Assembly: GCA_030144965.1 (NCBI GenBank)
Contig: JAMPUU010000012.1
Coordinates: forward strand, 124,001 to 188,000
DNA length: 64,000 nt
Direction of reading: 5' to 3'
From: Nitrospira sp. BO4
GTDB taxonomy: Bacteria; Nitrospirota; Nitrospiria; Nitrospirales; Nitrospiraceae
Part shown: in pieces, positions 1 to 64,000 of the stretch
Numbering within the stretch: the first letter of the stretch is position 1
How the letters are laid out: the number at the start of each line of letters is the position of its first letter
Translations under genes and position numbers: made by a program
Notes under the pieces: model-generated
What the model was told of the DNA's origin: nothing
Databases searched by the model: none
The model's input: only the letters and a program-made list of their open reading frames with translations

Positions 1-647
1 AGAACCACGCCTTTCGGCGGACCGGTGGTCCCGGATGTATAGACGATGAGCGCTTCATCTTCCAGACCGGGAGTGTGAGATGCGGCACCAATAAATGGGG
101 CTGCTCCAACCTTGGCCGTCTCCCTATGTTTCGGCCCTTGCACGACACCTTCATCATTCAGCACAATCACATGGCGCAAGGCGGGAAGTTCCGGTTGAAG
201 ATTTTTCACTTCACTAAGGTACGTGTGCCAACAACAGACGGCCGACGCCTCGGAATGTTCCAGGATGTAGCGTTTCTTATCCGTGGATTCCTCGACGTTG
301 ATCGGTACGATCGTGACGCCCAAGGTCCAGGCTGCAAAGTACAACACAACGGTGACGTCGTGGTTAAAAAGGAGTGTCGCCAGTCGATCCCCACGCCGTA
401 CTCCCACATGATCATGGAGAAACGCGGCGAACAGTTCGACCACCGTTCCGAATTCCGCATAGGTGTAGGTGTAGCGCACCGCTCTATCGTCATCGCAATA
501 GGTCATGAAGGTCCTACTGATCCCGGCGCGATCATGGACACGGGCTTTGAAGAACTCGGCAAACGAGCTCCACGGGAACAGGAGGCATGGCTCTTCGACT
601 GTTCGTGCCCGCGCGATATGGTCAGGCACGGTGATCAAGGGGGACAT
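1..647 (-). CDS. Acyl-CoA synthetase / AMP-dependent ligase (3' end outside window)
   Basis: ANL-superfamily ligase that activates a carboxylic acid to its CoA thioester with ATP. Only about the first 215 residues lie in the window. The protein starts MSPLITVPDHIA at 647 behind a GGAGGGAGT ribosome binding site, overlapping the end of the citrate synthase gene by 26 bp. Close to the window edge it reads VYTSGTTGPPKG, the A3 phosphate-binding loop of the family. Being last in a block that makes propionyl-CoA and acetoacetate, it could be a propionyl-CoA or acetoacetyl-CoA synthetase; the specificity-determining C-terminal part is not visible. The family call is secure, the substrate is inference. 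Confidence 0.88.
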   Translation of the reverse strand, partial: MSPLITVPDHIARARTVEEPCLLFPWSSFAEFFKARVHDRAGISRTFMTYCDDDRAVRYTYTYAEFGTVVELFAAFLHDHVGVRRGDRLATLLFNHDVTVVLYFAAWTLGVTIVPINVEESTDKKRYILEHSEASAVCCWHTYLSEVKNLQPELPALRHVIVLNDEGVVQGPKHRETAKVGAAPFIGAASHTPGLEDEALIVYTSGTTGPPKGVV

Positions 648-1800
648 ACTCCCTCCTCGACGGTCCCGTGTAGAGCGCGCGGGGCCTCATCAACCGATTA
701 TGGTCCTGCTGTTCGATGACATGGGCGCACCATCCTGTGATACGCGAACAGACGAACAGCGGCGTATACAGCGAGAGCGGGATCTCCATCAGGAGATAGG
801 CCACCGCCGTATAGAAATCGAGATTGGGATAGAGGCCTTTTTCCTGTTCCATCACATGCTCGATCGTCGTCGCGATGTCATACCACCGGCGGTTGCCACA
901 GACCCGGCTCAACGATTCGGCATGCTGTTGGATGATGGCCGAGCGGCTGTCACCTTTCTTGAGCACACGATGGCCGAAACCCATGATGCGCCGCTTCTTT
1001 GCCAGTGCCTCCCGAACCCAGGCTTCCGCGCGGTGACCATCGCCGATATCCACGAACATTTCGGCGACTGCCTCATTGGCTCCTCCGTGGAGCGATCCCT
1101 TGAGCGTCCCGATCGCCGACGTGACGGCGGAGTACAAATCCGTCATCGTCGATGCCGTGACACGGGCGGCGAACGTGGAGGCATTGAATTCATGTTCGGC
1201 ATACAGCGTCAGCGAGACGTCCAGGACACGGGCCATGGCTTTCGCCTGCTCATCTCCTCTTCGGTCGGTCAGGAGATACAAGAGATTCTCTGCAAAGGTC
1301 AGATCATAGTGTGGACGTCGCCGCGGTTTGCCGGTGACGAGTCGATAGGATGTCGCCACGATCAGCGGGATTTGCGCCAGCAGCCGGATCGCTCTGCGAA
1401 CGTTGGCTTCATGCGAGTGGTCGGTCGTGTCCGAATCCACCACACCCAACAGCGAAACACCCGACCGGACGATGTCCATCGCATGTGAGCCGGAAGGAAC
1501 TGCGCCGAGAAATACTTGGAGGAGGTGAGGGAGCATGGCTTGATCGATGAGTCGCGCTGAGAAGTCATTGAGCTCTTGCCGATTCGGCAGACGCCCGAAC
1601 AGCAGGAGATAAGCCACCTCCTCAAAAGCACTGTGCTGTGCCAAATCACGGATCGCATAGCCTCGATAGAGAAGACCGGACTCCCCTTCATCGACGAGGC
1701 AGAGAGCCGATTCTCCGGCAATCACTCCTTCGAGACCGGGGCTATACGTTGAACCCTCCTTCATCTCAGTCGCGGGAGACTCGTGGATGACCGTGTTCAT
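622..1800 (-). CDS. prpC: Citrate / 2-methylcitrate synthase
   Basis: Type II citrate synthase fold, 392 residues, the usual length for PrpC and short citrate synthases. It condenses propionyl-CoA (or acetyl-CoA) with oxaloacetate. The catalytic triad is visible: His about 238 in SLHGGANEA, His about 277 in GFGHRVLKKGDSR and Asp about 328 in YPNLDFY. It sits 13 bp after prpB and downstream of prpD on the same strand, which favours the methylcitrate cycle over the TCA cycle. The gene could also serve as a second citrate synthase, since sequence alone does not separate the two activities. Confidence 0.9.
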   Translation of the reverse strand: MNTVIHESPATEMKEGSTYSPGLEGVIAGESALCLVDEGESGLLYRGYAIRDLAQHSAFEEVAYLLLFGRLPNRQELNDFSARLIDQAMLPHLLQVFLGAVPSGSHAMDIVRSGVSLLGVVDSDTTDHSHEANVRRAIRLLAQIPLIVATSYRLVTGKPRRRPHYDLTFAENLLYLLTDRRGDEQAKAMARVLDVSLTLYAEHEFNASTFAARVTASTMTDLYSAVTSAIGTLKGSLHGGANEAVAEMFVDIGDGHRAEAWVREALAKKRRIMGFGHRVLKKGDSRSAIIQQHAESLSRVCGNRRWYDIATTIEHVMEQEKGLYPNLDFYTAVAYLLMEIPLSLYTPLFVCSRITGWCAHVIEQQDHNRLMRPRALYTGPSRREYVPLDHRA

Positions 1801-1813
1801 AGATCCTCCCTTC

Positions 1814-2698
1814 TCAGCGTTCGTGAGAATCCGTGTACCGGAGCAGACTGTACAGTTCTCGTCGCGTCATCATGTGATGGAGCCAGTCTTTCTGGGATCC
1901 GAACAACTTCAGCTCGCCCAGCAGCCTGTCGATGGCTTGCAAGGCCGTCCGTAAGCCCGTCACGGGAAAGAGCACCCCGTGATACCCGAGACTCTCGAAT
2001 TCTGCGACGCTCAAAAGAGGTGTTTTCCCGAACTCCGTCATATTCGCGATCAATGGAACCGTGATGCCTCCTTTCGCCATTTCGCGGGCAAAGGTCCGGA
2101 ATTCTTCGGCCGATTCGAGGGCCTCGGGAAACAGCGCATCCGCACCGGCCTTCACATAGGTCATCGCCCGTTGAACGGCGGCGTCCAGCCCCTCCACTCC
2201 ACGGGCGTCGGTGCGCGCCACGATCATGAAATTCCGATCCTTTTTTGCCTGAACGGCCGCCTCGATTTTGGCGGCCATTTCACCTCTCGGCACCAGACGC
2301 TTGCCTGAAAGATGGCCGCACTTCTTGGCCGTGTCTTGATCTTCAATCTGCATGCCGGCAAGATCGGCTTCTTCGAACACTCTCACCGCTTCAGCGACCT
2401 GAGCCGGACCGCCATATCCCGTATCCGCATCGACGATCGTCGGAATCGAGACCGCCCGGGCAATCCTCTCCGCCTCCGCCGCCATGTCACTGAGCGCCAG
2501 GAGACCGACATCCGGCATCCCCCGACAAGCTGATATGGCCGCCCCCGAAACATAGGCGATCTCGAAGCCGGCTCGCTCAATTTGCATCGCCACCAGCGCG
2601 TTGAAGGCCCCTGGGATGGCAAGGGCGCGCGCACTGAGCAATTCACGCAAACGCGACGTCTTTGTTTGCGTCGCTGAATTCTTGTCCCTGTTCGTCAT
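1814..2698 (-). CDS. prpB: 2-Methylisocitrate lyase
   Basis: Isocitrate lyase/PEP mutase superfamily TIM barrel, 294 residues, matching the usual PrpB length of about 295. It cleaves 2-methylisocitrate to pyruvate and succinate. The Mg-binding segment IVDADTGYGG (residues about 88-97) and the active-site signature KKCGH with Cys about 127 are present, followed by GKRLVP. A TTG start at 2716 would add six residues, but the ATG at 2698 is more likely. It lies directly downstream of prpD and upstream of prpC, completing prpDBC in that order. Confidence 0.92.
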   Translation of the reverse strand: MTNRDKNSATQTKTSRLRELLSARALAIPGAFNALVAMQIERAGFEIAYVSGAAISACRGMPDVGLLALSDMAAEAERIARAVSIPTIVDADTGYGGPAQVAEAVRVFEEADLAGMQIEDQDTAKKCGHLSGKRLVPRGEMAAKIEAAVQAKKDRNFMIVARTDARGVEGLDAAVQRAMTYVKAGADALFPEALESAEEFRTFAREMAKGGITVPLIANMTEFGKTPLLSVAEFESLGYHGVLFPVTGLRTALQAIDRLLGELKLFGSQKDWLHHMMTRRELYSLLRYTDSHER

Positions 2699-2717
2699 TG
2701 ACGATCCGGCCCCCAAC

Positions 2718-4121
2718 TCATATCCTCAAGAACGGCATGAGCGCGCCGATGTCTCGAACCCGATCAAGCTGCCACACGAATTCAATCAGCCGATCGATGC
2801 GCGGACCACTCAGTCGGCCGGCAGCCAGCCGGCGAACTTTCACTTCCAGGTCTCGATCCGACATCGGATTGCCGGGATGTCCAACCGGCAACTCGACCTG
2901 TCGCATGTACGTTTTCCCAGCGTCGGTTCTGACTGTGATTCTGGTCGGCATACTCTCGGGATAGCACTCCACGAACTCGGGTTGCCGGACGACACGGGTT
3001 TTCTTCATCAAATCCTGCAGGGCTGAATCCCGTAATCGCTTTGCGCCGAATGACTGCAGCGTCACGCGGCCGTCGCGTAATGCCGTCGCAACGCAGTAAG
3101 GGAAACTGTGATCGGCCGTTTCCCTCGTGGTCGGCTGCCATTTCTCAGGATCGCGCCCGATGATTTCGATGGCCACCTCGTAACTCCCGACTTCGATATC
3201 CGCTAGATGTTCGATTGCGTGAACTCCTTCCGCCTCGATCAAATCGGCATGAAGTGCCGAGGCAGCCTCCACCGCAGTCTGAGCGTGATACTCGACCGGG
3301 TATCGCTTGATGTAAGTGTCCAGAATCTTGAATCGAGAAGGCTGATCATCCCCCAAGGCGAAGGTCGATCCTTCTTCCGCCGCGAACGCTGCCAGCTCGA
3401 ACGGTCCCGACACCAATTTCATGAAGCCCTTTTCCCCTTCAAAGATCGGCGACGGCCCGGTCATTCCCTGCTGCGCCAGGCCAGCGGCAAACACGCCGTT
3501 GCGAGCGGCGTTCGAGAACGCGCAGGCCTTCCACATGGACAGATCCCCAACCCTCGTCTGCCGCAGCGCCACATTCGCGGCACCCGCCAGGTTGACGGCC
3601 TGTACGGTCTGCGCGGATGAAAGCTTCATGAGCTTCGCGGCGCCGACCGCGGAGGAAAACGGGCCGTAGGTCACGTGATCCCAGCCGCGGGGGCGGAGCG
3701 CTGCCGCGTCACAGAAGCGACACTGAATTTCATAGGTAAGCGCGATGGCTTCAATCACCTGCTTGCCGGAGGCATGAACGGCTTCGCCGACCGCGACAAT
3801 GGCCGGAATATTGTCGGACGGGTGCGCCGGCTCTTTCGAGAGATATGTGTCATTGAAATCGAGATACCGGACGAGCCCGCCATTGGCGAAGGTGGCGAGG
3901 TCGGGAAGAGTCTTGTGATGCGTGCCCCACAGCGTGGCACCCTGCGGCACCTTGACGCTTCGTGCTATTCGGCGGGCGATACGGCAGGGCGACGCATTCC
4001 AGGCCCCGAGCGCGCAGCCTAGACTGTCGAGCACGCGCCGTTTGGCTTCGTGCACGACGGCATGCGGTAGATCGCCGTAACGCAACGACCGGCCGTACCG
4101 AGCGAGACGATCGGCAAGCAT
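2718..4121 (-). CDS. prpD: MmgE/PrpD family 2-methylcitrate dehydratase
   Basis: MmgE/PrpD family, 467 residues, close to the roughly 480 of known PrpD proteins. It removes water from 2-methylcitrate to give 2-methylaconitate, without an iron-sulfur cluster. Family hallmarks visible are LDSLGCALGA near residue 32, LDFNDTYL near 87, YEIQCRFCDAAALRPRGWDHVTYG near 129-152 (quoted in part: RGWDHVTYGP) and DHSFPYCVATAL near 338. It is immediately followed by prpB and prpC. The reaction is assigned from family and context; some MmgE/PrpD proteins act on other tricarboxylates. Confidence 0.9.
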   Translation of the reverse strand: MLADRLARYGRSLRYGDLPHAVVHEAKRRVLDSLGCALGAWNASPCRIARRIARSVKVPQGATLWGTHHKTLPDLATFANGGLVRYLDFNDTYLSKEPAHPSDNIPAIVAVGEAVHASGKQVIEAIALTYEIQCRFCDAAALRPRGWDHVTYGPFSSAVGAAKLMKLSSAQTVQAVNLAGAANVALRQTRVGDLSMWKACAFSNAARNGVFAAGLAQQGMTGPSPIFEGEKGFMKLVSGPFELAAFAAEEGSTFALGDDQPSRFKILDTYIKRYPVEYHAQTAVEAASALHADLIEAEGVHAIEHLADIEVGSYEVAIEIIGRDPEKWQPTTRETADHSFPYCVATALRDGRVTLQSFGAKRLRDSALQDLMKKTRVVRQPEFVECYPESMPTRITVRTDAGKTYMRQVELPVGHPGNPMSDRDLEVKVRRLAAGRLSGPRIDRLIEFVWQLDRVRDIGALMPFLRI

Positions 4122-4228
4122 TCTGTACCTCGCAACCCGAACGTCAATCGACCAACGTCATCCGCTGTTCGTGGAGACGGCTGCGGTCATGATACGACCC
4201 TGTTGTCTGCGTGTTCGATCGACGTGTT

Positions 4229-5002
4229 TCATGCGCTCGCAACCTTCGACGGTCGTTTGTCGAGAAACGCCCGAATGGCTTCCTGCTTGTCGGAAGTCAC
4301 ACACAATCGGCCGAATAGTTCCGCTTCTCTCGCCAGTCCCTCCGACAAGGGGATATCGATTCCTCCTCTGATCGCATGCAGCGCGGATTCGACCGCAGTT
4401 TTCCCGCACGTCGCGATGGAGGCGGCAATCGCTTCTACATGCGTGAATAGCTCCTGTGACGGGACCACTCGATTCAGCAGACCGATTCGTTGCGCTTCCT
4501 CAGCGGATAGGCTTTCTCCCGTCAGGATCATCTCGACGGCCTTGGAGGGACCGACAATTCGCGGCAACCGTTGCGTGCCGCCAAAACCAGGAATGAGACC
4601 AAGTTTGATCTCGGGCAATCCCAACACCGCTCCTGCCACCGCTACCCGAATATGGCAGGCCAAGGCCAGCTCGAGACCTCCGCCGACACACGTTCCGTTG
4701 ATCGCGGCGAGCACCGGCTTGTCCGATCGTTCGATACGGTTCAGCAGCGACTGTCCACGAACGGCAAATTCCGACCCGCCATGCACGGTATTGAGGTGAG
4801 CCAGTTCGTTGATATCGGCCCCGGCGCAGAAGAACCGTCCCGTGCCTGTCACAATCACCGCGCGGACGTACTCGTCTTCCTCCAATTCGTTCAGGACATG
4901 TTCGAGCTCCTTGATCACGGAAAGATTGAGCACGTTGGCCGGCGGATTATGGAGGGTAATTCGTGCGACATGGTGGGAGATCGTCAATAATTGATGCTGC
5001 AT
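4229..5002 (-). CDS. Enoyl-CoA hydratase/isomerase family protein
   Basis: Crotonase-fold protein of 257 residues, the standard length. It hydrates a 2-enoyl-CoA to a 3-hydroxyacyl-CoA. The CoA-binding segment FFCAGADINELA (about 57-68) and the oxyanion-hole segment GTCVGGGLELALACHIR are clear. The catalytic pair is represented by Glu in LPEIKLGLIPGFGGTQRL, as in short-chain hydratases of the PaaF/Crt type. It has 98-107 bp spacers on both sides, so it may have its own transcript boundary in the block. With the thiolase and dehydrogenase further upstream it would complete a beta-oxidation spiral for short or branched acyl-CoAs. Confidence 0.9.
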   Translation of the reverse strand: MQHQLLTISHHVARITLHNPPANVLNLSVIKELEHVLNELEEDEYVRAVIVTGTGRFFCAGADINELAHLNTVHGGSEFAVRGQSLLNRIERSDKPVLAAINGTCVGGGLELALACHIRVAVAGAVLGLPEIKLGLIPGFGGTQRLPRIVGPSKAVEMILTGESLSAEEAQRIGLLNRVVPSQELFTHVEAIAASIATCGKTAVESALHAIRGGIDIPLSEGLAREAELFGRLCVTSDKQEAIRAFLDKRPSKVASA

Positions 5003-5100
5003 AAATCCTCCATACCACGCTTCGTTTGTGCCGGCTGCTCATCGGGCGTCGCCATCTTCATTGTTGCCGCCGGATACACCCCATCGACTTTTCCTTTTCC

Positions 5101-5919
5101 CTATCTCTCTCCGTCCGTGCGATTCGAACGGAACAAGCGGTTCTGAGTTGCACCGACATGCAAAACACCACGGAGCCTGGGATCATCAATGATCGCGGCG
5201 GCAAGTTCCGGAATCCCCTCGCCTGTCGTCGCGACGGTTCGCAATACCCTGGGACACCATTCCCGCAAGTCCCGCAATGTGGTGTCCGCGCCCGGGAGAT
5301 CGCCTTTGTTGACCACGACGATATGTGCGACTTCCAACAACCCGGCCTTCATCGCTTGAACCTCGTCCCCCAACCCCGGTGCGACGACTGCTACCACCGT
5401 CTGTGCCAGATCGACAATGTCGACTTCGTTCTGGCCGACTCCAATGGTCTCGATCAAGATGACCGCATATCCCGCCTCTTCCAGCACCCGCGTAGCATCA
5501 CGGGTTACTCTGGCTAGTCCTCCGTAGTGCCCTCGGGTCGCCATACTGCGAATATAGACTCCCCGATCCAGCGCATGTCCCTGCATTCTGATACGGTCAC
5601 CCAATAGTGCGCCTCCCGTGACGGGACTGCTGATATCGACCGCCAGCACGCCGACTTTCAGACCGCTCCGCCGATACACGCTTACCAAACGGTCAACAAC
5701 GGTGCTTTTCCCGGCTCCGGGGTACCCCGTGACTCCGATTACCGCGGCGCTTCCCGGTGAGCCGTTTAGGAACGGCAACGCCGCTCTGTCGTCCACGTGA
5801 TCTTCCAGCAAGGTGATCAGGCGTGACACGGCACGAATATTCCCGGCTCTGACCTGCTCAACCAAGGTCGCCACGCCGTGGATACCGGCCACGGACAGGC
5901 GTGGACTCGACACACTCAT
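5101..5919 (-). CDS. meaB: MeaB/ArgK-type GTPase, chaperone of the cobalamin mutase
   Basis: G3E-family P-loop GTPase that protects and reloads methylmalonyl-CoA mutase with adenosylcobalamin. Walker A is GYPGAGKS (about 65-72), the switch region reads ETIGVGQNEVDIVD, and the base-recognition motif is NKGD, where family members usually have NKAD. At 272 residues it is shorter than typical MeaB (about 330): it ends soon after the GTPase core and lacks the C-terminal dimerisation arm. It overlaps the HMG-CoA lyase gene by 4 bp, and both mutase subunits lie upstream in the same block. Confidence 0.9.
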   Translation of the reverse strand: MSVSSPRLSVAGIHGVATLVEQVRAGNIRAVSRLITLLEDHVDDRAALPFLNGSPGSAAVIGVTGYPGAGKSTVVDRLVSVYRRSGLKVGVLAVDISSPVTGGALLGDRIRMQGHALDRGVYIRSMATRGHYGGLARVTRDATRVLEEAGYAVILIETIGVGQNEVDIVDLAQTVVAVVAPGLGDEVQAMKAGLLEVAHIVVVNKGDLPGADTTLRDLREWCPRVLRTVATTGEGIPELAAAIIDDPRLRGVLHVGATQNRLFRSNRTDGER

Positions 5920-6860
5920 GCCACACCTTCGTAGGCCGTTTGTTCTACCTGCACACGCGACAAGCGAGACGAAAGCGGACGGCGCAGAATTTTACCGAGC
6001 TCGCTCGCGGCCGCAATGACTTCCCGCTCATCCACGGAAAGAGAAGCTCCCGATGCTTTCAGTGCGTAGACCACATCTTCGGTGGCGACATTTCCCAACG
6101 CACCCGGGGCATAGGGACATCCGCCCAGCCCTCCGGCAGCCGTATCAAACGCCTCGATACTGTAGTCGGCCCACGCCGTCAGGACATTGGCCACGGCCAT
6201 ACCGCAGGTGTCGTGAACATGAAGCGAGAGACGGCTTCGTTCGATGCGCGGCACTATGTGATCCAACAGTCGCCGAATGTCGCGGGGAGCGGCCTTCCCG
6301 ACAGTCTCCCCCAGGGAGATTTCATCGATTCCGAGGTCGAGCAACTGTCGCGCCACATCAAGAACCTGCGATGGCGGGACAGGCCCCTCGAAGGGGCAGT
6401 GTGTCACGGTAGAAATGTACCCACGCACGATGATGCCATCCTGTTTCGCGCCGAATACCACCGGCTTGAACCGTTTGATCGACTCGCTTATCGTGCAGTT
6501 GATATTTCTTCGGGTGAAGGTATCGGAGGCTGCGGTAAAGACTGCAATCTTAGTGACCGCCGCCGCCCGCGCTCGCTCCAATCCCCGCTCGTTCGGCACC
6601 AGCGCCGAATACACAACGCCGGGTTTCCGGTTGATCTTTCGGAATACCTCATCGGAATCCGCCAACTGCGGGATCATGTGAGCTGACACGAAGGACCCCG
6701 CTTCGATCTCCGCCACACCGGTCCGGGACAGAGCATCCACGAACGACACCTTGTCCTCGGTCGAAACGATGTTTCTCTCATTCTGGAGTCCGTCCCGTGG
6801 ACCGACCTCGATGATACGGATCGGCCGTAAAGCCGTGCTATGCTCTTCTTGCTTCGACAT
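5916..6860 (-). CDS. Hydroxymethylglutaryl-CoA lyase
   Basis: HMGL-like TIM barrel that splits HMG-CoA into acetyl-CoA and acetoacetate, the last step of leucine breakdown. From MSKQEEHSTALRP at 6860 the protein has 314 residues, close to known lyases (about 300). Signatures are EVGPRDGLQNE at the N terminus, VHDTCGMAVAN with the metal-binding His, and the loop GGCPYAPGALGNVATED with the catalytic Cys. The frame stays open to 7139, but those 93 extra residues are antisense-like and overlap the upstream hydratase, so the start at 6860 is chosen. It overlaps genes on both sides, consistent with translational coupling. Confidence 0.92.
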   Translation of the reverse strand: MSKQEEHSTALRPIRIIEVGPRDGLQNERNIVSTEDKVSFVDALSRTGVAEIEAGSFVSAHMIPQLADSDEVFRKINRKPGVVYSALVPNERGLERARAAAVTKIAVFTAASDTFTRRNINCTISESIKRFKPVVFGAKQDGIIVRGYISTVTHCPFEGPVPPSQVLDVARQLLDLGIDEISLGETVGKAAPRDIRRLLDHIVPRIERSRLSLHVHDTCGMAVANVLTAWADYSIEAFDTAAGGLGGCPYAPGALGNVATEDVVYALKASGASLSVDEREVIAAASELGKILRRPLSSRLSRVQVEQTAYEGVA

Positions 6861-7692
6861 CGTTCGGTTGCCCTTTTGAGGAAGATTTCTTGCTCTGGTT
6901 TGCCGACAGCGCCGGCCAGACAGGACGGCGCTTTTCAAGAAAGGCCTGAAATCCTTCTCGTGCCTCGGCCGACAAACGGGCACGGACGTTGGCTTTGACA
7001 CCCGCGTGCCATCGCTCATCGTCCGAAGCCGTGCGAAATCGGCGGAACAGAGCCTTGGTATCCCGTACCGCTTGCGGCGCAAGGCCTGCGACTGCATGTA
7101 CCAACTCAGCGGTGCGGGATTCGAGTTTGTCCGTCGCAACGACGTCGTGAACGAGGTTGTACTGTTTGGCGGCCGAGGCGGGAAATATTTCTCCGGTCAG
7201 GCAGAATCTTCTTGCAAAGGCCTCTCCCGTCTTCCGAAGAAGGAGCGGCGCAATCACCCCCGACACCATCCCCAAACGAACCTCGCTGAGCGCAAAGGTC
7301 GCTTCTTCAGCCGCAACGGCGATGTCGCAGGATGCGACCAGCCCGATACCGCCTCCGAACGCCGCACCTTGAATCCGTCCGATCACCGGGCACGGACATT
7401 CGTCAATGGTGCGTAACATTTCCATGAGTTGTTCAGCATCCTTCCGCGCTTGAAAGGCCGACACCGCACCTCCCGCTCCCAACCAATCGATGTCTGCACC
7501 GGCGCAAAACGCAGAGCCGTTCCCGGCCAGCACAATTGCCCGGACCAACGAGTCCTGGCCCAACGAGGAAAAGGCTTCGCACAGTTCCCCCACCATGAGG
7601 GCATCGAACGCGTTCCGCCGGTCGGGCCGATTCAAAGTCACACGCGCCCAGCCTTCGTGCGATTCGACCATGATCGAGACAAACTTCTTCAT
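6838..7692 (-). CDS. Enoyl-CoA hydratase, probable methylglutaconyl-CoA hydratase
   Basis: Crotonase-fold protein, 284 residues, 27% shorter than nothing unusual for the family and slightly long because of a basic C-terminal tail. The CoA-binding segment reads AFCAGADIDWLGAGG and the oxyanion segment GAAFGGGIGLVASCD; LSEVRLGMVSGVIAPLL follows. It sits 7 bp after the acyl-CoA carboxyltransferase gene and overlaps the HMG-CoA lyase gene, the same order as LiuB-LiuC-LiuE in leucine/isovalerate clusters, so methylglutaconyl-CoA hydratase is the most likely role. The substrate is inferred from context; the fold is certain. Confidence 0.87.
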   Translation of the reverse strand: MKKFVSIMVESHEGWARVTLNRPDRRNAFDALMVGELCEAFSSLGQDSLVRAIVLAGNGSAFCAGADIDWLGAGGAVSAFQARKDAEQLMEMLRTIDECPCPVIGRIQGAAFGGGIGLVASCDIAVAAEEATFALSEVRLGMVSGVIAPLLLRKTGEAFARRFCLTGEIFPASAAKQYNLVHDVVATDKLESRTAELVHAVAGLAPQAVRDTKALFRRFRTASDDERWHAGVKANVRARLSAEAREGFQAFLEKRRPVWPALSANQSKKSSSKGQPNDVEARRA

Positions 7693-7699
7693 CGGCGCC

Positions 7700-9304
7700 T
7701 CACATACGGAATACCGGGAAGTGTGACGGACGGACGGGCGTAGTCATCGCGACATCAAGGCACAGACCCAGAACCCGGCGGGTCTCAAGGGGATCGATAA
7801 TCCCGTCATCCCAAAGCCGAGCGGTGCTGAAATAGGCACTGCCTTCCCGTTCATACTGCGCCCGTATGGAATCCGTGATTTTTCGCCGCTCGTCTTCCGG
7901 CAAGGCGGCCTTGTCACGGGCTCGCTGTTGTTGTTTCACCGTCAAGAGTACCTGGGCCGCCTGTTGCGCGCCCATTACCGACGTCCGAGCGTTGGGCCAC
8001 AAGAAGAGAAACCGCGGAGCATAGGCGCGTCCGCACATGGCGTAGTTCCCGGCGCCGTGGGAGGCGCCGATAATAATCGTGAACTTTGGGACATCGGCGG
8101 CCGCCACTGCCTGCACCATCTTGGCGCCGTCCTTGATGATCCCCCGTGACTCATAGTCCTTCCCGACCATGAAGCCGGTGATGTTTTGTAGAAACACGAG
8201 CGGCAGCCGTCTTTGGGCACACAGCTGCACGAAGTGCGCGCCTTTCAAGGCCGCTTCGGAGAGGAGCACGCCGTTGTTCGCGACGATACCGACCTGATGC
8301 CCCATCCAGCGTGCAAAGCCACACGTCAGTGTCCGACCATAACGCGCCTTAAACTCGTGAAATCGACTGCCGTCGACCAAGCGCGCAATAACTTCATGGG
8401 AGTCGAAAGTCTGCCGCGGATTGTTCGGAATGAACCCATAGAGTTCGCTGGCGGGATAACGCGGCTCCTCGACTGTGGCCGGCCGGCGAACGATCTGCCG
8501 GCGAGGGAGGGTATCGACGATCGACCGGCAGATCTCGAGCGCCTCATGGTCATCGTCGGCGAGGTGATCGCTGACGCCCGAGAGTCTTGTATGGAGATCT
8601 GCGCCGCCGAGTTCTTCGGCGGTGACCTCCTCGCCGGTCGCCGCTTTGACCAGCGGCGGCCCCGCGAGATAAATGGTACCGGTCCCTTTGACGATCACGT
8701 TTTCATCGCACATGGCCGGCACATAAGCGCCCCCGGCGGTGCACATTCCCATGACGACGGCGATTTGAGGAATACCGAGGGCGGACAAGCGCGCCTGGTT
8801 GTAAAAGATCCGTCCGAAGTGTTCCTTGTCGGCGAAGACATCGGCTTGCATCGGCAGGAACACTCCACCTGAATCCACCAAATAGATCGTGGGTAATCGA
8901 TTTTCCAGGGCGATCTCCTGAGCCCTGAGATGTTTCTTGATCGTCATGGGGAAATAGGTTCCGCCTTTGACCGTCGCATCGTTGGCGGCGATGACACATG
9001 GCCGTTTCGACACATAGCCGATGCCTGTGATCAAACCAGCAGCCGGAATATGATCGTCGTACATCCCCGATGCCGCCAAGGGACTGAGCTCCAACCAATG
9101 ACTGTCGGGATCAAGCAACGCGGCAATCCGCTCACGCGCAGTCAATTTGCCTCGTTGTTGATGCAACGCGACCGCCTCAGGCGGCCCTCCGGCTTGTGCG
9201 AGGGCGAGATGTTTCTGGAGATCAGCTATCAGGCCCTCATAGTGGGCTCGATTCGCGGCAAATTCACTGCTTGTGGCGACTACTGACGTTGTCAACGTAC
9301 GCAT
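7700..9304 (-). CDS. liuB: Methylcrotonyl-CoA carboxylase-type carboxyltransferase (beta) subunit
   Basis: Acyl-CoA carboxylase beta subunit, 534 residues, the length of 3-methylcrotonyl-CoA carboxylase beta. It transfers carboxyl from carboxybiotin to the acyl-CoA. Characteristic segments are [47 protein letters not shown] and [16 protein letters not shown]; the FLPMQAD string is typical of the methylcrotonyl rather than the propionyl enzymes. It lies 6 bp after the cobalamin-binding subunit gene and 7 bp before the hydratase gene. The biotin carboxylase/biotin-carrier subunit it needs is not encoded in this window. Confidence 0.92.
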
Positions 9305-9310
9305 AGGACC

Positions 9311-9718
9311 TCAGCGCGGTATTTTGAGCCCTTTGACGAAATTCACGACTTCCTGAATGGGCACCCCCGGCCTAAACAGGGCCTTCACCCCCGCCGCTGT
9401 GAGCGACGGAACGTCTTCATCGGGAATGATTCCGCCGCCGAACAAGGCGATGTCCTCTGCATCCTGCTCCTTGAGCAGTTCGAGGACGCGTCGGAACAGC
9501 GTATTGTGCGCGCCTGAAAGAACGCTTAAACCGATCGCATCCACATCCTCCTGAATCGCCGTACTGACCACCTGCTCCGGCGACTGATGCAGCCCGGTAT
9601 AGATGACTTCCATCCCGGCGTCTCGTAGCGCGCGTGCGATGAGTTTCACACCCCGGTCATGGCCATCCAAGCCGACTTTGCCGATGAGAACGCGAAGAGG
9701 AGTGCTCGCTACAGTCAT
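9311..9718 (-). CDS. Cobalamin-binding (small) subunit of methylmalonyl-CoA mutase
   Basis: B12-binding domain protein of 135 residues that carries adenosylcobalamin for the large subunit encoded at 10774-12369. The base-off/His-on motif DxHxxG is present as GLDGHDRG near residue 18, followed by IGLSVLSGAH (about 63-72) and FGGGIIPDEDV (about 93-103), the conserved loops around the nucleotide tail. A separate small subunit is the arrangement of many archaeal and two-subunit bacterial mutases. It overlaps the preceding MBL-fold hydrolase gene by 4 bp. Confidence 0.92.
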   Translation of the reverse strand: MTVASTPLRVLIGKVGLDGHDRGVKLIARALRDAGMEVIYTGLHQSPEQVVSTAIQEDVDAIGLSVLSGAHNTLFRRVLELLKEQDAEDIALFGGGIIPDEDVPSLTAAGVKALFRPGVPIQEVVNFVKGLKIPR

Positions 9719-10557
9719 GCCGCCACCTCCCGCAGAAAATACTTGCCTTCCTGATCCTTTCGAACATACCCGGCTTGAACCAGAGGATCATGCTCGAAGA
9801 GCAGCATCCATCGCTCTTCGAATGCCCGATCCAACACCCAGCGCTTGGTCTCCAGGGTCTGGAGTGGAAAGAGATCGTAGCCCATGATGTAGGGAAGCGG
9901 CAGATGCGACACGGTCGGAATCAGGTCGCCGAGAAAGAACGCCGTTTCCCCTTCCGATTCGATCTTGACGCTCTGATGACAGCGCGTATGGCCGGAGGTG
10001 ACGACCGCGGTGACACCCGGAACCACCTCCGTATCGCCGCGGAGGAATTCCCACTGATCGATCCGGTCGATCGGCGCAAAGTTATCCGGACGGTAACTGG
10101 CCTTGGTTCGTTCATTGGCCCGAGCCGCGTCTTCAAACTCCCCTCGTTGAATGAGATAGCGCGCCTTGGGAAAAGCCGGCCGAACGCCTCCGTCTCCTTC
10201 TCTTATCGTATTTCCCCCAGCATGGTCGAAATGCAGATGTGTATTGATGACCAGATGAATGTCCTCCGCTCCCAGTCCTAACCGCTTCAACGATTGGAGG
10301 ATCGTCGGAGTTCGCTCGACGGCGAACATGCGGTGAAATTTCTGATCCTCCTTAGGCCCTAACCCGGTATCGACCAGAATATTCTTGCCGTTCGCCCGGA
10401 TCAGCAATGCAGTGAGACTGAGGGTGATCCGATTCAATTCGTCGGCATCACAACATTTCTCCCACAAGGGTTTCGGCACGACGCCAAACATCGCCCCACC
10501 GTCCAGCCGAAACCGGCCGTCACTCACCGGGTAAATATCAAACGCCCCGAGCTTCAT
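9715..10557 (-). CDS. MBL-fold metallo-hydrolase
   Basis: Metallo-beta-lactamase fold hydrolase, 280 residues. The zinc-binding HxHxDH motif is NTHLHFDHAGG (His about 107-112), with a second metal histidine in TSGHTRCHQSV and Asp in FFLGDLIPT. It resembles the AHL-lactonase/glyoxalase II-like branch; its substrate is unknown. It is placed between the two mutase subunit genes and overlaps the small-subunit gene by 4 bp, so it may act as a thioesterase or repair hydrolase for a branched-chain intermediate. That role is inference only. There is no signal peptide, so it is expected in the cytoplasm. Confidence 0.85.
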   Translation of the reverse strand: MKLGAFDIYPVSDGRFRLDGGAMFGVVPKPLWEKCCDADELNRITLSLTALLIRANGKNILVDTGLGPKEDQKFHRMFAVERTPTILQSLKRLGLGAEDIHLVINTHLHFDHAGGNTIREGDGGVRPAFPKARYLIQRGEFEDAARANERTKASYRPDNFAPIDRIDQWEFLRGDTEVVPGVTAVVTSGHTRCHQSVKIESEGETAFFLGDLIPTVSHLPLPYIMGYDLFPLQTLETKRWVLDRAFEERWMLLFEHDPLVQAGYVRKDQEGKYFLREVAA

Positions 10558-10773
10558 TCTTCCCTCTCCCTCTGGGCCTCGGCTGGAAGGGTACGGGCAT
10601 GAAGGCTTTCGCCATAGCGCCTGCTGCCATTTCCAAATGCTCTAAGGGTGCCGCTCCGCCGTTCTTCTCGTCCGGTAAGGCGAGCGGCCAACACTCAGAT
10701 CTCCAATTGCCTGCCTTGCTCATCGCATTATGGCGAAGCCGGAGTGGCCTACCCTTCCCAAGCCGAGGCCCTC

Positions 10774-12369
10774 CTACAACACCACCGGCTCCCGATACGT
10801 TCCGAACACTTCCTTCAAGGCCATGCAGATCTCACCCAACGTCGCCTTGGCTTTCACTGCCTCAAGGAGATACGGCATCACGTTCTCGCCGCATGAAGCT
10901 GCTTCCTGCACTGCCTCGACAGCGCCGGCCATCCTGAAGGAATCGCGACATTTGCGCAGGTCCGACAGACATGCCGCCTGCTCACGTTCGACCTCCGGCC
11001 CTATCTTGAGGATCGGAATCGAACGCTCCTCTGATTCCACGTACTCATTGACGCCGACGACGATCCGCTCGTTCCGTTCCAACTCTCGCTGGTACCGTTG
11101 CGAGGCATCGAGGATTTCACGCTGCGGGAAACCCTGCTCGATCGCCCTGACCATGCCGCCCATGTCGTCCAAGCGACGGAAGTAATCCAAGGCCTTCTCT
11201 TCGAGGCGATTCGTGAGGCTCTCGACATAATAGGAGCCGCCGAGCGGATCGATGCTATTGGTGACTTCGCTCTCTTGGGCGATAATCTGCTGCGTACGCA
11301 GCGCCAGTTTCACCGCGCCCTCGGTCGGGAGCGCGAGCGTTTCGTCCATCGAATTGGTATGGAGGGACTGCGTGCCGCCCAAGACGGCTGCGAGGGCTTG
11401 GATCGTCGTGCGAACCACATTGTTCATGGGCTGTTGGCCGGTAAGGGAACAGCCGGCGGTCTGCGCGTGGCACCGGAGCTGCGCCGAACGCGGATCGTTC
11501 GGCCGGTAGCGTCGCGTCACTTCGCGGGCCCACAGTCGACGGGCCGCCCGGAACTTGGCGATCTCTTCGAAGAAATCGTTGTGCGCGTTGAAGAAGAACG
11601 AGAGCTGTGGAGCGAATCGGTCCACCGGGAGACCGGCTTTCACCGCCGCCTCCACGTAGGTCAAGCCGTCGTAAAGAGTGAAGGCCAGTTCCTGTACGGC
11701 GGTCGAGCCGGCTTCCCGGATGTGATACCCGCTGATGCTGACGGGGTGCCATTTGGGCACGTGCTCGACGCAGAATGCGATGGTGTCGGTGATCAGGCGG
11801 AGTGAAGGTTCCGGAGGAAAGAGCCACTCTTTCTGAGCGATGTATTCTTTCAGGATATCGTTCTGCAACGTGCCGTCCAGCTGTTCAAGACGGATACCGC
11901 GCTTCTCCGCCACCGCGAGGTACATCGCGAAGATCACGGCGGCCGGGCCGTTGATCGTCATCGAGGTGGTGACCTGGTCAAGCGGAATCCCGTCGAAGAG
12001 CCGTTCCATATCGTCGATCGACGAGATCGAGACGCCGCAATGGCCGATCTCGCCGTGCGCGAGCGGGGCATCCGCGTCGATCCCCATCAGGGTCGGCATG
12101 TCAAAGGCCACGCTCAGTCCGGTTTGGCCATGTTGGAGGAGATATTTGAAGCGGCGATTGGTATCTTCGGCCGACCCGAACCCGGCGAATTGGCGCATCG
12201 TCCAGAGCCGACCGCGGTACATGGTCGGATACACACCTCGGGTGTATGGAAATTCACCCGGCGCGCCAAGCTCTTCGTCCGGTGACCAGTCCTTCAGATC
12301 GTTGCGTGTATACACACGGCTGGTATCGAAGCCTGAGAGGGAGGGAAATCGCGGTTTGCGCTCTTGCAT
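10774..12369 (-). CDS. Methylmalonyl-CoA mutase-type large (catalytic) subunit
   Basis: Radical B12 acyl-CoA mutase catalytic subunit without its own cobalamin domain, 531 residues. It interconverts methylmalonyl-CoA and succinyl-CoA, or isobutyryl- and butyryl-CoA. Family strings are [34 protein letters not shown]-like [25 protein letters not shown] and [13 protein letters not shown]. At the specificity position usually Tyr in methylmalonyl-CoA mutases the sequence has Phe (MRQFAGFG), while the CoA-carboxylate Arg is kept in PSLRLITD. The small subunit is encoded two genes downstream and the MeaB GTPase further on. Confidence 0.92.
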
Positions 12370-12409
12370 CGACCTGCTCCGGATCGTGATGAAGAACCGA
12401 GGCCCTAGA

Positions 12410-13309
12410 TCAGGACTTCCTGCTTACTGCTTCTTGCCGTTCGTGCCTCCCTTCGTAGACATAAAACCCGCGGCCGCTTTTCCGCCCCAGCCAGCCCGCT
12501 TCGACATACCGACTCAGCAAGGGGCACGGGTGAAATTTTGGATCACCCAAGTCTTGATACAAGACATGACAGATGGCCAGCACCGTATCCAGGCCGATAC
12601 GGTCGGCAAGCGCCAATGGCCCCACGGGATGATTGGCGCCCGTCGTCATGGCCCAGTCAATGTCTTCTGCGGAGGCCACACCTTCTTCCAATGCGAACAC
12701 GGCCTCATTGATCATGGGCATCAGCACACGGTTCACGATAAATCCCGGCGCATCCTTCGCCACAACCGGCGTCTTCCCTAAGCGCTTGGCCAAGTCCAGC
12801 GCGAGTTCGGTCGTTCGTTCGGAAGTTTCCAGTCCGCGCACGACTTCCACGAGCCGCATCACGGGTGCAGGATTCATGAAATGCATACCGATGACGCGGT
12901 CCGGCCTGCCGGATGCGGCTCCCAACTTCGTGATCGAAATAGACGAGGTATTGCTCGCAAGGACCACCTGCGGCGCGCAGATCCGGTTCAACTCGGCAAA
13001 GAGTTCCCGCTTCAGCAGTGGATTCTCCGGGACCGCTTCAATGACCAACTGCGTGTCTCGCAAGCGACCGCGCTGCGTCGATGGATGAATGAGTTCCAAC
13101 GCCTCTAGCGCTTGATGATTGGTAAGACTGCCTCGCTCGACTGCGCGTTCCAACCCGTCGCGTATTTTTGAGACGGCCTCAGATAACGGCGGCTCGGCGA
13201 CGTCGACGAGGAGCACGTCATAACCGGCGGTGGCGCATACCTGGCTGATGCCGCAGCCCATTTGGCCGGCTCCGACCACGCCGATGGTCTTGATATCAAC
13301 GAGCTTCAC
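12410..13309 (-). CDS. 3-Hydroxyacyl-CoA (3-hydroxybutyryl-CoA) dehydrogenase
   Basis: NAD-dependent 3-hydroxyacyl-CoA dehydrogenase, 299 residues, slightly longer than typical Hbd/PaaH (about 285). The Rossmann motif [12 protein letters not shown] is at residues 10-21, the catalytic His lies in [15 protein letters not shown] (about 142-156), and the C-terminal domain contains [15 protein letters not shown]. It lies 19 bp after the thiolase gene and 40 bp before the mutase gene. It would act in the oxidation of 3-hydroxyacyl-CoAs formed by the crotonase-type hydratases of the block. Confidence 0.92.
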
Positions 13310-13328
13310 GATTCACCATTGATGATTG

Positions 13329-14513
13329 CTATCGTTCTACGATCATCGCCAACGCTTCCCCGCCGCCGATACAGAGAGCAGCCAAACCGCGTCTCGCTCC
13401 CCGCGCGGCCATGGCATGAACCAGTGTCGTGAGGATGCGCGCTCCGGTTGCCCCGATGGGGTGGCCGAGCGCGACCGCCCCGCCGTTCACATTCACCTTC
13501 TTCTCATCGAGTCCCAATTCCCGATTGATCGCGAGAGAGACGGCTGAGAACGCTTCGTTGATTTCGAACAGATCGATGTCTCCGATCGTCATGTCCGTCT
13601 GCTTGAGTACCCGTCGAATCGCATCAATGGGCGCAATCGTAAACCATTCCGGCGCCAGCGCTGCTCCGGCATATCCGACAATCCAGGCCATCGGAGCGAG
13701 CCCGAGACGCGCAGCCTCCTCCTCCGCCATGACGACCAGCGCGGCTGCGCCGTCGTTACAGGCAGGGGAATTGCCGACAGTCAGGACGCCGTTGTCCTGG
13801 AATACCGGCTTCAGCTCACGCATCTTGCTGAGATCCACTCGGTTCGGTTCCTCGTCCTCCGCAACCGTCATCGCCGGTCCCTTACGCTGCGGCACTTCGA
13901 TAGGCACAATTTCCTGTTGAAAGGTTCCGGTGGCGATCGCCGCGCGCGCGCGCCGATAGCTCTCGAGCGCGAAGTCGTCCAGTTCTCTTCTCGTCAATCG
14001 ATATTTGGCGGCACACAGCTCGCCTCCGTTGCCCATATGGAAATTGTTGTAGACGTCCCACAGTCCGTCTTTGACGAGACTGTCGACCAATTCCGCATGT
14101 CCCAGGCGATATCCTTGCCGAGCCTTCTCCAGCAAATATGGCGCGCGGGTCATGTTTTCCATTCCCCCTGCCACGACAATGTTCGCTTCTCCAAGGGCAA
14201 TGGCCTGGGAAGCCATGATTACCGTCTGAATGCTTGACCCGCAGACTTTGTTGACGGTCGTTGCTCCGATCGAATTCGGAACTCCAGCCCCGATGGATGC
14301 CTGCCGTGCCGGCGCTTGTCCCAAACCGGCGCCGAGAACACACCCCATATAGACTTGGTCCACGCGTTCCGGCGGTAGTTGAACACGCTTCAACGCTTCG
14401 ACAATGGCCGAACTGCCCAGTTTCGTCGCCGGCACCTGGCTGAACAGGCCGTTGAAACTTCCCATCGGCGTCCGCGCGGCGCTGACGATCACTGCTCGTG
14501 GTCTCCGGTTCAT
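13329..14513 (-). CDS. Acetyl-CoA acetyltransferase (thiolase)
   Basis: Thiolase, 394 residues from the ATG at 14513, which overlaps the stop of the E2 gene as ATGA; an upstream TTG at 14528 is less likely. It cleaves 3-ketoacyl-CoA with CoA, or condenses two acetyl-CoA. The nucleophilic Cys is in NKVCGSSIQ (about 88), the active-site His in NGGAVALGHPIGATGAR, and the second Cys in ALCIGGGEALA near the C terminus. In this block it would release acetyl-CoA (and propionyl-CoA) from Ile and from acetoacetyl-CoA arising in Leu and Tyr breakdown. Confidence 0.93.
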   Translation of the reverse strand: MNRRPRAVIVSAARTPMGSFNGLFSQVPATKLGSSAIVEALKRVQLPPERVDQVYMGCVLGAGLGQAPARQASIGAGVPNSIGATTVNKVCGSSIQTVIMASQAIALGEANIVVAGGMENMTRAPYLLEKARQGYRLGHAELVDSLVKDGLWDVYNNFHMGNGGELCAAKYRLTRRELDDFALESYRRARAAIATGTFQQEIVPIEVPQRKGPAMTVAEDEEPNRVDLSKMRELKPVFQDNGVLTVGNSPACNDGAAALVVMAEEEAARLGLAPMAWIVGYAGAALAPEWFTIAPIDAIRRVLKQTDMTIGDIDLFEINEAFSAVSLAINRELGLDEKKVNVNGGAVALGHPIGATGARILTTLVHAMAARGARRGLAALCIGGGEALAMIVER

Positions 14514-15652
14514 AAGACCTGCTCCCAACGACTCTGTTCGACATAGTGCCTGACCTTGGCCATGAATCGATCCGCGGTCGCGCCATCGATGACGCGGTGA
14601 TCGAATGACAGACTGAGGTAGCCCATCCGTCGAATGGCGATGGCATCATCGATGACGACGGCCCGTTTCTGAATTGCGCCGACGCCCAGAATGGCGATCT
14701 GCGGCTGATAGATGATCGGCGTACTGAACAAGCTGCCGAATCTGCCATGGTTCGTAATCGTAAACGTCCCGCCTTGAACCTCTTCAGGGCTCAATTTCTT
14801 GGACTTAGCCCGCTCGGCGAGATCCCCGATTTCCTTTGCCAGCAGCGTCAGCCCTTTTCGATCCGCGTACCGCACGATCGGGACCAGCAGTCCTTCCTCA
14901 ATCGCCGTGGCGATCCCCATGTGGATATCTTTCTTGACCACGATCCCTTGCTCTCCCCATGACGAGTTCACAATCGGGACATCTCGGATGGCTTTGGTCA
15001 CGGCTCGGACGACAAACGGGAGATACGTGAGTTGTCGCCCTTCTCGGAATTTTGCAATCTGCGAAAAATCGGCTTCGAAAAAGGTGGTGACATGCGCGGA
15101 GGTGTGCTTGCTCTTGACCATCCGATCCGCGATGGTCTTGCGCATCTGCGTCAACGGGCGAATATCTTCGCCCATGGATGACTCGCCGCCTGCAGGGGCG
15201 ACCTTAGGCTGCGCTCCGTTCCCGGCGAGAAAGTCGAGTAGATCCTTCTTGGTCACTCGGCCGCCTGCCCCGGTTCCCTTCACCCGCGAAAGATCGATTC
15301 CATGCTCCCTTGCCAACTGCCGAACCGCCGGAGAATGGTGTTGGTCTCCCGCCGAGGCCGGCGCCATAGGACGGACAACGACTCCTCCAACTCGATTGAC
15401 GACTTCCGAAGGCGGAAGACTGTCGATATGCGCCAGCAACGTTCCCACGGGGACAGTCTCGCCCTCATGAACGATAATCTCGTTGAGCCGGCCGGTGGCA
15501 GGCGAAGGAATTTCCAATGTGACTTTTTCGGTTTCGACTTCCAAGAGCGATTCGTCTTTCTGAATCGTCCCTCCGACCGGAACAAACCACCTGATCACCG
15601 TTCCCTCGGCGATGCTCTCTCCAAGCTGAGGCATGATGATGTCGATGGGCAC
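14510..15652 (-). CDS. Dihydrolipoamide acyltransferase (E2) of a 2-oxoacid dehydrogenase
   Basis: E2 core of a 2-oxoacid dehydrogenase complex, 380 residues, with one lipoyl domain (about 1-77, lipoylated Lys in ETEKVTLEIPSP), a peripheral subunit-binding domain (about 107-145, SPAVRQLAREHGIDLSRV) and the catalytic acyltransferase domain ending with SFDHRVIDGATADRF, which holds the catalytic His and Asp. It is separated by 100 bp from the E1 beta gene upstream. Together with branched-chain catabolic neighbours it most likely belongs to a branched-chain 2-oxoacid dehydrogenase. The E3 (lipoamide dehydrogenase) gene is not in the window. Confidence 0.92.
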   Translation of the reverse strand: MPIDIIMPQLGESIAEGTVIRWFVPVGGTIQKDESLLEVETEKVTLEIPSPATGRLNEIIVHEGETVPVGTLLAHIDSLPPSEVVNRVGGVVVRPMAPASAGDQHHSPAVRQLAREHGIDLSRVKGTGAGGRVTKKDLLDFLAGNGAQPKVAPAGGESSMGEDIRPLTQMRKTIADRMVKSKHTSAHVTTFFEADFSQIAKFREGRQLTYLPFVVRAVTKAIRDVPIVNSSWGEQGIVVKKDIHMGIATAIEEGLLVPIVRYADRKGLTLLAKEIGDLAERAKSKKLSPEEVQGGTFTITNHGRFGSLFSTPIIYQPQIAILGVGAIQKRAVVIDDAIAIRRMGYLSLSFDHRVIDGATADRFMAKVRHYVEQSRWEQVL

Positions 15653-15752
15653 TCGGCACCTCGCCAGACGTCACTCGTCACTCATGAGTCGAACGCATGA
15701 CCTCTTCTGCTTGTTCTTCCCCCGGCGCACCACGCCGGACCGACGGCGTGCC

Positions 15753-16751
15753 TCAATACGCCGCCAATCTCCGTGCAGCGGCAACGACGTCGCTCGCCTT
15801 CGGAAGGAAAAATTCCTCCAGCGGCGTGCTGAACGGCACCGGCGTGTCAGGCGGCGCAATACGAACAATCGGCCCATCCAAACAGTCGAAACAGTCCTCC
15901 GCCAACAGCGCCGCAATTTCGGCCCCGACGCCGCCGGTCTTGTTGTCCTCATGTAGAACAATGGCTTTACTGGTCTTGCTCACCGACGAATAAATGGCTT
16001 CCTTGTCGAGGGGAATCAGCGTGCGCAAGTCGACCACTTCCAGATCGATTCCTTCATGAGCCAAGGTCTGAGCGGCCTCGAGCGCGAGATGGACCATCGC
16101 GCCGTAGGTAATGACCGAGATGTCGTTGCCGGTCCGCTTGATATCGGCCTTTCCCAGCGGGACGATATAATCGTCCTCCGGGAGCGAAGACTTGATGCGT
16201 CGGTACAGAAACTTGTGCTCGAAGTAGATCACCGGGTTGGGGTCGCGAATCGCCGCCTTGAGGAGCCCCTTCGCGTCGTACGGTGTGGACGGGGCGACCA
16301 ACTTGAGTCCCGGGGAGTGGAAGAACCAGCCTTCCGGACATTCAGAATGGAACGGCCCGCCGTGAACACCGCCGCCGAACGGCGCCCGAATAACCATGGG
16401 CACCGCGGCTCCCCACCGATAGTGATTCTTCGCCGCCACCTCAGTGATCTGATCGAACGCGCATGAAATAAAGTCGGCGAACTGCATCTCCACAACCGGA
16501 CGCAGCCCCATCATCGCCGCCCCAATGGCGGCGCCGACAAAACCGGATTCGCACAACGGCGTATCTAACACCCGCCATTCTCCGTATTTTTCGAGAAAGC
16601 CTTCGGTGATTTTGAACGCGCCTCCGTAAGCCCCGATATCTTCACCCATCAGAAATACCCGCTCATCCCGGGCCATTTCTTCGTCCAAGGCTTGCGAGAT
16701 CGCCTCCAAGTAACTCACTTCTCCGGCAGCTTGCGTCGTGGTCGTCATCAT
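15753..16751 (-). CDS. 2-Oxoacid dehydrogenase E1 component, beta subunit
   Basis: Transketolase-like pyrimidine-binding subunit of a thiamine-diphosphate E1, 332 residues, usual length about 325. Characteristic segments are FLMGEDIGAYGGAF near residue 35, CESGFVGAAIGAAMMGLRP near 87, QITEVAAKNHYRWG and FGGGVHGGPFHSE, then VIYFEHKFLYR near 180. It partners the alpha subunit encoded 24 bp upstream and the E2 gene downstream. The pattern GVHGGPFHSE is common in branched-chain-type E1 beta subunits, supporting oxidation of 2-oxoisovalerate, 2-oxoisocaproate and 2-oxo-3-methylvalerate. Confidence 0.92.
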   Translation of the reverse strand: MMTTTTQAAGEVSYLEAISQALDEEMARDERVFLMGEDIGAYGGAFKITEGFLEKYGEWRVLDTPLCESGFVGAAIGAAMMGLRPVVEMQFADFISCAFDQITEVAAKNHYRWGAAVPMVIRAPFGGGVHGGPFHSECPEGWFFHSPGLKLVAPSTPYDAKGLLKAAIRDPNPVIYFEHKFLYRRIKSSLPEDDYIVPLGKADIKRTGNDISVITYGAMVHLALEAAQTLAHEGIDLEVVDLRTLIPLDKEAIYSSVSKTSKAIVLHEDNKTGGVGAEIAALLAEDCFDCLDGPIVRIAPPDTPVPFSTPLEEFFLPKASDVVAAARRLAAY

Positions 16752-16775
16752 CGGAGGCTCCTTCCGGGCCGACAG

Positions 16776-17774
16776 CTAATGACTGTCGGCGCTGTCCGCG
16801 AACACGCCTATCAATACTTCCGGTCCTTCGGGCAGCGGGCTCTGTTGAGCGAATTCCACACCGGCTTCGACTTCCCGCTTCACACGGTCGACGACTTCCT
16901 GAAAATACCTCTCCTCGGCATATCCAAGCGCTTGGAGCAGCTGCTCCGCTTTCAGGATCGGATCCTTCATCTTCCACTCCTCCAGCAATTCGCGCGGAAC
17001 ATATTTGGCTGGGTCATGCTCGGAATGGCCATGCATCCGCATCGTTTTGAACTCCAGAAAGGTCGGCCCTTCCCCGGCGCGTGCTCTCGCGATCGCCTGT
17101 TTTGCCGCCACATAGACCGCGGCGACATCGTTGCCGTCCACAATTTCACCGGGCATGCCGTAGGCCTTTGCTCGATCGACGACGTCCGCAACCGCCATCT
17201 GCAGACGAATCGGGGTGGAGTATGCGTATTGGTTGTTGTTACAGAAGAACACGACGGGGAGCTTTCGTACCGCTGCGAAGTTCATAGCTTCGTGAAAATC
17301 GCCTCTGCTTGATCCACCGTCACCGGTTCCCGCAAAGGCGACGCGAGATTCTCCTCTGATCCTGAATGCCAGCGCCGCACCGGCCGCCACGGGTAGATTA
17401 TCCGCGAGATGGCTGACGAATCCGAAGACTCCCCGCTTCAGGTCGCCCATGTGCACGTTCCCATCTTTCCCTTTGGTCGGACCGGTCCTTTTTCCAAGGT
17501 ACTGGGCGAGAACTTCGCCCGGCGTGAAGCCTCGAATGAGGAAGGCGCCCATGTCCCGGTGAAAGGGAGCGATGATATCGTCGCGTTCCAACGCGGAGGC
17601 ATAGCCGACCGCAATCGCCTCCATTCCGTGACTCGTATAGACTCCGCCGACAATGCGTCCCTGTCGGTAAAGCGCTGTAATCCTGTCCTCCAGCGCTCTG
17701 GTAAGCCTCAGGTAGTAGTACATCTGGAGCAGATCGTCTCGCTTGATCTCTTTGGCGATGACTGCACAGTCCAT
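16776..17774 (-). CDS. 2-Oxoacid dehydrogenase E1 component, alpha subunit
   Basis: Thiamine-diphosphate-binding alpha subunit of a heterotetrameric E1, 332 residues from the ATG at 17774. The TTG at 17786 is not used because it lies inside the GGAGG ribosome binding site. The ThDP motif runs from GTGDGGSSRGDFHEA to VFFCNNNQYAYSTP, and a phosphorylation-loop-like MRMHGHSEHDPAKYV follows. GVYTSHGMEAIAVG lies near residue 47. It is the first of three cotranscribed complex genes (E1a, E1b, E2). Confidence 0.92.
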   Translation of the reverse strand: MDCAVIAKEIKRDDLLQMYYYLRLTRALEDRITALYRQGRIVGGVYTSHGMEAIAVGYASALERDDIIAPFHRDMGAFLIRGFTPGEVLAQYLGKRTGPTKGKDGNVHMGDLKRGVFGFVSHLADNLPVAAGAALAFRIRGESRVAFAGTGDGGSSRGDFHEAMNFAAVRKLPVVFFCNNNQYAYSTPIRLQMAVADVVDRAKAYGMPGEIVDGNDVAAVYVAAKQAIARARAGEGPTFLEFKTMRMHGHSEHDPAKYVPRELLEEWKMKDPILKAEQLLQALGYAEERYFQEVVDRVKREVEAGVEFAQQSPLPEGPEVLIGVFADSADSH

Positions 17775-17795
17775 GACCACCTCCAAACCACAGGC

Positions 17796-18548
17796 TTACA
17801 GAGCCGGCATGTCCCTCCATGAGAGCAACGGTTTGTTGTCTCTGCATAGAGGACAATGCTGTGGCTCCCATTGGGGCATGTCGAGATCCGTCGTGTAATA
17901 AAATGGATGCTGTGCGACGAGTTCATCCATCAGCGGAAACTGACCGCTGTCACGGCGGGCGAAGACCATCATTCCTGCCAACAGACCCCCATTGTCCGTG
18001 ATGACTGTCCCGAGTTTACTCACGCAATTGCCGCGTGTAGTGACATCGTTGAGCGCCAGGAAACGCTCACCGGCCGTAATGGCGCCGGCGGTAATGTCCG
18101 TGCCTATTCGTCCTGTCTCACAGCTGTATGGCGTCAACCCGATACGCATTTGCATCGTGTCTCGAAGCTCAGCCGCGATGGCTCGGGCAAGTTGCTCCGC
18201 GGCCGAGCTCGTCGCCACGACTCCGGTTATGGGACGGCCTTGAAACGTCTGCCTGATCCAGCCAGCCATATCTCCGGCCAACGTTCGGATGAGTTCAGGA
18301 TAACGCGCGATCGAATCGAACCGTAAATACGTGGCGGTGTGATGGCCCGATACGACCTCCACATGGGTATCGAAAAAGACGGATCGAGACATACGCAGTA
18401 CATGCAGGATGTCTTCCGTAGTCAGATCAGTGTGCGAACCGGGGCGGATAATAGCTCTCAGCTTTGCGTCCATCGTCGGCCCGTGATAGAGCGCACGATG
18501 TCGTTCCATCACCTCCGAGAGGACCTGCTCAACCATGCCGATAAGCAT
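17796..18548 (-). CDS. Orotate-phosphoribosyltransferase-like (PRTase-fold) protein
   Basis: A 250-residue protein related to type I phosphoribosyltransferases. The central part reads VVATSSAAEQLARAIAAEL and then AGERFLALNDVTTRGNCVS, which lines up with the PRPP loop of orotate phosphoribosyltransferases but has Asn where the first acidic residue of the DD pair is expected. The C terminus carries HCPLCRDNKPL, a CxxC unit absent from classical enzymes. The ATG at 18548 follows AAGGGGG and overlaps the FAH-family gene. Its presence within an amino-acid catabolic operon is unexplained; it could be a PRTase with another substrate or a nucleotide-sensing protein. Confidence 0.7.
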   Translation of the reverse strand: MLIGMVEQVLSEVMERHRALYHGPTMDAKLRAIIRPGSHTDLTTEDILHVLRMSRSVFFDTHVEVVSGHHTATYLRFDSIARYPELIRTLAGDMAGWIRQTFQGRPITGVVATSSAAEQLARAIAAELRDTMQMRIGLTPYSCETGRIGTDITAGAITAGERFLALNDVTTRGNCVSKLGTVITDNGGLLAGMMVFARRDSGQFPLMDELVAQHPFYYTTDLDMPQWEPQHCPLCRDNKPLLSWRDMPAL

Positions 18549-19542
18549 CTTCACCCCCTTGTGCTTCAGTCACCACACGGGTTCTAAGAACGCCGATCGG
18601 CTGGATCTCCAACTCCACCACGTCGCCCGGCTTCAAATAGCGGTCCATCTCCAGCCCGCATCCGCCCCCCACCGTTCCCGAACCGAAGACATCTCCCGGA
18701 TAGATCATTTCACCTCGGGACACATGCGCGATCATTTGAGGGAAGGACCAATGGATGGTCCCGAATCGTCCTCGCGACCACTCTTCTCCGTTAACCCTCG
18801 CGATCATCGTCAACGCACCGAGGTCCGCGATCTCATCGGGAGTCACGAGACAGGGACCCAGTGCGGTCGCGAAGTCCTTGCCCTTCGCCGGTCCCAGCCG
18901 ACAGGCCATTTCCTGGAATTGGATGTCGCGGGCGCTGAAGTCATTCATGATCGTGTATCCCGCGATATAGTCTCCGGCGAGCCGTTCAGGTATGTCGCTA
19001 CCCTGGCGCCCGATCACGCAGGCGAGCTCCAGCTCGTAATCCAACTTCGTCGTGTGCAGCGGCCATGATAGATCCTGGTCCGGCCCGACGATGGTGCGGT
19101 GGTTCCCTTTGTAGTAGACGGGCGCCTTGTACCATTCAGGAGGAATCGGCTGTCCCCGCTTCTTCGAGGTCGCAGCGATATGGTCTTCAAACGCAATAAA
19201 GTCCCGGAGCGAAGACGGATTGGAGAGAGGAGCGATGACTTGAACCTCTGCCCCCCCATACAGAATCGACTCACCGGATGGGCCCATGACCGATGTGGGT
19301 AGTGCGGTGACATAGTCTTTCGCGCGGCGTGCCGCGGCCATTGTGGATTCTCCTCCTTCGAGGAACTCCAACATGGCGGGCGGAACCTGCGCATCGGCTA
19401 TGCGGCGCGGTTGCGCTTCCTGTTGATCCGCCAACCACCGGGCATAGGCCATGTTCAAGTCTATGACCCACTGGAGATGTACGGCTCCGACTCTTGTGAA
19501 GGTACCGACAGGAGTTTTCACTCGGAAACTGACGAGCTTCAT
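18529..19542 (-). CDS. Fumarylacetoacetate hydrolase family protein
   Basis: FAH-fold hydrolase, 337 residues from the ATG at 19542 (ATGA overlap with the homogentisate dioxygenase stop). It is expected to cleave fumarylacetoacetate to fumarate and acetoacetate, the last step of the homogentisate pathway. Visible family features are an N-terminal domain starting MKLVSFRVKTPVG, then YELELACVIGRQG near 187 with metal-binding acidic residues, YTIMNDFSARDIQFQEM, and SGTVGGGCGLEMDRYLKPGD in part near the C terminus. The ring-cleavage gene next to it supports the substrate. Related family members hydrolyse other acylpyruvates. Confidence 0.88.
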   Translation of the reverse strand: MKLVSFRVKTPVGTFTRVGAVHLQWVIDLNMAYARWLADQQEAQPRRIADAQVPPAMLEFLEGGESTMAAARRAKDYVTALPTSVMGPSGESILYGGAEVQVIAPLSNPSSLRDFIAFEDHIAATSKKRGQPIPPEWYKAPVYYKGNHRTIVGPDQDLSWPLHTTKLDYELELACVIGRQGSDIPERLAGDYIAGYTIMNDFSARDIQFQEMACRLGPAKGKDFATALGPCLVTPDEIADLGALTMIARVNGEEWSRGRFGTIHWSFPQMIAHVSRGEMIYPGDVFGSGTVGGGCGLEMDRYLKPGDVVELEIQPIGVLRTRVVTEAQGGEDAYRHG

Positions 19543-20645
19543 GGGCGACTCCAACTCAATGCGTAGTCTTTGATCTCCACAGCCTCCAGCTCCGGTTGAA
19601 CCGTGAAGGGAGCCTTAGACTCCACCATCACCGCCACCTCGGTTGTGTACGTCTTCGTTCGGCTGCCTTGGACCGCCTGCGGTTGCGGGCCGTGGTGGAT
19701 TCCCTGGGGATGCAAGGTGAGCATCCCCGGCCGGATGCCTGCGCGACTGAAGAACTCTCCATCATGATAGAAGAGCACTTCGTCGTAGTCCGTATTTCGA
19801 TGATAAAAGGGGACACGCAAAGCCTCCGGATCAGTTTCCAGCGGTCTTGGAGCAAACGTGGAGATCAGACACCCGCCGGCTTGAAACGTCTGATGGACGC
19901 TCGGCGGCAAATGATAGCGAGGGCTGACGACCGGCCGGAAATCCCGCACATTCAGTTTCGCGACCCATAAGTCTCCTTTCCACCCAACCACATCCATGGG
20001 ATAGAAAGAATAGACAACCCGCGTCCAGGCGCCTTGACGCTTGATCCGCACTTCCCATGCTCGACCGACCGTCTCTACCGGCTCCACCGTTTCCAAGTCC
20101 GGAGCGACAAGCACGCCTTTATCGAAGAGCGCGTGCTGTCCGAGAGCTCCCCGATCCGGCACCGCCAAAGGAAGCGGTGTTTCGATAGTGAGGAAAACGG
20201 AAGGGCCGGCGTCGACATGAATTCGATAGGTCGTACCTTTGGGAATCAAGACGTAATCGCCCGGCTCATAAGCCAGAAACCCATAGTCAGTCTCAAATCT
20301 TCCAAGACCCTTATGCACGAAATGAACTTCGTCTCCATCCGCATTGCGGACGAAATAGGGCGTCGTTTCATGTGGACAGGACAGGTAGAGATTGGCATCC
20401 GGGCTGTGCAGCACCAGCGCTGACTGCGTGGGCACCGCCAATGCGGTTTCAGGAAACTGCGAACAGTCAAAGGCCCTCGGCTTCAATGTTCCTTCGATCG
20501 CGGTCCATGCAGTCGGTGGATGCCGGCGATAGAGATGAGAAACGGCACCTACAAACCCGTTTCGCCCATGTTCTTCTTCGTAAAGCCCCTCGGGAATCCC
20601 GACATGAGCTTGGTTGGGAACCTTTCCTCTCCTCTTGAGATACAT
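19539..20645 (-). CDS. hmgA: Homogentisate 1,2-dioxygenase
   Basis: Cupin-type Fe(II) ring-cleavage dioxygenase, 368 residues, somewhat shorter than the roughly 430 of the animal and Pseudomonas enzymes but in the range of other bacterial forms. It opens homogentisate to maleylacetoacetate. Iron ligands are expected in FYHRNTDYDEVLFYH (His and Glu, near 285-300) and HPQGIHHGPQP (near 318-328). The N terminus MYLKRRGKVPNQAH is typical of the family. It is 32 bp after the VOC dioxygenase gene and overlaps the FAH-family gene. A maleylacetoacetate isomerase gene is not seen nearby. Confidence 0.9.
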   Translation of the reverse strand: MYLKRRGKVPNQAHVGIPEGLYEEEHGRNGFVGAVSHLYRRHPPTAWTAIEGTLKPRAFDCSQFPETALAVPTQSALVLHSPDANLYLSCPHETTPYFVRNADGDEVHFVHKGLGRFETDYGFLAYEPGDYVLIPKGTTYRIHVDAGPSVFLTIETPLPLAVPDRGALGQHALFDKGVLVAPDLETVEPVETVGRAWEVRIKRQGAWTRVVYSFYPMDVVGWKGDLWVAKLNVRDFRPVVSPRYHLPPSVHQTFQAGGCLISTFAPRPLETDPEALRVPFYHRNTDYDEVLFYHDGEFFSRAGIRPGMLTLHPQGIHHGPQPQAVQGSRTKTYTTEVAVMVESKAPFTVQPELEAVEIKDYALSWSRP

Positions 20646-20677
20646 GACCGACTCCCGACGAAAATCTGATCACGCTG

Positions 20678-21271
20678 TCACGATGCCTTCTTCATTCGCT
20701 TCTTTTGCTCGTTCCGTGGCATGGAAGGTGAGTCATAATCGACGATCGTCCGTGTCACACCGGAGGTTTGATCACGCTCAATATCCTTGTACAGCGATTC
20801 CACCGTGCTCCGGACAAATGTCCTCGACGTTCCTTCTCCGTGCTGCCGCTGAGTCAGCTCGATAAACAGCCCGCTGTTCAGAAAAAGGGGATAGGTGAAG
20901 CGCTGCTTGAGCGGTCCGAAGCCATCCCTCCCCTCTTTCACCGGCCCACTGAACTGCACGCCATGCGCCTCCCACTCTCGGCACACCGTTTCGATATCGT
21001 CGACCTCGAGGGCCACATGCTGGACGCCCTGTCCGTACCGTTCTATGAATTCATTGATTTGAGACTTTCGGATCTTGTCTCTCCCCTGCATCAGAGCAAT
21101 CTTGGCGGTTCCGCGCTGGACGACAACGGTATCCATCGAAGACGTGTCGCTTCCCACGTCTTTGGCAGACCAGATCACCTCGAACCCGAGAATCTTGGCA
21201 AATATGAATTCCGCGGTTGCCAGATCGTCGACACAGAGAGTGACGTGATCAAAACCCGTGTTCTGTTTCAT
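20678..21271 (-). CDS. Single-domain VOC dioxygenase resembling 4-hydroxyphenylpyruvate dioxygenase
   Basis: Vicinal-oxygen-chelate protein of 197 residues. It has FDHVTLCVDDL at the N terminus (His 9), YGQGVQHVALEVDD near 78-91 and LFIELTQRQHG near 137-147; the three metal-ligand positions His, His, Glu match the catalytic half of 4-hydroxyphenylpyruvate dioxygenase, whose strings are GVQHIA and FIE-QR. Full-length HPPD has two VOC modules and about 350 residues, so this is about half size. As first gene of the block, just before homogentisate dioxygenase, it probably supplies homogentisate. It starts behind CGGAGGCGCT, the same ribosome binding site as the divergent gene at 21510. Confidence 0.8.
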   Translation of the reverse strand: MKQNTGFDHVTLCVDDLATAEFIFAKILGFEVIWSAKDVGSDTSSMDTVVVQRGTAKIALMQGRDKIRKSQINEFIERYGQGVQHVALEVDDIETVCREWEAHGVQFSGPVKEGRDGFGPLKQRFTYPLFLNSGLFIELTQRQHGEGTSRTFVRSTVESLYKDIERDQTSGVTRTIVDYDSPSMPRNEQKKRMKKAS

Positions 21272-21290
21272 AGCGCCTCCGCATCGCCCT

Positions 21291-21500
21291 CAAGAACCTC
21301 GCTTTTATAGTATTATTATATTGCCTGATTAAATATTACTATTTTTCTTATGCTATGACAAGATGCTTTATGTAGCTATGTTTAATTGCAATGCTTCACG
21401 CTACTAATTGTTGTAGAAGTCCATAATTGCACAGTATTGCCGTAATGATATAGAATTGCTATTATCCTGGTGGGCAAGACCGGCTTCGCCAAGAACCTCG
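21291..21500. promoter_or_regulatory. Divergent promoter region with an 11-bp direct repeat
   Basis: AT-rich intergenic region separating the 21-kb minus-strand block from the plus-strand gene set. The 11-mer CAAGAACCTCG occurs at 21291-21301 and again at 21490-21500, close to the two start codons, and may be an operator or a small duplication. A minus-strand TATAAT lies at 21320-21315 without a convincing -35 box. The HTH protein encoded at 22385 is the nearest candidate regulator. The promoter role is inferred from divergent orientation. Confidence 0.5.
21437..21465 (+). promoter_or_regulatory. Candidate sigma70 promoter for the HDO gene
   Basis: TTGCCG at 21437-21442 and TATTAT at 21460-21465 are separated by 17 bp. 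Transcription would start near 21472, leaving a leader of about 38 bases before the ATG at 21510. The match is reasonable but not experimentally supported. Confidence 0.4.
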
Positions 21501-21509
21501 GAGGCGCCT

Positions 21510-22253
21510 ATGACTTTCTACCAAGAAATGAGGCAACTCGTCCTGCGACATGGAGCCATCAACAATTCCTACCTTGGCCGCTTTCGTTCCGGAGACCTCA
21601 CCGACGGCGAACTCAAAGAATTTGCCGTGGAGTTCTACAACTTCGCCAGATTTTTCCCGCAAGTTCTCGTCGCTCAGCTCGTGAATACCGAAGATGAACA
21701 GATCGCCGACGAGCTGACGAAAGTGCTGTACTCGGAATTGGGTGACGGAGAGACTCGGCGCCGCCACGAGCTGCTGTACCGTGACTTTTTGCGGTCTCTA
21801 GGGATCGATATTCACGACGCGATGACCCGCTCCATGCTGCCTTCAACGCGCGCCTATATCGAAGGGATGGAGAAACTCTACAGTGATGGCAATCATGCAA
21901 AAGCCTTGGGCGCCTCATTCGGCCTTGAAAATATGGCCATCACGATGTGGGATCATCTGATCCCGGGTCTCCTGCACCTGAAAACCCTTCGCCACCCGCA
22001 AATGGACCTGACCTATTTCACCTTTCACCGGCAGCTGGAGCAGAGTCATGAAGAAGCCATGAAACAAGCCGTTCAAGTCATGGATGGTGAACCAGGGTCG
22101 GCGACTTTCGCGGTTCAGCAGGAACAAGACTTCCAAGAGGGTGTGAAGGCCGTGTTGAACTATCTGGAAGGATTTTGGCTGGGGCTCGAAAAGCGGCGAT
22201 CCGGCAACATCCGACAGTCTGCACAGACTGACGTGCGAATGACGGTCACTTAG
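21510..22253 (+). CDS. Heme-oxygenase-fold (HDO / TenA-like, iron-containing redox) protein
   Basis: All-helical heme-oxygenase-like diiron-type protein, 247 residues from the ATG at 21510 behind CGGAGGCGCC; an upstream in-frame start at 21456 lies on the promoter and is rejected. Candidate metal ligands follow the HDO pattern: Glu 76 and/or Glu 81 and His 86 (YSELGDGETRRRHELLY), Glu 140 (FGLENMAITMWDH), His 173 and His 180 (FHRQLEQSHEEAM). Relatives include CADD, UndA and PqqC-like enzymes acting on amino-acid-derived or aromatic substrates with O2. It heads the plus-strand set with the HTH and tryptophanase-like genes, so a substrate connected to aromatic amino acids is possible but unproven. 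Confidence 0.8.
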   Translation: MTFYQEMRQLVLRHGAINNSYLGRFRSGDLTDGELKEFAVEFYNFARFFPQVLVAQLVNTEDEQIADELTKVLYSELGDGETRRRHELLYRDFLRSLGIDIHDAMTRSMLPSTRAYIEGMEKLYSDGNHAKALGASFGLENMAITMWDHLIPGLLHLKTLRHPQMDLTYFTFHRQLEQSHEEAMKQAVQVMDGEPGSATFAVQQEQDFQEGVKAVLNYLEGFWLGLEKRRSGNIRQSAQTDVRMTVT

Positions 22254-22384
22254 CAGTACCGATGATGGACATGTGATGGGAGATTGGAGCCGGGATACAA
22301 CTCTTTGCGGAGGAACCGCCGGTGGAGTGCTTCACTTCCCCCAGACCGCCCCTAAATATGAGGTCATCCTATGATGAGGCCAGC

Positions 22385-23347
22385 ATGACGGAAATCGCGG
22401 AATACTTCGAATTGGTCAAGGGGCGGTACGGATTGAGCAGCGATTACGCCTTGGCGGAGAAACTGGGAATCGCTCAGCCGGAAGCCAACCTGATGCGCCG
22501 AGGGCTCAAAGTCCCCAAGCCGGAATTGTGCATCAAGATCGCTAAACTCCTGAACAAGAATCCAGTAGAACTCCTCCTGATCGCTCAAAAAGACAAAGCC
22601 CCGAAACAGGCCAAAGAGTACTGGACCCTGGCGCAGACCGCCGTCGGAGTCATGCTCCACGTCCCGAAGAGCCCGAAATACATTCCACGCAAAGTAGCAG
22701 CCATCGGACAAGAACTCCGCCAGCTTGAAACACAGACGTTGCTCTACGAAGGCGCCGAAGCAAATGCGGAAGCCGTTCGGCTCGTCCAAACCGCGGAACA
22801 ATCCATGGACGCCATCATGGAGCGATGGAACATCTGGAAAAAGGGAGAGGCCTTATACCCAAGCTACCTGTTGGCCAACCAAGCGGCGGTCAAGCGAGGG
22901 GTCACGATTCGCCGCCTCATAGTCCTGACACGCGAACAGATGCGACAAGAATCGGTCGTCACGGATGCCATCCAGGTCATGGATGACCAATATCGGGCGG
23001 GCATCAAGATCTTCTTTGCGTTTCGTGAAGAGCTTGAACGGGCGGCCGCCTTTCAACGTTTCGAGGAAGATTACAGGCAACAAGGGGCCGCGCGGGATCT
23101 CAATACCGCCATCTTTGACAGAGAGATTCTGATCTTTTCCCGATCCTACGGGCAAGTCCAGCTCGGCATGGTGTCGCCCACCATACCGATTACGATGATC
23201 AACCAACTGGAAATCACGTGGAAGCCGGAGTTGTTGCGGGACCTCGATCCGGCTCCGCTCTTCGACATGACCCGATACGTGTTCGAATTTTGCGAACCCC
23301 GGGCTTTCAAGATGGAACTGGAGCGATTCATCAGGTCGGTTGCATGA
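22385..23347 (+). CDS. HTH transcriptional regulator with a long C-terminal sensor-like domain
   Basis: A 320-residue protein from the ATG at 22385 (GAGG upstream). Residues about 5-65 form a Cro/C1-like helix-turn-helix: YALAEKLGIAQPEANLMRRG, then CIKIAKLLNKNPVELLLIAQ. The remaining part (about 110-320) contains PSYLLANQAAVKRGVTIRRL and FDREILIFSRSYGQVQLGM; spacing and hydrophobic pattern recall PLD-like ligand domains found behind HTH modules, but no catalytic HKD is seen. Its stop overlaps the tryptophanase-like start as ATGA. It is the best local candidate for controlling the divergent promoters. Confidence 0.7.
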   Translation: MTEIAEYFELVKGRYGLSSDYALAEKLGIAQPEANLMRRGLKVPKPELCIKIAKLLNKNPVELLLIAQKDKAPKQAKEYWTLAQTAVGVMLHVPKSPKYIPRKVAAIGQELRQLETQTLLYEGAEANAEAVRLVQTAEQSMDAIMERWNIWKKGEALYPSYLLANQAAVKRGVTIRRLIVLTREQMRQESVVTDAIQVMDDQYRAGIKIFFAFREELERAAAFQRFEEDYRQQGAARDLNTAIFDREILIFSRSYGQVQLGMVSPTIPITMINQLEITWKPELLRDLDPAPLFDMTRYVFEFCEPRAFKMELERFIRSVA

Positions 23348-24750
23348 AATTCCCTTCCGAGCCGTTCAAAATCAAGGTGGTGGAGCCCATTCGTCACACG
23401 ACTCGCGAAGAGCGCGACAGGCTCCTGCGCACCGCCGGCTACAATCTGTTTCAGGTCCCAGCAGAGAGTGTGTATGTCGATCTCTTGACCGATAGCGGCA
23501 CAGCGGCCATGAGCGACCGGCAATGGGCCGGCCTGATGTTAGGGGACGAGTCTTATGCCGGCAGCAGAAACTACTACCATCTGGAAGAAACAGTCCGGTC
23601 AATCTTCGGTTATAAGCACGTCATTCCGACTCATCAGGGGCGTATGGCGGAAAATCTTCTCTTCTCCGTCATCCTGAAGCCGGGCACGTATGTCCCGAAC
23701 AATATTCATTTCGATACCACACGTGCCAACGTCGAGCATCAACGGGCGCACGCCCTCGATCTGGTCATCAAGGAAGCATACGACCCGCACAGCGAGTTGC
23801 CCTTCAAGGGGAATATGGATCTTAGTCGGCTCGAAGAAACGATTCATCGCGTGGGCCGTGAACACATTCCACTCGTGATGATCACCATCACCAATAACAG
23901 CGGCGGCGGCCAACCGGTCTCGATGGAGAATATCCGTCAAACCCGGAGATTGCTCAATCGGTATGACATTCCTCTGTTCTTTGACGCCTGTCGATTCGCC
24001 GAAAATTGCTACTTCATCAAGGAACGTGAACAAGGATACGCCGACCGGTCTATTGCCGACATCGCCCGTGAACTCTTTTCTTACGGGGACGGTTGTACGA
24101 TGTCGGCCAAGAAGGACGGGCTTGTCAATATCGGAGGCTTTCTAAGCTTGAACAACGATCAGTGGTCCCAAGAGATCACCAATATGCTGATCTTGGTGGA
24201 AGGCTTTCCGACGTATGGCGGCCTGGCAGGCAGAGATCTCGAGGCAATGGCCCAAGGACTTCAAGAAGTGCTGGATGAGGACTATCTCCGTTTCCGAATC
24301 GGGCAGGTTCGATACTTGGGCGAGCTCCTCAACCAATCCGGCGTCCCGATCCTCAAGCCGATCGGCGGCCATGCGGTCTACCTCAACGCGAAAGAATTTC
24401 TCCCTCACATTCCCCGAATCGAATTTCCCGGGCAAGCGCTGGCCGTCGCTCTGTACCGGGATTACGGCATTCGAGGTGTTGAGATCGGCACCCTCATGTT
24501 TGGGAAAAAGGATCCAATGACTGGCGAGACCATTCATCCCGAATTGGAGATGGTCAGACTCGCCCTGCCTCGGCGTGTCTATACGAACATGCAGATCACC
24601 TATGTCGCGGAGTCCATCATCGAATTGTATCAAAGACGCGAGCTGATCCACGGCCTCTCGTTGACCTATGAGGCGCCGATGTTGCGCCATTTTACGGCGC
24701 GCTTTGCCGAGCTGGACGCGTCACCGTCTCTGGAACCGATGACTGTCTAA
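23344..24750 (+). CDS. tnaA: Tryptophanase-like beta-eliminating lyase (PLP)
   Basis: PLP-dependent tryptophanase/tyrosine phenol-lyase family, 468 residues from the ATG at 23344 (42 codons inside the longest open frame). The PLP lysine is in MSAKKDGLVNIGG. Near the C terminus the sequence reads RGVEIGTLMFG and LRHFTARF: the tryptophanase pattern (VEIG, HFTA) rather than the tyrosine phenol-lyase pattern (MERG, FFTA), so cleavage of tryptophan to indole, pyruvate and ammonia is favoured. It is translationally coupled to the HTH gene and followed 9 bp later by an acyl-CoA dehydrogenase gene. Confidence 0.85.
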   Translation: MKFPSEPFKIKVVEPIRHTTREERDRLLRTAGYNLFQVPAESVYVDLLTDSGTAAMSDRQWAGLMLGDESYAGSRNYYHLEETVRSIFGYKHVIPTHQGRMAENLLFSVILKPGTYVPNNIHFDTTRANVEHQRAHALDLVIKEAYDPHSELPFKGNMDLSRLEETIHRVGREHIPLVMITITNNSGGGQPVSMENIRQTRRLLNRYDIPLFFDACRFAENCYFIKEREQGYADRSIADIARELFSYGDGCTMSAKKDGLVNIGGFLSLNNDQWSQEITNMLILVEGFPTYGGLAGRDLEAMAQGLQEVLDEDYLRFRIGQVRYLGELLNQSGVPILKPIGGHAVYLNAKEFLPHIPRIEFPGQALAVALYRDYGIRGVEIGTLMFGKKDPMTGETIHPELEMVRLALPRRVYTNMQITYVAESIIELYQRRELIHGLSLTYEAPMLRHFTARFAELDASPSLEPMTV

Positions 24751-24759
24751 GGAAACATC

Positions 24760-26703
24760 ATGGCCGCTCTGTTCAAGGGGTTCGAACGGATCGAGGAGGC
24801 CCGGGAGCGGTTGGCAGGCCGGAGTTTTATGGTGGGGCTATTCGCAGGAAGGCCCGACTTTTCGCTCCTCCTCATGCCGGAAGAGTCGCCGGAAGAGAAG
24901 GCTTCCTGGGAAGCATTTTGCCCACGCCTGGAAACCTTTCTCAAGACGCATGTCGATCCCGATGAAATCGAACGGACCGCGAGAATCCCCGACTCTGTCC
25001 TGAAGGGACTCTTCGCGATCGGCGCCTTCGGCATGAAGATTCCCCGACAGTATGGCGGGCTTGGATTCTCGTACACGAACTATGGCCGCGCGCTCATGCT
25101 CATGGCGAGCTGGAGTAATGCGCTGGCTCTCACCGTCGCCGTGCCGCAATCGATCGGTATCGCGATGCCGATCCTCATGTTCGGCAACGAGGAGCAGCGC
25201 CGCACGTACCTTCCGCTTGTGGCGCGGGAGGCAATATCGGCTTTCGCTCTCACGGAACCGATTACCGGATCCGACGCCGCAAACATTGCGACGGAAGCCG
25301 TCCTAGATTCCAGCGGAACAGCGTTTGTCGTGAACGGCGAAAAACTATGGTGCACGAACGGCCCCATCGCCCGCTACGTGACGTTGATCGCGCGGGTACC
25401 GGCCAAACGGAAAGAGCAGAATGGGCAGACGAGGTGGGAACCGGTTCCCACCGGCGAAAGAGCAGACGATTACGTACACACCGCCTTCATCCTCGATATG
25501 CGCACGCCCGGTGTTCATATCCAACAGCACTGCCAGTTCGAGGGATGCCGGGGCATCGAGAATGCTCACATGACGTTCACGGATGTTCACGTCCCGACCG
25601 GGAATGTCATCGGTGAGGTCGGCCGAGGGCTTAAGTACGCGCTGACCATCCTCAACGTGGGCCGCGCGGTCAGCATCCCTGCCATTTGCTTGGGCATGGC
25701 CAAACAAGCTTGGCAACCCACACTCGATCGGGCCAACCAGAGGGTCACCTTCCAGAAGCCTCTGGGAACCAGGCAGACGCAACGCATCAGGCTCGGCCGC
25801 ATGGCTTCGAACCTCTTCGCGATGGAGGCCCTCGCGTTCACGGCATGGCGAATGGCGGATCAGCACACGTTTGACGTCCGGATCGAAGCGGCTCTGGCCA
25901 AGCTGTTCTGCTCCGAGAGAACTATCCAGGTCTTAAAAGACGCCCAAGTGATCTTCGGAGGGATGGGATACGAAACAGCCCATTCCAAGTGGGTCCGGGG
26001 AGAGCCTGCGTTCGGTATCGAGCAGCTGGTCCGCGATGCGGAGATGTACCGAATCGGAGAAGGGGCCACGGATATCCTGCGACCATTCGTCGCTCGCGAG
26101 GGTCTCAACATGCATCTCGAAAAAGCCGGACATCTCTTCGACGAACGAGCGACGGGCGTTCGTCAATTCATCGAGTTGTGGGGACTCCTGAAATTCTATG
26201 CTTCTTGGTATATCAGCCAATGGAGGAGTCGCCGACTACCGCCACGCCCGGAATTCCAACACTCGAATGTCCGCTCCAAGCTGCTTTTCGTGGAACGTGC
26301 GAGCCGTCGACTGGCGCGGACGATCTTTTATGCCATGCTGCTTCATCGGAGGACGCTTCAAGACGATCAGGGTCGGCAAAACCGGATCGAGATGATCGGA
26401 GAAGATCTTCTGGTGATCGCAGCCACGGCGCTGTACGCCGACACGCGGGAACGGATCGCTGCGCATTCGGACGTTTGGGAACTCGTGGAGGAATGCTTTC
26501 GAGAAGCAACGGACCGGATCGCTCACAACACTCAAGGATTGATTCGCAATCAGGACGCAGAGGTGGCATCCATCGGGAGCAAGGCCCTTAGCGGTCGATA
26601 TGCTTCACTTACCGATGGAATCATACGGCGCGCTCTTCAAGACTACGTGAGGCGGGAGAGAGCCTTGAGGCCCGATGAAGAACATATGCGTAAGGTGGTG
26701 TGA
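24760..26703 (+). CDS. Acyl-CoA dehydrogenase family protein with extended C terminus
   Basis: FAD acyl-CoA dehydrogenase, 647 residues: a canonical dehydrogenase core (about 60-460) plus an extra C-terminal helical region of about 180 residues, as in the very-long-chain/ACAD9-like group. Core strings are SAFALTEPITGSDAANIATE, GEKLWCTNGPIARYV, GGMGYETAHSKWVRGE and the catalytic Glu in MYRIGEGATDILRPF. The extra domain suggests membrane association or dimer stabilisation. It follows the tryptophanase-like gene by 9 bp. The substrate is unknown; branched-chain acyl-CoAs from the opposite block are possible, as no other acyl-CoA dehydrogenase is encoded here. Confidence 0.88.
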   Translation: MAALFKGFERIEEARERLAGRSFMVGLFAGRPDFSLLLMPEESPEEKASWEAFCPRLETFLKTHVDPDEIERTARIPDSVLKGLFAIGAFGMKIPRQYGGLGFSYTNYGRALMLMASWSNALALTVAVPQSIGIAMPILMFGNEEQRRTYLPLVAREAISAFALTEPITGSDAANIATEAVLDSSGTAFVVNGEKLWCTNGPIARYVTLIARVPAKRKEQNGQTRWEPVPTGERADDYVHTAFILDMRTPGVHIQQHCQFEGCRGIENAHMTFTDVHVPTGNVIGEVGRGLKYALTILNVGRAVSIPAICLGMAKQAWQPTLDRANQRVTFQKPLGTRQTQRIRLGRMASNLFAMEALAFTAWRMADQHTFDVRIEAALAKLFCSERTIQVLKDAQVIFGGMGYETAHSKWVRGEPAFGIEQLVRDAEMYRIGEGATDILRPFVAREGLNMHLEKAGHLFDERATGVRQFIELWGLLKFYASWYISQWRSRRLPPRPEFQHSNVRSKLLFVERASRRLARTIFYAMLLHRRTLQDDQGRQNRIEMIGEDLLVIAATALYADTRERIAAHSDVWELVEECFREATDRIAHNTQGLIRNQDAEVASIGSKALSGRYASLTDGIIRRALQDYVRRERALRPDEEHMRKVV

Positions 26704-26778
26704 TTCCCAGGGGACGTTCGAGGAAAGCGTTCGGACACGGTCATCCATCACAAGATTCATCACAGCAAAGCTCAACGC

Positions 26779-27777
26779 ATGCGTGCCTGGTTGATGGATT
26801 CCTATAACGGAGTTGGCCAGTTGCGGCTCGGCGAGGTGCCCGATCCTCAGCCCGGGCCGGCAGAGGTACGGCTGAAGGTGCGGTATGCCTCGCTCAATCC
26901 GGCGGATGCCTTTCTGGCACAAGGACTGTATCCGGCCAAACCCGTCCTGCCTCATATTCTCGGGCGTGACGGCGTGGGCGATGTCGAGATCGTGGGATCG
27001 CGTGTGGACAACATTCGTAGGGGTGACACAGTTGGAATTCTGCGCTGTGAAGCGGGAGTGGAAATCCCAGGAACCCTGGCTGAGAAAGTCGTGGTTCCTG
27101 CTGACAGTCTCGCCCGTATCCCCGCCGGTTGGTCTCTCGAAGAAATGGCCGGCGCCCCGCTCGTCTTCTTAACCGCCTGGCAGGCCTTGACTCAGTGGAA
27201 CGATCCACCGGCTCCGCCACCAGAGGGGTCGGTTCTCCTCGTGACCGGCGCGTCGGGTGGAGTCGGCGTGGCATCGGTGATGCTCGGAAAATCGATGGGT
27301 CTGGTCGTCGTAGGGCTATCGCGCGATGCAGAGAAGAGAGCCAAGTTGAACACGCTGGGAACGGACTTTGTGTTCGATCCTGCGGCCAACGACCTTGTGC
27401 AATCTGTCTCTGCGGCGATCCACCCCAAGAGAGTGGACCTGGCTATCGACTGCGTCGGCGGTAAGCTGCTCCCTCACGTCATCGCGCTTCTCGGCCATCG
27501 TGGTCGAATCAGCATCGTCGGCCGGAGCGGAGGCGTAGTCCCAGAGTTCAATCCAGCGACCTTATTGTTCCGGCGCCTTCGCATCGGCGGCGTCGCCGTT
27601 GGAGACTACACACGTCAGGCCGCACAGGCAGCGTGGGAACACATCGTCGGTCGGCTGAAGGCGATCGGACGCCGTCCGCAGGTGGACAGCGTGGTCCCAT
27701 TCGAAGCCGTCATGATGGGATTCTCGCGACTCGCGCAGGGCCCAATGGGAAAAGTAGTGATACGGGTGGCCGACTAG
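26779..27777 (+). CDS. NADPH:quinone oxidoreductase, zinc-type MDR family
   Basis: Medium-chain dehydrogenase/reductase without visible structural-zinc cysteines, 332 residues. The GroES-like N-terminal part has YASLNPADAFLAQGLYP and ILGRDGVGDVEIVG; the NADP-binding segment is VTGASGGVGVASVML (about 156-170), followed by DLAIDCVGGKLLPHV. It reduces quinones or enoyl ketones. It ends the plus-strand set and is followed by a hairpin at 27803. Confidence 0.88.
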   Translation: MRAWLMDSYNGVGQLRLGEVPDPQPGPAEVRLKVRYASLNPADAFLAQGLYPAKPVLPHILGRDGVGDVEIVGSRVDNIRRGDTVGILRCEAGVEIPGTLAEKVVVPADSLARIPAGWSLEEMAGAPLVFLTAWQALTQWNDPPAPPPEGSVLLVTGASGGVGVASVMLGKSMGLVVVGLSRDAEKRAKLNTLGTDFVFDPAANDLVQSVSAAIHPKRVDLAIDCVGGKLLPHVIALLGHRGRISIVGRSGGVVPEFNPATLLFRRLRIGGVAVGDYTRQAAQAAWEHIVGRLKAIGRRPQVDSVVPFEAVMMGFSRLAQGPMGKVVIRVAD

Positions 27778-27802
27778 CATGGCTCTAGATGGCTTGAGTG
27801 AA

Positions 27803-27833
27803 ACGGGCTCTGCAACGAGAGGGCCGAGCCCGT
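27803..27833. terminator. Inverted repeat between convergent genes, probable terminator
   Basis: ACGGGCTC at 27803-27810 pairs perfectly with GAGCCCGT at 27826-27833 around a 15-base loop. It lies between the convergent ends of the oxidoreductase gene (27777) and the VIT-like gene (27841). No long T run follows, so it may be a weak or factor-assisted bidirectional terminator. Confidence 0.5.
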
Positions 27834-27840
27834 CACCGTT

Positions 27841-28335
27841 CTATTCCTTCCACCCTTCTATCCAATTCCCGACATAATACGAGAGCATCACCACGCACAG
27901 CATGATGAATACATGTTCCGCAATCACCGTCCAGGGTGCGATTCCTTGGGGTCGCGCCAGGAAGAAACTAAGGACGGCAATCAGGAAAAGGCCCCAGAGG
28001 ATGCTTGCAAGAATCGCGATCGGAAGGGGGGCGGCGAGCACCGGCACGATGAAGCTCAAAGCGATGATAAATTTTGCGACGAACGTCGCGATTGTCGACT
28101 CCCAAACATGTACGGTCGAACCGGTGTTCTTCGATTCTTCCGAGAGATGGATACCCATCGCGTCCGACAGAGAATCAGCGATGGCAATGGTGAGAATCCC
28201 GCCGAGAACAACGGCTTTCGAATGGGTACCCGAGTCCAGCCCCACCATCAGTCCAATGGTGGTAATAACGCCGGAGGTCAAACCGAACGTAAACCCGGTC
28301 TTGACTGATGACTTAACACGCCAAGTCTTGATCAC
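27841..28335 (-). CDS. VIT1/CCC1-like membrane protein
   Basis: Integral membrane protein of 164 residues with about four to five predicted helices. The N-terminal half, GLTSGVITTIGLMVGLDSG and GGILTIAIADSLSDAMGIHL, matches the repeat pattern of VIT1/CCC1 iron-manganese transporters, though the usual Asp in the first motif (xDG) is Ser here. It is shorter than typical family members (about 230), so the cytosolic metal-binding domain is missing. Monocistronic. Transport of Fe or Mn is plausible, not proven. Confidence 0.6.
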   Translation of the reverse strand: MIKTWRVKSSVKTGFTFGLTSGVITTIGLMVGLDSGTHSKAVVLGGILTIAIADSLSDAMGIHLSEESKNTGSTVHVWESTIATFVAKFIIALSFIVPVLAAPLPIAILASILWGLFLIAVLSFFLARPQGIAPWTVIAEHVFIMLCVVMLSYYVGNWIEGWKE

Positions 28336-28825
28336 GGCTTCACTGCGATTGTCATTACACCTTCCCGCAGAGAGAATCTCTCAAAGTTGCCATGAAGCTT
28401 CCTCGATCTAGGCATTTTCCGTCCGAAAAAGAGAGAGCCTCCATAGCCAGGATCGAGCAAGCCCAGTGCCATGTCTATTTATCGACCAGTCCAGATATTA
28501 TCCGAATAATCCAATCATCGGAAGCATATCGCTGTAGCCTTTTGCCCCAAGGTTGGGATCTTGTCACCATCCTCCTCCATAGTCATGAGTCTTGCCGAGG
28601 CTTGCTTCTGCTCTCAATTCCACCCTCATGCTTGTACAGACAGTCGCAAGGGTATGACTTCTGTCTCATTGGGACTCCACATCGGCCCCGCTCGCTGACA
28701 ATATGCGCTCGACATCTTCCATCACCCCTGATACTGTGCCGCCGCGGTATCCAGATATCAGCGACAAATTCGAAGCCATGATCGGTTTTTAGGAGAGAAC
28801 ACTGCGGTTCGGTCGTACCAGGATT
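28336..28825. other. Intergenic stretch without a recognisable gene
   Basis: About 490 bp between the divergent VIT-like and cytochrome c genes. Only short antisense-type reading frames occur. It should contain promoters for both neighbours; none stands out. Confidence 0.6.
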
Positions 28826-28837
28826 GTGAATGCTGTG

Positions 28838-29191
28838 ATGAGACTGGTCAGCTCCGTGGTCCTTCTCACACTGACGATAGCGGGCGTGCTTTCTATGCCT
28901 CCGCACGGAAAAGCGACGTCTCGATCCGCATCAGATCGGATACCAAAGGGAAAACAGGTCTACCTTAAGCATTGCGCCGGGTGTCATGGCTCCGAGGGAA
29001 AAGGAGACGGGTACAAACTCCTCGGTGCCGATCCGGCCAACCTTACATCGCCGGCGACACAACACAAGTCGGATGCGGCCCTTCTCACCTCCATACATGA
29101 AGGAAAAGCAACCATGCCTTCATGGAACATTCGCCTGTCTCAGCAGGACGCGCGCGATGTGCTCGTGTATGTACGGACTCTCGCCAAGTAG
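28838..29191 (+). CDS. Small secreted c-type cytochrome
   Basis: Monohaem cytochrome c of 117 residues from the ATG at 28838 (a GTG at 28826 would add four residues). It has an N-terminal signal segment VVLLTLTIAGVLSMPPHG and the haem motif CAGCH in YLKHCAGCHGSEGKGDG; the axial Met lies in TMPSWNIRLSQQD. The C-terminal helix ends DVLVYVRTLAK. It faces the formate dehydrogenase operon convergently and is probably a periplasmic electron carrier. Confidence 0.9.
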   Translation: MRLVSSVVLLTLTIAGVLSMPPHGKATSRSASDRIPKGKQVYLKHCAGCHGSEGKGDGYKLLGADPANLTSPATQHKSDAALLTSIHEGKATMPSWNIRLSQQDARDVLVYVRTLAK

Positions 29192-29353
29192 CCATACGCG
29201 AAACTGAATCAGAGACTGCTCGGTTCTGGAGACCGTCTTCGTCTGAGAATAGTGTTCAAGCGCCGAAGAGATGCTCCGCCGGATCGCAGACGGACAGAAG
29301 CATTCACGATAATACGTGCCGGCGGATGATCCAGGCGTATGCCTCTGCCGAAC

Positions 29354-32056
29354 CTACCTGCCTGCGTCAGGCGTCTTTCCGTCCACCGGTTCAACTCGCA
29401 CTACGGAGACCTTGTATTCAGGACATTTGGAGCTTTCATCTGCGCTGGACGAAAGCAGGCTGTTCACATCCGAGCCGGGGAAATGAAAGCTGGTGAATAA
29501 TTCGCCCGGCCGCATGCGCGTGCTGGGCCGAATCGGCAGAACGGCCGCGCTTCGAGGACTCACAAGGCGTACCATCTGATCTCGATCCAACCCCAGGCGA
29601 GCACAATCGTCGGGATGCATTTCAAGCACGTCACGGTCTACCAAGTTGATGAGAGGGGTTCTCCTCGTCTGTGCGCCGCAATTGTAATGCTCCAAAATAC
29701 GCCCGGTGATCAGCACGAACGGATAGTCCTCGTCGGGCAGTTCACCCGGCGGGAGATAATCCACGCCGACAAAGCGACCTTTGCCTCTGGGAAAACTGTC
29801 CGCATGCATGAGCGTTGTCCCCGGATGAGTGTCGTCGAGCACCGGCCACTGTAAACCGTCCGGCTGGTCCAATCGTTCATACGTCACACCGGCCAATATC
29901 GGGCTGAGCGCCGCCATTTCCTTCATGATCTCGGAAGGATGTCCATAATGCATCGGATATCCCATTCGACGGGAGACTTCGCAGACCACTTGCCAGTCCG
30001 GAAGGATGCCGTGAGGCGGGTCCACCGCCTTTCTGATGCGCTGAATGCGCCGCTCCAAGTTGGTAAAGGTTCCATCTTTTTCCAGGAATGACGCGCCGGG
30101 GAGCACAAGATGGGCAAATTTCGCGGTCTCGCTCATAAAGAGATCCTGCACCACGAGAAACTCGATCCGCGACAGAGCCTCTCTCACTTTTTTGAGATTC
30201 GGATCGGTCTGCGCCACGTCATAGCCTACAATCCACAGCGCCTTCAGCCGTCCATCGAGCGCCGCGTCCCACATGTCCGGAATCTTCATGCCTCGTTTGC
30301 TCGGCAAAGGCTTTCCCGTGATGGACTCGTGCCGCGCCGCCACCACGGGATCGCTCAAGGATTGATAGGCGACGAAGTGCGTCGGCAGGCAGCCGGAGTC
30401 CGAAGCCCCTTGTACATTGTTTTGTCCTCTCAAGGGGTTGATGCCGGTGCCGGGCCTCGCGATGTTGCCCGTTGCCAGGGCAAGATCGCACAGCGCCATG
30501 ACCCCGTGACTGCCCCAGCGATGCTCCGTCATCCCCAGACCATGAAGGGCAAGCGCCGACCCGCTCTGGGCATACATCCTGGCCGCACGGCGAATGTCAT
30601 GGGCAGGCACATCGGTCAGCCGCTCGACAGCCTCCGGCGGATAGGCTTTTACCGTCGCGAGCCAATCCTCAACCCCCTCGGTACGCCCGGCGATGAAGCG
30701 CTGATCGAGCAAGCCTTCCTCGGCAATCACGTGCCCGAGACCATTGAGGAGCGCCACGTTGGTGCCGGGCCGCAATTGCAGGTGAATCGTGGCTACTTTC
30801 GCGATTTCAGTACGCCGCGGATCGATGACTATGAACGGCACGCCCCGTCGGGCTAGCTGCAGCAGCTTTGCGCCAAGGACCGGATGCGACTCAGTCGGAT
30901 TTGCACCGACAACGAGAATCAGCTTGGCGTCGTCCAGATCGCGAATCGAGTTGGTGGCCGCGGAGGCGCCGAGCGTCTCCATCATACCCGTCACGGTCGC
31001 GCTGTGGCAGACTCGGGCACAGTTATCGATATGGTTCGTGCCCATGACGCAACGAATGAACTTCCCGAACAGATAATTCTCTTCATTGGTCCCGCGGCTT
31101 GAGGAAATAGCGGCGACCCCATCCGGGCCGGTTGTCTCCTTGATCCGGCTGAACGAGTGGGCCACGAGATCCAGCGCCTGCTCCCATCTGATGGCTTTCC
31201 AACCATCACCTTCACGGAGTAGCGGCGTCTGAATTCGATCGTCGGCATCGTTGTACATCCACCCGAACCGGCCTTTCAGGCAGGCATGGCCATGATTGGT
31301 CGGGCCATCGTCGGCCGGTACCATGGTTACGATACGGCTATCTCGAACACCGGCGTGGAAGGTGCATCCGACTCCGCAGTACGCACACGTCGTGCGGACT
31401 TGGCGAGTGGCAGGACCGTGCTCGAGCACGGTCTTTTCAGATAGAGCCCCCGTTGGACATTCTTTGACGCAAGCCCCGCAGGAGACGCAATTGGAGTCGG
31501 CAATCCGGCTGTGCCCGCCGGCGCCGATAGCCCCGCCCCATCCCGGCCTCACCGCGAATCCGCTCCGAATCATGGAGACGGCGCGCGCGGGCTGTATCTC
31601 ATCGCAGGCCCGCACGCACCTGGCGCATGAAATGCATTTGGCGTTGTCGAATGTAAAGAAGGGGTTGGACTCGTCACGGATCTGATCGCGTTGTACGCCG
31701 ACCGGATATCGAACATCGGTCACTCCGTAAAGTTCCGCCAAACGGGTCAGTTCGCCAAGAGACTCAGTGGTTGGGCGCTCGGATAAATAGAGTTCGATCA
31801 CGTTCCGCCGATGCCGGGTCAGCTGAGGGCTTTCCGTCGCAACGACCATCCCATCACGGACCGGCATCGAACATGTCGCATGGAAGCCCTTCACGCCCTC
31901 GATTTCCGCGAGGCACAGTCGACAGGATCCGTACGGAGCGAGATGCGCCGACGCACACAGACTAGGAATCGCAATGCCGGCTCGAATGGCGGTTTGATAG
32001 ATGGTATCGCCCTGTTCAGCAATAACCCGTCTTTCATTGATGGTGATCTCGGGCAT
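29354..32056 (-). CDS. fdsA: NAD-dependent formate dehydrogenase, alpha (catalytic, molybdopterin) subunit
   Basis: Large subunit of a soluble NAD-linked formate dehydrogenase, 900 residues from MPEITINERRVIAEQ at 32056; the open frame to 32158 adds 34 basic residues inside the beta-subunit gene and is rejected. Order of domains: NuoG-like [2Fe-2S] region (CASAHLAPYGSCRLCLAE), ferredoxin-type clusters CISCARCVRACDE and CVSCGACVKECPTGAL, the [4Fe-4S] CAYCGVGC site, and the bis-MGD domain. The metal ligand is Cys (DNCARVCHSATVTG), not selenocysteine. It oxidises formate and passes electrons to the FdsB flavin. The gene starts 5 bp after fdsB. Confidence 0.93.
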   Translation of the reverse strand: MPEITINERRVIAEQGDTIYQTAIRAGIAIPSLCASAHLAPYGSCRLCLAEIEGVKGFHATCSMPVRDGMVVATESPQLTRHRRNVIELYLSERPTTESLGELTRLAELYGVTDVRYPVGVQRDQIRDESNPFFTFDNAKCISCARCVRACDEIQPARAVSMIRSGFAVRPGWGGAIGAGGHSRIADSNCVSCGACVKECPTGALSEKTVLEHGPATRQVRTTCAYCGVGCTFHAGVRDSRIVTMVPADDGPTNHGHACLKGRFGWMYNDADDRIQTPLLREGDGWKAIRWEQALDLVAHSFSRIKETTGPDGVAAISSSRGTNEENYLFGKFIRCVMGTNHIDNCARVCHSATVTGMMETLGASAATNSIRDLDDAKLILVVGANPTESHPVLGAKLLQLARRGVPFIVIDPRRTEIAKVATIHLQLRPGTNVALLNGLGHVIAEEGLLDQRFIAGRTEGVEDWLATVKAYPPEAVERLTDVPAHDIRRAARMYAQSGSALALHGLGMTEHRWGSHGVMALCDLALATGNIARPGTGINPLRGQNNVQGASDSGCLPTHFVAYQSLSDPVVAARHESITGKPLPSKRGMKIPDMWDAALDGRLKALWIVGYDVAQTDPNLKKVREALSRIEFLVVQDLFMSETAKFAHLVLPGASFLEKDGTFTNLERRIQRIRKAVDPPHGILPDWQVVCEVSRRMGYPMHYGHPSEIMKEMAALSPILAGVTYERLDQPDGLQWPVLDDTHPGTTLMHADSFPRGKGRFVGVDYLPPGELPDEDYPFVLITGRILEHYNCGAQTRRTPLINLVDRDVLEMHPDDCARLGLDRDQMVRLVSPRSAAVLPIRPSTRMRPGELFTSFHFPGSDVNSLLSSSADESSKCPEYKVSVVRVEPVDGKTPDAGR

Positions 32057-32061
32057 CGATA

Positions 32062-33561
32062 TCACGCGTCGGCCTCGTGCAGCCTGTTTCGGAACTCCCG
32101 TCCGAAGTGTTCGATCGCGGTGAGGACGGGATAGGGGCCGCGCGCGCCATGCGCGCACAGACTGGTCGCTTTCATAGTCTCGCCGAGATCCGCCAGCAAT
32201 TCCAGATCCGCCGGTGTCCCCTGGCCCCGTTCAATGCGCTCCAATAGTTCACGGCTCCTGACAGATCCGATTCGACATGGGCTGCATGTCCCGCACGATT
32301 CCTCAGCGGTAAAGGTCATATAGTGCCGTGCGAGCTCCACCATGTCAGTCTGGTCGTCAAAGACGACGATGCCGCCATGCCCCAATACGGCGCCTGCGTC
32401 GTTGAAGGCATCAAAGCAGAGATGAATATCGAGTTGGGATTCGGGAAACAGACTGCCTAGCGGGCCGCCGACCTGTACGGCCTTGAAACGACCTCCGTCC
32501 GCCATGCCGCCGCCGAACCGCTCCAGCACCTCGCGAAGCGTCGAACCGAACGGAATTTCAATGAGGCCAGGCTGCCGGATACGGCCTCCGAGTTGCAGTG
32601 CCACCGTTCCCTTTGATCGTTCCGTACCCAGAGCCGCATGCCAGGCCGCCCCCCGGGAGACAATTTCAGTGACCGTCGCAAATGTCAGCACATTGCTGAC
32701 GACGGTCGGCTTCCCATAGAGACCCGCAACGGCGGGATATGGAGGCCGGACCTTCACCATGCCGCGGCCGCCCTCAAGCGAAGAGAGCAGCGCTGTTTCC
32801 TCACCGCAGACATATGATCCTGCTCCGCGAAATACTTCCAAACGAAACGGTCGCCCCTCGACTGTCAGCGCTCCTGCCCGCTCAGCCTCAGAAATGGCGG
32901 CACGCATGGCCCCGGCGGCAGCCGGATATTCCCAGCGGCAATAGATATAGCCGCAATCCGCCCCAATGGCCTTGGCGCAGATCAGCATGCCTTCGATGAG
33001 CCGAAACGGCTCTCCTTCCATGATCATGCGATCACAGTAGGTCCCGCCATCGCCCTCGTCCGCGTTGGCGACGACGTACTTCTGATCCGACGCGGTCCGC
33101 CGCGCGATGTCCCATTTATTCCAGACCGGGAACGCAGCGCCGCCCCGTCCACGCAAGCCGGAGGCTTTCATCTCTTGGATGATCGTTTCCGGTGACCAGC
33201 CTGCGGCACGATCGGCAGCCTGCCAGCCCCCATCTGCACGGTACTGCGTGAGAGAGAGCGGCTCGGCTCGACCGAATCGGCTGAAGACGAACCGCTGCTG
33301 TTGCGCCAGGAACGGCACATCCGACAGTTGCACACCGCCGATGCCTGCCCGGATGCGTGGCAAATCGCCCGGCGTCGCTCGAGGCCAGAGGAGACGCCCG
33401 GCCGGGCCATCGCATTCCACGAGCGGTTCCAAGAAAAAGGCCCCGCGACTCGATGTTCGAATCAGCTGCAGGTCGGGTTCTCTTTCCCAGGCATGTGCAA
33501 GTCGATCAGCGCCGGCTGCTCGCGCCGAGGTATCGTTGGAAAGATACAGCGTCGTGATCAT
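32062..33561 (-). CDS. fdsB: NAD-dependent formate dehydrogenase, beta (NuoF-like) subunit
   Basis: Flavoprotein subunit of 499 residues from MITTLYLSNDTSARA at 33561; the open frame continues to 33678 over the fdsG end and is rejected. An N-terminal thioredoxin/NuoE-like domain (about 1-115) precedes the NuoF core: GLRGRGGAAFPVWNKW for NADH/FMN binding, ANADEGDGGTYCDR, GAGSYVCGEETALLSSLEG, and the cluster ligands EESCGTCSPCRIG near the C terminus with a further Cys in TSLCAHGARG. It hands electrons from formate to NAD+. It lies between fdsG and fdsA. Confidence 0.93.
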   Translation of the reverse strand: MITTLYLSNDTSARAAGADRLAHAWEREPDLQLIRTSSRGAFFLEPLVECDGPAGRLLWPRATPGDLPRIRAGIGGVQLSDVPFLAQQQRFVFSRFGRAEPLSLTQYRADGGWQAADRAAGWSPETIIQEMKASGLRGRGGAAFPVWNKWDIARRTASDQKYVVANADEGDGGTYCDRMIMEGEPFRLIEGMLICAKAIGADCGYIYCRWEYPAAAGAMRAAISEAERAGALTVEGRPFRLEVFRGAGSYVCGEETALLSSLEGGRGMVKVRPPYPAVAGLYGKPTVVSNVLTFATVTEIVSRGAAWHAALGTERSKGTVALQLGGRIRQPGLIEIPFGSTLREVLERFGGGMADGGRFKAVQVGGPLGSLFPESQLDIHLCFDAFNDAGAVLGHGGIVVFDDQTDMVELARHYMTFTAEESCGTCSPCRIGSVRSRELLERIERGQGTPADLELLADLGETMKATSLCAHGARGPYPVLTAIEHFGREFRNRLHEADA

Positions 33562-33584
33562 AGCTGCGGACAGGTGCGGTTGTC

Positions 33585-34055
33585 CTACGGATGGCTCTGG
33601 AGAATCGTGTGTAATTCTTCCGGGCCAACCCGGCCATAGATTTGCTCGTCCACCATCACGGTTGGCCCCACCGCGCAATTGCCAAGGCAGTAGACCCGTT
33701 CAATCGTGAGCCGTCCATCAGAAGTGGTCTGTCCTAGACCGGCACCAACGTCATGGCACAGTGACTCGAGCAGAGCCGCCGATCGATTCGCCACACACGC
33801 TTCTCCGAGGCAAACACGAACGACGTGGCGGCCTCGGGGAACGCTATACAGATCGGGATAATATGACAGCACGCCTGCCACATCGGCTTCAGTGACTGCA
33901 AGTGCATCGGCGATCAACGGTACGGCTTCTGCCTGCACATATCCGAAGGCCTCTTGGACTGCCAACAAGGCACTGAGGATGTGTGCCCGGCGGCCTGGCT
34001 CCGGACGGTGCGCGCTCAACAGGACAGTGAGTGCCCCTCTGACTCGCTCCGTCAA
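33585..34055 (-). CDS. fdsG: NAD-dependent formate dehydrogenase, gamma (NuoE-like) subunit
   Basis: Thioredoxin-fold [2Fe-2S] subunit, 156 residues. The cluster cysteines are in VCLGEACVANRS and VYCLGNCAVGPTVMVDE. It starts with a short helical domain (SALLAVQEAFGYVQAEAV) typical of NuoE. As first of fdsG-fdsB-fdsA it matches the order known from Cupriavidus and Rhodobacter. No fdsC or fdsD follows fdsA in this window. Confidence 0.92.
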   Translation of the reverse strand: MTERVRGALTVLLSAHRPEPGRRAHILSALLAVQEAFGYVQAEAVPLIADALAVTEADVAGVLSYYPDLYSVPRGRHVVRVCLGEACVANRSAALLESLCHDVGAGLGQTTSDGRLTIERVYCLGNCAVGPTVMVDEQIYGRVGPEELHTILQSHP

Positions 34056-34104
34056 TGCGCCACCCCTTCACGCGTCACGCTGCGTATCCACAGTCCATTC
34101 ATCT

Positions 34105-34617
34105 TCATCGCGGAGTTTCCTTCTCTGGTGGGAGTACGTTGAGTAGTGCCGGGAGCGGGACAGTGAGGACCGGACAGCCTGCGGTTCTCACGACTTTTTC
34201 CGCCGTGCTCCCAAAAAACAGCTTATCGACGCTGCCTGCGCGGACCCCATAAGTGCCCATGACAATCAGATCGATGGGCTGGGTGCGAGCTACTTTAGCA
34301 ATCTCTACAAACGGAGCTCCTTCCAGAATGAGTCTGGTGCAGTTCGCGCCTTTGGCTTCACCGGATTCCATGAGGCGGCGTAGGTTTACTCGTGCGTGAT
34401 GCCGAAGCCGCCGGCGTTGACTCGCAACGTCGGACGGAACTGTGGAGAGCCCTACACGCTGGATGGTAGCCACTATGCTCGTGTCGATCACATGCAGAAC
34501 GAGGACCTCCGAGCCCGACATGCGCGCAAGACGGCACCCGATCCGAAACGCCTCGTTCGAACAGGGGGAAAAGTCGACCGGCAACAAGATCTGATTGAAC
34601 AGGGTCGTCTCACCCAT
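34105..34617 (-). CDS. Universal stress protein (UspA family)
   Basis: Usp-fold protein of 170 residues with ATP-binding type motifs: QILLPVDFSP at the N terminus and MGTYGVRAGSVDKLFFGST then AEKVVRTAGCPVL near the C terminus. A GGAGGAAGG site precedes the ATG. It lies 49 bp upstream of fdsG on the same strand, so it may share the formate dehydrogenase transcript. Confidence 0.9.
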   Translation of the reverse strand: MGETTLFNQILLPVDFSPCSNEAFRIGCRLARMSGSEVLVLHVIDTSIVATIQRVGLSTVPSDVASQRRRLRHHARVNLRRLMESGEAKGANCTRLILEGAPFVEIAKVARTQPIDLIVMGTYGVRAGSVDKLFFGSTAEKVVRTAGCPVLTVPLPALLNVLPPEKETPR

Positions 34618-34967
34618 CGACCTTCCTCCAGCTCACATGACTGAGCAAGCACGATGCCTACGGCTTTAACCGCTGCTGCTTGAAATAAATCCGGCCAAAA
34701 TGAATAGGCCGCACGTTTGTTTAGGCTCGCCGGGGCTGGCTGCCACATTTCGCAAAAGAATGCTGTGGCAGAAATCGTCATTCCCAAAGTTTTGGACATG
34801 TGCCTGGAACCCTGCCGACACTCTTTGGGTCGCCGGTACACGGGACGAGGGGTACGATACCAATTGAATTTCATGTGCGTAACGAATACCACCGGCGGGC
34901 GAGGAACCGAGCTGGTGCAATCTAGTCTGTCGAGATCGCGTCTGAGCGGTGCAAAATTCCGGCGTGT
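34618..34967. other. Intergenic stretch without a recognisable gene
   Basis: 350 bp between the Usp and MarR genes. It must hold the promoter for the Usp/fds genes; no clear sigma70 pair or conserved small gene was seen. Confidence 0.5.
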
Positions 34968-35345
34968 TTAAGCGGCTTTGCGGCTATGGGCAAGAGAAAA
35001 GAGTCTGTCAGTCACTTCTATGCTCTGTCTGATCTTCTGAGCCAGGGCTCTGCCTTTTACGGTCAGCCGCAGCAGGAGTGTTCTCCTGTTCTTGTGGGTC
35101 TGTGTTTTGTGTAGCCATCCTTTTCGCTGACTGAGTTGTATGGTCTCGACCATGGATGGGTTTTCAATACACAGCGCCGACGCGATCTCGAGCAATTTGC
35201 ACTGAGGGTGCCGATCAAGATAGAGCAACATACCGGCCTCTACGGGAGAGACACCAAGGGCCCGCAAACGGTGACGGAACAAGCCTTGAAGACGAAGAAC
35301 CGTTTCGAGAGTCGAAAGCTTGCTGGCGTTCGTTTGAGGAGCCAT
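34968..35345 (-). CDS. MarR-like winged-helix regulator
   Basis: 125-residue winged-helix protein starting MAPQTNASKL; the open frame extends further upstream to 35435 without support. It reads GVSPVEAGMLLYLDRHPQCK, LLEIASALCIENPSMVETIQ and KNRRTLLLRLTVKGRALAQK, the helix-turn-helix and wing of the MarR family. Monocistronic; target unknown. The neighbouring tandem small genes (35649-36115) are divergent from it and are possible targets. Confidence 0.75.
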   Translation of the reverse strand: MAPQTNASKLSTLETVLRLQGLFRHRLRALGVSPVEAGMLLYLDRHPQCKLLEIASALCIENPSMVETIQLSQRKGWLHKTQTHKNRRTLLLRLTVKGRALAQKIRQSIEVTDRLFSLAHSRKAA

Positions 35346-35648
35346 TTCGGAAGTATAGCTTGAAAAAGGAGGCATACAAAGAAATAACCTGCATTTGAAT
35401 CTGGGACCATTCCCCGCCCAGCCGGCACACGGCATCTTGAGTAAAGGAAATGAATCCGTACCCGTTCTTCACTCGCTGGTCGTTTGCCGAAAGGTCGATT
35501 CGTTCCAGCGCAGGCCATGCCATCCTAGCGGATACGGTCAGTTTCGTGAGCTCCTTCGTCTTGCTAATGACATCTTTGCTGTGTGAATATGTCGAAGACC
35601 TTCATTACAGCTTGTTCGGCTCAGCTTCTCCAACGATCACCATTCAAC
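35346..35648. other. Intergenic stretch between the MarR-like gene and tandem small genes
   Basis: About 300 bp between divergent genes. Only weak antisense frames are present; a regulatory role is likely from the geometry. Confidence 0.4.
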
Positions 35649-35849
35649 ATGGCAAGTGAAGCATTCTGTGTTGAATGGCATCAGTCTCCGCGAGGTCGGG
35701 TTCAGGGAATTTGGCCCGCAAAAAACCCTCTCCGATCTCTGATGCCCCCACCGGCGGATCTGGTTGAGACGTGGATAAACACAGAAACCACGCCCGACTT
35801 TCTTTTGATTCGTTTTCAACCTTTACCAGGGCCGGCAGGAAGGAGATAG
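35649..35849 (+). CDS. Small hypothetical protein, first of a tandem paralogous pair
   Basis: 66-residue protein starting MASEAFCVEWHQSPRGRV. It shares with the next gene the frame MxxEAxxxxWHxxPRGxVxG followed by PPxDxVETWxxTxT, but has an 11-residue insertion before the PP. No known domain is recognised and no signal peptide is seen. An upstream start at 35583 is possible; the paralogue alignment supports the ATG at 35649. The next gene begins 8 bp later. Confidence 0.5.
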   Translation: MASEAFCVEWHQSPRGRVQGIWPAKNPLRSLMPPPADLVETWINTETTPDFLLIRFQPLPGPAGRR

Positions 35850-35857
35850 GGCCCTCT

Positions 35858-36115
35858 ATGTCGACGGAAGCAGTCGGTTATCTATGGCATCTGACTCCGA
35901 GAGGATGGGTCCCTGGAGCGCCACCGCCCGATCGTGTTGAGACGTGGCTGGACACCCATACCTCTTCCACCACTCCTACTCCACGTTGGCGCCTCGAGTG
36001 GGCCTCTCCGAAGCATACTGAGGCAGACCGAAAGGCCTTAAGAAGGAAGATCCGTAGACCGGTACCAGCGTATGATGACACCAGCTTAATATCCTGGGGC
36101 TTTCCTCTGCCCTAG
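35858..36115 (+). CDS. Small hypothetical protein, second of a tandem paralogous pair
   Basis: 85-residue protein starting MSTEAVGYLWHLTPRGWV behind GGAAGGAGATAGG. Its first 45 residues align with the preceding gene; the C-terminal part is basic (KALRRKIRRPVPAYDD). Function unknown. The shared pattern with its neighbour on the same strand points to local duplication. Confidence 0.6.
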   Translation: MSTEAVGYLWHLTPRGWVPGAPPPDRVETWLDTHTSSTTPTPRWRLEWASPKHTEADRKALRRKIRRPVPAYDDTSLISWGFPLP

Positions 36116-36245
36116 TCTTACCTTGCCAAAACCGACCATACCGCTACGCAACCCCTCGAGGGCTTCCAAAAAACGCACAGGCGTCAAAAGCCAAACCGCC
36201 GAAAAAGCTAAACCTGCCGACCGGCCATGATACGCGCCATAGCCG

Positions 36246-36905
36246 CTATTTCCTGTTGGGTTGACGGGCAATCTGCTTTGCCACTTCGGCATTGCAAGAA
36301 GCAAACTGCGATACCATTTCTTTCGAGTGTCTTCGGCTGAACCCTGTTCCGGAAGGCGTGGTCTCCGCCACACTCAGATCAAGCGGCACTAGCACATCGA
36401 GCCCATCCTTGGTCCGGTTAAACCCAATCGTGACTTGGGCTCCATCAACAATGTCTTTGAGGACGCTCAGGACTTTGTCGTCTAAGGCATAGGCAAAGAT
36501 GCGCGTGCCGGGGGTGTCCGGCGCCTCATACTGAAAAAACTTGCTGGTCGCCGTGGTGCCATGAGGGGTTTGAAGATACGCAAAGTATGGGGCTTCGGCT
36601 TCCGCATCTGCGTGCGGCGCCATCGACGTTCCCAATTTGAATGACACGACGGCGGCAGTTTGGTCCTGGTTGGCCCAAAAGGTAATGTTTCCGACCAAGG
36701 CGACTAAGGCACCGCGCCGATAGGCCTGGTCCTGACCGACCACGCTAAAAACCAGAGAACAGCCCTGCCGCTTCCCTCCTGCTTGGATCGACTGAAACTG
36801 AACGCCGATGGTGCCCACAAGAGTTGAAAGGTCGGCGGCGTGAGCTGCCGAATACGGCAACAGAAACATGATAGGGAGAAGGATCTGACGCACCCATCGC
36901 GGCAT
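36246..36905 (-). CDS. Secreted hypothetical protein
   Basis: 219 residues with a clear signal peptide (ILLPIMFLLPYSAAHAAD, cleavage after AHA). The mature part contains two Cys (GCSLVF and ASCNAE) and a repeated beta-rich pattern; the end is QIARQPNRK. No known family is recognised. Expected in the periplasm. Confidence 0.65.
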   Translation of the reverse strand: MPRWVRQILLPIMFLLPYSAAHAADLSTLVGTIGVQFQSIQAGGKRQGCSLVFSVVGQDQAYRRGALVALVGNITFWANQDQTAAVVSFKLGTSMAPHADAEAEAPYFAYLQTPHGTTATSKFFQYEAPDTPGTRIFAYALDDKVLSVLKDIVDGAQVTIGFNRTKDGLDVLVPLDLSVAETTPSGTGFSRRHSKEMVSQFASCNAEVAKQIARQPNRK

Positions 36906-37179
36906 CCTAGTTACCCATTCTCCGGAAGGATATCTAACGTGTGAAGATCGGGCTCAGCGATGAGAACGGTTTGGGAGGACATGACGCGTCCCACTGAGGC
37001 GCGCATAAATACACTACTACGCCCGCATGCACCATCGGCAGCATGCCCTAGTGCAAGACGTTCAATGAGTAATCCTGTTCGAACAGTCGGTTAGTATGTG
37101 GCGGTCGCCACTCGCGTGCGGCAGAGAGGTGCACGAGGGAGTTGAAGAGATTTCGTTCCAAGGTTGGACAGGTCACTGC

Positions 37180-37497
37180 TCATAATGCCTTCATTCGCTC
37201 TTGGATGTAGTCATTCAGTTGCTCCTGTGACTCATCATTCATCACAAGCGTTTCGATACCGCACTCTTCTCCGCGCACCCATCGCACAATCCCGGCAGAC
37301 ACCGACACCCATTTCCCGGTCGCCAGTCTGACCTTCATCGAGCACACATCCCCCGCTTGTAGCCGCGCGTCGCCATGGATTCTCCAACCGCGAGTGGAGA
37401 GATTCGTCACTGTTCCGTGGGCACTATGGAATCGATGTTCATACCGCACAGGACAAAATGCAGGAACGCGACGGTAGGGCCGGAGGACATACGCCAT
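37180..37497 (-). CDS. PilZ domain protein
   Basis: Small stand-alone PilZ protein, 105 residues from the ATG at 37497 (GAGGTGG upstream), probably a cyclic-di-GMP effector. The arginine-rich N terminus RPYRRVPAFCPVRYE and the second motif NLSTRGWRIHGD follow the RxxxR ... D/NxSxxG pattern. The frame stays open to 37575 but without support. Monocistronic. Confidence 0.8.
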   Translation of the reverse strand: MAYVLRPYRRVPAFCPVRYEHRFHSAHGTVTNLSTRGWRIHGDARLQAGDVCSMKVRLATGKWVSVSAGIVRWVRGEECGIETLVMNDESQEQLNDYIQERMKAL

Positions 37498-37707
37498 AGC
37501 CACCTCGACGGGGAAGCAGATTGTAGGAGAGAGCAGAATCGATCTGCAAGCGGGCTTTAGGAGGGTGCCGGTCATGAACCGGCTGCCAAGAATATCTCAA
37601 GAGGGATCGGCGGCAAAACATCTCAAGTGACGCACAGGCTAAGGACCTCCCAAACCAAGACCGAACCGCTAGGTTTGGCACGAGTTGGATCGACGCATGA
37701 GACGCGA

Positions 37708-37857
37708 TCAGCTCAACCGTGCTTCAAGTTTTTCGATTCGGTCGGCCATGTCTATGAGAATACTCCAAAGGGCCTTAGTGGACGGTTCGTCAAGTTCTTG
37801 TGGCGCGGGGAGTTCTTTCGCCAGGTTTCTGAGCAGCTGCGCATTGGAATGTTGCAT
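37708..37857 (-). CDS. 49-residue helical protein, paralogue of the gene at 61151-61309
   Basis: Too short for standard calling, but it has a strong ribosome binding site (TTGGAGGAGCTTC) and a paralogue 23 kb away. It reads MQHSNAQLLRNLAKELPAPQ at the start, then STKALWSILIDMADRIEKLE, an amphipathic helix ending in a coiled-coil-like segment. The paralogue shares the pattern QLLRxLAxEL, TKALxSILIDxADR and a terminal xxLExxL. Function unknown; a small adaptor or DNA-structuring protein is possible. Confidence 0.6.
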   Translation of the reverse strand: MQHSNAQLLRNLAKELPAPQELDEPSTKALWSILIDMADRIEKLEARLS

Positions 37858-38085
37858 GAAGCTCCTCCAATTACTGTATCCAAGAGCACAAAAGCCTAGT
37901 GAAGAGGCGACGAGAAGTCAAACTGGGTGCGCCATGGCAGGCCGAATCCGTCATGGTGAAGACGGCATGGACAGCGTGGTGGTTGCGCCCCCTTACGATG
38001 TCGATAGATCTCATCGGGCAGAAGGACCACCTGAAAACTGCGTAGAGCCTGTCTGTGTGGACATGGCCTCCGGCGAGGCCGGCCA

Positions 38086-38730
38086 CTATCTGGCACAAAT
38101 GCTCAATCGATTGAGGCGAACCAAAGCCTTCTCTTTTGTGCACTCTTCAACTGACGCAGCCAGGTCAAAAAACAATCCGTCGATATTCGGATCGATCAAT
38201 TTCAGGCTTTCCTGTATGAGTGTCGCCGTTTTGTCCACTCGCTTCAGGACCATTCCGATAACCCTTCGTACGGACCGTTCTACTGGATAATCTTCGATAT
38301 GACGCCGGAAGTTGGACAACACCCGTTCTCGTTCCGTCAGCAGTCTGAGAAACCGCGCTTGCCAGAGGGCAATGCGGACGCTGGTGAGGACCTCGACGTC
38401 ATCTACAGGCTTGGCAATCACATCAAAGGCCCCTCGGCGGAGAAGACAATCTCGAGCCGGTTCGATGTCCGTACTTGCGGCCGTGACGATGACCGGAGAG
38501 AGCACGTGGCGGTGTTGTGTCCGATGAAGGAGGAGCGAATGTTCCTTCTGAATCAGATACGGGGCGGCAACCACGGTTGAATAGTGTGCGTGCGATAACC
38601 GCTCCGTCGTTTCCTGAGGAGAGGAACACACATCCACGTCAATCCGAGGCAGATGTCCTGCGAAGATACGGAGAAGGCCCTGCCGCATAGCAGGATCCGT
38701 CTCAGCAATAAGAATCGCGCCGATTTCCAT
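38086..38730 (-). CDS. Receiver-like protein lacking the phospho-acceptor aspartate
   Basis: 214 residues. The first about 120 follow the CheY fold: AILIAETDPAMRQGLLRIF with the acidic pair reduced to Glu-Thr-Asp, and the Lys in FDVIAKPVDD. At the phosphorylation position the strand reads YSTVVAAPYL, with Ala where Asp is expected. The C-terminal about 90 residues are helical and unassigned (RVLSNFRRHIEDYPVERSVR). It is likely a pseudo-receiver signalling protein. Confidence 0.75.
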   Translation of the reverse strand: MEIGAILIAETDPAMRQGLLRIFAGHLPRIDVDVCSSPQETTERLSHAHYSTVVAAPYLIQKEHSLLLHRTQHRHVLSPVIVTAASTDIEPARDCLLRRGAFDVIAKPVDDVEVLTSVRIALWQARFLRLLTERERVLSNFRRHIEDYPVERSVRRVIGMVLKRVDKTATLIQESLKLIDPNIDGLFFDLAASVEECTKEKALVRLNRLSICAR

Positions 38731-38752
38731 GACAACTAACCTGCCTGGATAG

Positions 38753-39055
38753 ATGCATATTCAAGTGAGTGGAAGCACACGCAACCATGGTGACGGTTCT
38801 ACCTGTTCCGTTATCGCGACATACGCCCCTGTCAGTGAGTACGCGCGATCGGCACTGCACGTAATTCTCACGTTGTGGGTAGGCCCCGATGTCCGGAGCG
38901 GAAAACCCCTACGCCAGCGGAGAGCCGAGCACGATCCGCGAGATGCCCTCTCCGAGTTGTTAGGTAGCATAAGCATGTTAAATGCCATCCTCGAGAATGC
39001 TGGGTGCCCTCCACAGATCGAACCGAAGCAAACAGGATACGTACAAAAAAACTAG
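38753..39055 (+). CDS. Small hypothetical protein (doubtful)
   Basis: 100-residue open frame starting MHIQVSGSTRNHGDGST, with no recognised domain and only a weak ribosome binding site. It is divergent from the receiver-like gene. The segment DALSELLGSISMLNAILENA could form a helix. May be spurious. Confidence 0.3.
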   Translation: MHIQVSGSTRNHGDGSTCSVIATYAPVSEYARSALHVILTLWVGPDVRSGKPLRQRRAEHDPRDALSELLGSISMLNAILENAGCPPQIEPKQTGYVQKN

Positions 39056-39205
39056 GGGTTGTACCAATGTTCACTCTGCAGATGTTCTGTAATATTTGTG
39101 GTTTTGTGTTGCGTTTGATAGTGCTCCGCGCGGAAATACAAAAACAGGCCGTGCACAATCGCACCATTGCCAGGCGAAAGTCATCTGTGTATCCACAACC
39201 ATGAA

Positions 39206-40384
39206 TCAGAATGGCACGACACCCATCTCTTGAAAGAGCGTCGGAGGCATATCAAGGTTCGGATGCTGTGCCGGGCTGGGTGGCGAGGGCCGCTCTCCCA
39301 ATGTCACCGTCCGCGTGAAGGATTCGCCCTCTCGCATAATCGTGAGCTCCACAGATTGGGCGGCTTGTAATTGGTGGAAGACCTTCACGAACTGCTCTCT
39401 CGTATGCAGGGTCTGGTCGTTGATGGCGACGATGATGTCGCCCCCTAGGACCCAAGGCTCTCCTCCGATAACCACATCCAGTTTGCCGGACCGCAAGCCG
39501 ATCTTTTCAGCCGGACTCCCGTCATCGGTGTCGAGAACCAGCAAGCCGTCGACCAGAGGCAACGCGAACAGATTTCGCAATTCATCGGTGACGAATTTCC
39601 CCTTCACACCGAGCCACGGACGGATGACCCGGCCATGAGCGCGGAGGTCGGCGATAATGGATTTGACGGTATTGATCGGTATTGCGAAACTGATATTCTG
39701 GGCCTCCAGCATGACGCTCGCGTTGATGCCGATGACGCGACCATCAGAATCGACGAGCGGCCCCCCGCTATTGCCGGGATTGATCGGAGCCGTCGTTTGA
39801 ATGGTCTGCTGAAAGTTTTCCTGTCTGGTTCCCATCACCTTGCCAAACCCACTGACGATCCCCGTTGAGAAAGCGTAGCCCAGGCCGAACGGATGCCCAA
39901 TCGCCAGCACTTTTTGTCCGATTTCCAGCTTGTCGGAATCGCCTAATTGAGCAGCGACCGCAAACCCCTTTGGCATGGCTACTCGGAGCAATGCCACGTC
40001 CGTCAGCGGATCGCTTCCCACCAGTTCTGCTGGAAGCCGTTTCCCATCATGCAAGGTGACGGTGATCTTGGCAGTTCCATCGACAACATGGGCATTCGTG
40101 AGGATTACACCCTGGTTGTCGAGTAGGACGCCTGATCCAAGTCCCTTCCACGAGGCTTGTGTCACATGGTGGGGGCTCACATAGGCGGAGGTGATCAGAA
40201 CCGTCGATCTCGCGATATGTTTATAGACGCGTATGTTGTTGAGTTCCTCAGGGGTGGTCGGCGTCGCCGCCTGCACCGGCAGGCTCGACAGGCCGAGATA
40301 CAGACAGAGACTGAGCGAAAGGAGATTGCAAGAACGCCAGAACCTGCGATACGGACGGCGACCGGTGAATCTCCCCAAAATCAT
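39206..40384 (-). CDS. HtrA/DegP-family serine protease with PDZ domain
   Basis: 392 residues: N-terminal signal/anchor (LLSLSLCLYLGLSSLPVQAA), trypsin-like domain with His in LTNAHVVDGTAK, Asp in SDPLTDVALLRV and Ser in NPGNSGGPLVDSDG, then one PDZ domain (about 280-370, DGLLVLDTDDGSPAEKIGLR). It degrades or refolds damaged envelope proteins. Monocistronic; next to the Slp gene on the same strand, 161 bp apart. Confidence 0.92.
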   Translation of the reverse strand: MILGRFTGRRPYRRFWRSCNLLSLSLCLYLGLSSLPVQAATPTTPEELNNIRVYKHIARSTVLITSAYVSPHHVTQASWKGLGSGVLLDNQGVILTNAHVVDGTAKITVTLHDGKRLPAELVGSDPLTDVALLRVAMPKGFAVAAQLGDSDKLEIGQKVLAIGHPFGLGYAFSTGIVSGFGKVMGTRQENFQQTIQTTAPINPGNSGGPLVDSDGRVIGINASVMLEAQNISFAIPINTVKSIIADLRAHGRVIRPWLGVKGKFVTDELRNLFALPLVDGLLVLDTDDGSPAEKIGLRSGKLDVVIGGEPWVLGGDIIVAINDQTLHTREQFVKVFHQLQAAQSVELTIMREGESFTRTVTLGERPSPPSPAQHPNLDMPPTLFQEMGVVPF

Positions 40385-40545
40385 GATAGTCCTCCTCCTC
40401 GTATGCGCCCCTCACCACTGATCACAAAAGCAAACTCAGGTGAGGCAGTCGTCTTCACTAAGCCACACCTTGTTGTGACCCCATTTCTATCGATCTCCAT
40501 CACGCAGGGGTGCGCCCAATTCAAACTGATGTTTTGCCGACTCTG

Positions 40546-41160
40546 TCACGAGCTTTCGGAGCTCTGGTTCTCCGCACCTTGACTGTGACGAGGCGAGGAA
40601 CCGGCTGGGCCGTCCCCAAGACAGATAGTCCGTTCATCCGGAGGATAGGCTTCTATACCGCCTGTCTCAGAAGAGAAATACTTGTTCTTGACGCCCTCGG
40701 TATTCCAAATGTGAAGGCATTGCGCCCTCAGGTGCGGCAGTACCCGTGGAGCGCCGCCGAACATTTCGGGACCAGGCCGATACGTTGTGCCAACCACAAT
40801 GAGCCGATTCCCTGTTTGCAACATGCTCGGTTCCACAGACCCTTTGAAGGTGACTGCAAACCATGGTGCGCTGTCGTGTTCAATGCTCGTTGGGCTCTTT
40901 GCGGAATGCCCCTCGACAGGCCTTTCTTCAACCAGAATGACAAGGCGAGCAGGGTTCTGAATGACTCGTATGATCTCACCAGCCAACTCCACCTTGTGAG
41001 AGACGAAGGTGAGGCTGGACGGGTGATAGGCCTCTTCCTCCCAGGCCTTGACGTCAAAGGTGTTGGCTTCGACATCCTTCATCACTGCCGGGGGAAACAT
41101 GGGAGTGGCCGTGCACGCACTGAACCACAGAGCCATTGCCGCCAATCCTAGAATACGCAT
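40546..41160 (-). CDS. Slp family outer-membrane lipoprotein
   Basis: 204 residues from the ATG at 41160 behind AAAGGAGAGG. The N terminus MRILGLAAMALWFSACTATP has a lipobox ending FSAC. The mature part shows Slp-like strings EEEAYHPSSLTFVSHKVELA, GEIIRVIQNPARLVILVEER and GTTYRPGPEM. Slp proteins are starvation/acid-induced outer-membrane lipoproteins of unclear role. It lies upstream of htrA in the same direction. Confidence 0.85.
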   Translation of the reverse strand: MRILGLAAMALWFSACTATPMFPPAVMKDVEANTFDVKAWEEEAYHPSSLTFVSHKVELAGEIIRVIQNPARLVILVEERPVEGHSAKSPTSIEHDSAPWFAVTFKGSVEPSMLQTGNRLIVVGTTYRPGPEMFGGAPRVLPHLRAQCLHIWNTEGVKNKYFSSETGGIEAYPPDERTICLGDGPAGSSPRHSQGAENQSSESS

Positions 41161-41298
41161 GGTGCCTCTCCTTTCTGCCGGAGACCGGAACAAGACGCCA
41201 TTTGATAATCTCGATTCGGCCCGCTGAATCCACCCTTGTGGAATGCCCCCTAGTCCTCAATAGGTCGGCATGACTGTTCTTTCTAGAGCTCCCACCAC

Positions 41299-41736
41299 TC
41301 ATCGTGGTTCCATTTCCAATTGGTGGGAGGTGATACCCGTCTGATCGGGGTGGGGAGTTAGTCTGTCAGGGATGACCTCGTTGAGAACATGGATCAGTTT
41401 TTCTCTCTCGACTGGCTTAGGCAGGCACGCGGCGGCTCCCTGAGTCATCGCCAGCTCAACAATATCAGTTGCGAAACTGCCGGACATGAGAATGACGGGC
41501 AGCTCCGGCCACACCAGATGACATTGATGGAGGAGATCGAGGCCATCAAGGTACGGCATATGGAGATCGGTGATCACGGCGTCAAAATGACGCCGGTGGA
41601 GTTCCCTCCAGGCCCGCAGTCCATCCGCGACCGCCACCACTACAAAACGGTGCGGTTCCAGTTGCTCGAGGAGGAGACGGCGCACCGCCTCTTCGTCATC
41701 GACGATTAACACGCGCCTACCGTACCCACTCATCAT
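41299..41736 (-). CDS. Single-domain CheY-like response regulator
   Basis: 145 residues, a complete receiver: acidic pair in LIVDDEEAVRRL, phospho-acceptor Asp in AVITDLHMPYLDG, Thr/Ser in ILMSGSFA and Lys in CLPKPVEREKL. A strong AAGGAGG site precedes the ATGATG start. No output domain and no adjacent kinase, so the partner is unknown. Confidence 0.9.
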   Translation of the reverse strand: MMSGYGRRVLIVDDEEAVRRLLLEQLEPHRFVVVAVADGLRAWRELHRRHFDAVITDLHMPYLDGLDLLHQCHLVWPELPVILMSGSFATDIVELAMTQGAAACLPKPVEREKLIHVLNEVIPDRLTPHPDQTGITSHQLEMEPR

Positions 41737-41943
41737 GACCTCCTTCCATCAGGAATACGTGCTTATGCCTCGATCTGAGGTGCGGGGTAGAGGAAACAGG
41801 AGGGCGACCTCCACCCCGCACTCGGTCCGAGCTGGGAGGCATAGCGCTCGGACGATCAGCATCATTGGTACTCCGTCGAAGCGATCGATTTCACATGTCC
41901 AGTCGCGCCCATCGGCCCATTGTCAGAGAGAGACCGTCGCCTC

Positions 41944-42519
41944 CTATGAGCGTGCGCCCACGGACGTATCCTGATTGACGGCCGACTCGTGGCGGCTGGG
42001 TCCATTTCCACAGGTCGGTCCGTGATGCCCGTCCCCGTGATGGCGAGGAGCGCGCATCTTCGTTTTCCAGGATTCGCGCTGTTCCGGTGTCAGCACGGCG
42101 AGCGCCGTCCGGATCGCCTTCACCCGATCAAGCCGCTCGATCGTGGTGGCCGCTTCGGACTTCCGCAGCGCTGCCTCGATGGCCGATAGTTCCGATTGAG
42201 GATTCTTGATGAGGCTTCTCACGTCCACTTCCGCCAGTTCCACCGCCGCCTGGTTCCGAATGCGGGTCTTGGCATAGTCTGCGGCTAGGGATTCGATCTT
42301 GCCGACTTGCTCCGCTGAGAGATTGAAATCCTTTTGGTTATGCAGGAGCACACGGAAGGTTCGGCTGGCAAAATCCTTCTGGTGACCTCCGTAATGAAAC
42401 GACGCGCCTCCTGGACCTGGATGCGAACGGCCTTCGCTCGGAACGAGTAAGACTGCGGCCAGACCTATGCCTGCCACACACAGAGGCATTGCCCACCGAT
42501 ACAGTCGTGTTTGCAACAT
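41944..42519 (-). CDS. Spy/CpxP-type periplasmic LTxxQ protein
   Basis: 191 residues from the ATG at 42519 (AGGAGAG). A signal peptide (LCVAGIGLAAVLLVPSEG) precedes a helical domain with the LTxxQ-like motifs NLSAEQVGKIESLAADYAKT and VLTPEQRESWKTKM. The C terminus is His-rich (HHGDGHHGP), suggesting metal binding. Periplasmic chaperone or metal-stress sensor is the likely role. Confidence 0.85.
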   Translation of the reverse strand: MLQTRLYRWAMPLCVAGIGLAAVLLVPSEGRSHPGPGGASFHYGGHQKDFASRTFRVLLHNQKDFNLSAEQVGKIESLAADYAKTRIRNQAAVELAEVDVRSLIKNPQSELSAIEAALRKSEAATTIERLDRVKAIRTALAVLTPEQRESWKTKMRAPRHHGDGHHGPTCGNGPSRHESAVNQDTSVGARS

Positions 42520-42768
42520 GAGATCTCTCCTTTCTATGGGAAGGACCATACACCGCTGGATGTTCGGGTATGTGCGCTCTCCTGGCTTAGCAACTTGTTC
42601 TACTCATTAGACGGAGCGGATGACAGAAAGGTTACACGCGATGGGTCATAGATGGGTCTTAACGAATCGAGAGGGCATGGAAATCCAGGGGAGGCGGAGT
42701 AATGGGCAGTGGTCACGCCGGTTTCCACAAGCCATGATTCTGGTTAAATTATTCTCTTGTCCAACCCC

Positions 42769-43116
42769 TTACTCTGCTGCCGTAAAGATCGAGATGTCCT
42801 CCGCTCCGCATCGATCCAACACATCGGTAATCGCGTCGATGTGACGATCATCGGCCTTGACATCGAGAACCGGCCCGCCCCGGCGAACGCCTTCCGGGCA
42901 CAGAGCCTGACTCGTTTGTCCGAATCCAAGAGAGTCCTTAAGACTCTCGAAAAAACCACGCGGAGACCTTTCGGGAAGAGTGGTGGGTTGAAAGCCTGGC
43001 TGGTCATAGACCTGCATATCGATGGTAGAAATCTTCTTGAGAGTTGCGATTTCGGACTTCGTCTGTTCCGCATGTGTGCGAGTGCGGAAGAAACCTCTGA
43101 CGATATTCGGCATCAT
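42769..43116 (-). CDS. General-stress-protein-like small protein
   Basis: 115 residues (114 if the second Met is used), with GGAGACG upstream of tandem ATGs. The N terminus IVRGFFRTRTHAEQTKSEIA and the C-terminal RGGPVLDVKADDRHIDAITD resemble the general stress protein 17M/YflT-type alpha-beta domain, which scans RG-GAxLDVxAxD. The middle is Pro/Phe-rich and unassigned. Function unknown. Confidence 0.65.
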   Translation of the reverse strand: MMPNIVRGFFRTRTHAEQTKSEIATLKKISTIDMQVYDQPGFQPTTLPERSPRGFFESLKDSLGFGQTSQALCPEGVRRGGPVLDVKADDRHIDAITDVLDRCGAEDISIFTAAE

Positions 43117-43366
43117 CTCGTCTCCTAACCATAAGCTTGTTGTGGATCATTCTGAGAAGTATGGTTGCATGGTCGTCAGACAACCACAGGCAGTCTCTGC
43201 AGGTCATACCCCTCTTGAAGTCTGAAGGCCGACCGGTGAATACCGGAGCCACGGCGGTGAGCGTCGTTTACGAGGCGCTCCTCTCGCACGAAGCACAGAA
43301 CTGAACCGTCGTGCGGATCACGACCGGAGATCCGGTGGCGATGCACTCATGTAGAGCGGAGCACGC

Positions 43367-43648
43367 TTAAGTTAGGGGCGGATGGAAAACGGATGTGGCG
43401 AACACAGGTAAGTCGGAGATGGGATGCCCATCGATGCAGAGACGAAGGACACTCGAGGGGCGCAGTTCAGGCACCAGAGGGAGTATCGAGGGATCTTCGC
43501 AGACCGATTCCGTGAGCATATCGGAGGCGTTCATGAGACTTAACAGAGTCACCGGGAAGCCAAGCATCTGTGCCAACACGCAGACACACAGCACGAAGAC
43601 CAGCCACCTCAAGCCTATTGTCTGACCAAACCGTCTCCACGTCTCCAT
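43367..43648 (-). CDS. 93-residue secreted protein, paralogue of 45842-46123
   Basis: 93 residues: Arg-rich start METWRRFGQTIG, one strongly hydrophobic signal or anchor segment (WLVFVLCVCVLAQMLGFPVT), then a compact extracellular part ending TSVFHPPLT. It aligns end to end without gaps with the gene at 45842, sharing SDMxTES, EDPSxLPxVPExRPxSxLRL, DGHxIxxLPV and TSVFHPPL. No family is recognised. An upstream TTG start at 43666 is less likely. Confidence 0.65.
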   Translation of the reverse strand: METWRRFGQTIGLRWLVFVLCVCVLAQMLGFPVTLLSLMNASDMLTESVCEDPSILPLVPELRPSSVLRLCIDGHPISDLPVFATSVFHPPLT

Positions 43649-43777
43649 GGAGTGATATAGCACCAAGAACCGCGTGGAACTTCTAATGTCTCCAGATGAG
43701 TTCCCGCCACGCGAGTCTCAGCCAGTTCCGCAACATGCGCTGCGATACCCTGACAATGTCCGCCAAGTCTCGCTGAC

Positions 43778-44482
43778 TCACTGGGCGAACTCGATCTTTC
43801 TGATGAAAGATTTGGCGACGCCGGTCCCGTTCGCGTTGGCCGTGTCGATGGCGAGAGCGATACCGCTAATGTCCGGAGCTTCTTTGCCGAACACTCGCCG
43901 GAACGTGTCGGCGACCGGAAAGTCAGTCTTAACGGTCGCACCCAATCGCGGCCGCTCGACGCAGATGAAGCGACCGATGGCGTGATGGTAGCGCCCCTTG
44001 AACGGCTTGTTCGTCGTCTCGGTTTCACAGAGATAGAGGGCGAGGAAGTAGGGGCTGTCGGGAATGAACAGTGACCCGCTCGAGTGTCGCTCCTTGCCAA
44101 AGAAAATGTAGACCATGATCGCTTCGGCTCGAGCCCCCTCCTCATAGGAGGCTCCGGAAGGGAATGCGTCGACACCCCATTCGATACGCACGCGTGAATA
44201 GTCTCGGACATCCCTTTCGTTGAGGAGCAGGCCGAAGGCGCGCGTTTTCGTCTCGAGGGCGATGGCGCTCGGCAAGGCGGAATACACGACCCTTCGAGTG
44301 TTTCTCGCATCTTGTTTCGGCTCGAAGCCTTTCGAGCCGAGCCAATTCAAAACAGATCCGCCTGAAAATCCTGAGAAATCCACACCTGGTTTCAAGCTGT
44401 CCGTCGAGCGGGCCAGGTCAACCGACGCAGTCATTGTCAACGCTGCAATAACGAAAATTATAAGCCTATGCTTGCCTGCCAT
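43778..44482 (-). CDS. DUF3047 domain protein, secreted
   Basis: 234 residues with a signal peptide (LIIFVIAALTMTASVDLARS). The mature part contains the DUF3047 pattern: ALETKTRAFGLLLNERDVRD, RVRIEWGVDAFPSGASYEEG and AEAIMVYIFFGKE. It has no catalytic annotation; members are exported proteins of unknown function in Proteobacteria and Nitrospirota. Monocistronic. Confidence 0.75.
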   Translation of the reverse strand: MAGKHRLIIFVIAALTMTASVDLARSTDSLKPGVDFSGFSGGSVLNWLGSKGFEPKQDARNTRRVVYSALPSAIALETKTRAFGLLLNERDVRDYSRVRIEWGVDAFPSGASYEEGARAEAIMVYIFFGKERHSSGSLFIPDSPYFLALYLCETETTNKPFKGRYHHAIGRFICVERPRLGATVKTDFPVADTFRRVFGKEAPDISGIALAIDTANANGTGVAKSFIRKIEFAQ

Positions 44483-44601
44483 GCGCTCCCTCCCAGTCGT
44501 ACCATCTCAACTACACCCGCTACTCCCCTTAGGGAACAGAGGGTCTAGCGTCAGCGACGCTGCCGATCCTTCTCGGGGGTGGTTGATGCAAAGAATGCAG
44601 G

Positions 44602-44994
44602 TCAGTTTAACGCGCTATCCCGGACGCTAAGTCCATCAGTTCCAAATATTATCTGCATGCCCGGATTTTGAACGATCATCGGAATAACCTCGGTTTCCAT
44701 GAACGTTCGTAGTTGTTTTAGAGGCAGATCCTCCAAGACAGGCCGAAAGAATCCAAACTGGAAGAAGTGCTGACCATCGTGAAAAACTAACCGGTCTCGT
44801 TGGAAACTATGTGGACGCACATCATAAAACCGCTTCCCGAGGCAATCCGTAATCAGCTGAACCTTCTCCGGAATTTCGTATTGAACGGGATTCAACGTCG
44901 CCCTCTCTAAGAACAATTCGAGTCCAGTGTACCTCCAGAATTCGCATTCTGATCGGCGCTTGCTACTGGGGATGGCACTGCTTCGTGTGCACAT
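44602..44994 (-). CDS. Hypothetical protein
   Basis: 130 residues with no recognised domain. A basic N terminus MCTRSSAIPSSKRRSE may be too long. The part FQRDRLVFHDGQHFFQFGFF to ETEVIPMIVQNPGMQIIFGT looks like a genuine folded alpha/beta segment. Function unknown. Confidence 0.45.
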   Translation of the reverse strand: MCTRSSAIPSSKRRSECEFWRYTGLELFLERATLNPVQYEIPEKVQLITDCLGKRFYDVRPHSFQRDRLVFHDGQHFFQFGFFRPVLEDLPLKQLRTFMETEVIPMIVQNPGMQIIFGTDGLSVRDSALN

Positions 44995-45003
44995 GGTTTT
45001 GGG

Positions 45004-45240
45004 TTACGCGCTGTCGATTCGCTTCACAGCCATTTGAATCGCCGCTGCCCTGGCCTGGCTCGGAGTCGCAAAACTTTCTTCGGTGCAGCCACTGTACGAT
45101 CGAAAGGAGGTTTTCAAAGCTTCAATCACGGTGAATGTACAACCCCAGTTTCCGCCCGCTTGCCGGGCAGGAGTCAACACAATTTGGCGTCTCTTGTAGT
45201 ACCCGGATGTTGGACGTGTGTCGGGGCTATCGCCGCTCAT
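45004..45240 (-). CDS. Small hypothetical protein
   Basis: 78 residues preceded by TTAGGAGCAGG. It ends SQARAAAIQMAVKRIDSA and has GGNWGCTFTVIEALKTSF in the middle, a pattern seen in small orphan proteins with a beta-hairpin and a helix. No function can be given. It is 9 bp from the gene at 44602-44994 on the same strand. Confidence 0.55.
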   Translation of the reverse strand: MSGDSPDTRPTSGYYKRRQIVLTPARQAGGNWGCTFTVIEALKTSFRSYSGCTEESFATPSQARAAAIQMAVKRIDSA

Positions 45241-45386
45241 TCAGCATCCTGCTCCTAACATGCCAGGAAGAATCTAGAGTGAACGCCACGGGATCGTACG
45301 CATGATTCTCCAAGTTATCTGAGAGTTCCTCGGGTGAAGTATACGTTTCGGTGGCGATATGTGGAATGTGGTCAAATAAGGATGAC

Positions 45387-45593
45387 TTACTCTGGGTCAT
45401 AGGGAAGTCCTTCCCAACCTTGGACTCTGGTCAACTTGTAAACCTGTGTTTCCTCACATCGGAAACAATAGACTTCGATTGCCGGGGCGCCATGCGAGCG
45501 TTGTCCGACATACCTGACCTTTGGTGTTCCAGTCGGATTGCATCGACAGACGATTTTGAAATACTCTCCTGTGTCCTCACCCGCTACGTGCAT
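45387..45593 (-). CDS. Small Cys-containing hypothetical protein
   Basis: 68 residues starting MHVAGEDTGEYF behind a strong AGAGGAGG site. Cysteine pairs CRC and CFRC (IVCRCNPTG, VYCFRCEET) suggest a small zinc-ribbon. Function unknown. Confidence 0.6.
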   Translation of the reverse strand: MHVAGEDTGEYFKIVCRCNPTGTPKVRYVGQRSHGAPAIEVYCFRCEETQVYKLTRVQGWEGLPYDPE

Positions 45594-45841
45594 AGATGCC
45601 TCCTCTATTAAGAGAACACACGGCTAGGGCTGGTCCCCACCACTGGTAAATCACTCGACTCATTGCTCTTCGGCCAAATCCCCTTCTTCCCCATCTCTCC
45701 CCAGTGGGCCTCGAACAGCTGTATGATGGAAGCCTTCGCAGAGCCGCCCCATAGCCCGCTCGCGACCCAAGAGACCGGTCATAGCAGGACCGTCACGGCC
45801 CGAATACCGCCGGATGATGCACAACGCTTGAAGGGAATCAG

Positions 45842-46123
45842 TTAGATCAGTGGTGGATGGAAGACCGATGTGAGCAACACGGGAAGATGCGGAATGGCAT
45901 GCCCGTCGACTTGGAGCCGTAACGCACTGAACGGACGAATTTCAGGCACTGGCGGCAGCACCGAGGGATCTTCGGAGTCCGATTCTGTGAACATGTCGGA
46001 AGTGTTGAAGAGACTCAAGGGGGTCACCGGGACGTCGACTATCTGTAAAGCCACACAGACACAAAGGAAGGGCACCACCCACGTTGAGCCTATTCGCTGA
46101 CCACACAGCCGTAGGGTCTTCAT
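45842..46123 (-). CDS. 93-residue secreted protein, paralogue of 43367-43648
   Basis: 93 residues, exactly the length of its paralogue. It starts MKTLRLCGQRIGS, has one hydrophobic segment (VVPFLCVCVALQIVDVPVT) and ends TSVFHPPLI. Shared positions are spread through the whole protein, so both are under protein-level constraint. Ribosome binding site weak. Function unknown. Confidence 0.65.
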   Translation of the reverse strand: MKTLRLCGQRIGSTWVVPFLCVCVALQIVDVPVTPLSLFNTSDMFTESDSEDPSVLPPVPEIRPFSALRLQVDGHAIPHLPVLLTSVFHPPLI

Positions 46124-46505
46124 CGTTCACATCTGCCCGGTGAAGCAAAGAGCGGCCAAGAATATCCTGTTTGCAAGGTGTTCGCAATGGGGAGAAATAG
46201 AGCATAATAAAGTGATTGCCCAAGAAGCGACATACCCAAGTGATCGTGAATAGCTGGGGGTTCATCGAGAGTGAAAGACTGAAGCGGTTGGAGGGCCGAA
46301 GCGCTTTAACGGCGGCCGAGCTCGGCACGATCGCCCGAAATATGGAGCGGGCGCTTCACGTGGCCAGATCCTTTCTCGGAAAAACAACGATCAGGATCTA
46401 CCAAACCCTTGGCACACTATTCGGCTTCCCTCTTGATCCTCAGCCGGCTGCCAGGGGCTTTTGCCCAGACTTTAGTTTCGGCATGAAACCAGCGTATGAG
46501 CTTAG
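46124..46505. other. Intergenic stretch without a recognisable gene
   Basis: About 380 bp between the 93-residue gene and nhaA. A plus-strand frame from 46216 runs into the nhaA antisense and is not supported as a gene. Confidence 0.5.
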
Positions 46506-47723
46506 TCAGAAAGGCCGGCCCCGCGCTTCTTCAGTCATGGGCTTTCTCATGCTTGGCTTTTTGCGGAGTGCCAACCACAGCACGAGATATCCGGCCACTG
46601 CGGAGAGGAGTGACCCGAGGAGAATCCCAATGCGCTCATCGAACAGCGCAGGCCGCTGCAGTTCCTCAAAGGCGAGGGCACCGATAAACAGACTCATCGT
46701 GAAGCCGACGCCGCACAGGATGGCGACCCCATAGAGCTGAATCGCGGTGACTGCCCTCGGTAGGCGGGCAATCCCCAGCAGGATCCCCGCCATGCAGAAC
46801 AGAAAGACTCCGAGCTGCTTCCCGAGAAACAACCCCAGCGTAATGCCGAGGGAGACCGGGTGGGTGAGACTGTCCACGGACACCTCGCTCAGAGAGATTC
46901 CAGCATTGAAGAAGGCAAACAGGGGCAAGGTGACAAAGGCCACCGCCGTGTGCAGTTCATCCTCCAGAAAGCGGAGCGGAGAGTGAGCCCGATTCTTAGC
47001 ATCAGTGAGGGGAATAAACATTGCCAGCAGGACGCCCGCAAGGGTGGCATGCACGCCGGACTTCAACACCGCGACCCACATCACGAGGCCCACCAAGGCA
47101 TAGAGGGAAATGGCCGTCACGCCTTTACGGTTGAGAAGCAGGAGAATCATCAGGCAGCCACTAGCGGTCCACACCATGGCCGCAGAGAGGTTCGAGGTAA
47201 AAAAGAATGCGATGATAAGAATGGCGCCGATATCATCGAAAATGGCGAGCGACACCAGAAACACCTTCAGGGAAAGCGGGACCCGCTGGCCCAGCAGGGA
47301 GAGGATGCCCAACGCAAAGGCCGTATCGGTGGCGATGGGAATCGCCCACCCAGCCAGCCCGGCTGGATTGTTGTGATTGACCCACCAATAGATACATCCT
47401 GGAACCACCATCCCGCCCAGTGCGCCCATGGCCGGAAGCCCCACATTGGCCGTATCGGACAGTTCGCCTTCCATGACCTCTCGTTTCAGCTCCATCCCGA
47501 CCAGAAAGAAAAAGAGCACCATAAGACCATCGTTGATCCAGAGCAGGAGGGGCTTGTGAATTTGGAGACTCCCAAACTGAACCCCGACTGGAATCTGAAG
47601 CAGGCTCTCATACAGATGCTTCAGGTCGGTATTGGCGCACAGCATGGCGAGTGCGGCGGCCACAATCAGCAGAATGCCGCCGGCGGATTCCAGTTTGAGG
47701 AAGGTACGGATAGTACTAATCAT
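46506..47723 (-). CDS. nhaA: Na+/H+ antiporter NhaA
   Basis: NhaA family, 405 residues, about 12 helices. Motifs include FLVGMELKREVMEGEL, TDTAFALGILSLLGQRVP with the transport Asp pair region (the string LAIFDDIGAILIIAFF carries Asp-Asp), and VGFTMSLFIGALAF. It exchanges Na+ for protons at the cytoplasmic membrane. The C terminus is basic (KKPSMRKPMTEEARGR). Monocistronic. Confidence 0.93.
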   Translation of the reverse strand: MISTIRTFLKLESAGGILLIVAAALAMLCANTDLKHLYESLLQIPVGVQFGSLQIHKPLLLWINDGLMVLFFFLVGMELKREVMEGELSDTANVGLPAMGALGGMVVPGCIYWWVNHNNPAGLAGWAIPIATDTAFALGILSLLGQRVPLSLKVFLVSLAIFDDIGAILIIAFFFTSNLSAAMVWTASGCLMILLLLNRKGVTAISLYALVGLVMWVAVLKSGVHATLAGVLLAMFIPLTDAKNRAHSPLRFLEDELHTAVAFVTLPLFAFFNAGISLSEVSVDSLTHPVSLGITLGLFLGKQLGVFLFCMAGILLGIARLPRAVTAIQLYGVAILCGVGFTMSLFIGALAFEELQRPALFDERIGILLGSLLSAVAGYLVLWLALRKKPSMRKPMTEEARGRPF

Positions 47724-47868
47724 TTAGTAGCCCATACACAGTCGCCTACCGTTGTCCGAAGTTTTGAAGAATGGAAGTGGCTTTCGAGGGACGGAAGGTG
47801 GGAATCCTCTAGTGAGGAGTGCCGGCAGCGTATCCGTTATTTGCTTCATTCCGCTCTATGGGCGCCTC

Positions 47869-48057
47869 TCATTTGGCTTTCGTGAGGAGTTCCTTCAGTT
47901 TGTTATACCCCGGAGCCTCCGGGTGGCAATAATGTTCGCTGAGCGAACCGTTGCTGTTTCTGATCGAGATGCGAAAAATCTTGCCATGCGCCTCGATTTT
48001 GACCGCCTCCGTGATATTGAGGAAAAGATCTTTGCTCACCTGAACCATGTTGTCCAT
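47869..48057 (-). CDS. Small hypothetical protein
   Basis: 62 residues from the ATG at 48057, which follows GGAGGG; an upstream TTG start at 48072 overlaps that site. It reads MVQVSKDLFLNITEAVKIEA and ends NKLKELLTKAK. No domain is recognised, but codon pattern and ribosome binding site support a gene. Confidence 0.5.
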   Translation of the reverse strand: MDNMVQVSKDLFLNITEAVKIEAHGKIFRISIRNSNGSLSEHYCHPEAPGYNKLKELLTKAK

Positions 48058-48253
48058 CACCCCTCCGTCCAATCAATCACTTCTTCGCAAGTGTGTTCGC
48101 AAGCTGCTCTCAGGCTCATCCTACTGTATCACGAGCGCCTGTGTATCAAACGCGCACCGGTTTGTAGAGCGACCACACCAAGGCACCGATCCACTCGATC
48201 ACCGTCCAGCCCTAATCCCTCCTCTCAGCGCCTCCTGAACCCCTGCACCGCAC

Positions 48254-48442
48254 TCAGTGGATCTGCGGTGCGCGGAGGTAGGCTTTGAGCTGCTCTGAGT
48301 AATATTGAACGACCTTTCGCTCTTGAGGAGACAGCGGCGCATGGCCAAAGAGCACCGACGAAGAAAGGAGCGATTCGCAGGAACAAATGAGCCCGTGGAT
48401 TTCTTTGCGTAATGGAAAGAATGGACTGATAGACGCCGACAT
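48254..48442 (-). CDS. 62-residue hypothetical protein, N terminus shared with 51999-52109
   Basis: Starts MSASISPFFPLRKEIHGLI and contains SCESLLSSS, which matches SCERLLSSS of the shorter gene at 51999-52109. The C terminus (ERKVVQYYSEQLKAYLRAPQ) is helical. The gene lies behind a leader that is duplicated at 52110-52202. Function unknown. Confidence 0.5.
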   Translation of the reverse strand: MSASISPFFPLRKEIHGLICSCESLLSSSVLFGHAPLSPQERKVVQYYSEQLKAYLRAPQIH

Positions 48443-48536
48443 AGGGAACCGCCTCTCTCACAAAGTGTCGGCGGTGGGCCCTCCGGAACCGGCGGCAGGA
48501 TGTGTGTTAGATTGCAGACCTGTGACAGTACGCTCG
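48432..48536 (-). repeat. Duplicated leader segment, copy 1
   Basis: About 105 bp that aligns almost without gaps with 52099-52202. Shared blocks on the plus strand include CTCACAA, GGTGGGCC, CGGCAGG and ACGCTC. The similarity continues into the downstream small gene for about 80 bp more. It covers the expected promoter and 5' leader of the gene at 48254-48442. Confidence 0.6.
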
Positions 48537-48726
48537 GTGACGACATGCAGGGATATTGGCTTTCGGATGCGCACCCTGCCAGACCTATTCGTGGGACTCG
48601 CCTTTGCGACGCCAGCCGACATGGCCAGCGTCGCCGGATGTCTTCTGTATATCTGCGTGCACAGTCTCATGATGCGGATTGTTCGGAGGTGACTGAAAGA
48701 GCACACTCCTGTTCCGCGAGAACAAT

Positions 48727-49290
48727 CTAGGTCTTCGCCTTCACGGTGATGTCATTCTTGACCGACTTCACGCCGGGGACCTGCCAGACTTTCCACGACG
48801 CTTGTGCGCTCGTCATCAGGTCTGCTACTTCGCCGCTCAGCGAAACCACACCCGCATTCGTTTGGGCATGAATCCCGGATTCCTTGAGGTGGGCGTCTTT
48901 CGCGATCTGCTCGTTGACCCGCAGGGTAATCGCCTCGTCTTTGTCGTTAATCACCTCACGCTTGGATGGCGATACCACTTGTAAGTCGTTCTTCACCGAC
49001 TTGACGCCATCAATCCCCTTGGCGATATCCTCCACCGCCTGCTTTGCCTCGCCGGAGTCCACTTTGCCACGGATCATGACCAAACCCTGTGTACTTTCGA
49101 CGTTGAGATCACTCCCCTTCACCCGAGCATCGGCAAACAGTGCAATCTTGGTCTTAGCAGTCAACCACGCATCATTGATCGGGGTCTTCTCGGCGGCATT
49201 ACCAAGCCCGTTCGTCAATCCCGTCAAGAACATTCCCCCGGTTACCAACGTTGCGCTTAATGTCAGAATAGTCCGTATATTCATTTTCAC
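48727..49290 (-). CDS. OsmY-like BON domain protein
   Basis: 187 residues: signal peptide (TLSATLVTGGMFLTGLTNG), then two BON domains (about 40-105 and 115-187) with the typical patterns VESTQGLVMIRGKVDSGEAK and QTNAGVVSLSGEVADLMTSA. Periplasmic stress protein associated with envelope stability under osmotic stress. A DUF1328-like remnant lies 60 bp upstream. Confidence 0.9.
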   Translation of the reverse strand: MKMNIRTILTLSATLVTGGMFLTGLTNGLGNAAEKTPINDAWLTAKTKIALFADARVKGSDLNVESTQGLVMIRGKVDSGEAKQAVEDIAKGIDGVKSVKNDLQVVSPSKREVINDKDEAITLRVNEQIAKDAHLKESGIHAQTNAGVVSLSGEVADLMTSAQASWKVWQVPGVKSVKNDITVKAKT

Positions 49291-49349
49291 TTCTCCTTAG
49301 CCAAATAGAACAATCGGATTATGAGTCGCTGTTCGTGAATAGCATTCAC

Positions 49350-49433
49350 TCAGCAGACAGTTTCTTCCTCACGGCCTTTGATGCCTGCCAGCAATCAACC
49401 GGCCACTAGAAACACCAGTACGTAGTGGAGCAT
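49350..49433 (-). pseudogene. Remnant of a DUF1328/YtjA-like small membrane protein
   Basis: The sequence starts MLHYVLVFLVAG behind AGAGAGGAGTAACCC, the N terminus of the DUF1328 family, then a TGA at 49395 replaces the expected leucine codon; the frame continues as LLAGIKGREEE to a second stop at 49350. Only about half the domain is left. It is upstream of the BON gene, a frequent neighbour of this family. Confidence 0.45.
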
Positions 49434-49985
49434 GGGTTACTCCTCTCTATGGAATCACGCATCCGTTATGGAATTCTCTGAAAGCAGAACCAGTGTCCTA
49501 CCTCGCCTCCACCAGCAGACCAGGCTACACAAGGGATGCAGCCGTTCAGAGAGCCTCTGGCATCGGAGCGGCGGAGACTGAGGAATCGATCACGCTGAGA
49601 AGAACCAGGAAGCGCAAGTGATGGGACAGTCACCGAAGCTTTACACCGAACAATATTACCCTGGGCGCAATGGGCATGAGAGTCAAGCACTATAATTTGA
49701 CATGGAGCGGTCAAGGCAACAGGAACGCCTGAGAGTCAGCCTCAGAGAGGGGGCCAAATGCCGTCTTTCCCTTAATAACGCTTGACTCGTGCGGCGAATG
49801 CGCCCAGGCTGACGTATGAGGTATTGAACCGCGTCGACTGTCCATTTCTCGCGCATTTCCCTCCCAAACTCCGGCGCGTCTGATTCCTCAGCCTCTGCCT
49901 CCGTATCTTCGAAGCACGACCGTCATCGAGTCCAGCCTCTGTATAGCGCCTGCGTGATCAGAGAATCGCGGTTGGACATCGGCCT
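49434..49985. other. Intergenic stretch without a recognisable gene
   Basis: About 550 bp. A minus-strand frame 49466-49714 exists but has no ribosome binding site, no domain and a composition like antisense sequence. Confidence 0.4.
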
Positions 49986-50084
49986 ATGGGATTATCAATG
50001 CGCGCTGAACTATTTTTGTTTGCGTATGCGGTCGTGTGGGGGATTGTTTTTCTTGTGACTTTCCTGCTGACTGAATCACGCTGA
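49986..50084 (+). CDS. Possible 32-residue single-TM miniprotein
   Basis: Reads MGLSMRAELFLFAYAVVWGI and ends LTESR: one clean hydrophobic helix. The ribosome binding site is weak, so it may be chance. Similar-sized small subunits occur with membrane oxidases, but nothing nearby supports that. Confidence 0.3.
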   Translation: MGLSMRAELFLFAYAVVWGIVFLVTFLLTESR

Positions 50085-50186
50085 ATCTGAAAACGGCTGA
50101 AACACCAAAACTAAACTCGCGAGAGAAACTTCGTTCATGAAGTCTCTCATTGATAAATGCATCGGGACATTTCGAATGGCTGGACC

Positions 50187-50226
50187 CGGCAACTGGATTC
50201 GAATCAGCGACCTACGGTTTACAAAT
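50187..50226 (-). repeat. tRNA 3'-half-like fragment A
   Basis: On the minus strand the segment reads as an anticodon-stem end, variable loop and T arm (TTGTAAACCGTAGGTCGCTG then ATTCGAATCCAGTTGCC). No 5' half is present, so it is not a working tRNA. It is most similar to threonine-type tRNA 3' halves and may be the scar of a site-specific integration. Confidence 0.5.
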
Positions 50227-50791
50227 CAGTGAAAGGGGATTGCTCAAGTCATTGGAGTCCTGGGCAATCCTTCCTTCCATCAATAGTAATGCACGGTTTA
50301 AGCGTAATCTGACTTCGTTTCAATTCGTCTCAATTTAGTCCATCTTGTCGCTGGGACTAATACTCAATTAACACCTGCCGCCTAGCGTGATCGGCACATC
50401 CCCCACCCGTCATGGGCTTGAGACTCCTTTTGGTTTTGCAGCAGTAGAAGAAAAGGAGGAATGAATGTGCACACTGCGGACATTGGGGAGCGATCCATAA
50501 CCTTAGACGGTGCTTCCGGCCCAGACATCCCTTTATGCTTTTGTTACCTGTCCCAACCTCCTGACTTCTTTCCCAAGTGTGCGTAATATTGCCCGAAGCA
50601 GCTTCAGGGCTTGCAGAGGGGGTGACTGTGACAAAGATACAAACGTGGGACATGCGAGCTTAAAGAGCCAGGGGCATCAGAATGGGATAAATAGACCGGT
50701 AAAATAACGGACCACTAATGGCGTTAGGAGATTTGACAACTTCCTCGTAAATTACTCAAAGCACGACCCGGCCTATACGAAAAAAGGAGAA
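50227..50791. other. Intergenic stretch without a recognisable gene
   Basis: About 565 bp. A perfect TTGACA lies at 50733-50738 upstream of the small secreted gene, without a clear -10 box at the right spacing. The minus-strand frame 50357-50653 is not supported. Confidence 0.4.
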
Positions 50792-51097
50792 ATGATGAAA
50801 CCATCCAATCAATTACTCAACATCGTAGTTGTTGTTGCCAATCTCGTAGCTGTAACAAACGCCTATGCGGGTCCAGAAATTACCGGTATCCCAAGAGAAC
50901 CGAAGGACAAAGGCAAGATTGAAAAGGCCAGATTATCTCACCAATTATGCGGTCCAGGATGGACGCTGTCCGATGACCGTGAACATACCCAAGATAGTTT
51001 TGTGTGTGTGCCCGTAAAGCCAAAAGTACAATGCCCGACAGATGCTCAGTTGCTTGAAACAGATTGTTCCATAGGCTGCCTACCGAGGGCAAAGTAG
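50792..51097 (+). CDS. Small secreted Cys-rich protein
   Basis: 101 residues behind AAAAAAGGAGAA. Signal peptide (LLNIVVVVANLVAVTNAYAG, cleavage after AYA), then six Cys in the mature part (LCGPGW, FVCVPV, VQCPTD, ETDCSIGC). A disulfide-stabilised periplasmic protein is likely. Function unknown. Confidence 0.6.
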   Translation: MMKPSNQLLNIVVVVANLVAVTNAYAGPEITGIPREPKDKGKIEKARLSHQLCGPGWTLSDDREHTQDSFVCVPVKPKVQCPTDAQLLETDCSIGCLPRAK

Positions 51098-51363
51098 GCA
51101 ATCCATGTATTGTGTCCCCAGAGGAAGGCTCCTCAGCCCCGTCGGCGAGATATCTGGCTTGTAGGGTTCTTACAGTAGGCTCGGCAAGGGGTGTTTCAGC
51201 TTCGAGCCCCGAGGCAGAAGATTTGTATTACAAGCATGACGGAGAGGTGGCTCCCTGTCACTCTTCTGAAGACTTAAGGGTGGGATTGCCGGGTGGCAAA
51301 AGGTCAACAGCTGGGCTACTGAAGCCCCATGAGGTATACTAACTATATATGGGAGCCACATAG

Positions 51364-51597
51364 ATGGCCACGCATCAGAATCCGGGCAAGAGTAGATTGG
51401 CAATGGGTGGGCAGTGGTATCGGCGCAAGCCCGGCAGTGAAGCGTTTCCTGTCAGAATATATAGGACTGGTGATGTGAAGTATGTGTGGCTCTGTGATCC
51501 GAGTGCGATAAGACCGGAGAGATGCAACCTAGAAGAATGTATGGGAGAGTTTATAGCGAGGATACGGTCTCCGAATCATCGGAGCCCCCCAGAGTAG
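51364..51597 (+). CDS. Small hypothetical protein
   Basis: 77 residues starting MATHQNPGKSRLAMGGQWYR with a GGGAG site. It is basic with a WLCDPSAIRPERCN segment. No known family. Confidence 0.45.
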   Translation: MATHQNPGKSRLAMGGQWYRRKPGSEAFPVRIYRTGDVKYVWLCDPSAIRPERCNLEECMGEFIARIRSPNHRSPPE

Positions 51598-51767
51598 TAG
51601 ACTTTCCTGATATCAGGCTACCATGAACCGGAAACGCTGGTAGCAGTTCAAGAATTCCACGAGGACAACGACCTCCTCCTTCCATCAGGTATCATCGAAC
51701 CGCTGCTCATTCCTTCACGTTCTCACGGGGAGAGAGGACGTAGAGGACATGAACTACTCCACGAGCA

Positions 51768-51950
51768 TCATTCGGCGACTGCCTGAGGATCGGGAAACGT
51801 CGCCTGACATTCCAGACATCGCAACTGACCCAACTTGGAGCCATCCCGCGAGCGAACGTCATCCACGGCACGACTGTGTGTACACTCCACGCGCTTCTTT
51901 AGCAGCGCTGCTTGTTCAGCAGAGAGTTTGGCTTGGGGTGGGGTAAGCAT
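51768..51950 (-). CDS. Small zinc-ribbon-like protein
   Basis: 60 residues, strong AAAGGAG site. It starts MLTPPQAKLSAEQAALLKKR and carries CTHSR and LRCLECQATFPD, giving Cys-x-His and CxxC pairs that could bind zinc. It follows the small gene at 51999-52109 with 48 bp between. Function unknown. Confidence 0.6.
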   Translation of the reverse strand: MLTPPQAKLSAEQAALLKKRVECTHSRAVDDVRSRDGSKLGQLRCLECQATFPDPQAVAE

Positions 51951-51998
51951 TGACAGTACTCCTTTCTGACATGGGTCTGATTATCAATAAAAAGCCGC

Positions 51999-52109
51999 TC
52001 ATAGCCCTTGGGCAGTGGAGTTTGAAGAGGACAGGAGCCGTTCGCAGGAACGGATGTATTCCGGGAGTTTTTTGTTCAAGTTTGAGGAAGGAAGGGAAGA
52101 CACTGCCAT
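51999..52109 (-). CDS. 36-residue protein, truncated paralogue of 48254-48442
   Basis: Reads MAVSSLPSSNLNKKLPEYIR then SCERLLSSSNSTAQGL. Its N-terminal two thirds match the longer gene at 48254; the C-terminal helix is lost after an early stop. It may be decaying. It lies downstream of copy 2 of the duplicated leader. Confidence 0.35.
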   Translation of the reverse strand: MAVSSLPSSNLNKKLPEYIRSCERLLSSSNSTAQGL

Positions 52110-52202
52110 GGACACCCGCGTTCTCACAAGGTGTTGCCGGTGGGCCTTCCATGACCCGACGGCAGGTTGTGGTTATGATGCAGACTTGTACGGCTACGCT
52201 CC
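52099..52202 (-). repeat. Duplicated leader segment, copy 2
   Basis: Aligns with 48432-48536 over about 105 bp with a single one-base gap. See the copy 1 entry for shared blocks. It precedes the short paralogue at 51999-52109 in the same relative position. Confidence 0.6.
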
Positions 52203-52295
52203 ATCACAAAACTGTCCATACTCCAGATCCCTAGGCCGGACATGTTCCTCGTGCGCTGTGATGATTCTCTGTCGGAGAACGTCATGAAAACATAC

Positions 52296-52775
52296 TCATT
52301 TGGCTAGCTTCCGCCATGCCCACGGCGACACAGGGGACGGATCAATCCACAAGCCTCTGCTGGCGTCTCGGGCTTCGGCTTCCAGTGCTTCTAGTATGGC
52401 GCTCTCCGGCGCATGCGGTCGATCCCACCAGCACCAGCCTTCTTTGACGAGTACATGGTTGAGATTGGTCCCATCGGCGAGCACGACATCGGCAAGGATG
52501 CGCCCATATCGATCTTTGCCATGAATTTGAAGGGTGACGTTCAGCGCGTAGCTCATGATAGATATCACTTCTTTCGCGCTGCTGCCGTAAGGCTGGCCCT
52601 CTGCCGGGCAGTCGATACCATACAATCGGACCGGCTGGGATTTTCCATTATGTAAGATCTCGATGACGTCCCCGTTCACGACTCTCACCACTTCGCCGGT
52701 GAAGGGGTATGCCTTGGCGTCGCTGAAGAGAAGAAGCAATGTTACGATCAGGAATCGTAGAGTGAGAGCTGCCAT
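52296..52775 (-). CDS. Secreted thermonuclease (SNase) paralogue 1
   Basis: Staphylococcal-nuclease-type enzyme, 159 residues, with a signal peptide (RFLIVTLLLLFSDAKAYP). It contains VVNGDVIEIL, VRLYGIDCPAEGQPYG and DRYGRILADVVLADG, covering the Asp/Arg catalytic positions. At the catalytic Glu position of Staphylococcus nuclease (Glu43 in DTPE) the string DCPAE puts Ala, with Glu one residue later. It cleaves DNA/RNA outside the cell if active. Paralogues lie at 54041 and 54705. Confidence 0.85.
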   Translation of the reverse strand: MAALTLRFLIVTLLLLFSDAKAYPFTGEVVRVVNGDVIEILHNGKSQPVRLYGIDCPAEGQPYGSSAKEVISIMSYALNVTLQIHGKDRYGRILADVVLADGTNLNHVLVKEGWCWWDRPHAPESAILEALEAEARDASRGLWIDPSPVSPWAWRKLAK

Positions 52776-53001
52776 ATGGGCGCCTGATAGGGAGTTACCT
52801 TAGACCGGCACGATAGCATTGCCCACACACAAGAAATGATCAAAAGTGCACGCTATGTAACTTCAATCCAATCCATGAGCTATGGTCTCTATATGAGATG
52901 AAATCGGCAGGCTTGGGGATAGCAGCACCCCTTAGGGGCTTGGGACTCTTTTAGGGAATCCAGCACAAGGACAAAAAGCGGTTCGGGGACAGGACTACAC
53001 A

Positions 53002-53490
53002 CTACAACGCAGAGTCGACGCGAAAGACAGGGTAGTCACCGGCAATCGCTTCGAACTCAGACACTGGGTCGTGGTGCGAGACCGGAAGGTGCTGACGACC
53101 ACTGCTGGCAACCTGGCACCATGCCTTGAGAATGGGTGCTCGCTCGTGAGGCGGAATCTCAGTAAGCATAACAGGATACGATTGCCCACGCTTCAAAAAC
53201 GCCATCCCACCCGCCGCCCGTAGGTTCTGTACCCATTCGGAACCCTCTCCTAGCATTGAGACAAGATAGCGATGCCCTTCGTAGTCGGCAGCGACGAGGA
53301 CGACTGAGCGCAGTTGAGCACTACTCCGGTCCTTCACTTGTAAGGTAACCAGGATCGGAGGGGTAAGACCAAGGCCCGATAGCCAAGCCCAGATGCTGTT
53401 ATGGAATCTGCCAAACCAAGTCGGGCGCCACCCTCGATAAAACCAGCGAAGGTAACCGCGACGTTCAGCTGGGTCTTCGTGTGACGGCAT
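53002..53490 (-). CDS. Deazaflavin (F420)-dependent nitroreductase-family protein
   Basis: 162 residues. Family pattern: YRGWRPTWFGRFHNSIWAWL, GLGLTPPILVTLQVKDRS, LRSVVLVAADYEGHRYLVSM and GSEWVQNLRAAGGMAFLKRG, as in the DDN-like split-barrel family. Most members bind F420, some FMN or haem. It is common in Actinobacteria, so its presence here suggests transfer. No signal peptide. Confidence 0.75.
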   Translation of the reverse strand: MPSHEDPAERRGYLRWFYRGWRPTWFGRFHNSIWAWLSGLGLTPPILVTLQVKDRSSAQLRSVVLVAADYEGHRYLVSMLGEGSEWVQNLRAAGGMAFLKRGQSYPVMLTEIPPHERAPILKAWCQVASSGRQHLPVSHHDPVSEFEAIAGDYPVFRVDSAL

Positions 53491-53869
53491 CTGTACGCAA
53501 GAATTTAAGAAGATCGTCAGGACGCCATACTAGCTTGTTCAGGCAGATACGCATAAGCGCCAGACTGGCCGCTTCTATCCATGACAGAACACCACATCCT
53601 CCGTGTGTCCCGCAAGCCGGTGAGCGATAGGTCCCACATTGTGTCGTGGGCAAGGTCTTTACCGGTATGAGCCAAGGAGAAACGGCATGACAGTCATGCC
53701 TCTTCTCTACTGCACCTCTCCACTCGCGTGGTGGGACAAACTTCAACGAATCACTTCATCATGAGTGTGTCGGTCGCTCAAGAGCCTTCAATGCTAGGGA
53801 GTTTCCCAGTCCGGTTTCCGTTGAAGTGTTGATAGGAAAGAAATCGGACAGGGAGTAGCAGGCACCACC
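53491..53869. other. Intergenic stretch without a recognisable gene
   Basis: About 380 bp. A minus-strand frame 53465-53746 overlaps the reductase start, is Cys-containing but has no domain or ribosome binding site, and is not called. Confidence 0.4.
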
Positions 53870-54175
53870 ATGGACCGCATTGTCTTTGAAAATTTTATCC
53901 GGGCCAGTCTGGAAGTGACCGACGCCTTTGAGAATGACTGCCTTCTCACTGATATGGATCAGCTTCGATTGGATAACTACTTGGCGATCATGCAGATGTC
54001 ATACATTGAATGGAAGCGAAGGAATCTATTCCGGAACGATCTATCCGGGAACGCTTCCGACCATGCGGTTCCCGTGCCAGTGAAGGCGAACGCGCGCCGA
54101 GCGGTTGTTGCGCAGCACGTCAACGGTGTCCCCGTCAATTATCCCAACGACTCTTTCGGTGTAGTCGGCAGCTAG
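53870..54175 (+). CDS. Small hypothetical protein, C terminus probably replaced
   Basis: 101 residues starting MDRIVFENFIRASLEVTDAF. The first about 57 residues look like a real helical protein (DMDQLRLDNYLAIMQMSYIE, WKRRN). From about 54041 on the frame runs antisense through the broken thermonuclease gene, so the last about 45 residues are probably acquired by a deletion. Function unknown. Confidence 0.4.
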   Translation: MDRIVFENFIRASLEVTDAFENDCLLTDMDQLRLDNYLAIMQMSYIEWKRRNLFRNDLSGNASDHAVPVPVKANARRAVVAQHVNGVPVNYPNDSFGVVGS

Positions 54176-54259
54176 ACAAGGCTGCGCGATGAGGCAGCTG
54201 GTTCCTAGAAATGCCAGTGTATCAAAAAGTACGAGTAGAATGCGGCTGCGAGTTCTCAC
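54041..54259 (-). pseudogene. Truncated third secreted thermonuclease
   Basis: Signal peptide (LAFLGTSCLIAQPCLAAD) and SNase N-terminal beta barrel strands (VVGIIDGDTVDVLRNNRSAR, VRLHWHGN) are intact, then the sequence stops being SNase-like and ends at 54041. The catalytic Glu region, the second Arg and the C-terminal helices are missing. Interrupted at the junction with the hypothetical gene at 53870. Confidence 0.65.
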
Positions 54260-54262
54260 GGA

Positions 54263-54574
54263 TCATTTCTGCTTTGCCACAATCTTGTACTTGATCTGCT
54301 CGTAGGTCGCTCGTGGCAGAATCTGTTTCTGCACCAGCTCATCTTTTCTGGTGTAAGGCCTGCCTTTGATGATCTTCTCGGAATAGGCGTCACCGATGCC
54401 TGGGAGCGTCTTGAGTTGTTCGGCGGTGGCCGTATTGATATCGAGGAGGTCCGCTTGCTCGACAGCTTGGACCAGTGAGGAGTCGGTCACGGTAACGAGG
54501 GATAACGGGAGCGCCAGCAGGAGCACGCTTCCCAGTCCTACGCGGAGTGTCCACCTCATGATCGTTGGCAACAT
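54263..54574 (-). CDS. ComEA-like helix-hairpin-helix protein, exported
   Basis: 103 residues with a signal segment ([20 protein letters not shown]), then a HhH domain: [20 protein letters not shown] and [20 protein letters not shown]. This matches the ComEA DNA-binding fold, which binds DNA in the periplasm during uptake. It lies between the thermonuclease genes. Confidence 0.8.
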
Positions 54575-54704
54575 AATCAGCCTCCTTGTTAGTGCGTCGT
54601 GCTCCTTGTGATTCGTTGCTCCATCTCAATAATCCCGGCCAAGCGTTCGAGCAGGTTAAGCGACTGGTGAGCGGTACCCAGGAGTCGGGTGGTACTAGTG
54701 ATAC

Positions 54705-55175
54705 TCACTTGCCCCGCTTCCGCCACTCCCATGGCGGCATCGGGTTAGGATCGATCCATAATCCTTTTCTAGCCTCCCGTGCTTCATTCTCCAACCCTTC
54801 AAGGACCGTATCGCGTGGCGCATCCTTCCTATACCACCAGCACCAACCCTCTCTGACCAACACATGATTAACGTTCGTGCCATCAGAGAGCAGCACCTCT
54901 GCGACGGTCCGCGCATATTTATCTTTACCGTGGCTTTCAATGGTCACGTCCATGGAAAAAATGAGGTCTGAGGTGGCTTGCTTCGCATTGCCGCTGAACG
55001 GCTGACCGTTCTCGGGACAATCAATCCCATGCAGACGGATACGTTCAGGCTTCCCGTTACGGAGCACTTCAAACCTGCCGCCATCCTGGACTGAAATTAC
55101 TTGGCCGGTGAAGGGGAAGGCGTCTATGGCCTGGGAGCAGAAGAACAGAGAGAGGAAGAGGGCTAGCAGTCTCAT
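54705..55175 (-). CDS. Secreted thermonuclease (SNase) paralogue 2
   Basis: 156 residues from the ATG at 55175; the frame continues to 55226 without support. Signal peptide (LLALFLSLFFCSQAIDAFP), then ISVQDGGRFEVLRNGKPERI, RLHGIDCPENGQPFSG and DKYARTVAEVLLSDG. The catalytic Glu (DCPE) is kept, but the Ca-binding Asp of DGD is Gly (DGGRFE). It ends WIDPNPMPPWEWRKRGK like paralogue 1 (WIDPSPVSPWAWRK). Confidence 0.85.
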   Translation of the reverse strand: MRLLALFLSLFFCSQAIDAFPFTGQVISVQDGGRFEVLRNGKPERIRLHGIDCPENGQPFSGNAKQATSDLIFSMDVTIESHGKDKYARTVAEVLLSDGTNVNHVLVREGWCWWYRKDAPRDTVLEGLENEAREARKGLWIDPNPMPPWEWRKRGK

Positions 55176-55269
55176 CAGACTTGTCCTAGTGCATCGTCTC
55201 CTTCGCGGCTCGCTATTCCACCTCAATGATCGCGCCTAGCGATCACGAGTACCAACCAATGCCTGATAT

Positions 55270-56706
55270 CTATCTGGTAAAAATCTGATCCAGTAAAAGT
55301 AGTCGTTGGTCGAGTTGTTTGCCAAGTTGTTCAAGCTCGCGAGTGGAATGCGAGTATAGATCTGGAAAATCTCCCTTGTCGGAAAGGCTCGCCATTTGTG
55401 CGGGTGTCAGTGTTTGGCGCTTAAGGTAAGCATCAAAGATATGTGTAATTTCCTTCAGATCAGCAATCACCAGACGGTAATGTTCTTCGACCTCGGGATA
55501 CGCTTTGACGATTTCATCATTGCTCGTCACCTGATAGGCTTGAAACATCGCGAGTTGCAGCTGTTTCCTGGCGTCTTGGAGTTTCTGTACGTCGTTACGA
55601 GCATCGACCTCATAAAATACTTCGATTGCCTGAGTGCATGTCTGCATGATTCTGGCGTTGTCTAATCGGGCAGCCAGTTTTGTTGAGGGATACAGTTTAT
55701 AGGCTGCACTTAACTCTCCTACCCTCCCATCGTTCGTATGGCGGATGTCACTAATAACTCCTCGCTCTAGATAACCAACAGACTTGGGCACATCGATAAC
55801 TTGCAGTGACGGTTCTGGAGGATTGAGCTGCAAGTCGCGAAAGAATCGTTCCAATTCCATATGCATTTGGATAATTTTGTGGCTCAGTTCCGTGGTTTGC
55901 CTTGACGATTCCTTAAAGCTGTTCGTGAGAAGCTGTGCAATGTCTTTGGCTCGAGGATCTTTCTCGCCCATGAGAATTGGCATGATTTCCACCAGACGTT
56001 GATTGAGGCCATCAGTCCTGGAACGAATTCCTTTTGAGCAGGCCCTCCAACTATCGGCGTACTGATGATGTCGAGCGATGAGTCGATCAATCTGAACCAG
56101 AGCGTCACGATAGTTGAGAGTCAAATAGTCGGCAGGAACGGTATACGGGTTCTCGAAACATGCTTGCCAGAATCCCTCAGTACTACGCTTTGCCTCCAAC
56201 AAATCACTTATTGCCTTCACTGGGTCGAGAGATGGAGAGACTGCTCCATTGGGAACCACCATCTTGAAATGAAATGTTTTGACGGGTTCGTTATTGAATA
56301 GGACCGTCATGGAGTACGATCCTGGTGGATCTCCAGGTGCAACGGTCCAAAGATTCCATATGTTTCCTTGTTTCGTAGGTGTTCGAGCTTTCGTCAGGGT
56401 AATAGTTCGTCCATCCTTCGATAACTTGGCTTCTTTGGGAAGCGCTCTGGGTCGATCAGGAAGCGTGATTATTTCGGTTACGAGAACTTGATCATTTGAT
56501 GACGCTTTCGCAATGTACCCGTAACTGGTAAGTTCTGGAATCAGAGGAACTTCTAACGCGCCTTGTTGCCACTGCCATTTGTCCGACACCATAGCTCGAG
56601 TACCGACGACAAAATTGATATCCCCGTCAAATGCCCATGATTGTGTTGTTAGCGCTAGTCCTGTCCAGACAACGAATCTGAGGAGGAGCCAACGAACGTG
56701 TCGCAT
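55270..56706 (-). CDS. Large secreted hypothetical protein
   Basis: 478 residues. Signal peptide (RFVVWTGLALTTQSWAFD), an N-terminal beta-rich region (TLPDRPRALPKEAKLSKDGR; WTVAPGDPPGSYSMTVLFNN) resembling a carbohydrate- or ligand-binding sandwich, and a long helical C-terminal half (LRLDNA-like segments such as QKLQDARKQLQLAMFQAYQV). No family is recognised. Monocistronic, convergent with nothing. Confidence 0.65.
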   Translation of the reverse strand: MRHVRWLLLRFVVWTGLALTTQSWAFDGDINFVVGTRAMVSDKWQWQQGALEVPLIPELTSYGYIAKASSNDQVLVTEIITLPDRPRALPKEAKLSKDGRTITLTKARTPTKQGNIWNLWTVAPGDPPGSYSMTVLFNNEPVKTFHFKMVVPNGAVSPSLDPVKAISDLLEAKRSTEGFWQACFENPYTVPADYLTLNYRDALVQIDRLIARHHQYADSWRACSKGIRSRTDGLNQRLVEIMPILMGEKDPRAKDIAQLLTNSFKESSRQTTELSHKIIQMHMELERFFRDLQLNPPEPSLQVIDVPKSVGYLERGVISDIRHTNDGRVGELSAAYKLYPSTKLAARLDNARIMQTCTQAIEVFYEVDARNDVQKLQDARKQLQLAMFQAYQVTSNDEIVKAYPEVEEHYRLVIADLKEITHIFDAYLKRQTLTPAQMASLSDKGDFPDLYSHSTRELEQLGKQLDQRLLLLDQIFTR

Positions 56707-56747
56707 ATCCTATCTCCCGATCAGAACCTTCACACAGAGAATAACCA

Positions 56748-56858
56748 TCACGCTCCTGGAATTAATCCAAAAAGCTTCAGATCACATACCGGAGTGCCTA
56801 TTGCAGGTAAACAAATTTGGCACTCGGGAATGTCGTAAAGAATCAGCCGGTAGGCCAT
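56748..56858 (-). CDS. Possible 36-residue peptide
   Basis: Reads MAYRLILYDIPECQICLPAI and on to PGA, with a GAGGTGCC site. It precedes the 478-residue gene in the same direction by 41 bp. A CxxC pair is present. May be spurious. Confidence 0.25.
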   Translation of the reverse strand: MAYRLILYDIPECQICLPAIGTPVCDLKLFGLIPGA

Positions 56859-57602
56859 GAACGGCACCTCAACTGGGGGGCGTATTGTAGGAGGGAAGGC
56901 CCTTACGGTGCAAGGAAGCCCTCCGAGTGACGACCTTGAATGATTCACGGCTCTTGACCCTGGGTACAAATACTGTAACCACGGGTCACATGGACTCATG
57001 GGAACACAAGGATATCCAATTCCACGAGCGGCCCGCTGTCGGCTATCAGGTTTTAGCTGGAAGATGCGATCGGATGAAAAGCGAGTGCTCTAGTAGCGCC
57101 GCCTGCAGTGGAGGGGGAACGAGTATCAAGCCCTTCGTCTCTTAAGCACCCATCACATCGAAGCACCTTCCGAACCTGGGAAGAAATCAGCGCCTAGACG
57201 CACCCCGTCCGGAGTCCCACCCAAAGAGGCATAGACCACACAAGCCGGTTTGCGTAAAGGTCAGCATCACAAGCAGGCGCAGCCAAGGGCATGACGATCG
57301 TTCAAGATCCGGTCGCACCGGGCGTTCTGGTAAGTCTCAGTGAGTTTCCGAATCGCCAGCGTATAGCACCATCACCATAACCGCCTTCCCTCTCCCATTC
57401 ATATCGTATCCGATACAGTTGGAATCCATTCCGATACGAACGCAAGATGTCTGAACTTCGAATCAAAACTTGAAAGGGACATGAATACGGTACTTTGTGC
57501 GCGTCATGACACGTGGCCTAAGAAATGCTCTAGAACGTCGCATGATCAGAGGTTGAAGAAGCCACGATGCAAAAGTCAGAAGAGAAACGAAAGGAGGCGA
57601 TC
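56859..57602. other. Intergenic stretch without a recognisable gene
   Basis: About 740 bp with no gene, RNA or repeat that I can support apart from short open frames of antisense type. Confidence 0.5.
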
Positions 57603-57776
57603 ATGAGGCTACGCTGGTCCAATGTTCTCGGCTTTGTGATGTTGGCTCCCGCCCTCTTGGTGGATAAAGCTGTTTTCCTGTACGTGCGGCACAACTCAAT
57701 GACGATCGCGATCGCATACGTGGTGGTGGGCCTTTGCCTCTCATCCTGGAGAGGTGCAGTTCGCCAACAAGCCTAA
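57603..57776 (+). CDS. Small membrane protein
   Basis: 57 residues behind AACGAAAGGAGGCGATC, an ideal ribosome binding site. It reads MRLRWSNVLGFVMLAPALLV then a second hydrophobic stretch (MTIAIAYVVVGLCLSSWRG). Function unknown. An upstream in-frame start at 57567 lacks such a site. Confidence 0.55.
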   Translation: MRLRWSNVLGFVMLAPALLVDKAVFLYVRHNSMTIAIAYVVVGLCLSSWRGAVRQQA

Positions 57777-57784
57777 TCCCTGAC

Positions 57785-57850
57785 ACCTGCCTCACCGATT
57801 CCCACGAAGGGGACACATCCCCTTCGAATCCCCTCAGGTCGCCCGTTCAA
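57785..57850 (+). repeat. Direct repeat, left copy, of the 2.9-kb segment
   Basis: A 66-base unit nearly identical to parts of 60651-60748. It contains the hairpin CGAAGGGG-acacat-CCCCTTCG and ends in the 15-mer AGGTCGCCCGTTCAA (57836-57850), which also occurs at 60734 and, inverted, at 60832. The 15-mer looks like the variable loop and T arm of a tRNA. Confidence 0.7.
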
Positions 57851-57864
57851 TTTTCTTTTCAGGA

Positions 57865-57905
57865 ACTGGCGACTGGATTCGAACCAGCGACCTGCGGTTC
57901 ACGAA
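57865..57905 (-). repeat. tRNA 3'-half-like fragment B
   Basis: Minus-strand sequence GAACCGCAGGTCGCTGGTTC, then GAATCCAGTCGCC: variable region, T arm and part of an acceptor stem without a 5' half. Adjacent to the left direct repeat. Confidence 0.55.
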
Positions 57906-57954
57906 TTTCCCCTACTACTCCTTCAGACAACGTAACCCCACAGGAAACAACAAG

Positions 57955-58473
57955 TCAGCCCTCCCCTACCGTGGGCCAAGATGGGCCTCGTTTGTCCTGT
58001 CCTGGTAGCAGCGTGGTAGCAAATCCTGATGATATTAAGGAATAAAACTCCTGTGAAGGTGGGTACGTCTTGTTAACCGACCAGGAGTGTCGTGCAAGCA
58101 GCTTTGCGGCGAGGAAGGATGAAGCGAACGTGGTCAAGCCGAGGAAGAGAAGGCGTAAGTCCTGCTCTAATCCAAGCCGACCTAGATAAGCAGCAAGATA
58201 CATGAGGGCACCAAAAACCAAGAGAAATGCGCCGCTAAATGAGAGGGGCTTCCACCATGGCAGGGGCAGCCTAATGCGCTTGGTGCCAAGAGAGAAACCA
58301 ATAGCGACAAGAATTGCAGCAACCATGATGATCCAGAGGCCGAGCTGAATTGACGGCCCACGACCCCACATAGGTTCGTATTGGTCGAAACCATAGACCG
58401 CGACTGCATTTGCACCGGCAGCCCAGGTTACGAAACCGAGCGTGAAAATGGTGGTCGGCTTGAAAGGGCTCAT
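57955..58473 (-). CDS. Small multi-pass membrane protein
   Basis: 172 residues from the Met at 58473 (longer frame to 58542). About four hydrophobic segments (TIFTLGFVTWAAGANAVAVY; IIMVAAILVAIGFS; GAFLLVFGALMYLAAYLG). The last about 20 residues (TLLPGQDKRGPSWPTVGEG) cross the repeat region and are probably not original. No family recognised. It overlaps the gene at 58527 by its longer form. Confidence 0.5.
   Translation of the reverse strand: MSPFKPTTIFTLGFVTWAAGANAVAVYGFDQYEPMWGRGPSIQLGLWIIMVAAILVAIGFSLGTKRIRLPLPWWKPLSFSGAFLLVFGALMYLAAYLGRLGLEQDLRLLFLGLTTFASSFLAAKLLARHSWSVNKTYPPSQEFYSLISSGFATTLLPGQDKRGPSWPTVGEG
58004..58021 (+). repeat. GGTAGCA direct repeat, spacing 11 bp
   Basis: GGTAGCA at 58004-58010 and 58015-58021. 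The same pair with the same 11-bp period occurs at 60508-60525 near the other end of the 2.9-kb segment. Could be arm sites for a recombinase. Confidence 0.5.
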
Positions 58474-58526
58474 ACACTGGTGGCTGACAATGTTTAGTTG
58501 ATCCGCATAGGAGCCGTCATCAGTGG

Positions 58527-58841
58527 CTATGTGACATCCCAAATGTCTTGCTCAGTCAAATCAGAGAGTGAGCCGTCCGGAGACGACACAAAGCCATTAG
58601 CAGACATCCAACCACTGCCTAGAAAGAAATGGCGATAACCTTGGATTGCTATACGAATGCGACCGTCTGGAAAGGTTTCTTTCATTATCGTGAACTTGTA
58701 GGAGGACAATTCTGATGGGACTTCAACAAGGAAGGCTGGTATTGCGGGCCAATTCGGCCATGTTTCGAGTTCAGTTCGAGGCAAAGCCGCGATTCCATTT
58801 TTAATATCCTGAAGGAAAGATGTGGCTTTGTGGTGATCCAT
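58527..58841 (-). CDS. Hypothetical protein
   Basis: 104 residues starting MDHHKATSFLQDIKNGIAAL and containing NWPAIPAFLVEVPSELSSYK and GRIRIAIQGYRHFFLGSGW. Composition and hydrophobic pattern suggest a folded alpha/beta protein of the small immunity- or effector-associated type, but nothing specific. Same strand as the membrane gene. Confidence 0.45.
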   Translation of the reverse strand: MDHHKATSFLQDIKNGIAALPRTELETWPNWPAIPAFLVEVPSELSSYKFTIMKETFPDGRIRIAIQGYRHFFLGSGWMSANGFVSSPDGSLSDLTEQDIWDVT

Positions 58842-58851
58842 TTATTGGGCC

Positions 58852-59199
58852 ATGACAATCCTATCAGCTCCGACGATCCTCGCATTCTCGGTAACGATTC
58901 CCCGAGTTCCACCAAAGAGCCAAATCCACTTTCAGATAACGACTCACAATATCGGTAACCAGCGAGCTGCCAAACAGCTGACCCATATTCGTGGTGTACA
59001 AAATGCAATACTTAAGGAGTTTACGAAGGATCTTGGAGAACGATTTTCCGATCCAGGTTCAAGCACCTATGCCATATTTCCTGCTGATGTCACTACGTGT
59101 GTTATAGGAACAATACGCATAATGGAACTACGAACGAAGGGCAGCGTGGAGATTTCACCTCCTGTTCCAGAGCGGTATAACGATGAGGCATGTAATTGA
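58852..59199 (+). CDS. Hypothetical protein (doubtful)
   Basis: 115 residues with start MTILSAPTILAFSVTIPRVP; no ribosome binding site or domain. It contains ILKEFTKDLGERFSDPGSST. May be part of the 2.9-kb cargo or spurious. Confidence 0.3.
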   Translation: MTILSAPTILAFSVTIPRVPPKSQIHFQITTHNIGNQRAAKQLTHIRGVQNAILKEFTKDLGERFSDPGSSTYAIFPADVTTCVIGTIRIMELRTKGSVEISPPVPERYNDEACN

Positions 59200-59329
59200 T
59201 TGCGAGTTGGTTTAGCAGTCGCAGGACATTGAAACGATGTTAGGAATGACGTAGTCTCTGAATCCCAAGCTGCGAGTTATACGCGCAGAATTGGGAGAAC
59301 AAGCTGTTATGTGGATCGGCCTAAACACA

Positions 59330-59336
59330 GTTAGGC
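59330..59336 (+). repeat. Core-site-like GTTAGGC upstream of the SDR gene
   Basis: GTTAGGC at 59330-59336, matching the integron crossover site G/TTRRRY. It lies 65 bp before the SDR start and mirrors GCCTAAC at 60304. Confidence 0.35.
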
Positions 59337-59400
59337 GGTACACACCACGCTCATCGGTGGCCGCAGGTCGTGTCGAACTATCACGAAGGAGGAGCAAGCC

Positions 59401-60297
59401 ATGACACAGCGTCTCTCTGGCAAGGTAGCCGTCGTCACAGGCGCCGCCTCGGGAATCGGCTTAGCAACCGTCGTCCGCTTTGTCGAAGAGGGCGCACGGG
59501 TCCTTGCCGCAGACAAGGATGGTTCGGCGCAAGTGATGCTTGAAGGACGCTTTGGGGCCGCAGTTCGCTTCGTGCGATGCGATGTGACGCAGCTGGAGGA
59601 GTTGCGTTCCGCCATAGAGACTGCTGTGGCGCACTTCGGGGGGCTGGATATTCTCTTTAACAACGCTGGTGCTGGGGGTGCTCCCGCCGGCGTTGAAGGT
59701 TTTGATGCCGCCGGCTGGGATGCTACCCATGCCCTACTTCTGCGCGCTGTGGCTGCCGGAACTGCATACGCGGTGCCGCACATGAAGCGTCGCGGCGGTG
59801 GAGCCATCATCAACACGTCGTCAGTGTCGGCGCTGCAAGCAGGCTACATGCCGCTCGCCTACTCAGTGGCCAAGGCCGGCGTGCTCCACTACACGCGCGT
59901 GGCTGCGGCAGAACTAGCGCCGCAGCGCATCCGCATCAATGCGGTGGTGCCAGGCTTCATCGCCACGCGTATCTTCGGCGGAATGTTCGGCCTCGGCAGC
60001 GAAGAGGCGCAGGGCATGGCCGAGCGGATCGCCGAGCGCAGCGGCCGGGCCAACCCAGTCGGCCGCTCTGGCCGACCGGAGGACATTGCGCAGGCTGTAG
60101 CCTTCCTTGCCAGTGATGAGGCAGATTTCATCACTGGTACGGCCCTCACCGTTGACGGTGGGTTGACGATCGGACCCCGACATAGTTGGGATATGGACCC
60201 CACGCTTGCCACGCCGATGACTGATGCGCTCGGAGTCAGCCGTGGGGAGCTGTTGGCAATGCGCGCAAACGCAATCGCGCAATCACAGAAGCGTTGA
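59401..60297 (+). CDS. Short-chain dehydrogenase/reductase (SDR)
   Basis: Classical SDR, 298 residues, slightly longer than usual (about 250) through a C-terminal tail. NAD(P) motif VTGAASGIGLATV (about 13-25), NNAGAGG (about 89), catalytic YSVAK (AYSVAKAGV) and C-terminal TGTALTVDGG. It reduces or oxidises an alcohol/ketone; substrate unknown. Ribosome binding site GAAGGAGGAGC. Its GC content is clearly higher than the surrounding AT-rich cargo, and it ends 6 bp before an attC-like element. Confidence 0.9.
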   Translation: MTQRLSGKVAVVTGAASGIGLATVVRFVEEGARVLAADKDGSAQVMLEGRFGAAVRFVRCDVTQLEELRSAIETAVAHFGGLDILFNNAGAGGAPAGVEGFDAAGWDATHALLLRAVAAGTAYAVPHMKRRGGGAIINTSSVSALQAGYMPLAYSVAKAGVLHYTRVAAAELAPQRIRINAVVPGFIATRIFGGMFGLGSEEAQGMAERIAERSGRANPVGRSGRPEDIAQAVAFLASDEADFITGTALTVDGGLTIGPRHSWDMDPTLATPMTDALGVSRGELLAMRANAIAQSQKR

Positions 60298-60303
60298 CGT
60301 GCC

Positions 60304-60360
60304 GCCTAACCCCTCGCTCAACACCGGACCCTGCACGGCTGGCGCGGGTTCCTCGCTCTT
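60304..60360 (+). repeat. attC-like element after the SDR gene, truncated
   Basis: Starts GCCTAAC (60304-60310), continues with CTCGCTCAACACCGGACC and later GGGTTCCTC, the order R'' - L'' - loop - L' known from integron gene cassettes. The final R' (GTTAGGC) is missing before the sequence changes. Confidence 0.45.
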
Positions 60361-60507
60361 TCTATTCCAGGACCGATCAGGGATAGGACCATGCCGCGCA
60401 CACCCGGAAAGATCGGAAAGAAAAAACCGGGGGCCTTGGATCGATTAGATGCGATTGTCACAGACGAGTGTAATTACGTAGGCTTTAAAAGGCCCGCCGT
60501 GGCTCGC

Positions 60508-60525
60508 GGTAGCAAAACGGTAGCA
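60508..60525 (+). repeat. GGTAGCA direct repeat, spacing 11 bp
   Basis: GGTAGCA at 60508-60514 and 60519-60525, the same arrangement as at 58004. It lies about 210 bp before the right direct repeat core. Confidence 0.5.
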
Positions 60526-60596
60526 GAAGTGGATAACACACAGAATCCCCAGACCGGAGAGGTTGTGCAAATACCTGACTTCCCATGGGGAATTAC

Positions 60597-60632
60597 TGGA
60601 GCCGGCGACCCGGATTGAACGGAGCAACCTGT
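60597..60632 (-). repeat. tRNA 3'-half-like fragment D
   Basis: Plus-strand GGCGACCCGGATTGAACGG followed by GCAACCT; as the complement, a T arm and acceptor 3' end similar to fragment C but more degenerate. Confidence 0.4.
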
Positions 60633-60650
60633 CATCGGTTCGGCCCTGAA

Positions 60651-60748
60651 GCCTGCCTCACCGATTCCTACGAAGGGGGCCAGCCCCCTTGTAAAATCCC
60701 CACGAAGGGGACACATCCCCTTCGAATCCCCTCAGGTCGCCCGTTCAA
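60651..60748 (+). repeat. Direct repeat, right copy, of the 2.9-kb segment
   Basis: Contains the full 66-base unit found at 57785-57850 but with an internal partial duplication: an extra hairpin AAGGGGG-ccag-CCCCCTT precedes the CGAAGGGG hairpin. Ends with the 15-mer AGGTCGCCCGTTCAA at 60734-60748. Confidence 0.7.
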
Positions 60749-60814
60749 CACAGTGGACCGAGGCCCGCCGCTAGTCCGCAGGCACCATATTATACAAACA
60801 GCTTTGCGCGATAT

Positions 60815-60862
60815 GGAGCAGGCGACCCGGATTGAACGGGCGACCTGCGGTTTACGAACACG
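60815..60862 (-). repeat. tRNA 3'-half-like fragment C
   Basis: Minus strand reads CGTAAACCGCAGGTCGCCCG then TTCAATCCGGGTCGCC, a 3' half with variable region and T arm. It contains the inverted copy of the 15-mer at 60832-60846. No 5' half nearby. Confidence 0.55.
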
Positions 60863-60977
60863 ATTAGGCATGAAATACCAGCATACAGCAGCACACGCTA
60901 TGTAACCGTATAGACAGTACTAGCAAGGGGGTTGTGCTCTGTTATTGCTTCCTGCATCATCCTGTCGTCTCCCCTGA

Positions 60978-61019
60978 CCGTGACCTTTTTCGTAATTCAA
61001 CCGTGACAGAAACCGTGAC
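60978..61019 (+). repeat. CCGTGAC short direct repeats
   Basis: CCGTGAC occurs at 60978, 61001 and 61013 (steps of 23 and 12 bp). It lies between the tRNA-like fragment C and the small gene at 61151 in otherwise gene-free DNA. Confidence 0.45.
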
Positions 61020-61150
61020 GGGGAAGACCCCCCGCCGCCCTTTCGTCGTTGGCGGGTAGCCCACATGGAGTCCTCTAGGACTAGCCATGTATCCAGGGCT
61101 GACCATAGGGCATGGGGTATGAGTCCTCGTACTCGAAGCCGTGAAAGGGC

Positions 61151-61309
61151 TTAATAGTCTTGGCCCAAGTGTTGTTCGAGAATTTGAACGCGGTCGGCTA
61201 TGTCGATAAGGATACTCATGAGGGCTTTGGTGTGAGCACTAGTGAACTGAGGATTCCGGGTGAGTTCAATCGCCAGCTTGCGGAGCTGGTCGGACGGATG
61301 CGTATCCAT
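61151..61309 (-). CDS. 52-residue helical protein, paralogue of 37708-37857
   Basis: Reads MDTHPSDQLRKLAIELTRNP, then HTKALMSILIDIADRVQILE and ends QHLGQDY. Ribosome binding site AACAGGAGGTTGCC. See the paralogue for the shared pattern. Its position next to the integration region, and the paralogue next to other orphan genes, suggest a family of small mobile or lineage-specific genes. Confidence 0.6.
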   Translation of the reverse strand: MDTHPSDQLRKLAIELTRNPQFTSAHTKALMSILIDIADRVQILEQHLGQDY

Positions 61310-61465
61310 GGCAACCTCCTGTTGGATGAAGTCAGGAAAAGCTTAGCTTCCAAGTGAGGAGAGGTCAAACCAACGTCACAACTGATGCGAAAGCCGACGA
61401 GCCCAAGTGCTGCCTGTTTCACTGCTCAGCGCGGGAATTTGCAGGACCACTGTGCCCCCTCTTCC

Positions 61466-62725
61466 TCAGACCCCAAGTGCCAAGCTTTGCTCGATCAGCA
61501 CTGCAGCACGTGATGCCCCTCCGCTCGCGTGGGTAGCGTCCCGGACCCGTGCAGCGGCGGCACGGTAGGATGGGTCGGACCGTACACGGACCACCGCGGC
61601 GCACAGCGTCTGCGGAGTCACCTCCTTGGGGGGAATGGACTCACCCGCCCCAATCCAGGCGACGCGGGCGGCGACTCCCGGCTGCTCATTGGTAACAGGG
61701 ATCGCCACCATCGGAAGCCCGGCACCCAGCGCATCGAGAACGGTGTTCAGACCGGCATGGGTCACCGCAATGGTAGACCGTCGGAGCAGGTCTCCTTGAG
61801 GGGCATAGGAAACCACCACTGGGTTCCCAGGAAGTTTCCCAAGCGCCTCCGGGGATATCCCATTTCCGGTCGAGAGTACCAATTGGGCGTCAACTCCCTC
61901 ACAAGCCTCCGCAATCACTCGAAACATCCTCACGATACGATTCTGCAGTGTTCCCAGCGAGGCATAGATTAATGGTCGTCCATCGAGCCGTTCCCAAGGA
62001 AATGGAACCGGCTGAGTTCCGACCGATCGCTGGAGGGGACCAACGAACCGAATGTGCTTCGGTAACCCACGCCGAGGGAACTCGAATCCATCGGGTTGTT
62101 GACTAATTTGTAGCCTGTCAGACCACACGTTCGACATGCCTGCCGGGATCGATAGACGAAGCCTGCGGCGATGGTTCTGAATGCGTGTGACGATTGGAGC
62201 ATACAGTCGGTTGAGTCCTGCCCATGCGATCCGATTGCGAATCCGTGCCCACCAGGCGTCCCGCGGTTGCCAGTGGGTAAAGTACGGTGGGACGACGGGG
62301 TCAGGGTTCAGGAGGAGCGCATTACAGATTGTCGCGAACGGGAGCCCGAGCTGGTCGGCAAGGGTACCACCGGGAAACGATGCCTGATCAACCACCAGGG
62401 CGGTCACACCGGCGGCACGCACGACAGCCGGGCCGACTTCTAGAATCGCATCAGCCGCGCGTGCACCGATTGCCAGGGTATGCTTGAGCGCTGCCCGGCC
62501 CTGGAGTGAGCCGAGCGTTTGAAACTCGGCCTGATACTGATCAGCCGGGAAGATTGATCCTCCGACAGGAACGCTCTCAAACCCAGCCGCCGCGATCGAT
62601 GAAGGAGGCGCGCCTAACAGGAAGAAGGTGACTCGGTGACCACGGGCGCGGGTCGCGTCGGCCAGCGCCAACATTGGATTCACATGACCTGGAGTATTCG
62701 GGCAGAGAACGCCGATGTGACCCAT
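61466..62725 (-). CDS. GT1 family glycosyltransferase (CrtX/MGT-like)
   Basis: 419 residues, two-domain GT-B fold. N-terminal NTPGHVNPMLALADATRARG, and C-terminal donor-binding segment VTHAGLNTVLDALGAGLPMV followed by TNEQPGVAARVAWIGAGE, as in zeaxanthin glucosyltransferase and macrolide glycosyltransferases. It transfers a sugar to a small lipophilic acceptor; substrate unknown. Monocistronic; no carotenoid genes are next to it. Confidence 0.85.
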   Translation of the reverse strand: MGHIGVLCPNTPGHVNPMLALADATRARGHRVTFFLLGAPPSSIAAAGFESVPVGGSIFPADQYQAEFQTLGSLQGRAALKHTLAIGARAADAILEVGPAVVRAAGVTALVVDQASFPGGTLADQLGLPFATICNALLLNPDPVVPPYFTHWQPRDAWWARIRNRIAWAGLNRLYAPIVTRIQNHRRRLRLSIPAGMSNVWSDRLQISQQPDGFEFPRRGLPKHIRFVGPLQRSVGTQPVPFPWERLDGRPLIYASLGTLQNRIVRMFRVIAEACEGVDAQLVLSTGNGISPEALGKLPGNPVVVSYAPQGDLLRRSTIAVTHAGLNTVLDALGAGLPMVAIPVTNEQPGVAARVAWIGAGESIPPKEVTPQTLCAAVVRVRSDPSYRAAAARVRDATHASGGASRAAVLIEQSLALGV

Positions 62726-63025
62726 TAACTGCCCTTTCTCAGCCTATCCAAATGGAATCCGGTTGAGTTTGCTTCCTAGCAGCTTTCTACGTATTAGACA
62801 CTGCAACATACTCCATGAGTTTCGCCGATTCAATGCAGTCGCGGACGAAGGAGTCATGGGCAACTTCCTCGCTGCGCATCAAGATGGTATGGGAGCAGTT
62901 CTTTTCGAGCATTCTTCACGACATGATTTCCTAATCAAAATTTCTTCTATTGGTAACCGAAACGTAGTACGTTCTGTGTCCCATCGACAGCGTCGACGTT
63001 GAGTCATAGGTACGGAGGGCAAAGC
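62726..63025. other. Intergenic stretch without a recognisable gene
   Basis: 300 bp between divergent genes; a frame 62763-63002 (plus) has no support. The region should hold both promoters. Confidence 0.4.
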
Positions 63026-64000
63026 ATGAACACTCGGCACACTCGTCTCGCCAGGATTCTCCTGTTCGTCACGATCCTTTGGACCATGGCGGGCAGCCCC
63101 GGCTTCCTATCAGCTGCCTCATCCCATGAAGACCATCCAAAACGACATGGTTCCATCGAAGGGGCCCAACCCCAACCCCAAGGCCAGCCAGATCCTGATC
63201 TGCTTCCATTGTGGGCTGCCTTGCTCGGAAAAGCCTCTGGTCCGGTGTCGGTGGCATGGAGTCCCCTCTGGGGCACCCCGCATGCCGTCTATGGCACACT
63301 GACCCCTTCAATGGACGTGTCCGAAACATCGGCCCGCCAATTTCTTTCCTCTCATGCGGCCCTACTCAAATTGGACCAATCACTTCCTGGCTTGAGCGTG
63401 ACGCGGACGGCCGCCACCCTGGCAGGTACGCTATATAGATTCAGTCAATCGGCCGAGGGAGTGCCGGTCTATGGGGCGGAGGTGACCGTGTTCTTCGACA
63501 AACAAGGCCGAGTCGTCGCGCTGACCAATACGGCAGTGCCAAGCGCCAGTCTTCTGACCCTCCCGCCAACGGTGACGGATGCCGATGCAGTGAACAGGGC
63601 TCGAGGCGCCGTGCCTGCCAGACCAAAGGACGATGAGCCGACGGACGATCTTCCTGGTCCTGCGACCCGACTGGTCATTTATGCGGAGAGCGGCACGCCG
63701 ACCCTCGCCTGGGAAGTGACGGTGCCCACCCATGGGCCAACGTGGCAAGTGTTTGTGCATGCTCGAAAGGGCACGATCGTGACACCAGCGCGTGATCTCA
63801 ATCGCTATGTGAATGGAACCGGCCAGATCTTTAAGGTGAATGCGATTGTCGCCTCGGGCATCAACACCTTGACCGACCAAAGCGATTCCGCTGCGGCAGT
63901 CCCCGCGATCGCCTATCGCACGGTCATCCTGCCAGGTCTCGCGGGAAACGGTCTCCTCGATGGGCCCTTCGCGTCCAGCAGTTTGACCAAAAGGCGGGTG
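63026..64000 (+). CDS. Secreted protein with protease-type propeptide (3' end outside window)
   Basis: First 325 residues, starting MNTRHTRLARILLFVTILWT with a signal peptide ending near SAASS. The next part (RQFLSSHAALLKLDQSLPG; RFSQSAEGVPVYGAEVTVFF; AWEVTVPTHGPTWQVFVHAR) matches the FTP propeptide domain of thermolysin/fungalysin-type metallopeptidases. The catalytic HExxH part would be beyond the window, so the enzyme class is inferred from the propeptide. Confidence 0.75.
   Translation, partial: MNTRHTRLARILLFVTILWTMAGSPGFLSAASSHEDHPKRHGSIEGAQPQPQGQPDPDLLPLWAALLGKASGPVSVAWSPLWGTPHAVYGTLTPSMDVSETSARQFLSSHAALLKLDQSLPGLSVTRTAATLAGTLYRFSQSAEGVPVYGAEVTVFFDKQGRVVALTNTAVPSASLLTLPPTVTDADAVNRARGAVPARPKDDEPTDDLPGPATRLVIYAESGTPTLAWEVTVPTHGPTWQVFVHARKGTIVTPARDLNRYVNGTGQIFKVNAIVASGINTLTDQSDSAAAVPAIAYRTVILPGLAGNGLLDGPFASSSLTKRRV

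Follow-up and report, generated by a model that had tools for sequence, protein, structure and literature searches.

A divergent orotate phosphoribosyltransferase-like protein fixed in a homogentisate-type operon of Nitrospirales, with a possible role in the place of maleylacetoacetate isomerase

The orotate phosphoribosyltransferases (OPRTs) of the Thermus type (TIGR01367; structure 4paw) share with the OPRT-like protein of Nitrospira described here, OPRTL, the phosphoribosyltransferase (PRTase) fold, the SGxH motif, the second acid of the PRPP loop, R201 and a CPLC tail. OPRTL differs from them by replacement of a loop acid (E to N), of a T by R and of an S by C, by loss of the PPi loop and of the KPGSR end, by an N-terminal extension, by its location in a catabolic operon and by a score far under the family cut-off. 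PurR of Bacillus and haloarchaeal GfcR are PRTase-fold regulators and, like OPRTL, have this fold without an evident transferase role. The third system to be compared, maleylacetoacetate isomerase (maiA, TIGR01262), has a GST fold unrelated to that of OPRTL and uses glutathione, but shares with OPRTL its operon position, after the genes for homogentisate-1,2-dioxygenase (HGD) and the FAH-family hydrolase in related operons.

The window, i.e. the whole stretch of 64,000 nucleotides of Nitrospira sp. BO4 DNA that was analysed, carries the following features.

14510..15652, minus strand: 2-oxoacid dehydrogenase E2, labelled by position and a look at the sequence
15753..16751, minus strand: 2-oxoacid dehydrogenase E1 beta, labelled in the same way
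16776..17786, minus strand: 2-oxoacid dehydrogenase E1 alpha, a neighbour that is not always linked
17796..18548, minus strand: OPRTL, 250 amino acids, start ATG 18548
17796..18554, minus strand: OPRTL from the alternative in-frame start GTG 18554, 252 amino acids
17844..17855, minus strand: tail C234-P-L-C237 of OPRTL, span computed from residue numbers
18021..18053, minus strand: altered PRPP loop of OPRTL, L168-N-D-V-T-T-R-G-N-C-V178, span computed from residue numbers in the 18554 frame
18529..19554, minus strand: FAHL, FAH-family hydrolase, directly upstream of OPRTL
19539..20645, minus strand: HGDL, short homogentisate-1,2-dioxygenase-like cupin
20678..21271, minus strand: HPPDL, single-domain protein corresponding to 4-hydroxyphenylpyruvate dioxygenase (HPPD) in its C-terminal half
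21456..22253, plus strand: HDO, divergently oriented haem-oxygenase-like iron enzyme (Haem_oxygenas_2)

Residues of OPRTL are numbered with GTG 18554 as position 1; as AAGGGGGTG immediately 5' of ATG 18548 resembles a ribosome-binding site, the start at this ATG, which had been chosen in an earlier note made from the window sequence, agrees with the data. The overlap with the FAH-family gene reported there was found to be 20 nt from the ATG and 26 nt from the GTG, and OPRTL is indeed sandwiched between FAHL upstream and the E1-alpha gene just downstream. A scan of genome contigs with query-derived patterns, which reaches close relatives only, placed the closest relatives, 75-78% identical, in Nitrospira MAGs and in N. 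moscoviensis. The reading frame is intact and free of in-frame stops, and dN/dS values (Nei-Gojobori) were 0.11-0.18 against eight relatives and 0.09-0.22 in five other pairs, next to 0.02-0.18 for FAHL, HGDL and HPPDL. The OPRTL gene of the window is thus real, intact and under purifying selection. A decayed pseudogene was considered and rejected in view of the absence of stops, the low dN/dS and the invariance of the switched residues described below. The term 'degenerate' used in the earlier note aptly describes the missing canonical residues, yet the gene is not decaying, as N169, D170, R174 and C177 are invariant in 22 relatives. Two MAG copies (L030 9160-10017 and L065 10001-10768) shift frame near the C-terminal tail, possibly by true frameshifts or by assembly errors.

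In the 58 OPRTL loci, wherever enough sequence was available, OPRTL was preceded in order by FAHL (54/54), HGDL (52/52) and HPPDL (51/51), and HDO was found in divergent orientation beyond this quartet in all 49 loci that were long enough. The E1-alpha gene lay downstream of OPRTL in 50 of 54 loci, the exceptions being L062, which belongs to the Nitrospinota by its record label, L063, L064 and L066. Of the two genes that flank OPRTL, only FAHL is therefore constant, and a special tie to the 2-oxoacid dehydrogenase genes was not borne out. A functional link between OPRTL and E1/E2 was also considered and is weakened by the four loci in which the quartet is present without a downstream E1-alpha gene.

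Strong OPRTL matches occurred in 53 of 395 genomes of the phylum, all of them within the order, and were patchy in the genus of the window. Outside the phylum, the sole plasmid match was a pyrE with 21% identity. A close HGDL was detected in 50 of the 146 genomes of the order and a distant HGD in three more. All 50 genomes with a close HGDL carried OPRTL (42 by the phylum search and eight by follow-up, one of them split over contig ends), and all 53 OPRTL genomes carried HGDL (42 by the order search and 11 by follow-up, two being cut by contig ends), counts which describe linked and largely co-inherited genes, not 61 independent events.

The three genomes with the distant HGD (G242, G401 and G421) were without OPRTL, save for a fragment in G242. 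At the old site of the latter, the E1-alpha, E1-beta and E2 genes are retained on one side and prpD, prpB and prpC on the other, and the scar between E1-alpha and prpD (L123, contig C7 of G242, 6023-7085) holds a 63-residue OPRTL remnant with 40% identity, together with a stretch that starts like the end of HDO and is, by eye, a probable HDO remnant. Elsewhere in their genomes, G242 and G401 have a cluster encoding a two-domain HPPD, FAH, HGD, a flavin-reductase-like protein, a thiolase and an acyl-CoA-synthetase-like protein, with an HDO-like gene nearby, and in G421 matches to HPPD, FAH, HGD, thiolase and HDO were obtained. Near-full-length HPPD was found in these three genomes only within the order sample, whereas the OPRTL genomes matched the C-terminal part of HPPD only. 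Neither OPRTL nor maiA was detected in the three replacement clusters. Hence, the quartet disappeared as a unit and gave way to a different homogentisate-type cluster, and this joint loss and replacement supports a common function of the four genes. The link between OPRTL and the pathway is strong, and OPRTL is very probably a component of a homogentisate-type pathway and not a PyrE.

The flavin-reductase-like protein is encoded right after HGD in the replacement clusters (L120 7960-8604, minus strand; L121 9533-10177, plus strand). Its possible bearing on the missing step was considered and set aside: 263 plasmid records were matched, and the one region opened, from Azoarcus, had no annotated homogentisate genes. 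HDO is found beside the replacement cluster too (L120 3918-4739; ∼25% identical by tblastn).

As regards the position of OPRTL, the nearest plasmid-borne HGDs to HGDL were those of Photobacterium, Variovorax, Aeromonas and Vibrio. Eight regions with HGDL relatives were opened out of 138 records, and in three of them maiA followed FAH: in Vibrio, Photobacterium and Aeromonas, whose HGDs are 43-46% identical to HGDL, HGD and FAH are followed by a maiA gene scoring 269, 291 and 289 bits, respectively, against a cut-off of 171, and HPPD ahead of HGD was evident in Vibrio and Aeromonas, with no long HPPD open reading frame in Photobacterium. By the HGD-FAH-maiA order of these plasmid operons, OPRTL occupies the maiA slot. 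In Variovorax, hppD, a small open reading frame, HGD and FAH are followed by a FAD-binding protein at the place of maiA; nothing was evident after FAH on that strand in the Tistrella region, Streptomyces clavuligerus had a lone HGD, the Priestia region showed a different gene order and no annotated maiA, and the cyanobacterium Kovacikia had, by labels given by eye, the order HPPD-HGD-HDO-like-synthetase-like (HDO-like gene at L142 7322-8245). Among the 146 genomes of the order, none had a maiA over the cut-off, weak GST-like matches being seen in four and no match in the genome of the window itself. The glutathione synthetase gene gshB was likewise over its cut-off in none of 77 genomes of the order, with weak matches in 11 and no match in the genome of the window.

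By sequence family, OPRTL is closest to the Thermus-type OPRTs. TIGR01367 (pyrE_Therm) was its best match in NCBIfam (E 4.8e-10), although with 39.3 bits it did not reach the curated cut-off of 150.25 bits, and three relatives scored 37-48 bits. In Pfam at E 0.01, the window protein gave no match and Pribosyltran matched 5 of 22 OPRTL members. An AlphaFold2 model based on an alignment of 22 rows had a mean pLDDT of 85.6, with two weak stretches, 173-175 and 203-206, under 50. Its best fold match was 4paw (H. pylori HP1257; Z 16.9, rmsd 2.8, 186 residues aligned), with other PRTases at Z ≤14.6. In a tree of 22 OPRTL, 10 Thermus-type PyrE and three E. coli-type PyrE sequences, all OPRTL grouped together with a support of 0.935, next to a clade of the Thermus-type sequences supported at 0.95. 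OPRTL is accordingly a divergent monophyletic offshoot of Thermus-type OPRT found in Nitrospirales. No match to the maiA family TIGR01262 was obtained for it in NCBIfam, the fold matches being PRTases.

Comparison with the 10 Thermus-type PyrE sequences revealed a rebuilt pocket. These PyrE share 87 invariant positions, and at 19 of them at least 90% of the 22 OPRTL sequences retain the same residue, among them H64, S69, G70, H72, Y76, D170, G175, R201, C234 and C237, while other active-site positions have switched to residues that are now invariant in OPRTL (L to H71, L to S117, G to A119, E to N169, T to R174, S to C177, E to K180, D to R200, S to D202 and G to S203), L181 being among further positions that switched to a now invariant residue. 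In addition, the GG of the PPi loop has become (S/D/A)A, and the LRRG segment, invariant in the Thermus-type PyrE, is not conserved. The loop reads FLALNDVTTRG as described earlier, with the ND pair confirmed, but the 'usual DD pair' to which it had been compared is ED in the nearest OPRT class: VEDV(I/V)TTG, present in all 10 Thermus-type PyrE, is replaced by NDVT(T/A)RGxC in OPRTL. N169 stands in for the first loop acid in each of the 57 loci that contain the loop, and N169, D170, V171, T172, R174, G175, C177 and V178 are invariant in the 22 relatives. The CPLC unit, by contrast, is not an addition to the C terminus as had been proposed, since CP(L/M)C stands close to the end of all 10 Thermus-type PyrE taken from this phylum and 4paw aligns through its own CPLC. 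Both C234 and C237 are invariant in the 22 relatives, and the CxxC tail is present in 56 of 58 loci, the remaining two being those that change frame near the end.

Taken as a whole, our preferred explanation is a neofunctionalized PRTase-fold protein that is the fourth fixed component of the operon and takes the place of maiA, to which we give a probability of roughly one in three. Among the open roles, replacement of maiA is the one indicated by the arrangement of the operon and by the lack of a glutathione system. OPRTL descended from a Thermus-type OPRT with type-I PRTase fold and would have acquired a new function. HPPDL would make homogentisate or a close analogue from a tyrosine-like aromatic compound, HGDL would open the ring, and FAHL would hydrolyse the diketo-acid. 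In between, we infer tentatively that OPRTL isomerizes the maleyl ring-cleavage product. The former PRPP pocket would hold the carboxylates of this product by R174, R200, R201 and the SGHH histidines, and C177, at a position occupied by Ser/Thr in phosphate-binding OPRTs and adjacent to the helix at the back of the old phosphate loop, might add to the cis double bond, which would then rotate before the cysteine leaves, so that glutathione would not be needed. Being invariant and lying in what was the phosphate loop, C177 is a plausible nucleophile; it would have the catalytic role here, and the product would be maleylacetoacetate. In this most specific form, a glutathione-independent PRTase-fold maleylacetoacetate isomerase whose pocket is rebuilt on C177 and arginines and which has displaced maiA in Nitrospira, the proposal is possible but rather doubtful. 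If true, it would mean that a PRTase-fold pocket has moved away from phosphoribosyl transfer and taken up another chemistry, and it would suggest how bacteria without glutathione complete homogentisate breakdown.

Several observations argue against the isomerase reading. The maiA slot is filled by maiA in only three of the eight comparison regions, linked and vertically inherited genes may co-occur without a common reaction, and the location of C177 is taken from the sequence alignment, the model being weak close to it and at 203-206. HDO is an equally constant companion and could itself be the isomerase, or more generally the missing pathway step. Moreover, three relatives have lost the OPRTL gene, and some homogentisate pathways in the order seem to run without OPRTL or maiA, so that the isomerase may not be essential. 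The gentisate pathway is known to have FAH-family enzymes with direct hydrolytic activity on the maleyl isomer; if FAHL accepted it as well, an isomerase would perhaps be unneeded. The substrate of the quartet may also differ from plain homogentisate, as the nearest plasmid relatives of FAHL (Haloarcula and Thermomicrobium, two regions) and of HPPDL (Vibrio and Sinorhizobium, two regions) were, by annotation, not located in homogentisate operons.

It is an equally serious possibility that OPRTL acts on another step of the same pathway, for example by decarboxylating, hydrolysing or protecting a reactive intermediate or as a partner of FAHL, with FAHL hydrolysing the maleyl isomer directly. The strict linkage to FAHL, HGDL and HPPDL, the overlap with the FAHL gene and the replacement clusters that make do with neither OPRTL nor maiA all agree with such a role, although it names no step and would leave the occupation of the maiA slot to chance.

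That OPRTL is a working phosphoribosyltransferase for an acceptor other than orotate, such as a pathway-linked aromatic or heterocyclic acid, is unlikely. The type-I fold and the conserved D170, G175, H72, R201 and CxxC would allow it, but the first loop acid has given way to an invariant N169, the PPi loop has lost its GG, LRRG is not conserved, and Pribosyltran is recognized in the minority of members given above. PRPP binding appears doubtful, with this acid lost and the 5'-phosphate positions now occupied by R174 (formerly T) and C177 (formerly S). Of the roles offered by the earlier note, use of another substrate fits best, as opposed to a PRPP signal.

Still less likely is a ligand-sensing regulator of the PurR/GfcR kind that responds to PRPP or to a pathway intermediate. 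PurR is among the fold matches (1o57, Z 13.6; 1p4a, Z 13.1), and OPRTL has a helical N-terminal extension of ∼42 residues outside the part aligned to OPRTs, yet this extension consists of two helices and is poorly conserved at its start, and the whole window protein gave no DNA-binding match in Pfam and no PurR or GfcR match in NCBIfam. A separate HTH gene is present near the locus.

A second, divergent PyrE is highly improbable: the top-scoring family is one of OPRTs, but at 39 versus 150 bits, the pocket residues are swapped for other invariant ones, OPRTL always lies within a homogentisate-type operon, and the genome of the window has its own PyrE of 191 amino acids (loop VDDVLTSG, segment RKQAKDHG) which passes TIGR00336 with 128.6 bits against a cut-off of 106.8. 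With this separate PyrE over the curated cut-off, OPRTL is not the PyrE of the cell, in line with the earlier view that a pyrimidine role does not fit; the counter-case named in the earlier note, a complementing pyrE with no other pyrE in the genome, does not apply, and naming its gene orotate phosphoribosyltransferase would mislead.

Among open-licence PMC papers retrieved for Nitrospira, homogentisate, orotate phosphoribosyltransferase or maleylacetoacetate, no paper on OPRTL was found in titles and the beginnings of abstracts; in PMC7193043, the passage on tyrosine concerns other bacteria. For the nitrite-oxidizing Nitrospira, the operon represents a conserved and testable route for an aromatic compound. 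The plasmid relatives of HPPDL in Vibrio europaeus and Sinorhizobium adjoin NRPS, aminotransferase and chorismate-mutase genes. Elsewhere in the window, a long catabolic cluster (622-12369, minus strand) contains, by eye, citrate-synthase-like, prpB-like, prpD-like, MeaB-like, HMG-CoA-lyase-like and carboxylase-like genes and enoyl-CoA hydratases, as well as the methylmalonyl-CoA mutase large subunit, the sole member that was matched against families. Finally, a gene of the tryptophanase/tyrosine phenol-lyase family (23218-24750, plus strand; NF009709, 694 bits) adjoins an acyl-CoA dehydrogenase gene and occurs in only some of the related loci.

Follow-up and report, generated by a model that had tools for sequence, protein, structure and literature searches.

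The DNA analysed here (the window) is a 64 kb stretch of a 4.7 Mb Nitrospira genome (G000:C12:124001-188000). The sequence AGAGGAGCGCGGAATTCC, a Nitrospira 16S probe site that we take to be the Ntspa662 target, occurs once in this genome and on one strand only; the reversed control gave 0 occurrences. At the centre of the locus is a gene encoding an SDR-family dehydrogenase (Table 1). The open reading frame matches PF13561 (1.5e-57) and PF00106 (6e-45) and has the features of a classical SDR oxidoreductase, these being an adh_short domain, a cofactor motif (TGxxxGIG, present as TGAASGIG) and an active site (YxxxK, present as YSVAK), together with NNAG. Both the cofactor motif and that of the active site are intact, and the protein matches many solved SDRs. 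A Shine-Dalgarno-like site precedes the gene, and a promoter scan, which is weak evidence, found no sigma-70-like site for it.

An earlier note on this DNA, made from the letters alone, had described the SDR gene as richer in GC than its surroundings, and the difference is large: 63.5% for the gene versus 56.5% for the window and 49.9% for the 55.0-59.3 kb segment. Among 631 windows of 900 bp, only 3 have a GC content as high as that of the gene. No homologue exceeding ~41% identity was found in the genus outside the species, and searches of genome contigs, plasmids and viral contigs brought up nothing closer than distant SDRs of ~45% identity. Judging from this low identity within the genus and from the high GC content, the gene is foreign to Nitrospira. 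The locus is 100% identical in a second genome of the same species (G082), and thus an assembly error is unlikely.

Table 1 Features of the SDR locus and of the window around it (window positions)
Feature	Position	Strand	Evidence
Probable third attI right-end remnant (weak), upstream of the minus-strand gene 53490-53002	53534-53580	-	E=1.1e-4 in the window; 0.015 genome-wide
tRNA-Thr-like scar, left edge of the segment	57862-58034	+	Matched by DNA of many relatives
Probable second attI right-end remnant (weak), immediately upstream of the minus-strand gene that ends at 57955	58470-58516	-	E=5.9e-5
attI-family site, divergent solitary copy; crossover expected at G59330/T59331	59208-59336	+	HMM, sequence model, fold
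GTTAGGC, R site of attI and putative left cassette boundary	59330-59336	+	Sequence; conservation collapses just after GTTA
Shine-Dalgarno-like site AAGGAGGAG of the SDR gene	59386-59394	+	Read from the sequence
SDR-family dehydrogenase gene, putative cassette cargo, 298 aa	59401-60297	+	ORF; Pfam domains
GCCTAAC, putative R'' of a truncated attC	60304-60310	+	Rank with left-half attC matrix
CCCTCGCTCAACACCGGACC, putative spacer and L''-like arm belonging to the truncated attC, with no L'-R' partner after it	60311-60330	+	Matrix, covariance and complement searches
75-aa ORF; from ~60421 a C-terminal remnant of the tyrosine integrase that adjoins tRNA-Thr in relatives	60391-60618	+	Homology to L127-L130
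tRNA-Thr-derived scars (60597-60748 and 60814-60858), right edge	60597-60858	-	88-98% matches in relatives' DNA, at tRNA-Thr genes or close to them

The GTTAGGC that the earlier note had seen before the SDR gene is present and proved to be the end of a longer conserved sequence. Comparison with relatives gave DNA matches to 59218-59343 in other genomes, and the consensus of the aligned relatives reads ...GTGTTATACGGACAGAAATGGGCAGATCCGGCTCTTATGCGGATCGGCCTAAACATAGTT before the sequences diverge. An HMM made from 42 copies of this repeat in other species, with every copy of the own species left out, matched 59208-59348 with E=4.2e-21 (69.4 bits); the shuffled-window control gave no matches whatever and was not used as a statistic. 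With a second sequence model (R1) the window copy scored E=2.1e-14 against the whole genome, and the site folds strongly (z=-4.2). Most columns of the alignment carry 1-1.8 bits of information up to GTT and at most 0.5 bits a few bases later. Hence, conservation stops at the crossover expected of an attI, which in the window falls at the GTTAGGC beginning at 59330, and in relatives cassettes come after that point. The sequence to the left of the SDR gene is, on these relationships, a divergent copy of the attI of a Nitrospira chromosomal integron. It has neither the left nor the right arm that accompanies many other copies (see below). The attI consensus found no match in plasmids or viral contigs. 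The repeat was also considered as an attC in its own right and rejected, since its left end bears no R'', it is preceded by intI and separate attCs follow it.

The position of the repeat relative to integron integrase genes supports its assignment. In one genome (G085), 28 bp separate the repeat from the end of a complete IntI gene upstream on the same strand (464 bits, the TIGR02249 cut-off being 265), and in another (G077) a partial IntI precedes the repeat in the same arrangement. Other Nitrospira IntI genes are followed by a different attI with a similar end (...CTAAACATTGTTATGC, ...CTCAATAGTTAGGC). Such integrases are few, only 8 of the 79 genomes of the genus having an IntI above the cut-off, and no full intI was present in the 1.45 kb of sequence analysed at any of 30 loci picked by attI score alone, a few of which retain the intI 3' end. 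The window copy likewise has no intI beside it and so is no complete integron. The earlier note had placed the SDR gene away from any integron integrase; this holds for the whole assembly, in which no IntI above the cut-off was found. The best candidate, a XerC/D-like recombinase at C16, was rejected as an IntI as it lacks the integron-specific segment. At one attI copy of another genome (L125, G084:C16:11409-11846) the usual order is reversed, an IntI C-terminal fragment lying downstream of the repeat.

Copies of the attI are widely dispersed. The 158-bp repeat occurs in 66 of the 79 genus genomes, and the attI sequence model has matches in 117 of the 196 genomes from the order, distributed over 11 genera; a single genome has up to 17 copies. 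The genome of the window has 8 copies at E<1e-4. One of them (L112, G000:C7:141177-141334) is followed by an ATPase-like gene and another (L113, G000:C12:696456-696613) by a cassette with a complete attC. Many copies share a left arm starting CGACCCAAAGCAG, and a right arm (TTAATGCGACAGGGCTGAGGACCGCTTTA...) is conserved after the last attC of the array; left arm, attI and right arm therefore make up a dispersed unit of ~300 bp. In one copy (L089, G050:C8, near 1650) the attI is joined straight to the right arm; it is an empty docking site. In tandem elements the right arm adjoins the next left arm. Loci L106-L111, L123 and L124 are dispersed elements with both arms conserved, several of them in tandem. 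We had considered that the attI rides in a gene-less cassette and dropped this idea because the right arm and the empty L089 copy indicate a fixed element that receives cassettes. Thus, a ~300-bp attI element without intI, usually followed by one to a few cassettes, is present in most Nitrospirales genomes, and we infer that the copies have spread through these genomes. It is about an even bet that the Nitrospirales have a distributed integron composed of multicopy ~300-bp docking sites with an occasional IntI serving in trans, instead of one platform beside intI.

The DNA downstream of the repeat was examined for attC sites. A structural scan of 52 such regions gave 19 attC-like sites with scores of at least 11 versus 1 in shuffled DNA. 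Twelve of these sites fold as attCs do, with R''/R' and L''/L' paired and with bulged or unpaired bases, and compensatory changes were seen in 5 of the 12 pairs of the attC consensus fold. An attC covariance model found 31 sites in 35 loci selected by attI, all on the attI strand (some of the 31 had been in the training set, most had not), and the control, 75 kb of other genomic loci, gave 1 site. From their covariation and common strand, these sites are genuine attCs at loci that had been chosen by attI alone.

At the 3' end of the SDR gene only half of such a site is found. As the earlier note had reported, GCCTAAC begins 6 bp past the stop codon, and the attC-like arm CCCTCGCTCAACACCGGACC follows directly. 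The heptamer alone occurs at chance frequency (3 copies in 64 kb versus 3.6 expected), and its significance comes from position and context. A matrix for the left half of attC, trained on 18 Nitrospira attCs, ranked 60304 third among the ~128,000 window positions with 11.7 bits, versus 12.9-29.4 bits in true sites. A left-half HMM ranked the position second, with E=2.4 when no positional prior is applied. The left half is convincing only together with its placement 6 bp past the stop on the right strand. The missing distal half was correctly noted by the earlier reader: the L'-R' complement (GGTCCGGTGTTGAGC) occurs elsewhere in the window at chance level only. Scanning the window strictly for R''...R' pairs returned no attC beside the SDR gene, the attC covariance model gave only chance-level matches and no complete attC at the gene or elsewhere in the window, and a DNA search of the SDR 3' flank against plasmids gave short chance matches only. 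The proposal that the gene is an integron cassette thus stands as to the attI end and the half attC and fails as to a complete, folding R''-L''-L'-R' attC. The gene is a single open reading frame, poor in promoter sequence and read away from the attI, as is expected of a cassette, and on this architecture we call it a putative truncated cassette rather than an intact one. The same SDR with an intact attC was not found in relatives. The earlier note had named two observations that would speak against a cassette, lack of an attC fold and SDR orthologues of relatives at the same locus without cassette flanks. The first was seen (60303-60380 gave no fold). The second was not, as the genus offers nothing closer than the distant homologues given above and the one identical copy, in G082, has the same flanks.

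The locus lies in an island related to tRNA-Thr genes. The earlier note had spoken of a tRNA-scar element, and both tRNA-Thr-derived scars and an integrase remnant do flank the SDR locus (Table 1). The remnant is the next recognisable sequence to the right of the broken attC. Two weak attI matches farther left (Table 1) mean that the window may hold three attI-derived sites. Also in this region, a 461-bp sequence (57319-57779) is a recent internal repeat of the genome, with 98% identity to C17:82967 and 92% to C15:3428. Beside the island on the minus strand is a macrolide-family glycosyltransferase gene (61466-62725), which has 73-83% DNA identity in several relatives.

IntI is established to join the bottom strand of an attC to attI. 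Very probably, the SDR gene is a cassette that was inserted in this manner by an IntI at a solitary Nitrospira-family attI (G59330/T59331) and later lost the right side of its attC. The IntI would have acted on the attC bottom strand of the SDR cassette, either in trans or before a resident intI was lost, and after insertion GTTAGGC would have lain to the left of the gene and the attC to its right. The SDR gene would thereby come to stand in first position, read away from the attI and equipped with a ribosome-binding site of its own. The right half of the attC was probably lost later, when the tRNA-Thr island was rearranged. As R' is gone, normal excision at that end is probably no longer possible and, given that no IntI was found in the genome, the cassette is probably stranded.

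The SDR could instead be an island gene of ordinary horizontal origin that happens to lie downstream of an attI relic, the GCCTAAC and L'' arm being coincidental. The missing attC fold and the E value of 2.4 for the left half would be as expected of such a gene. However, two independent boundaries are found where a cassette should have them, one an exact attI end and the other an R''-L'' half on the right strand just past the stop, and for a third-ranked position of 128,000 to fall within ~35 bp of its predicted place has a chance of ~1 in 1000. We consider this coincidence unlikely. It is very unlikely that the upstream repeat is a promoter or leader element preceding accessory genes rather than an attI. 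The repeat stands before many genes, and gene-less cassettes that bear promoters are known (PMC11014356), yet it also lies directly 3' of intI, its conservation stops at G/TT, attC-bearing cassettes come after it and the empty copy marks the insertion point. The attI repeat may also carry a promoter, as attI regions often do. We can give almost no credence to the secondary-site capture suggested by the earlier note, in which the cassette entered a GTT site at random, outside any integron: the own genome has no IntI above the cut-off and the locus is within a tRNA-scar island, but the GTTAGGC before the gene forms the right end of an attI-family site that follows intI elsewhere, and the 120+ bases left of the crossover that match this family (E=4e-21) are not expected of a secondary site.

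The single SDR cassette inserted at attI is in itself ordinary, and the interesting part is the dispersed integrase-free attI. The usual picture of integrons is of one attI beside one integrase gene. Copies free of intI in most genomes of an order suggest that these nitrifiers capture more cassettes than has been counted, at many scattered loci, and the attI model provides a simple means of finding such cassettes. In the literature searched, which took in few subscription journals and no bioRxiv preprints, no description of dispersed solo attI in the Nitrospirales came up, and the element appears to be undescribed there. Its layout presumably recalls that of class 1 attI1 (two direct repeats, then a CCTAAA(A)CA.AGTTAGGC-type core), a resemblance to be taken as a lead only, but the Nitrospira attI consensus had no alignable match in 72,556 plasmid records.

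Comparison with known systems places the Nitrospira loci near several of them. In Archaea, attI lies directly 3' of intI and is semi-conserved across phyla (PMC9668308). With sedentary chromosomal integrons the Nitrospira loci share the attI G/TT crossover, folding attCs on one strand and a genus IntI above the TIGR02249 cut-off. They differ in that intI is upstream of attI on the same strand, and in that most attI copies are solitary, at several loci per genome and with short arrays. With CALINs, which IntegronFinder defines as at least two attC sites without intI (PMC9024848), they share cassettes and attCs lacking intI (PMC9024848), whereas each Nitrospira locus has its own attI and, often, a conserved arm on either side. 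The SDR locus, with half an attC in a window that holds no complete one, is no CALIN by this definition and would escape CALIN reporting. For Nitrospira, IntegronFinder 2.0 listed no more than two CALINs, each of them in N. inopinata; it does not detect attI outside class 1 and by default does not report lone cassettes (PMC9024848). The unusual attI-type cassettes of mobile integrons likewise have an attI or partial attI away from the intI-adjacent position (PMC12901181). In those, however, single resistance cassettes carry attI in place of their attC (PMC12901181), whereas in Nitrospira attI occurs as a chromosomal repeat in multiple copies, situated upstream of arrays.
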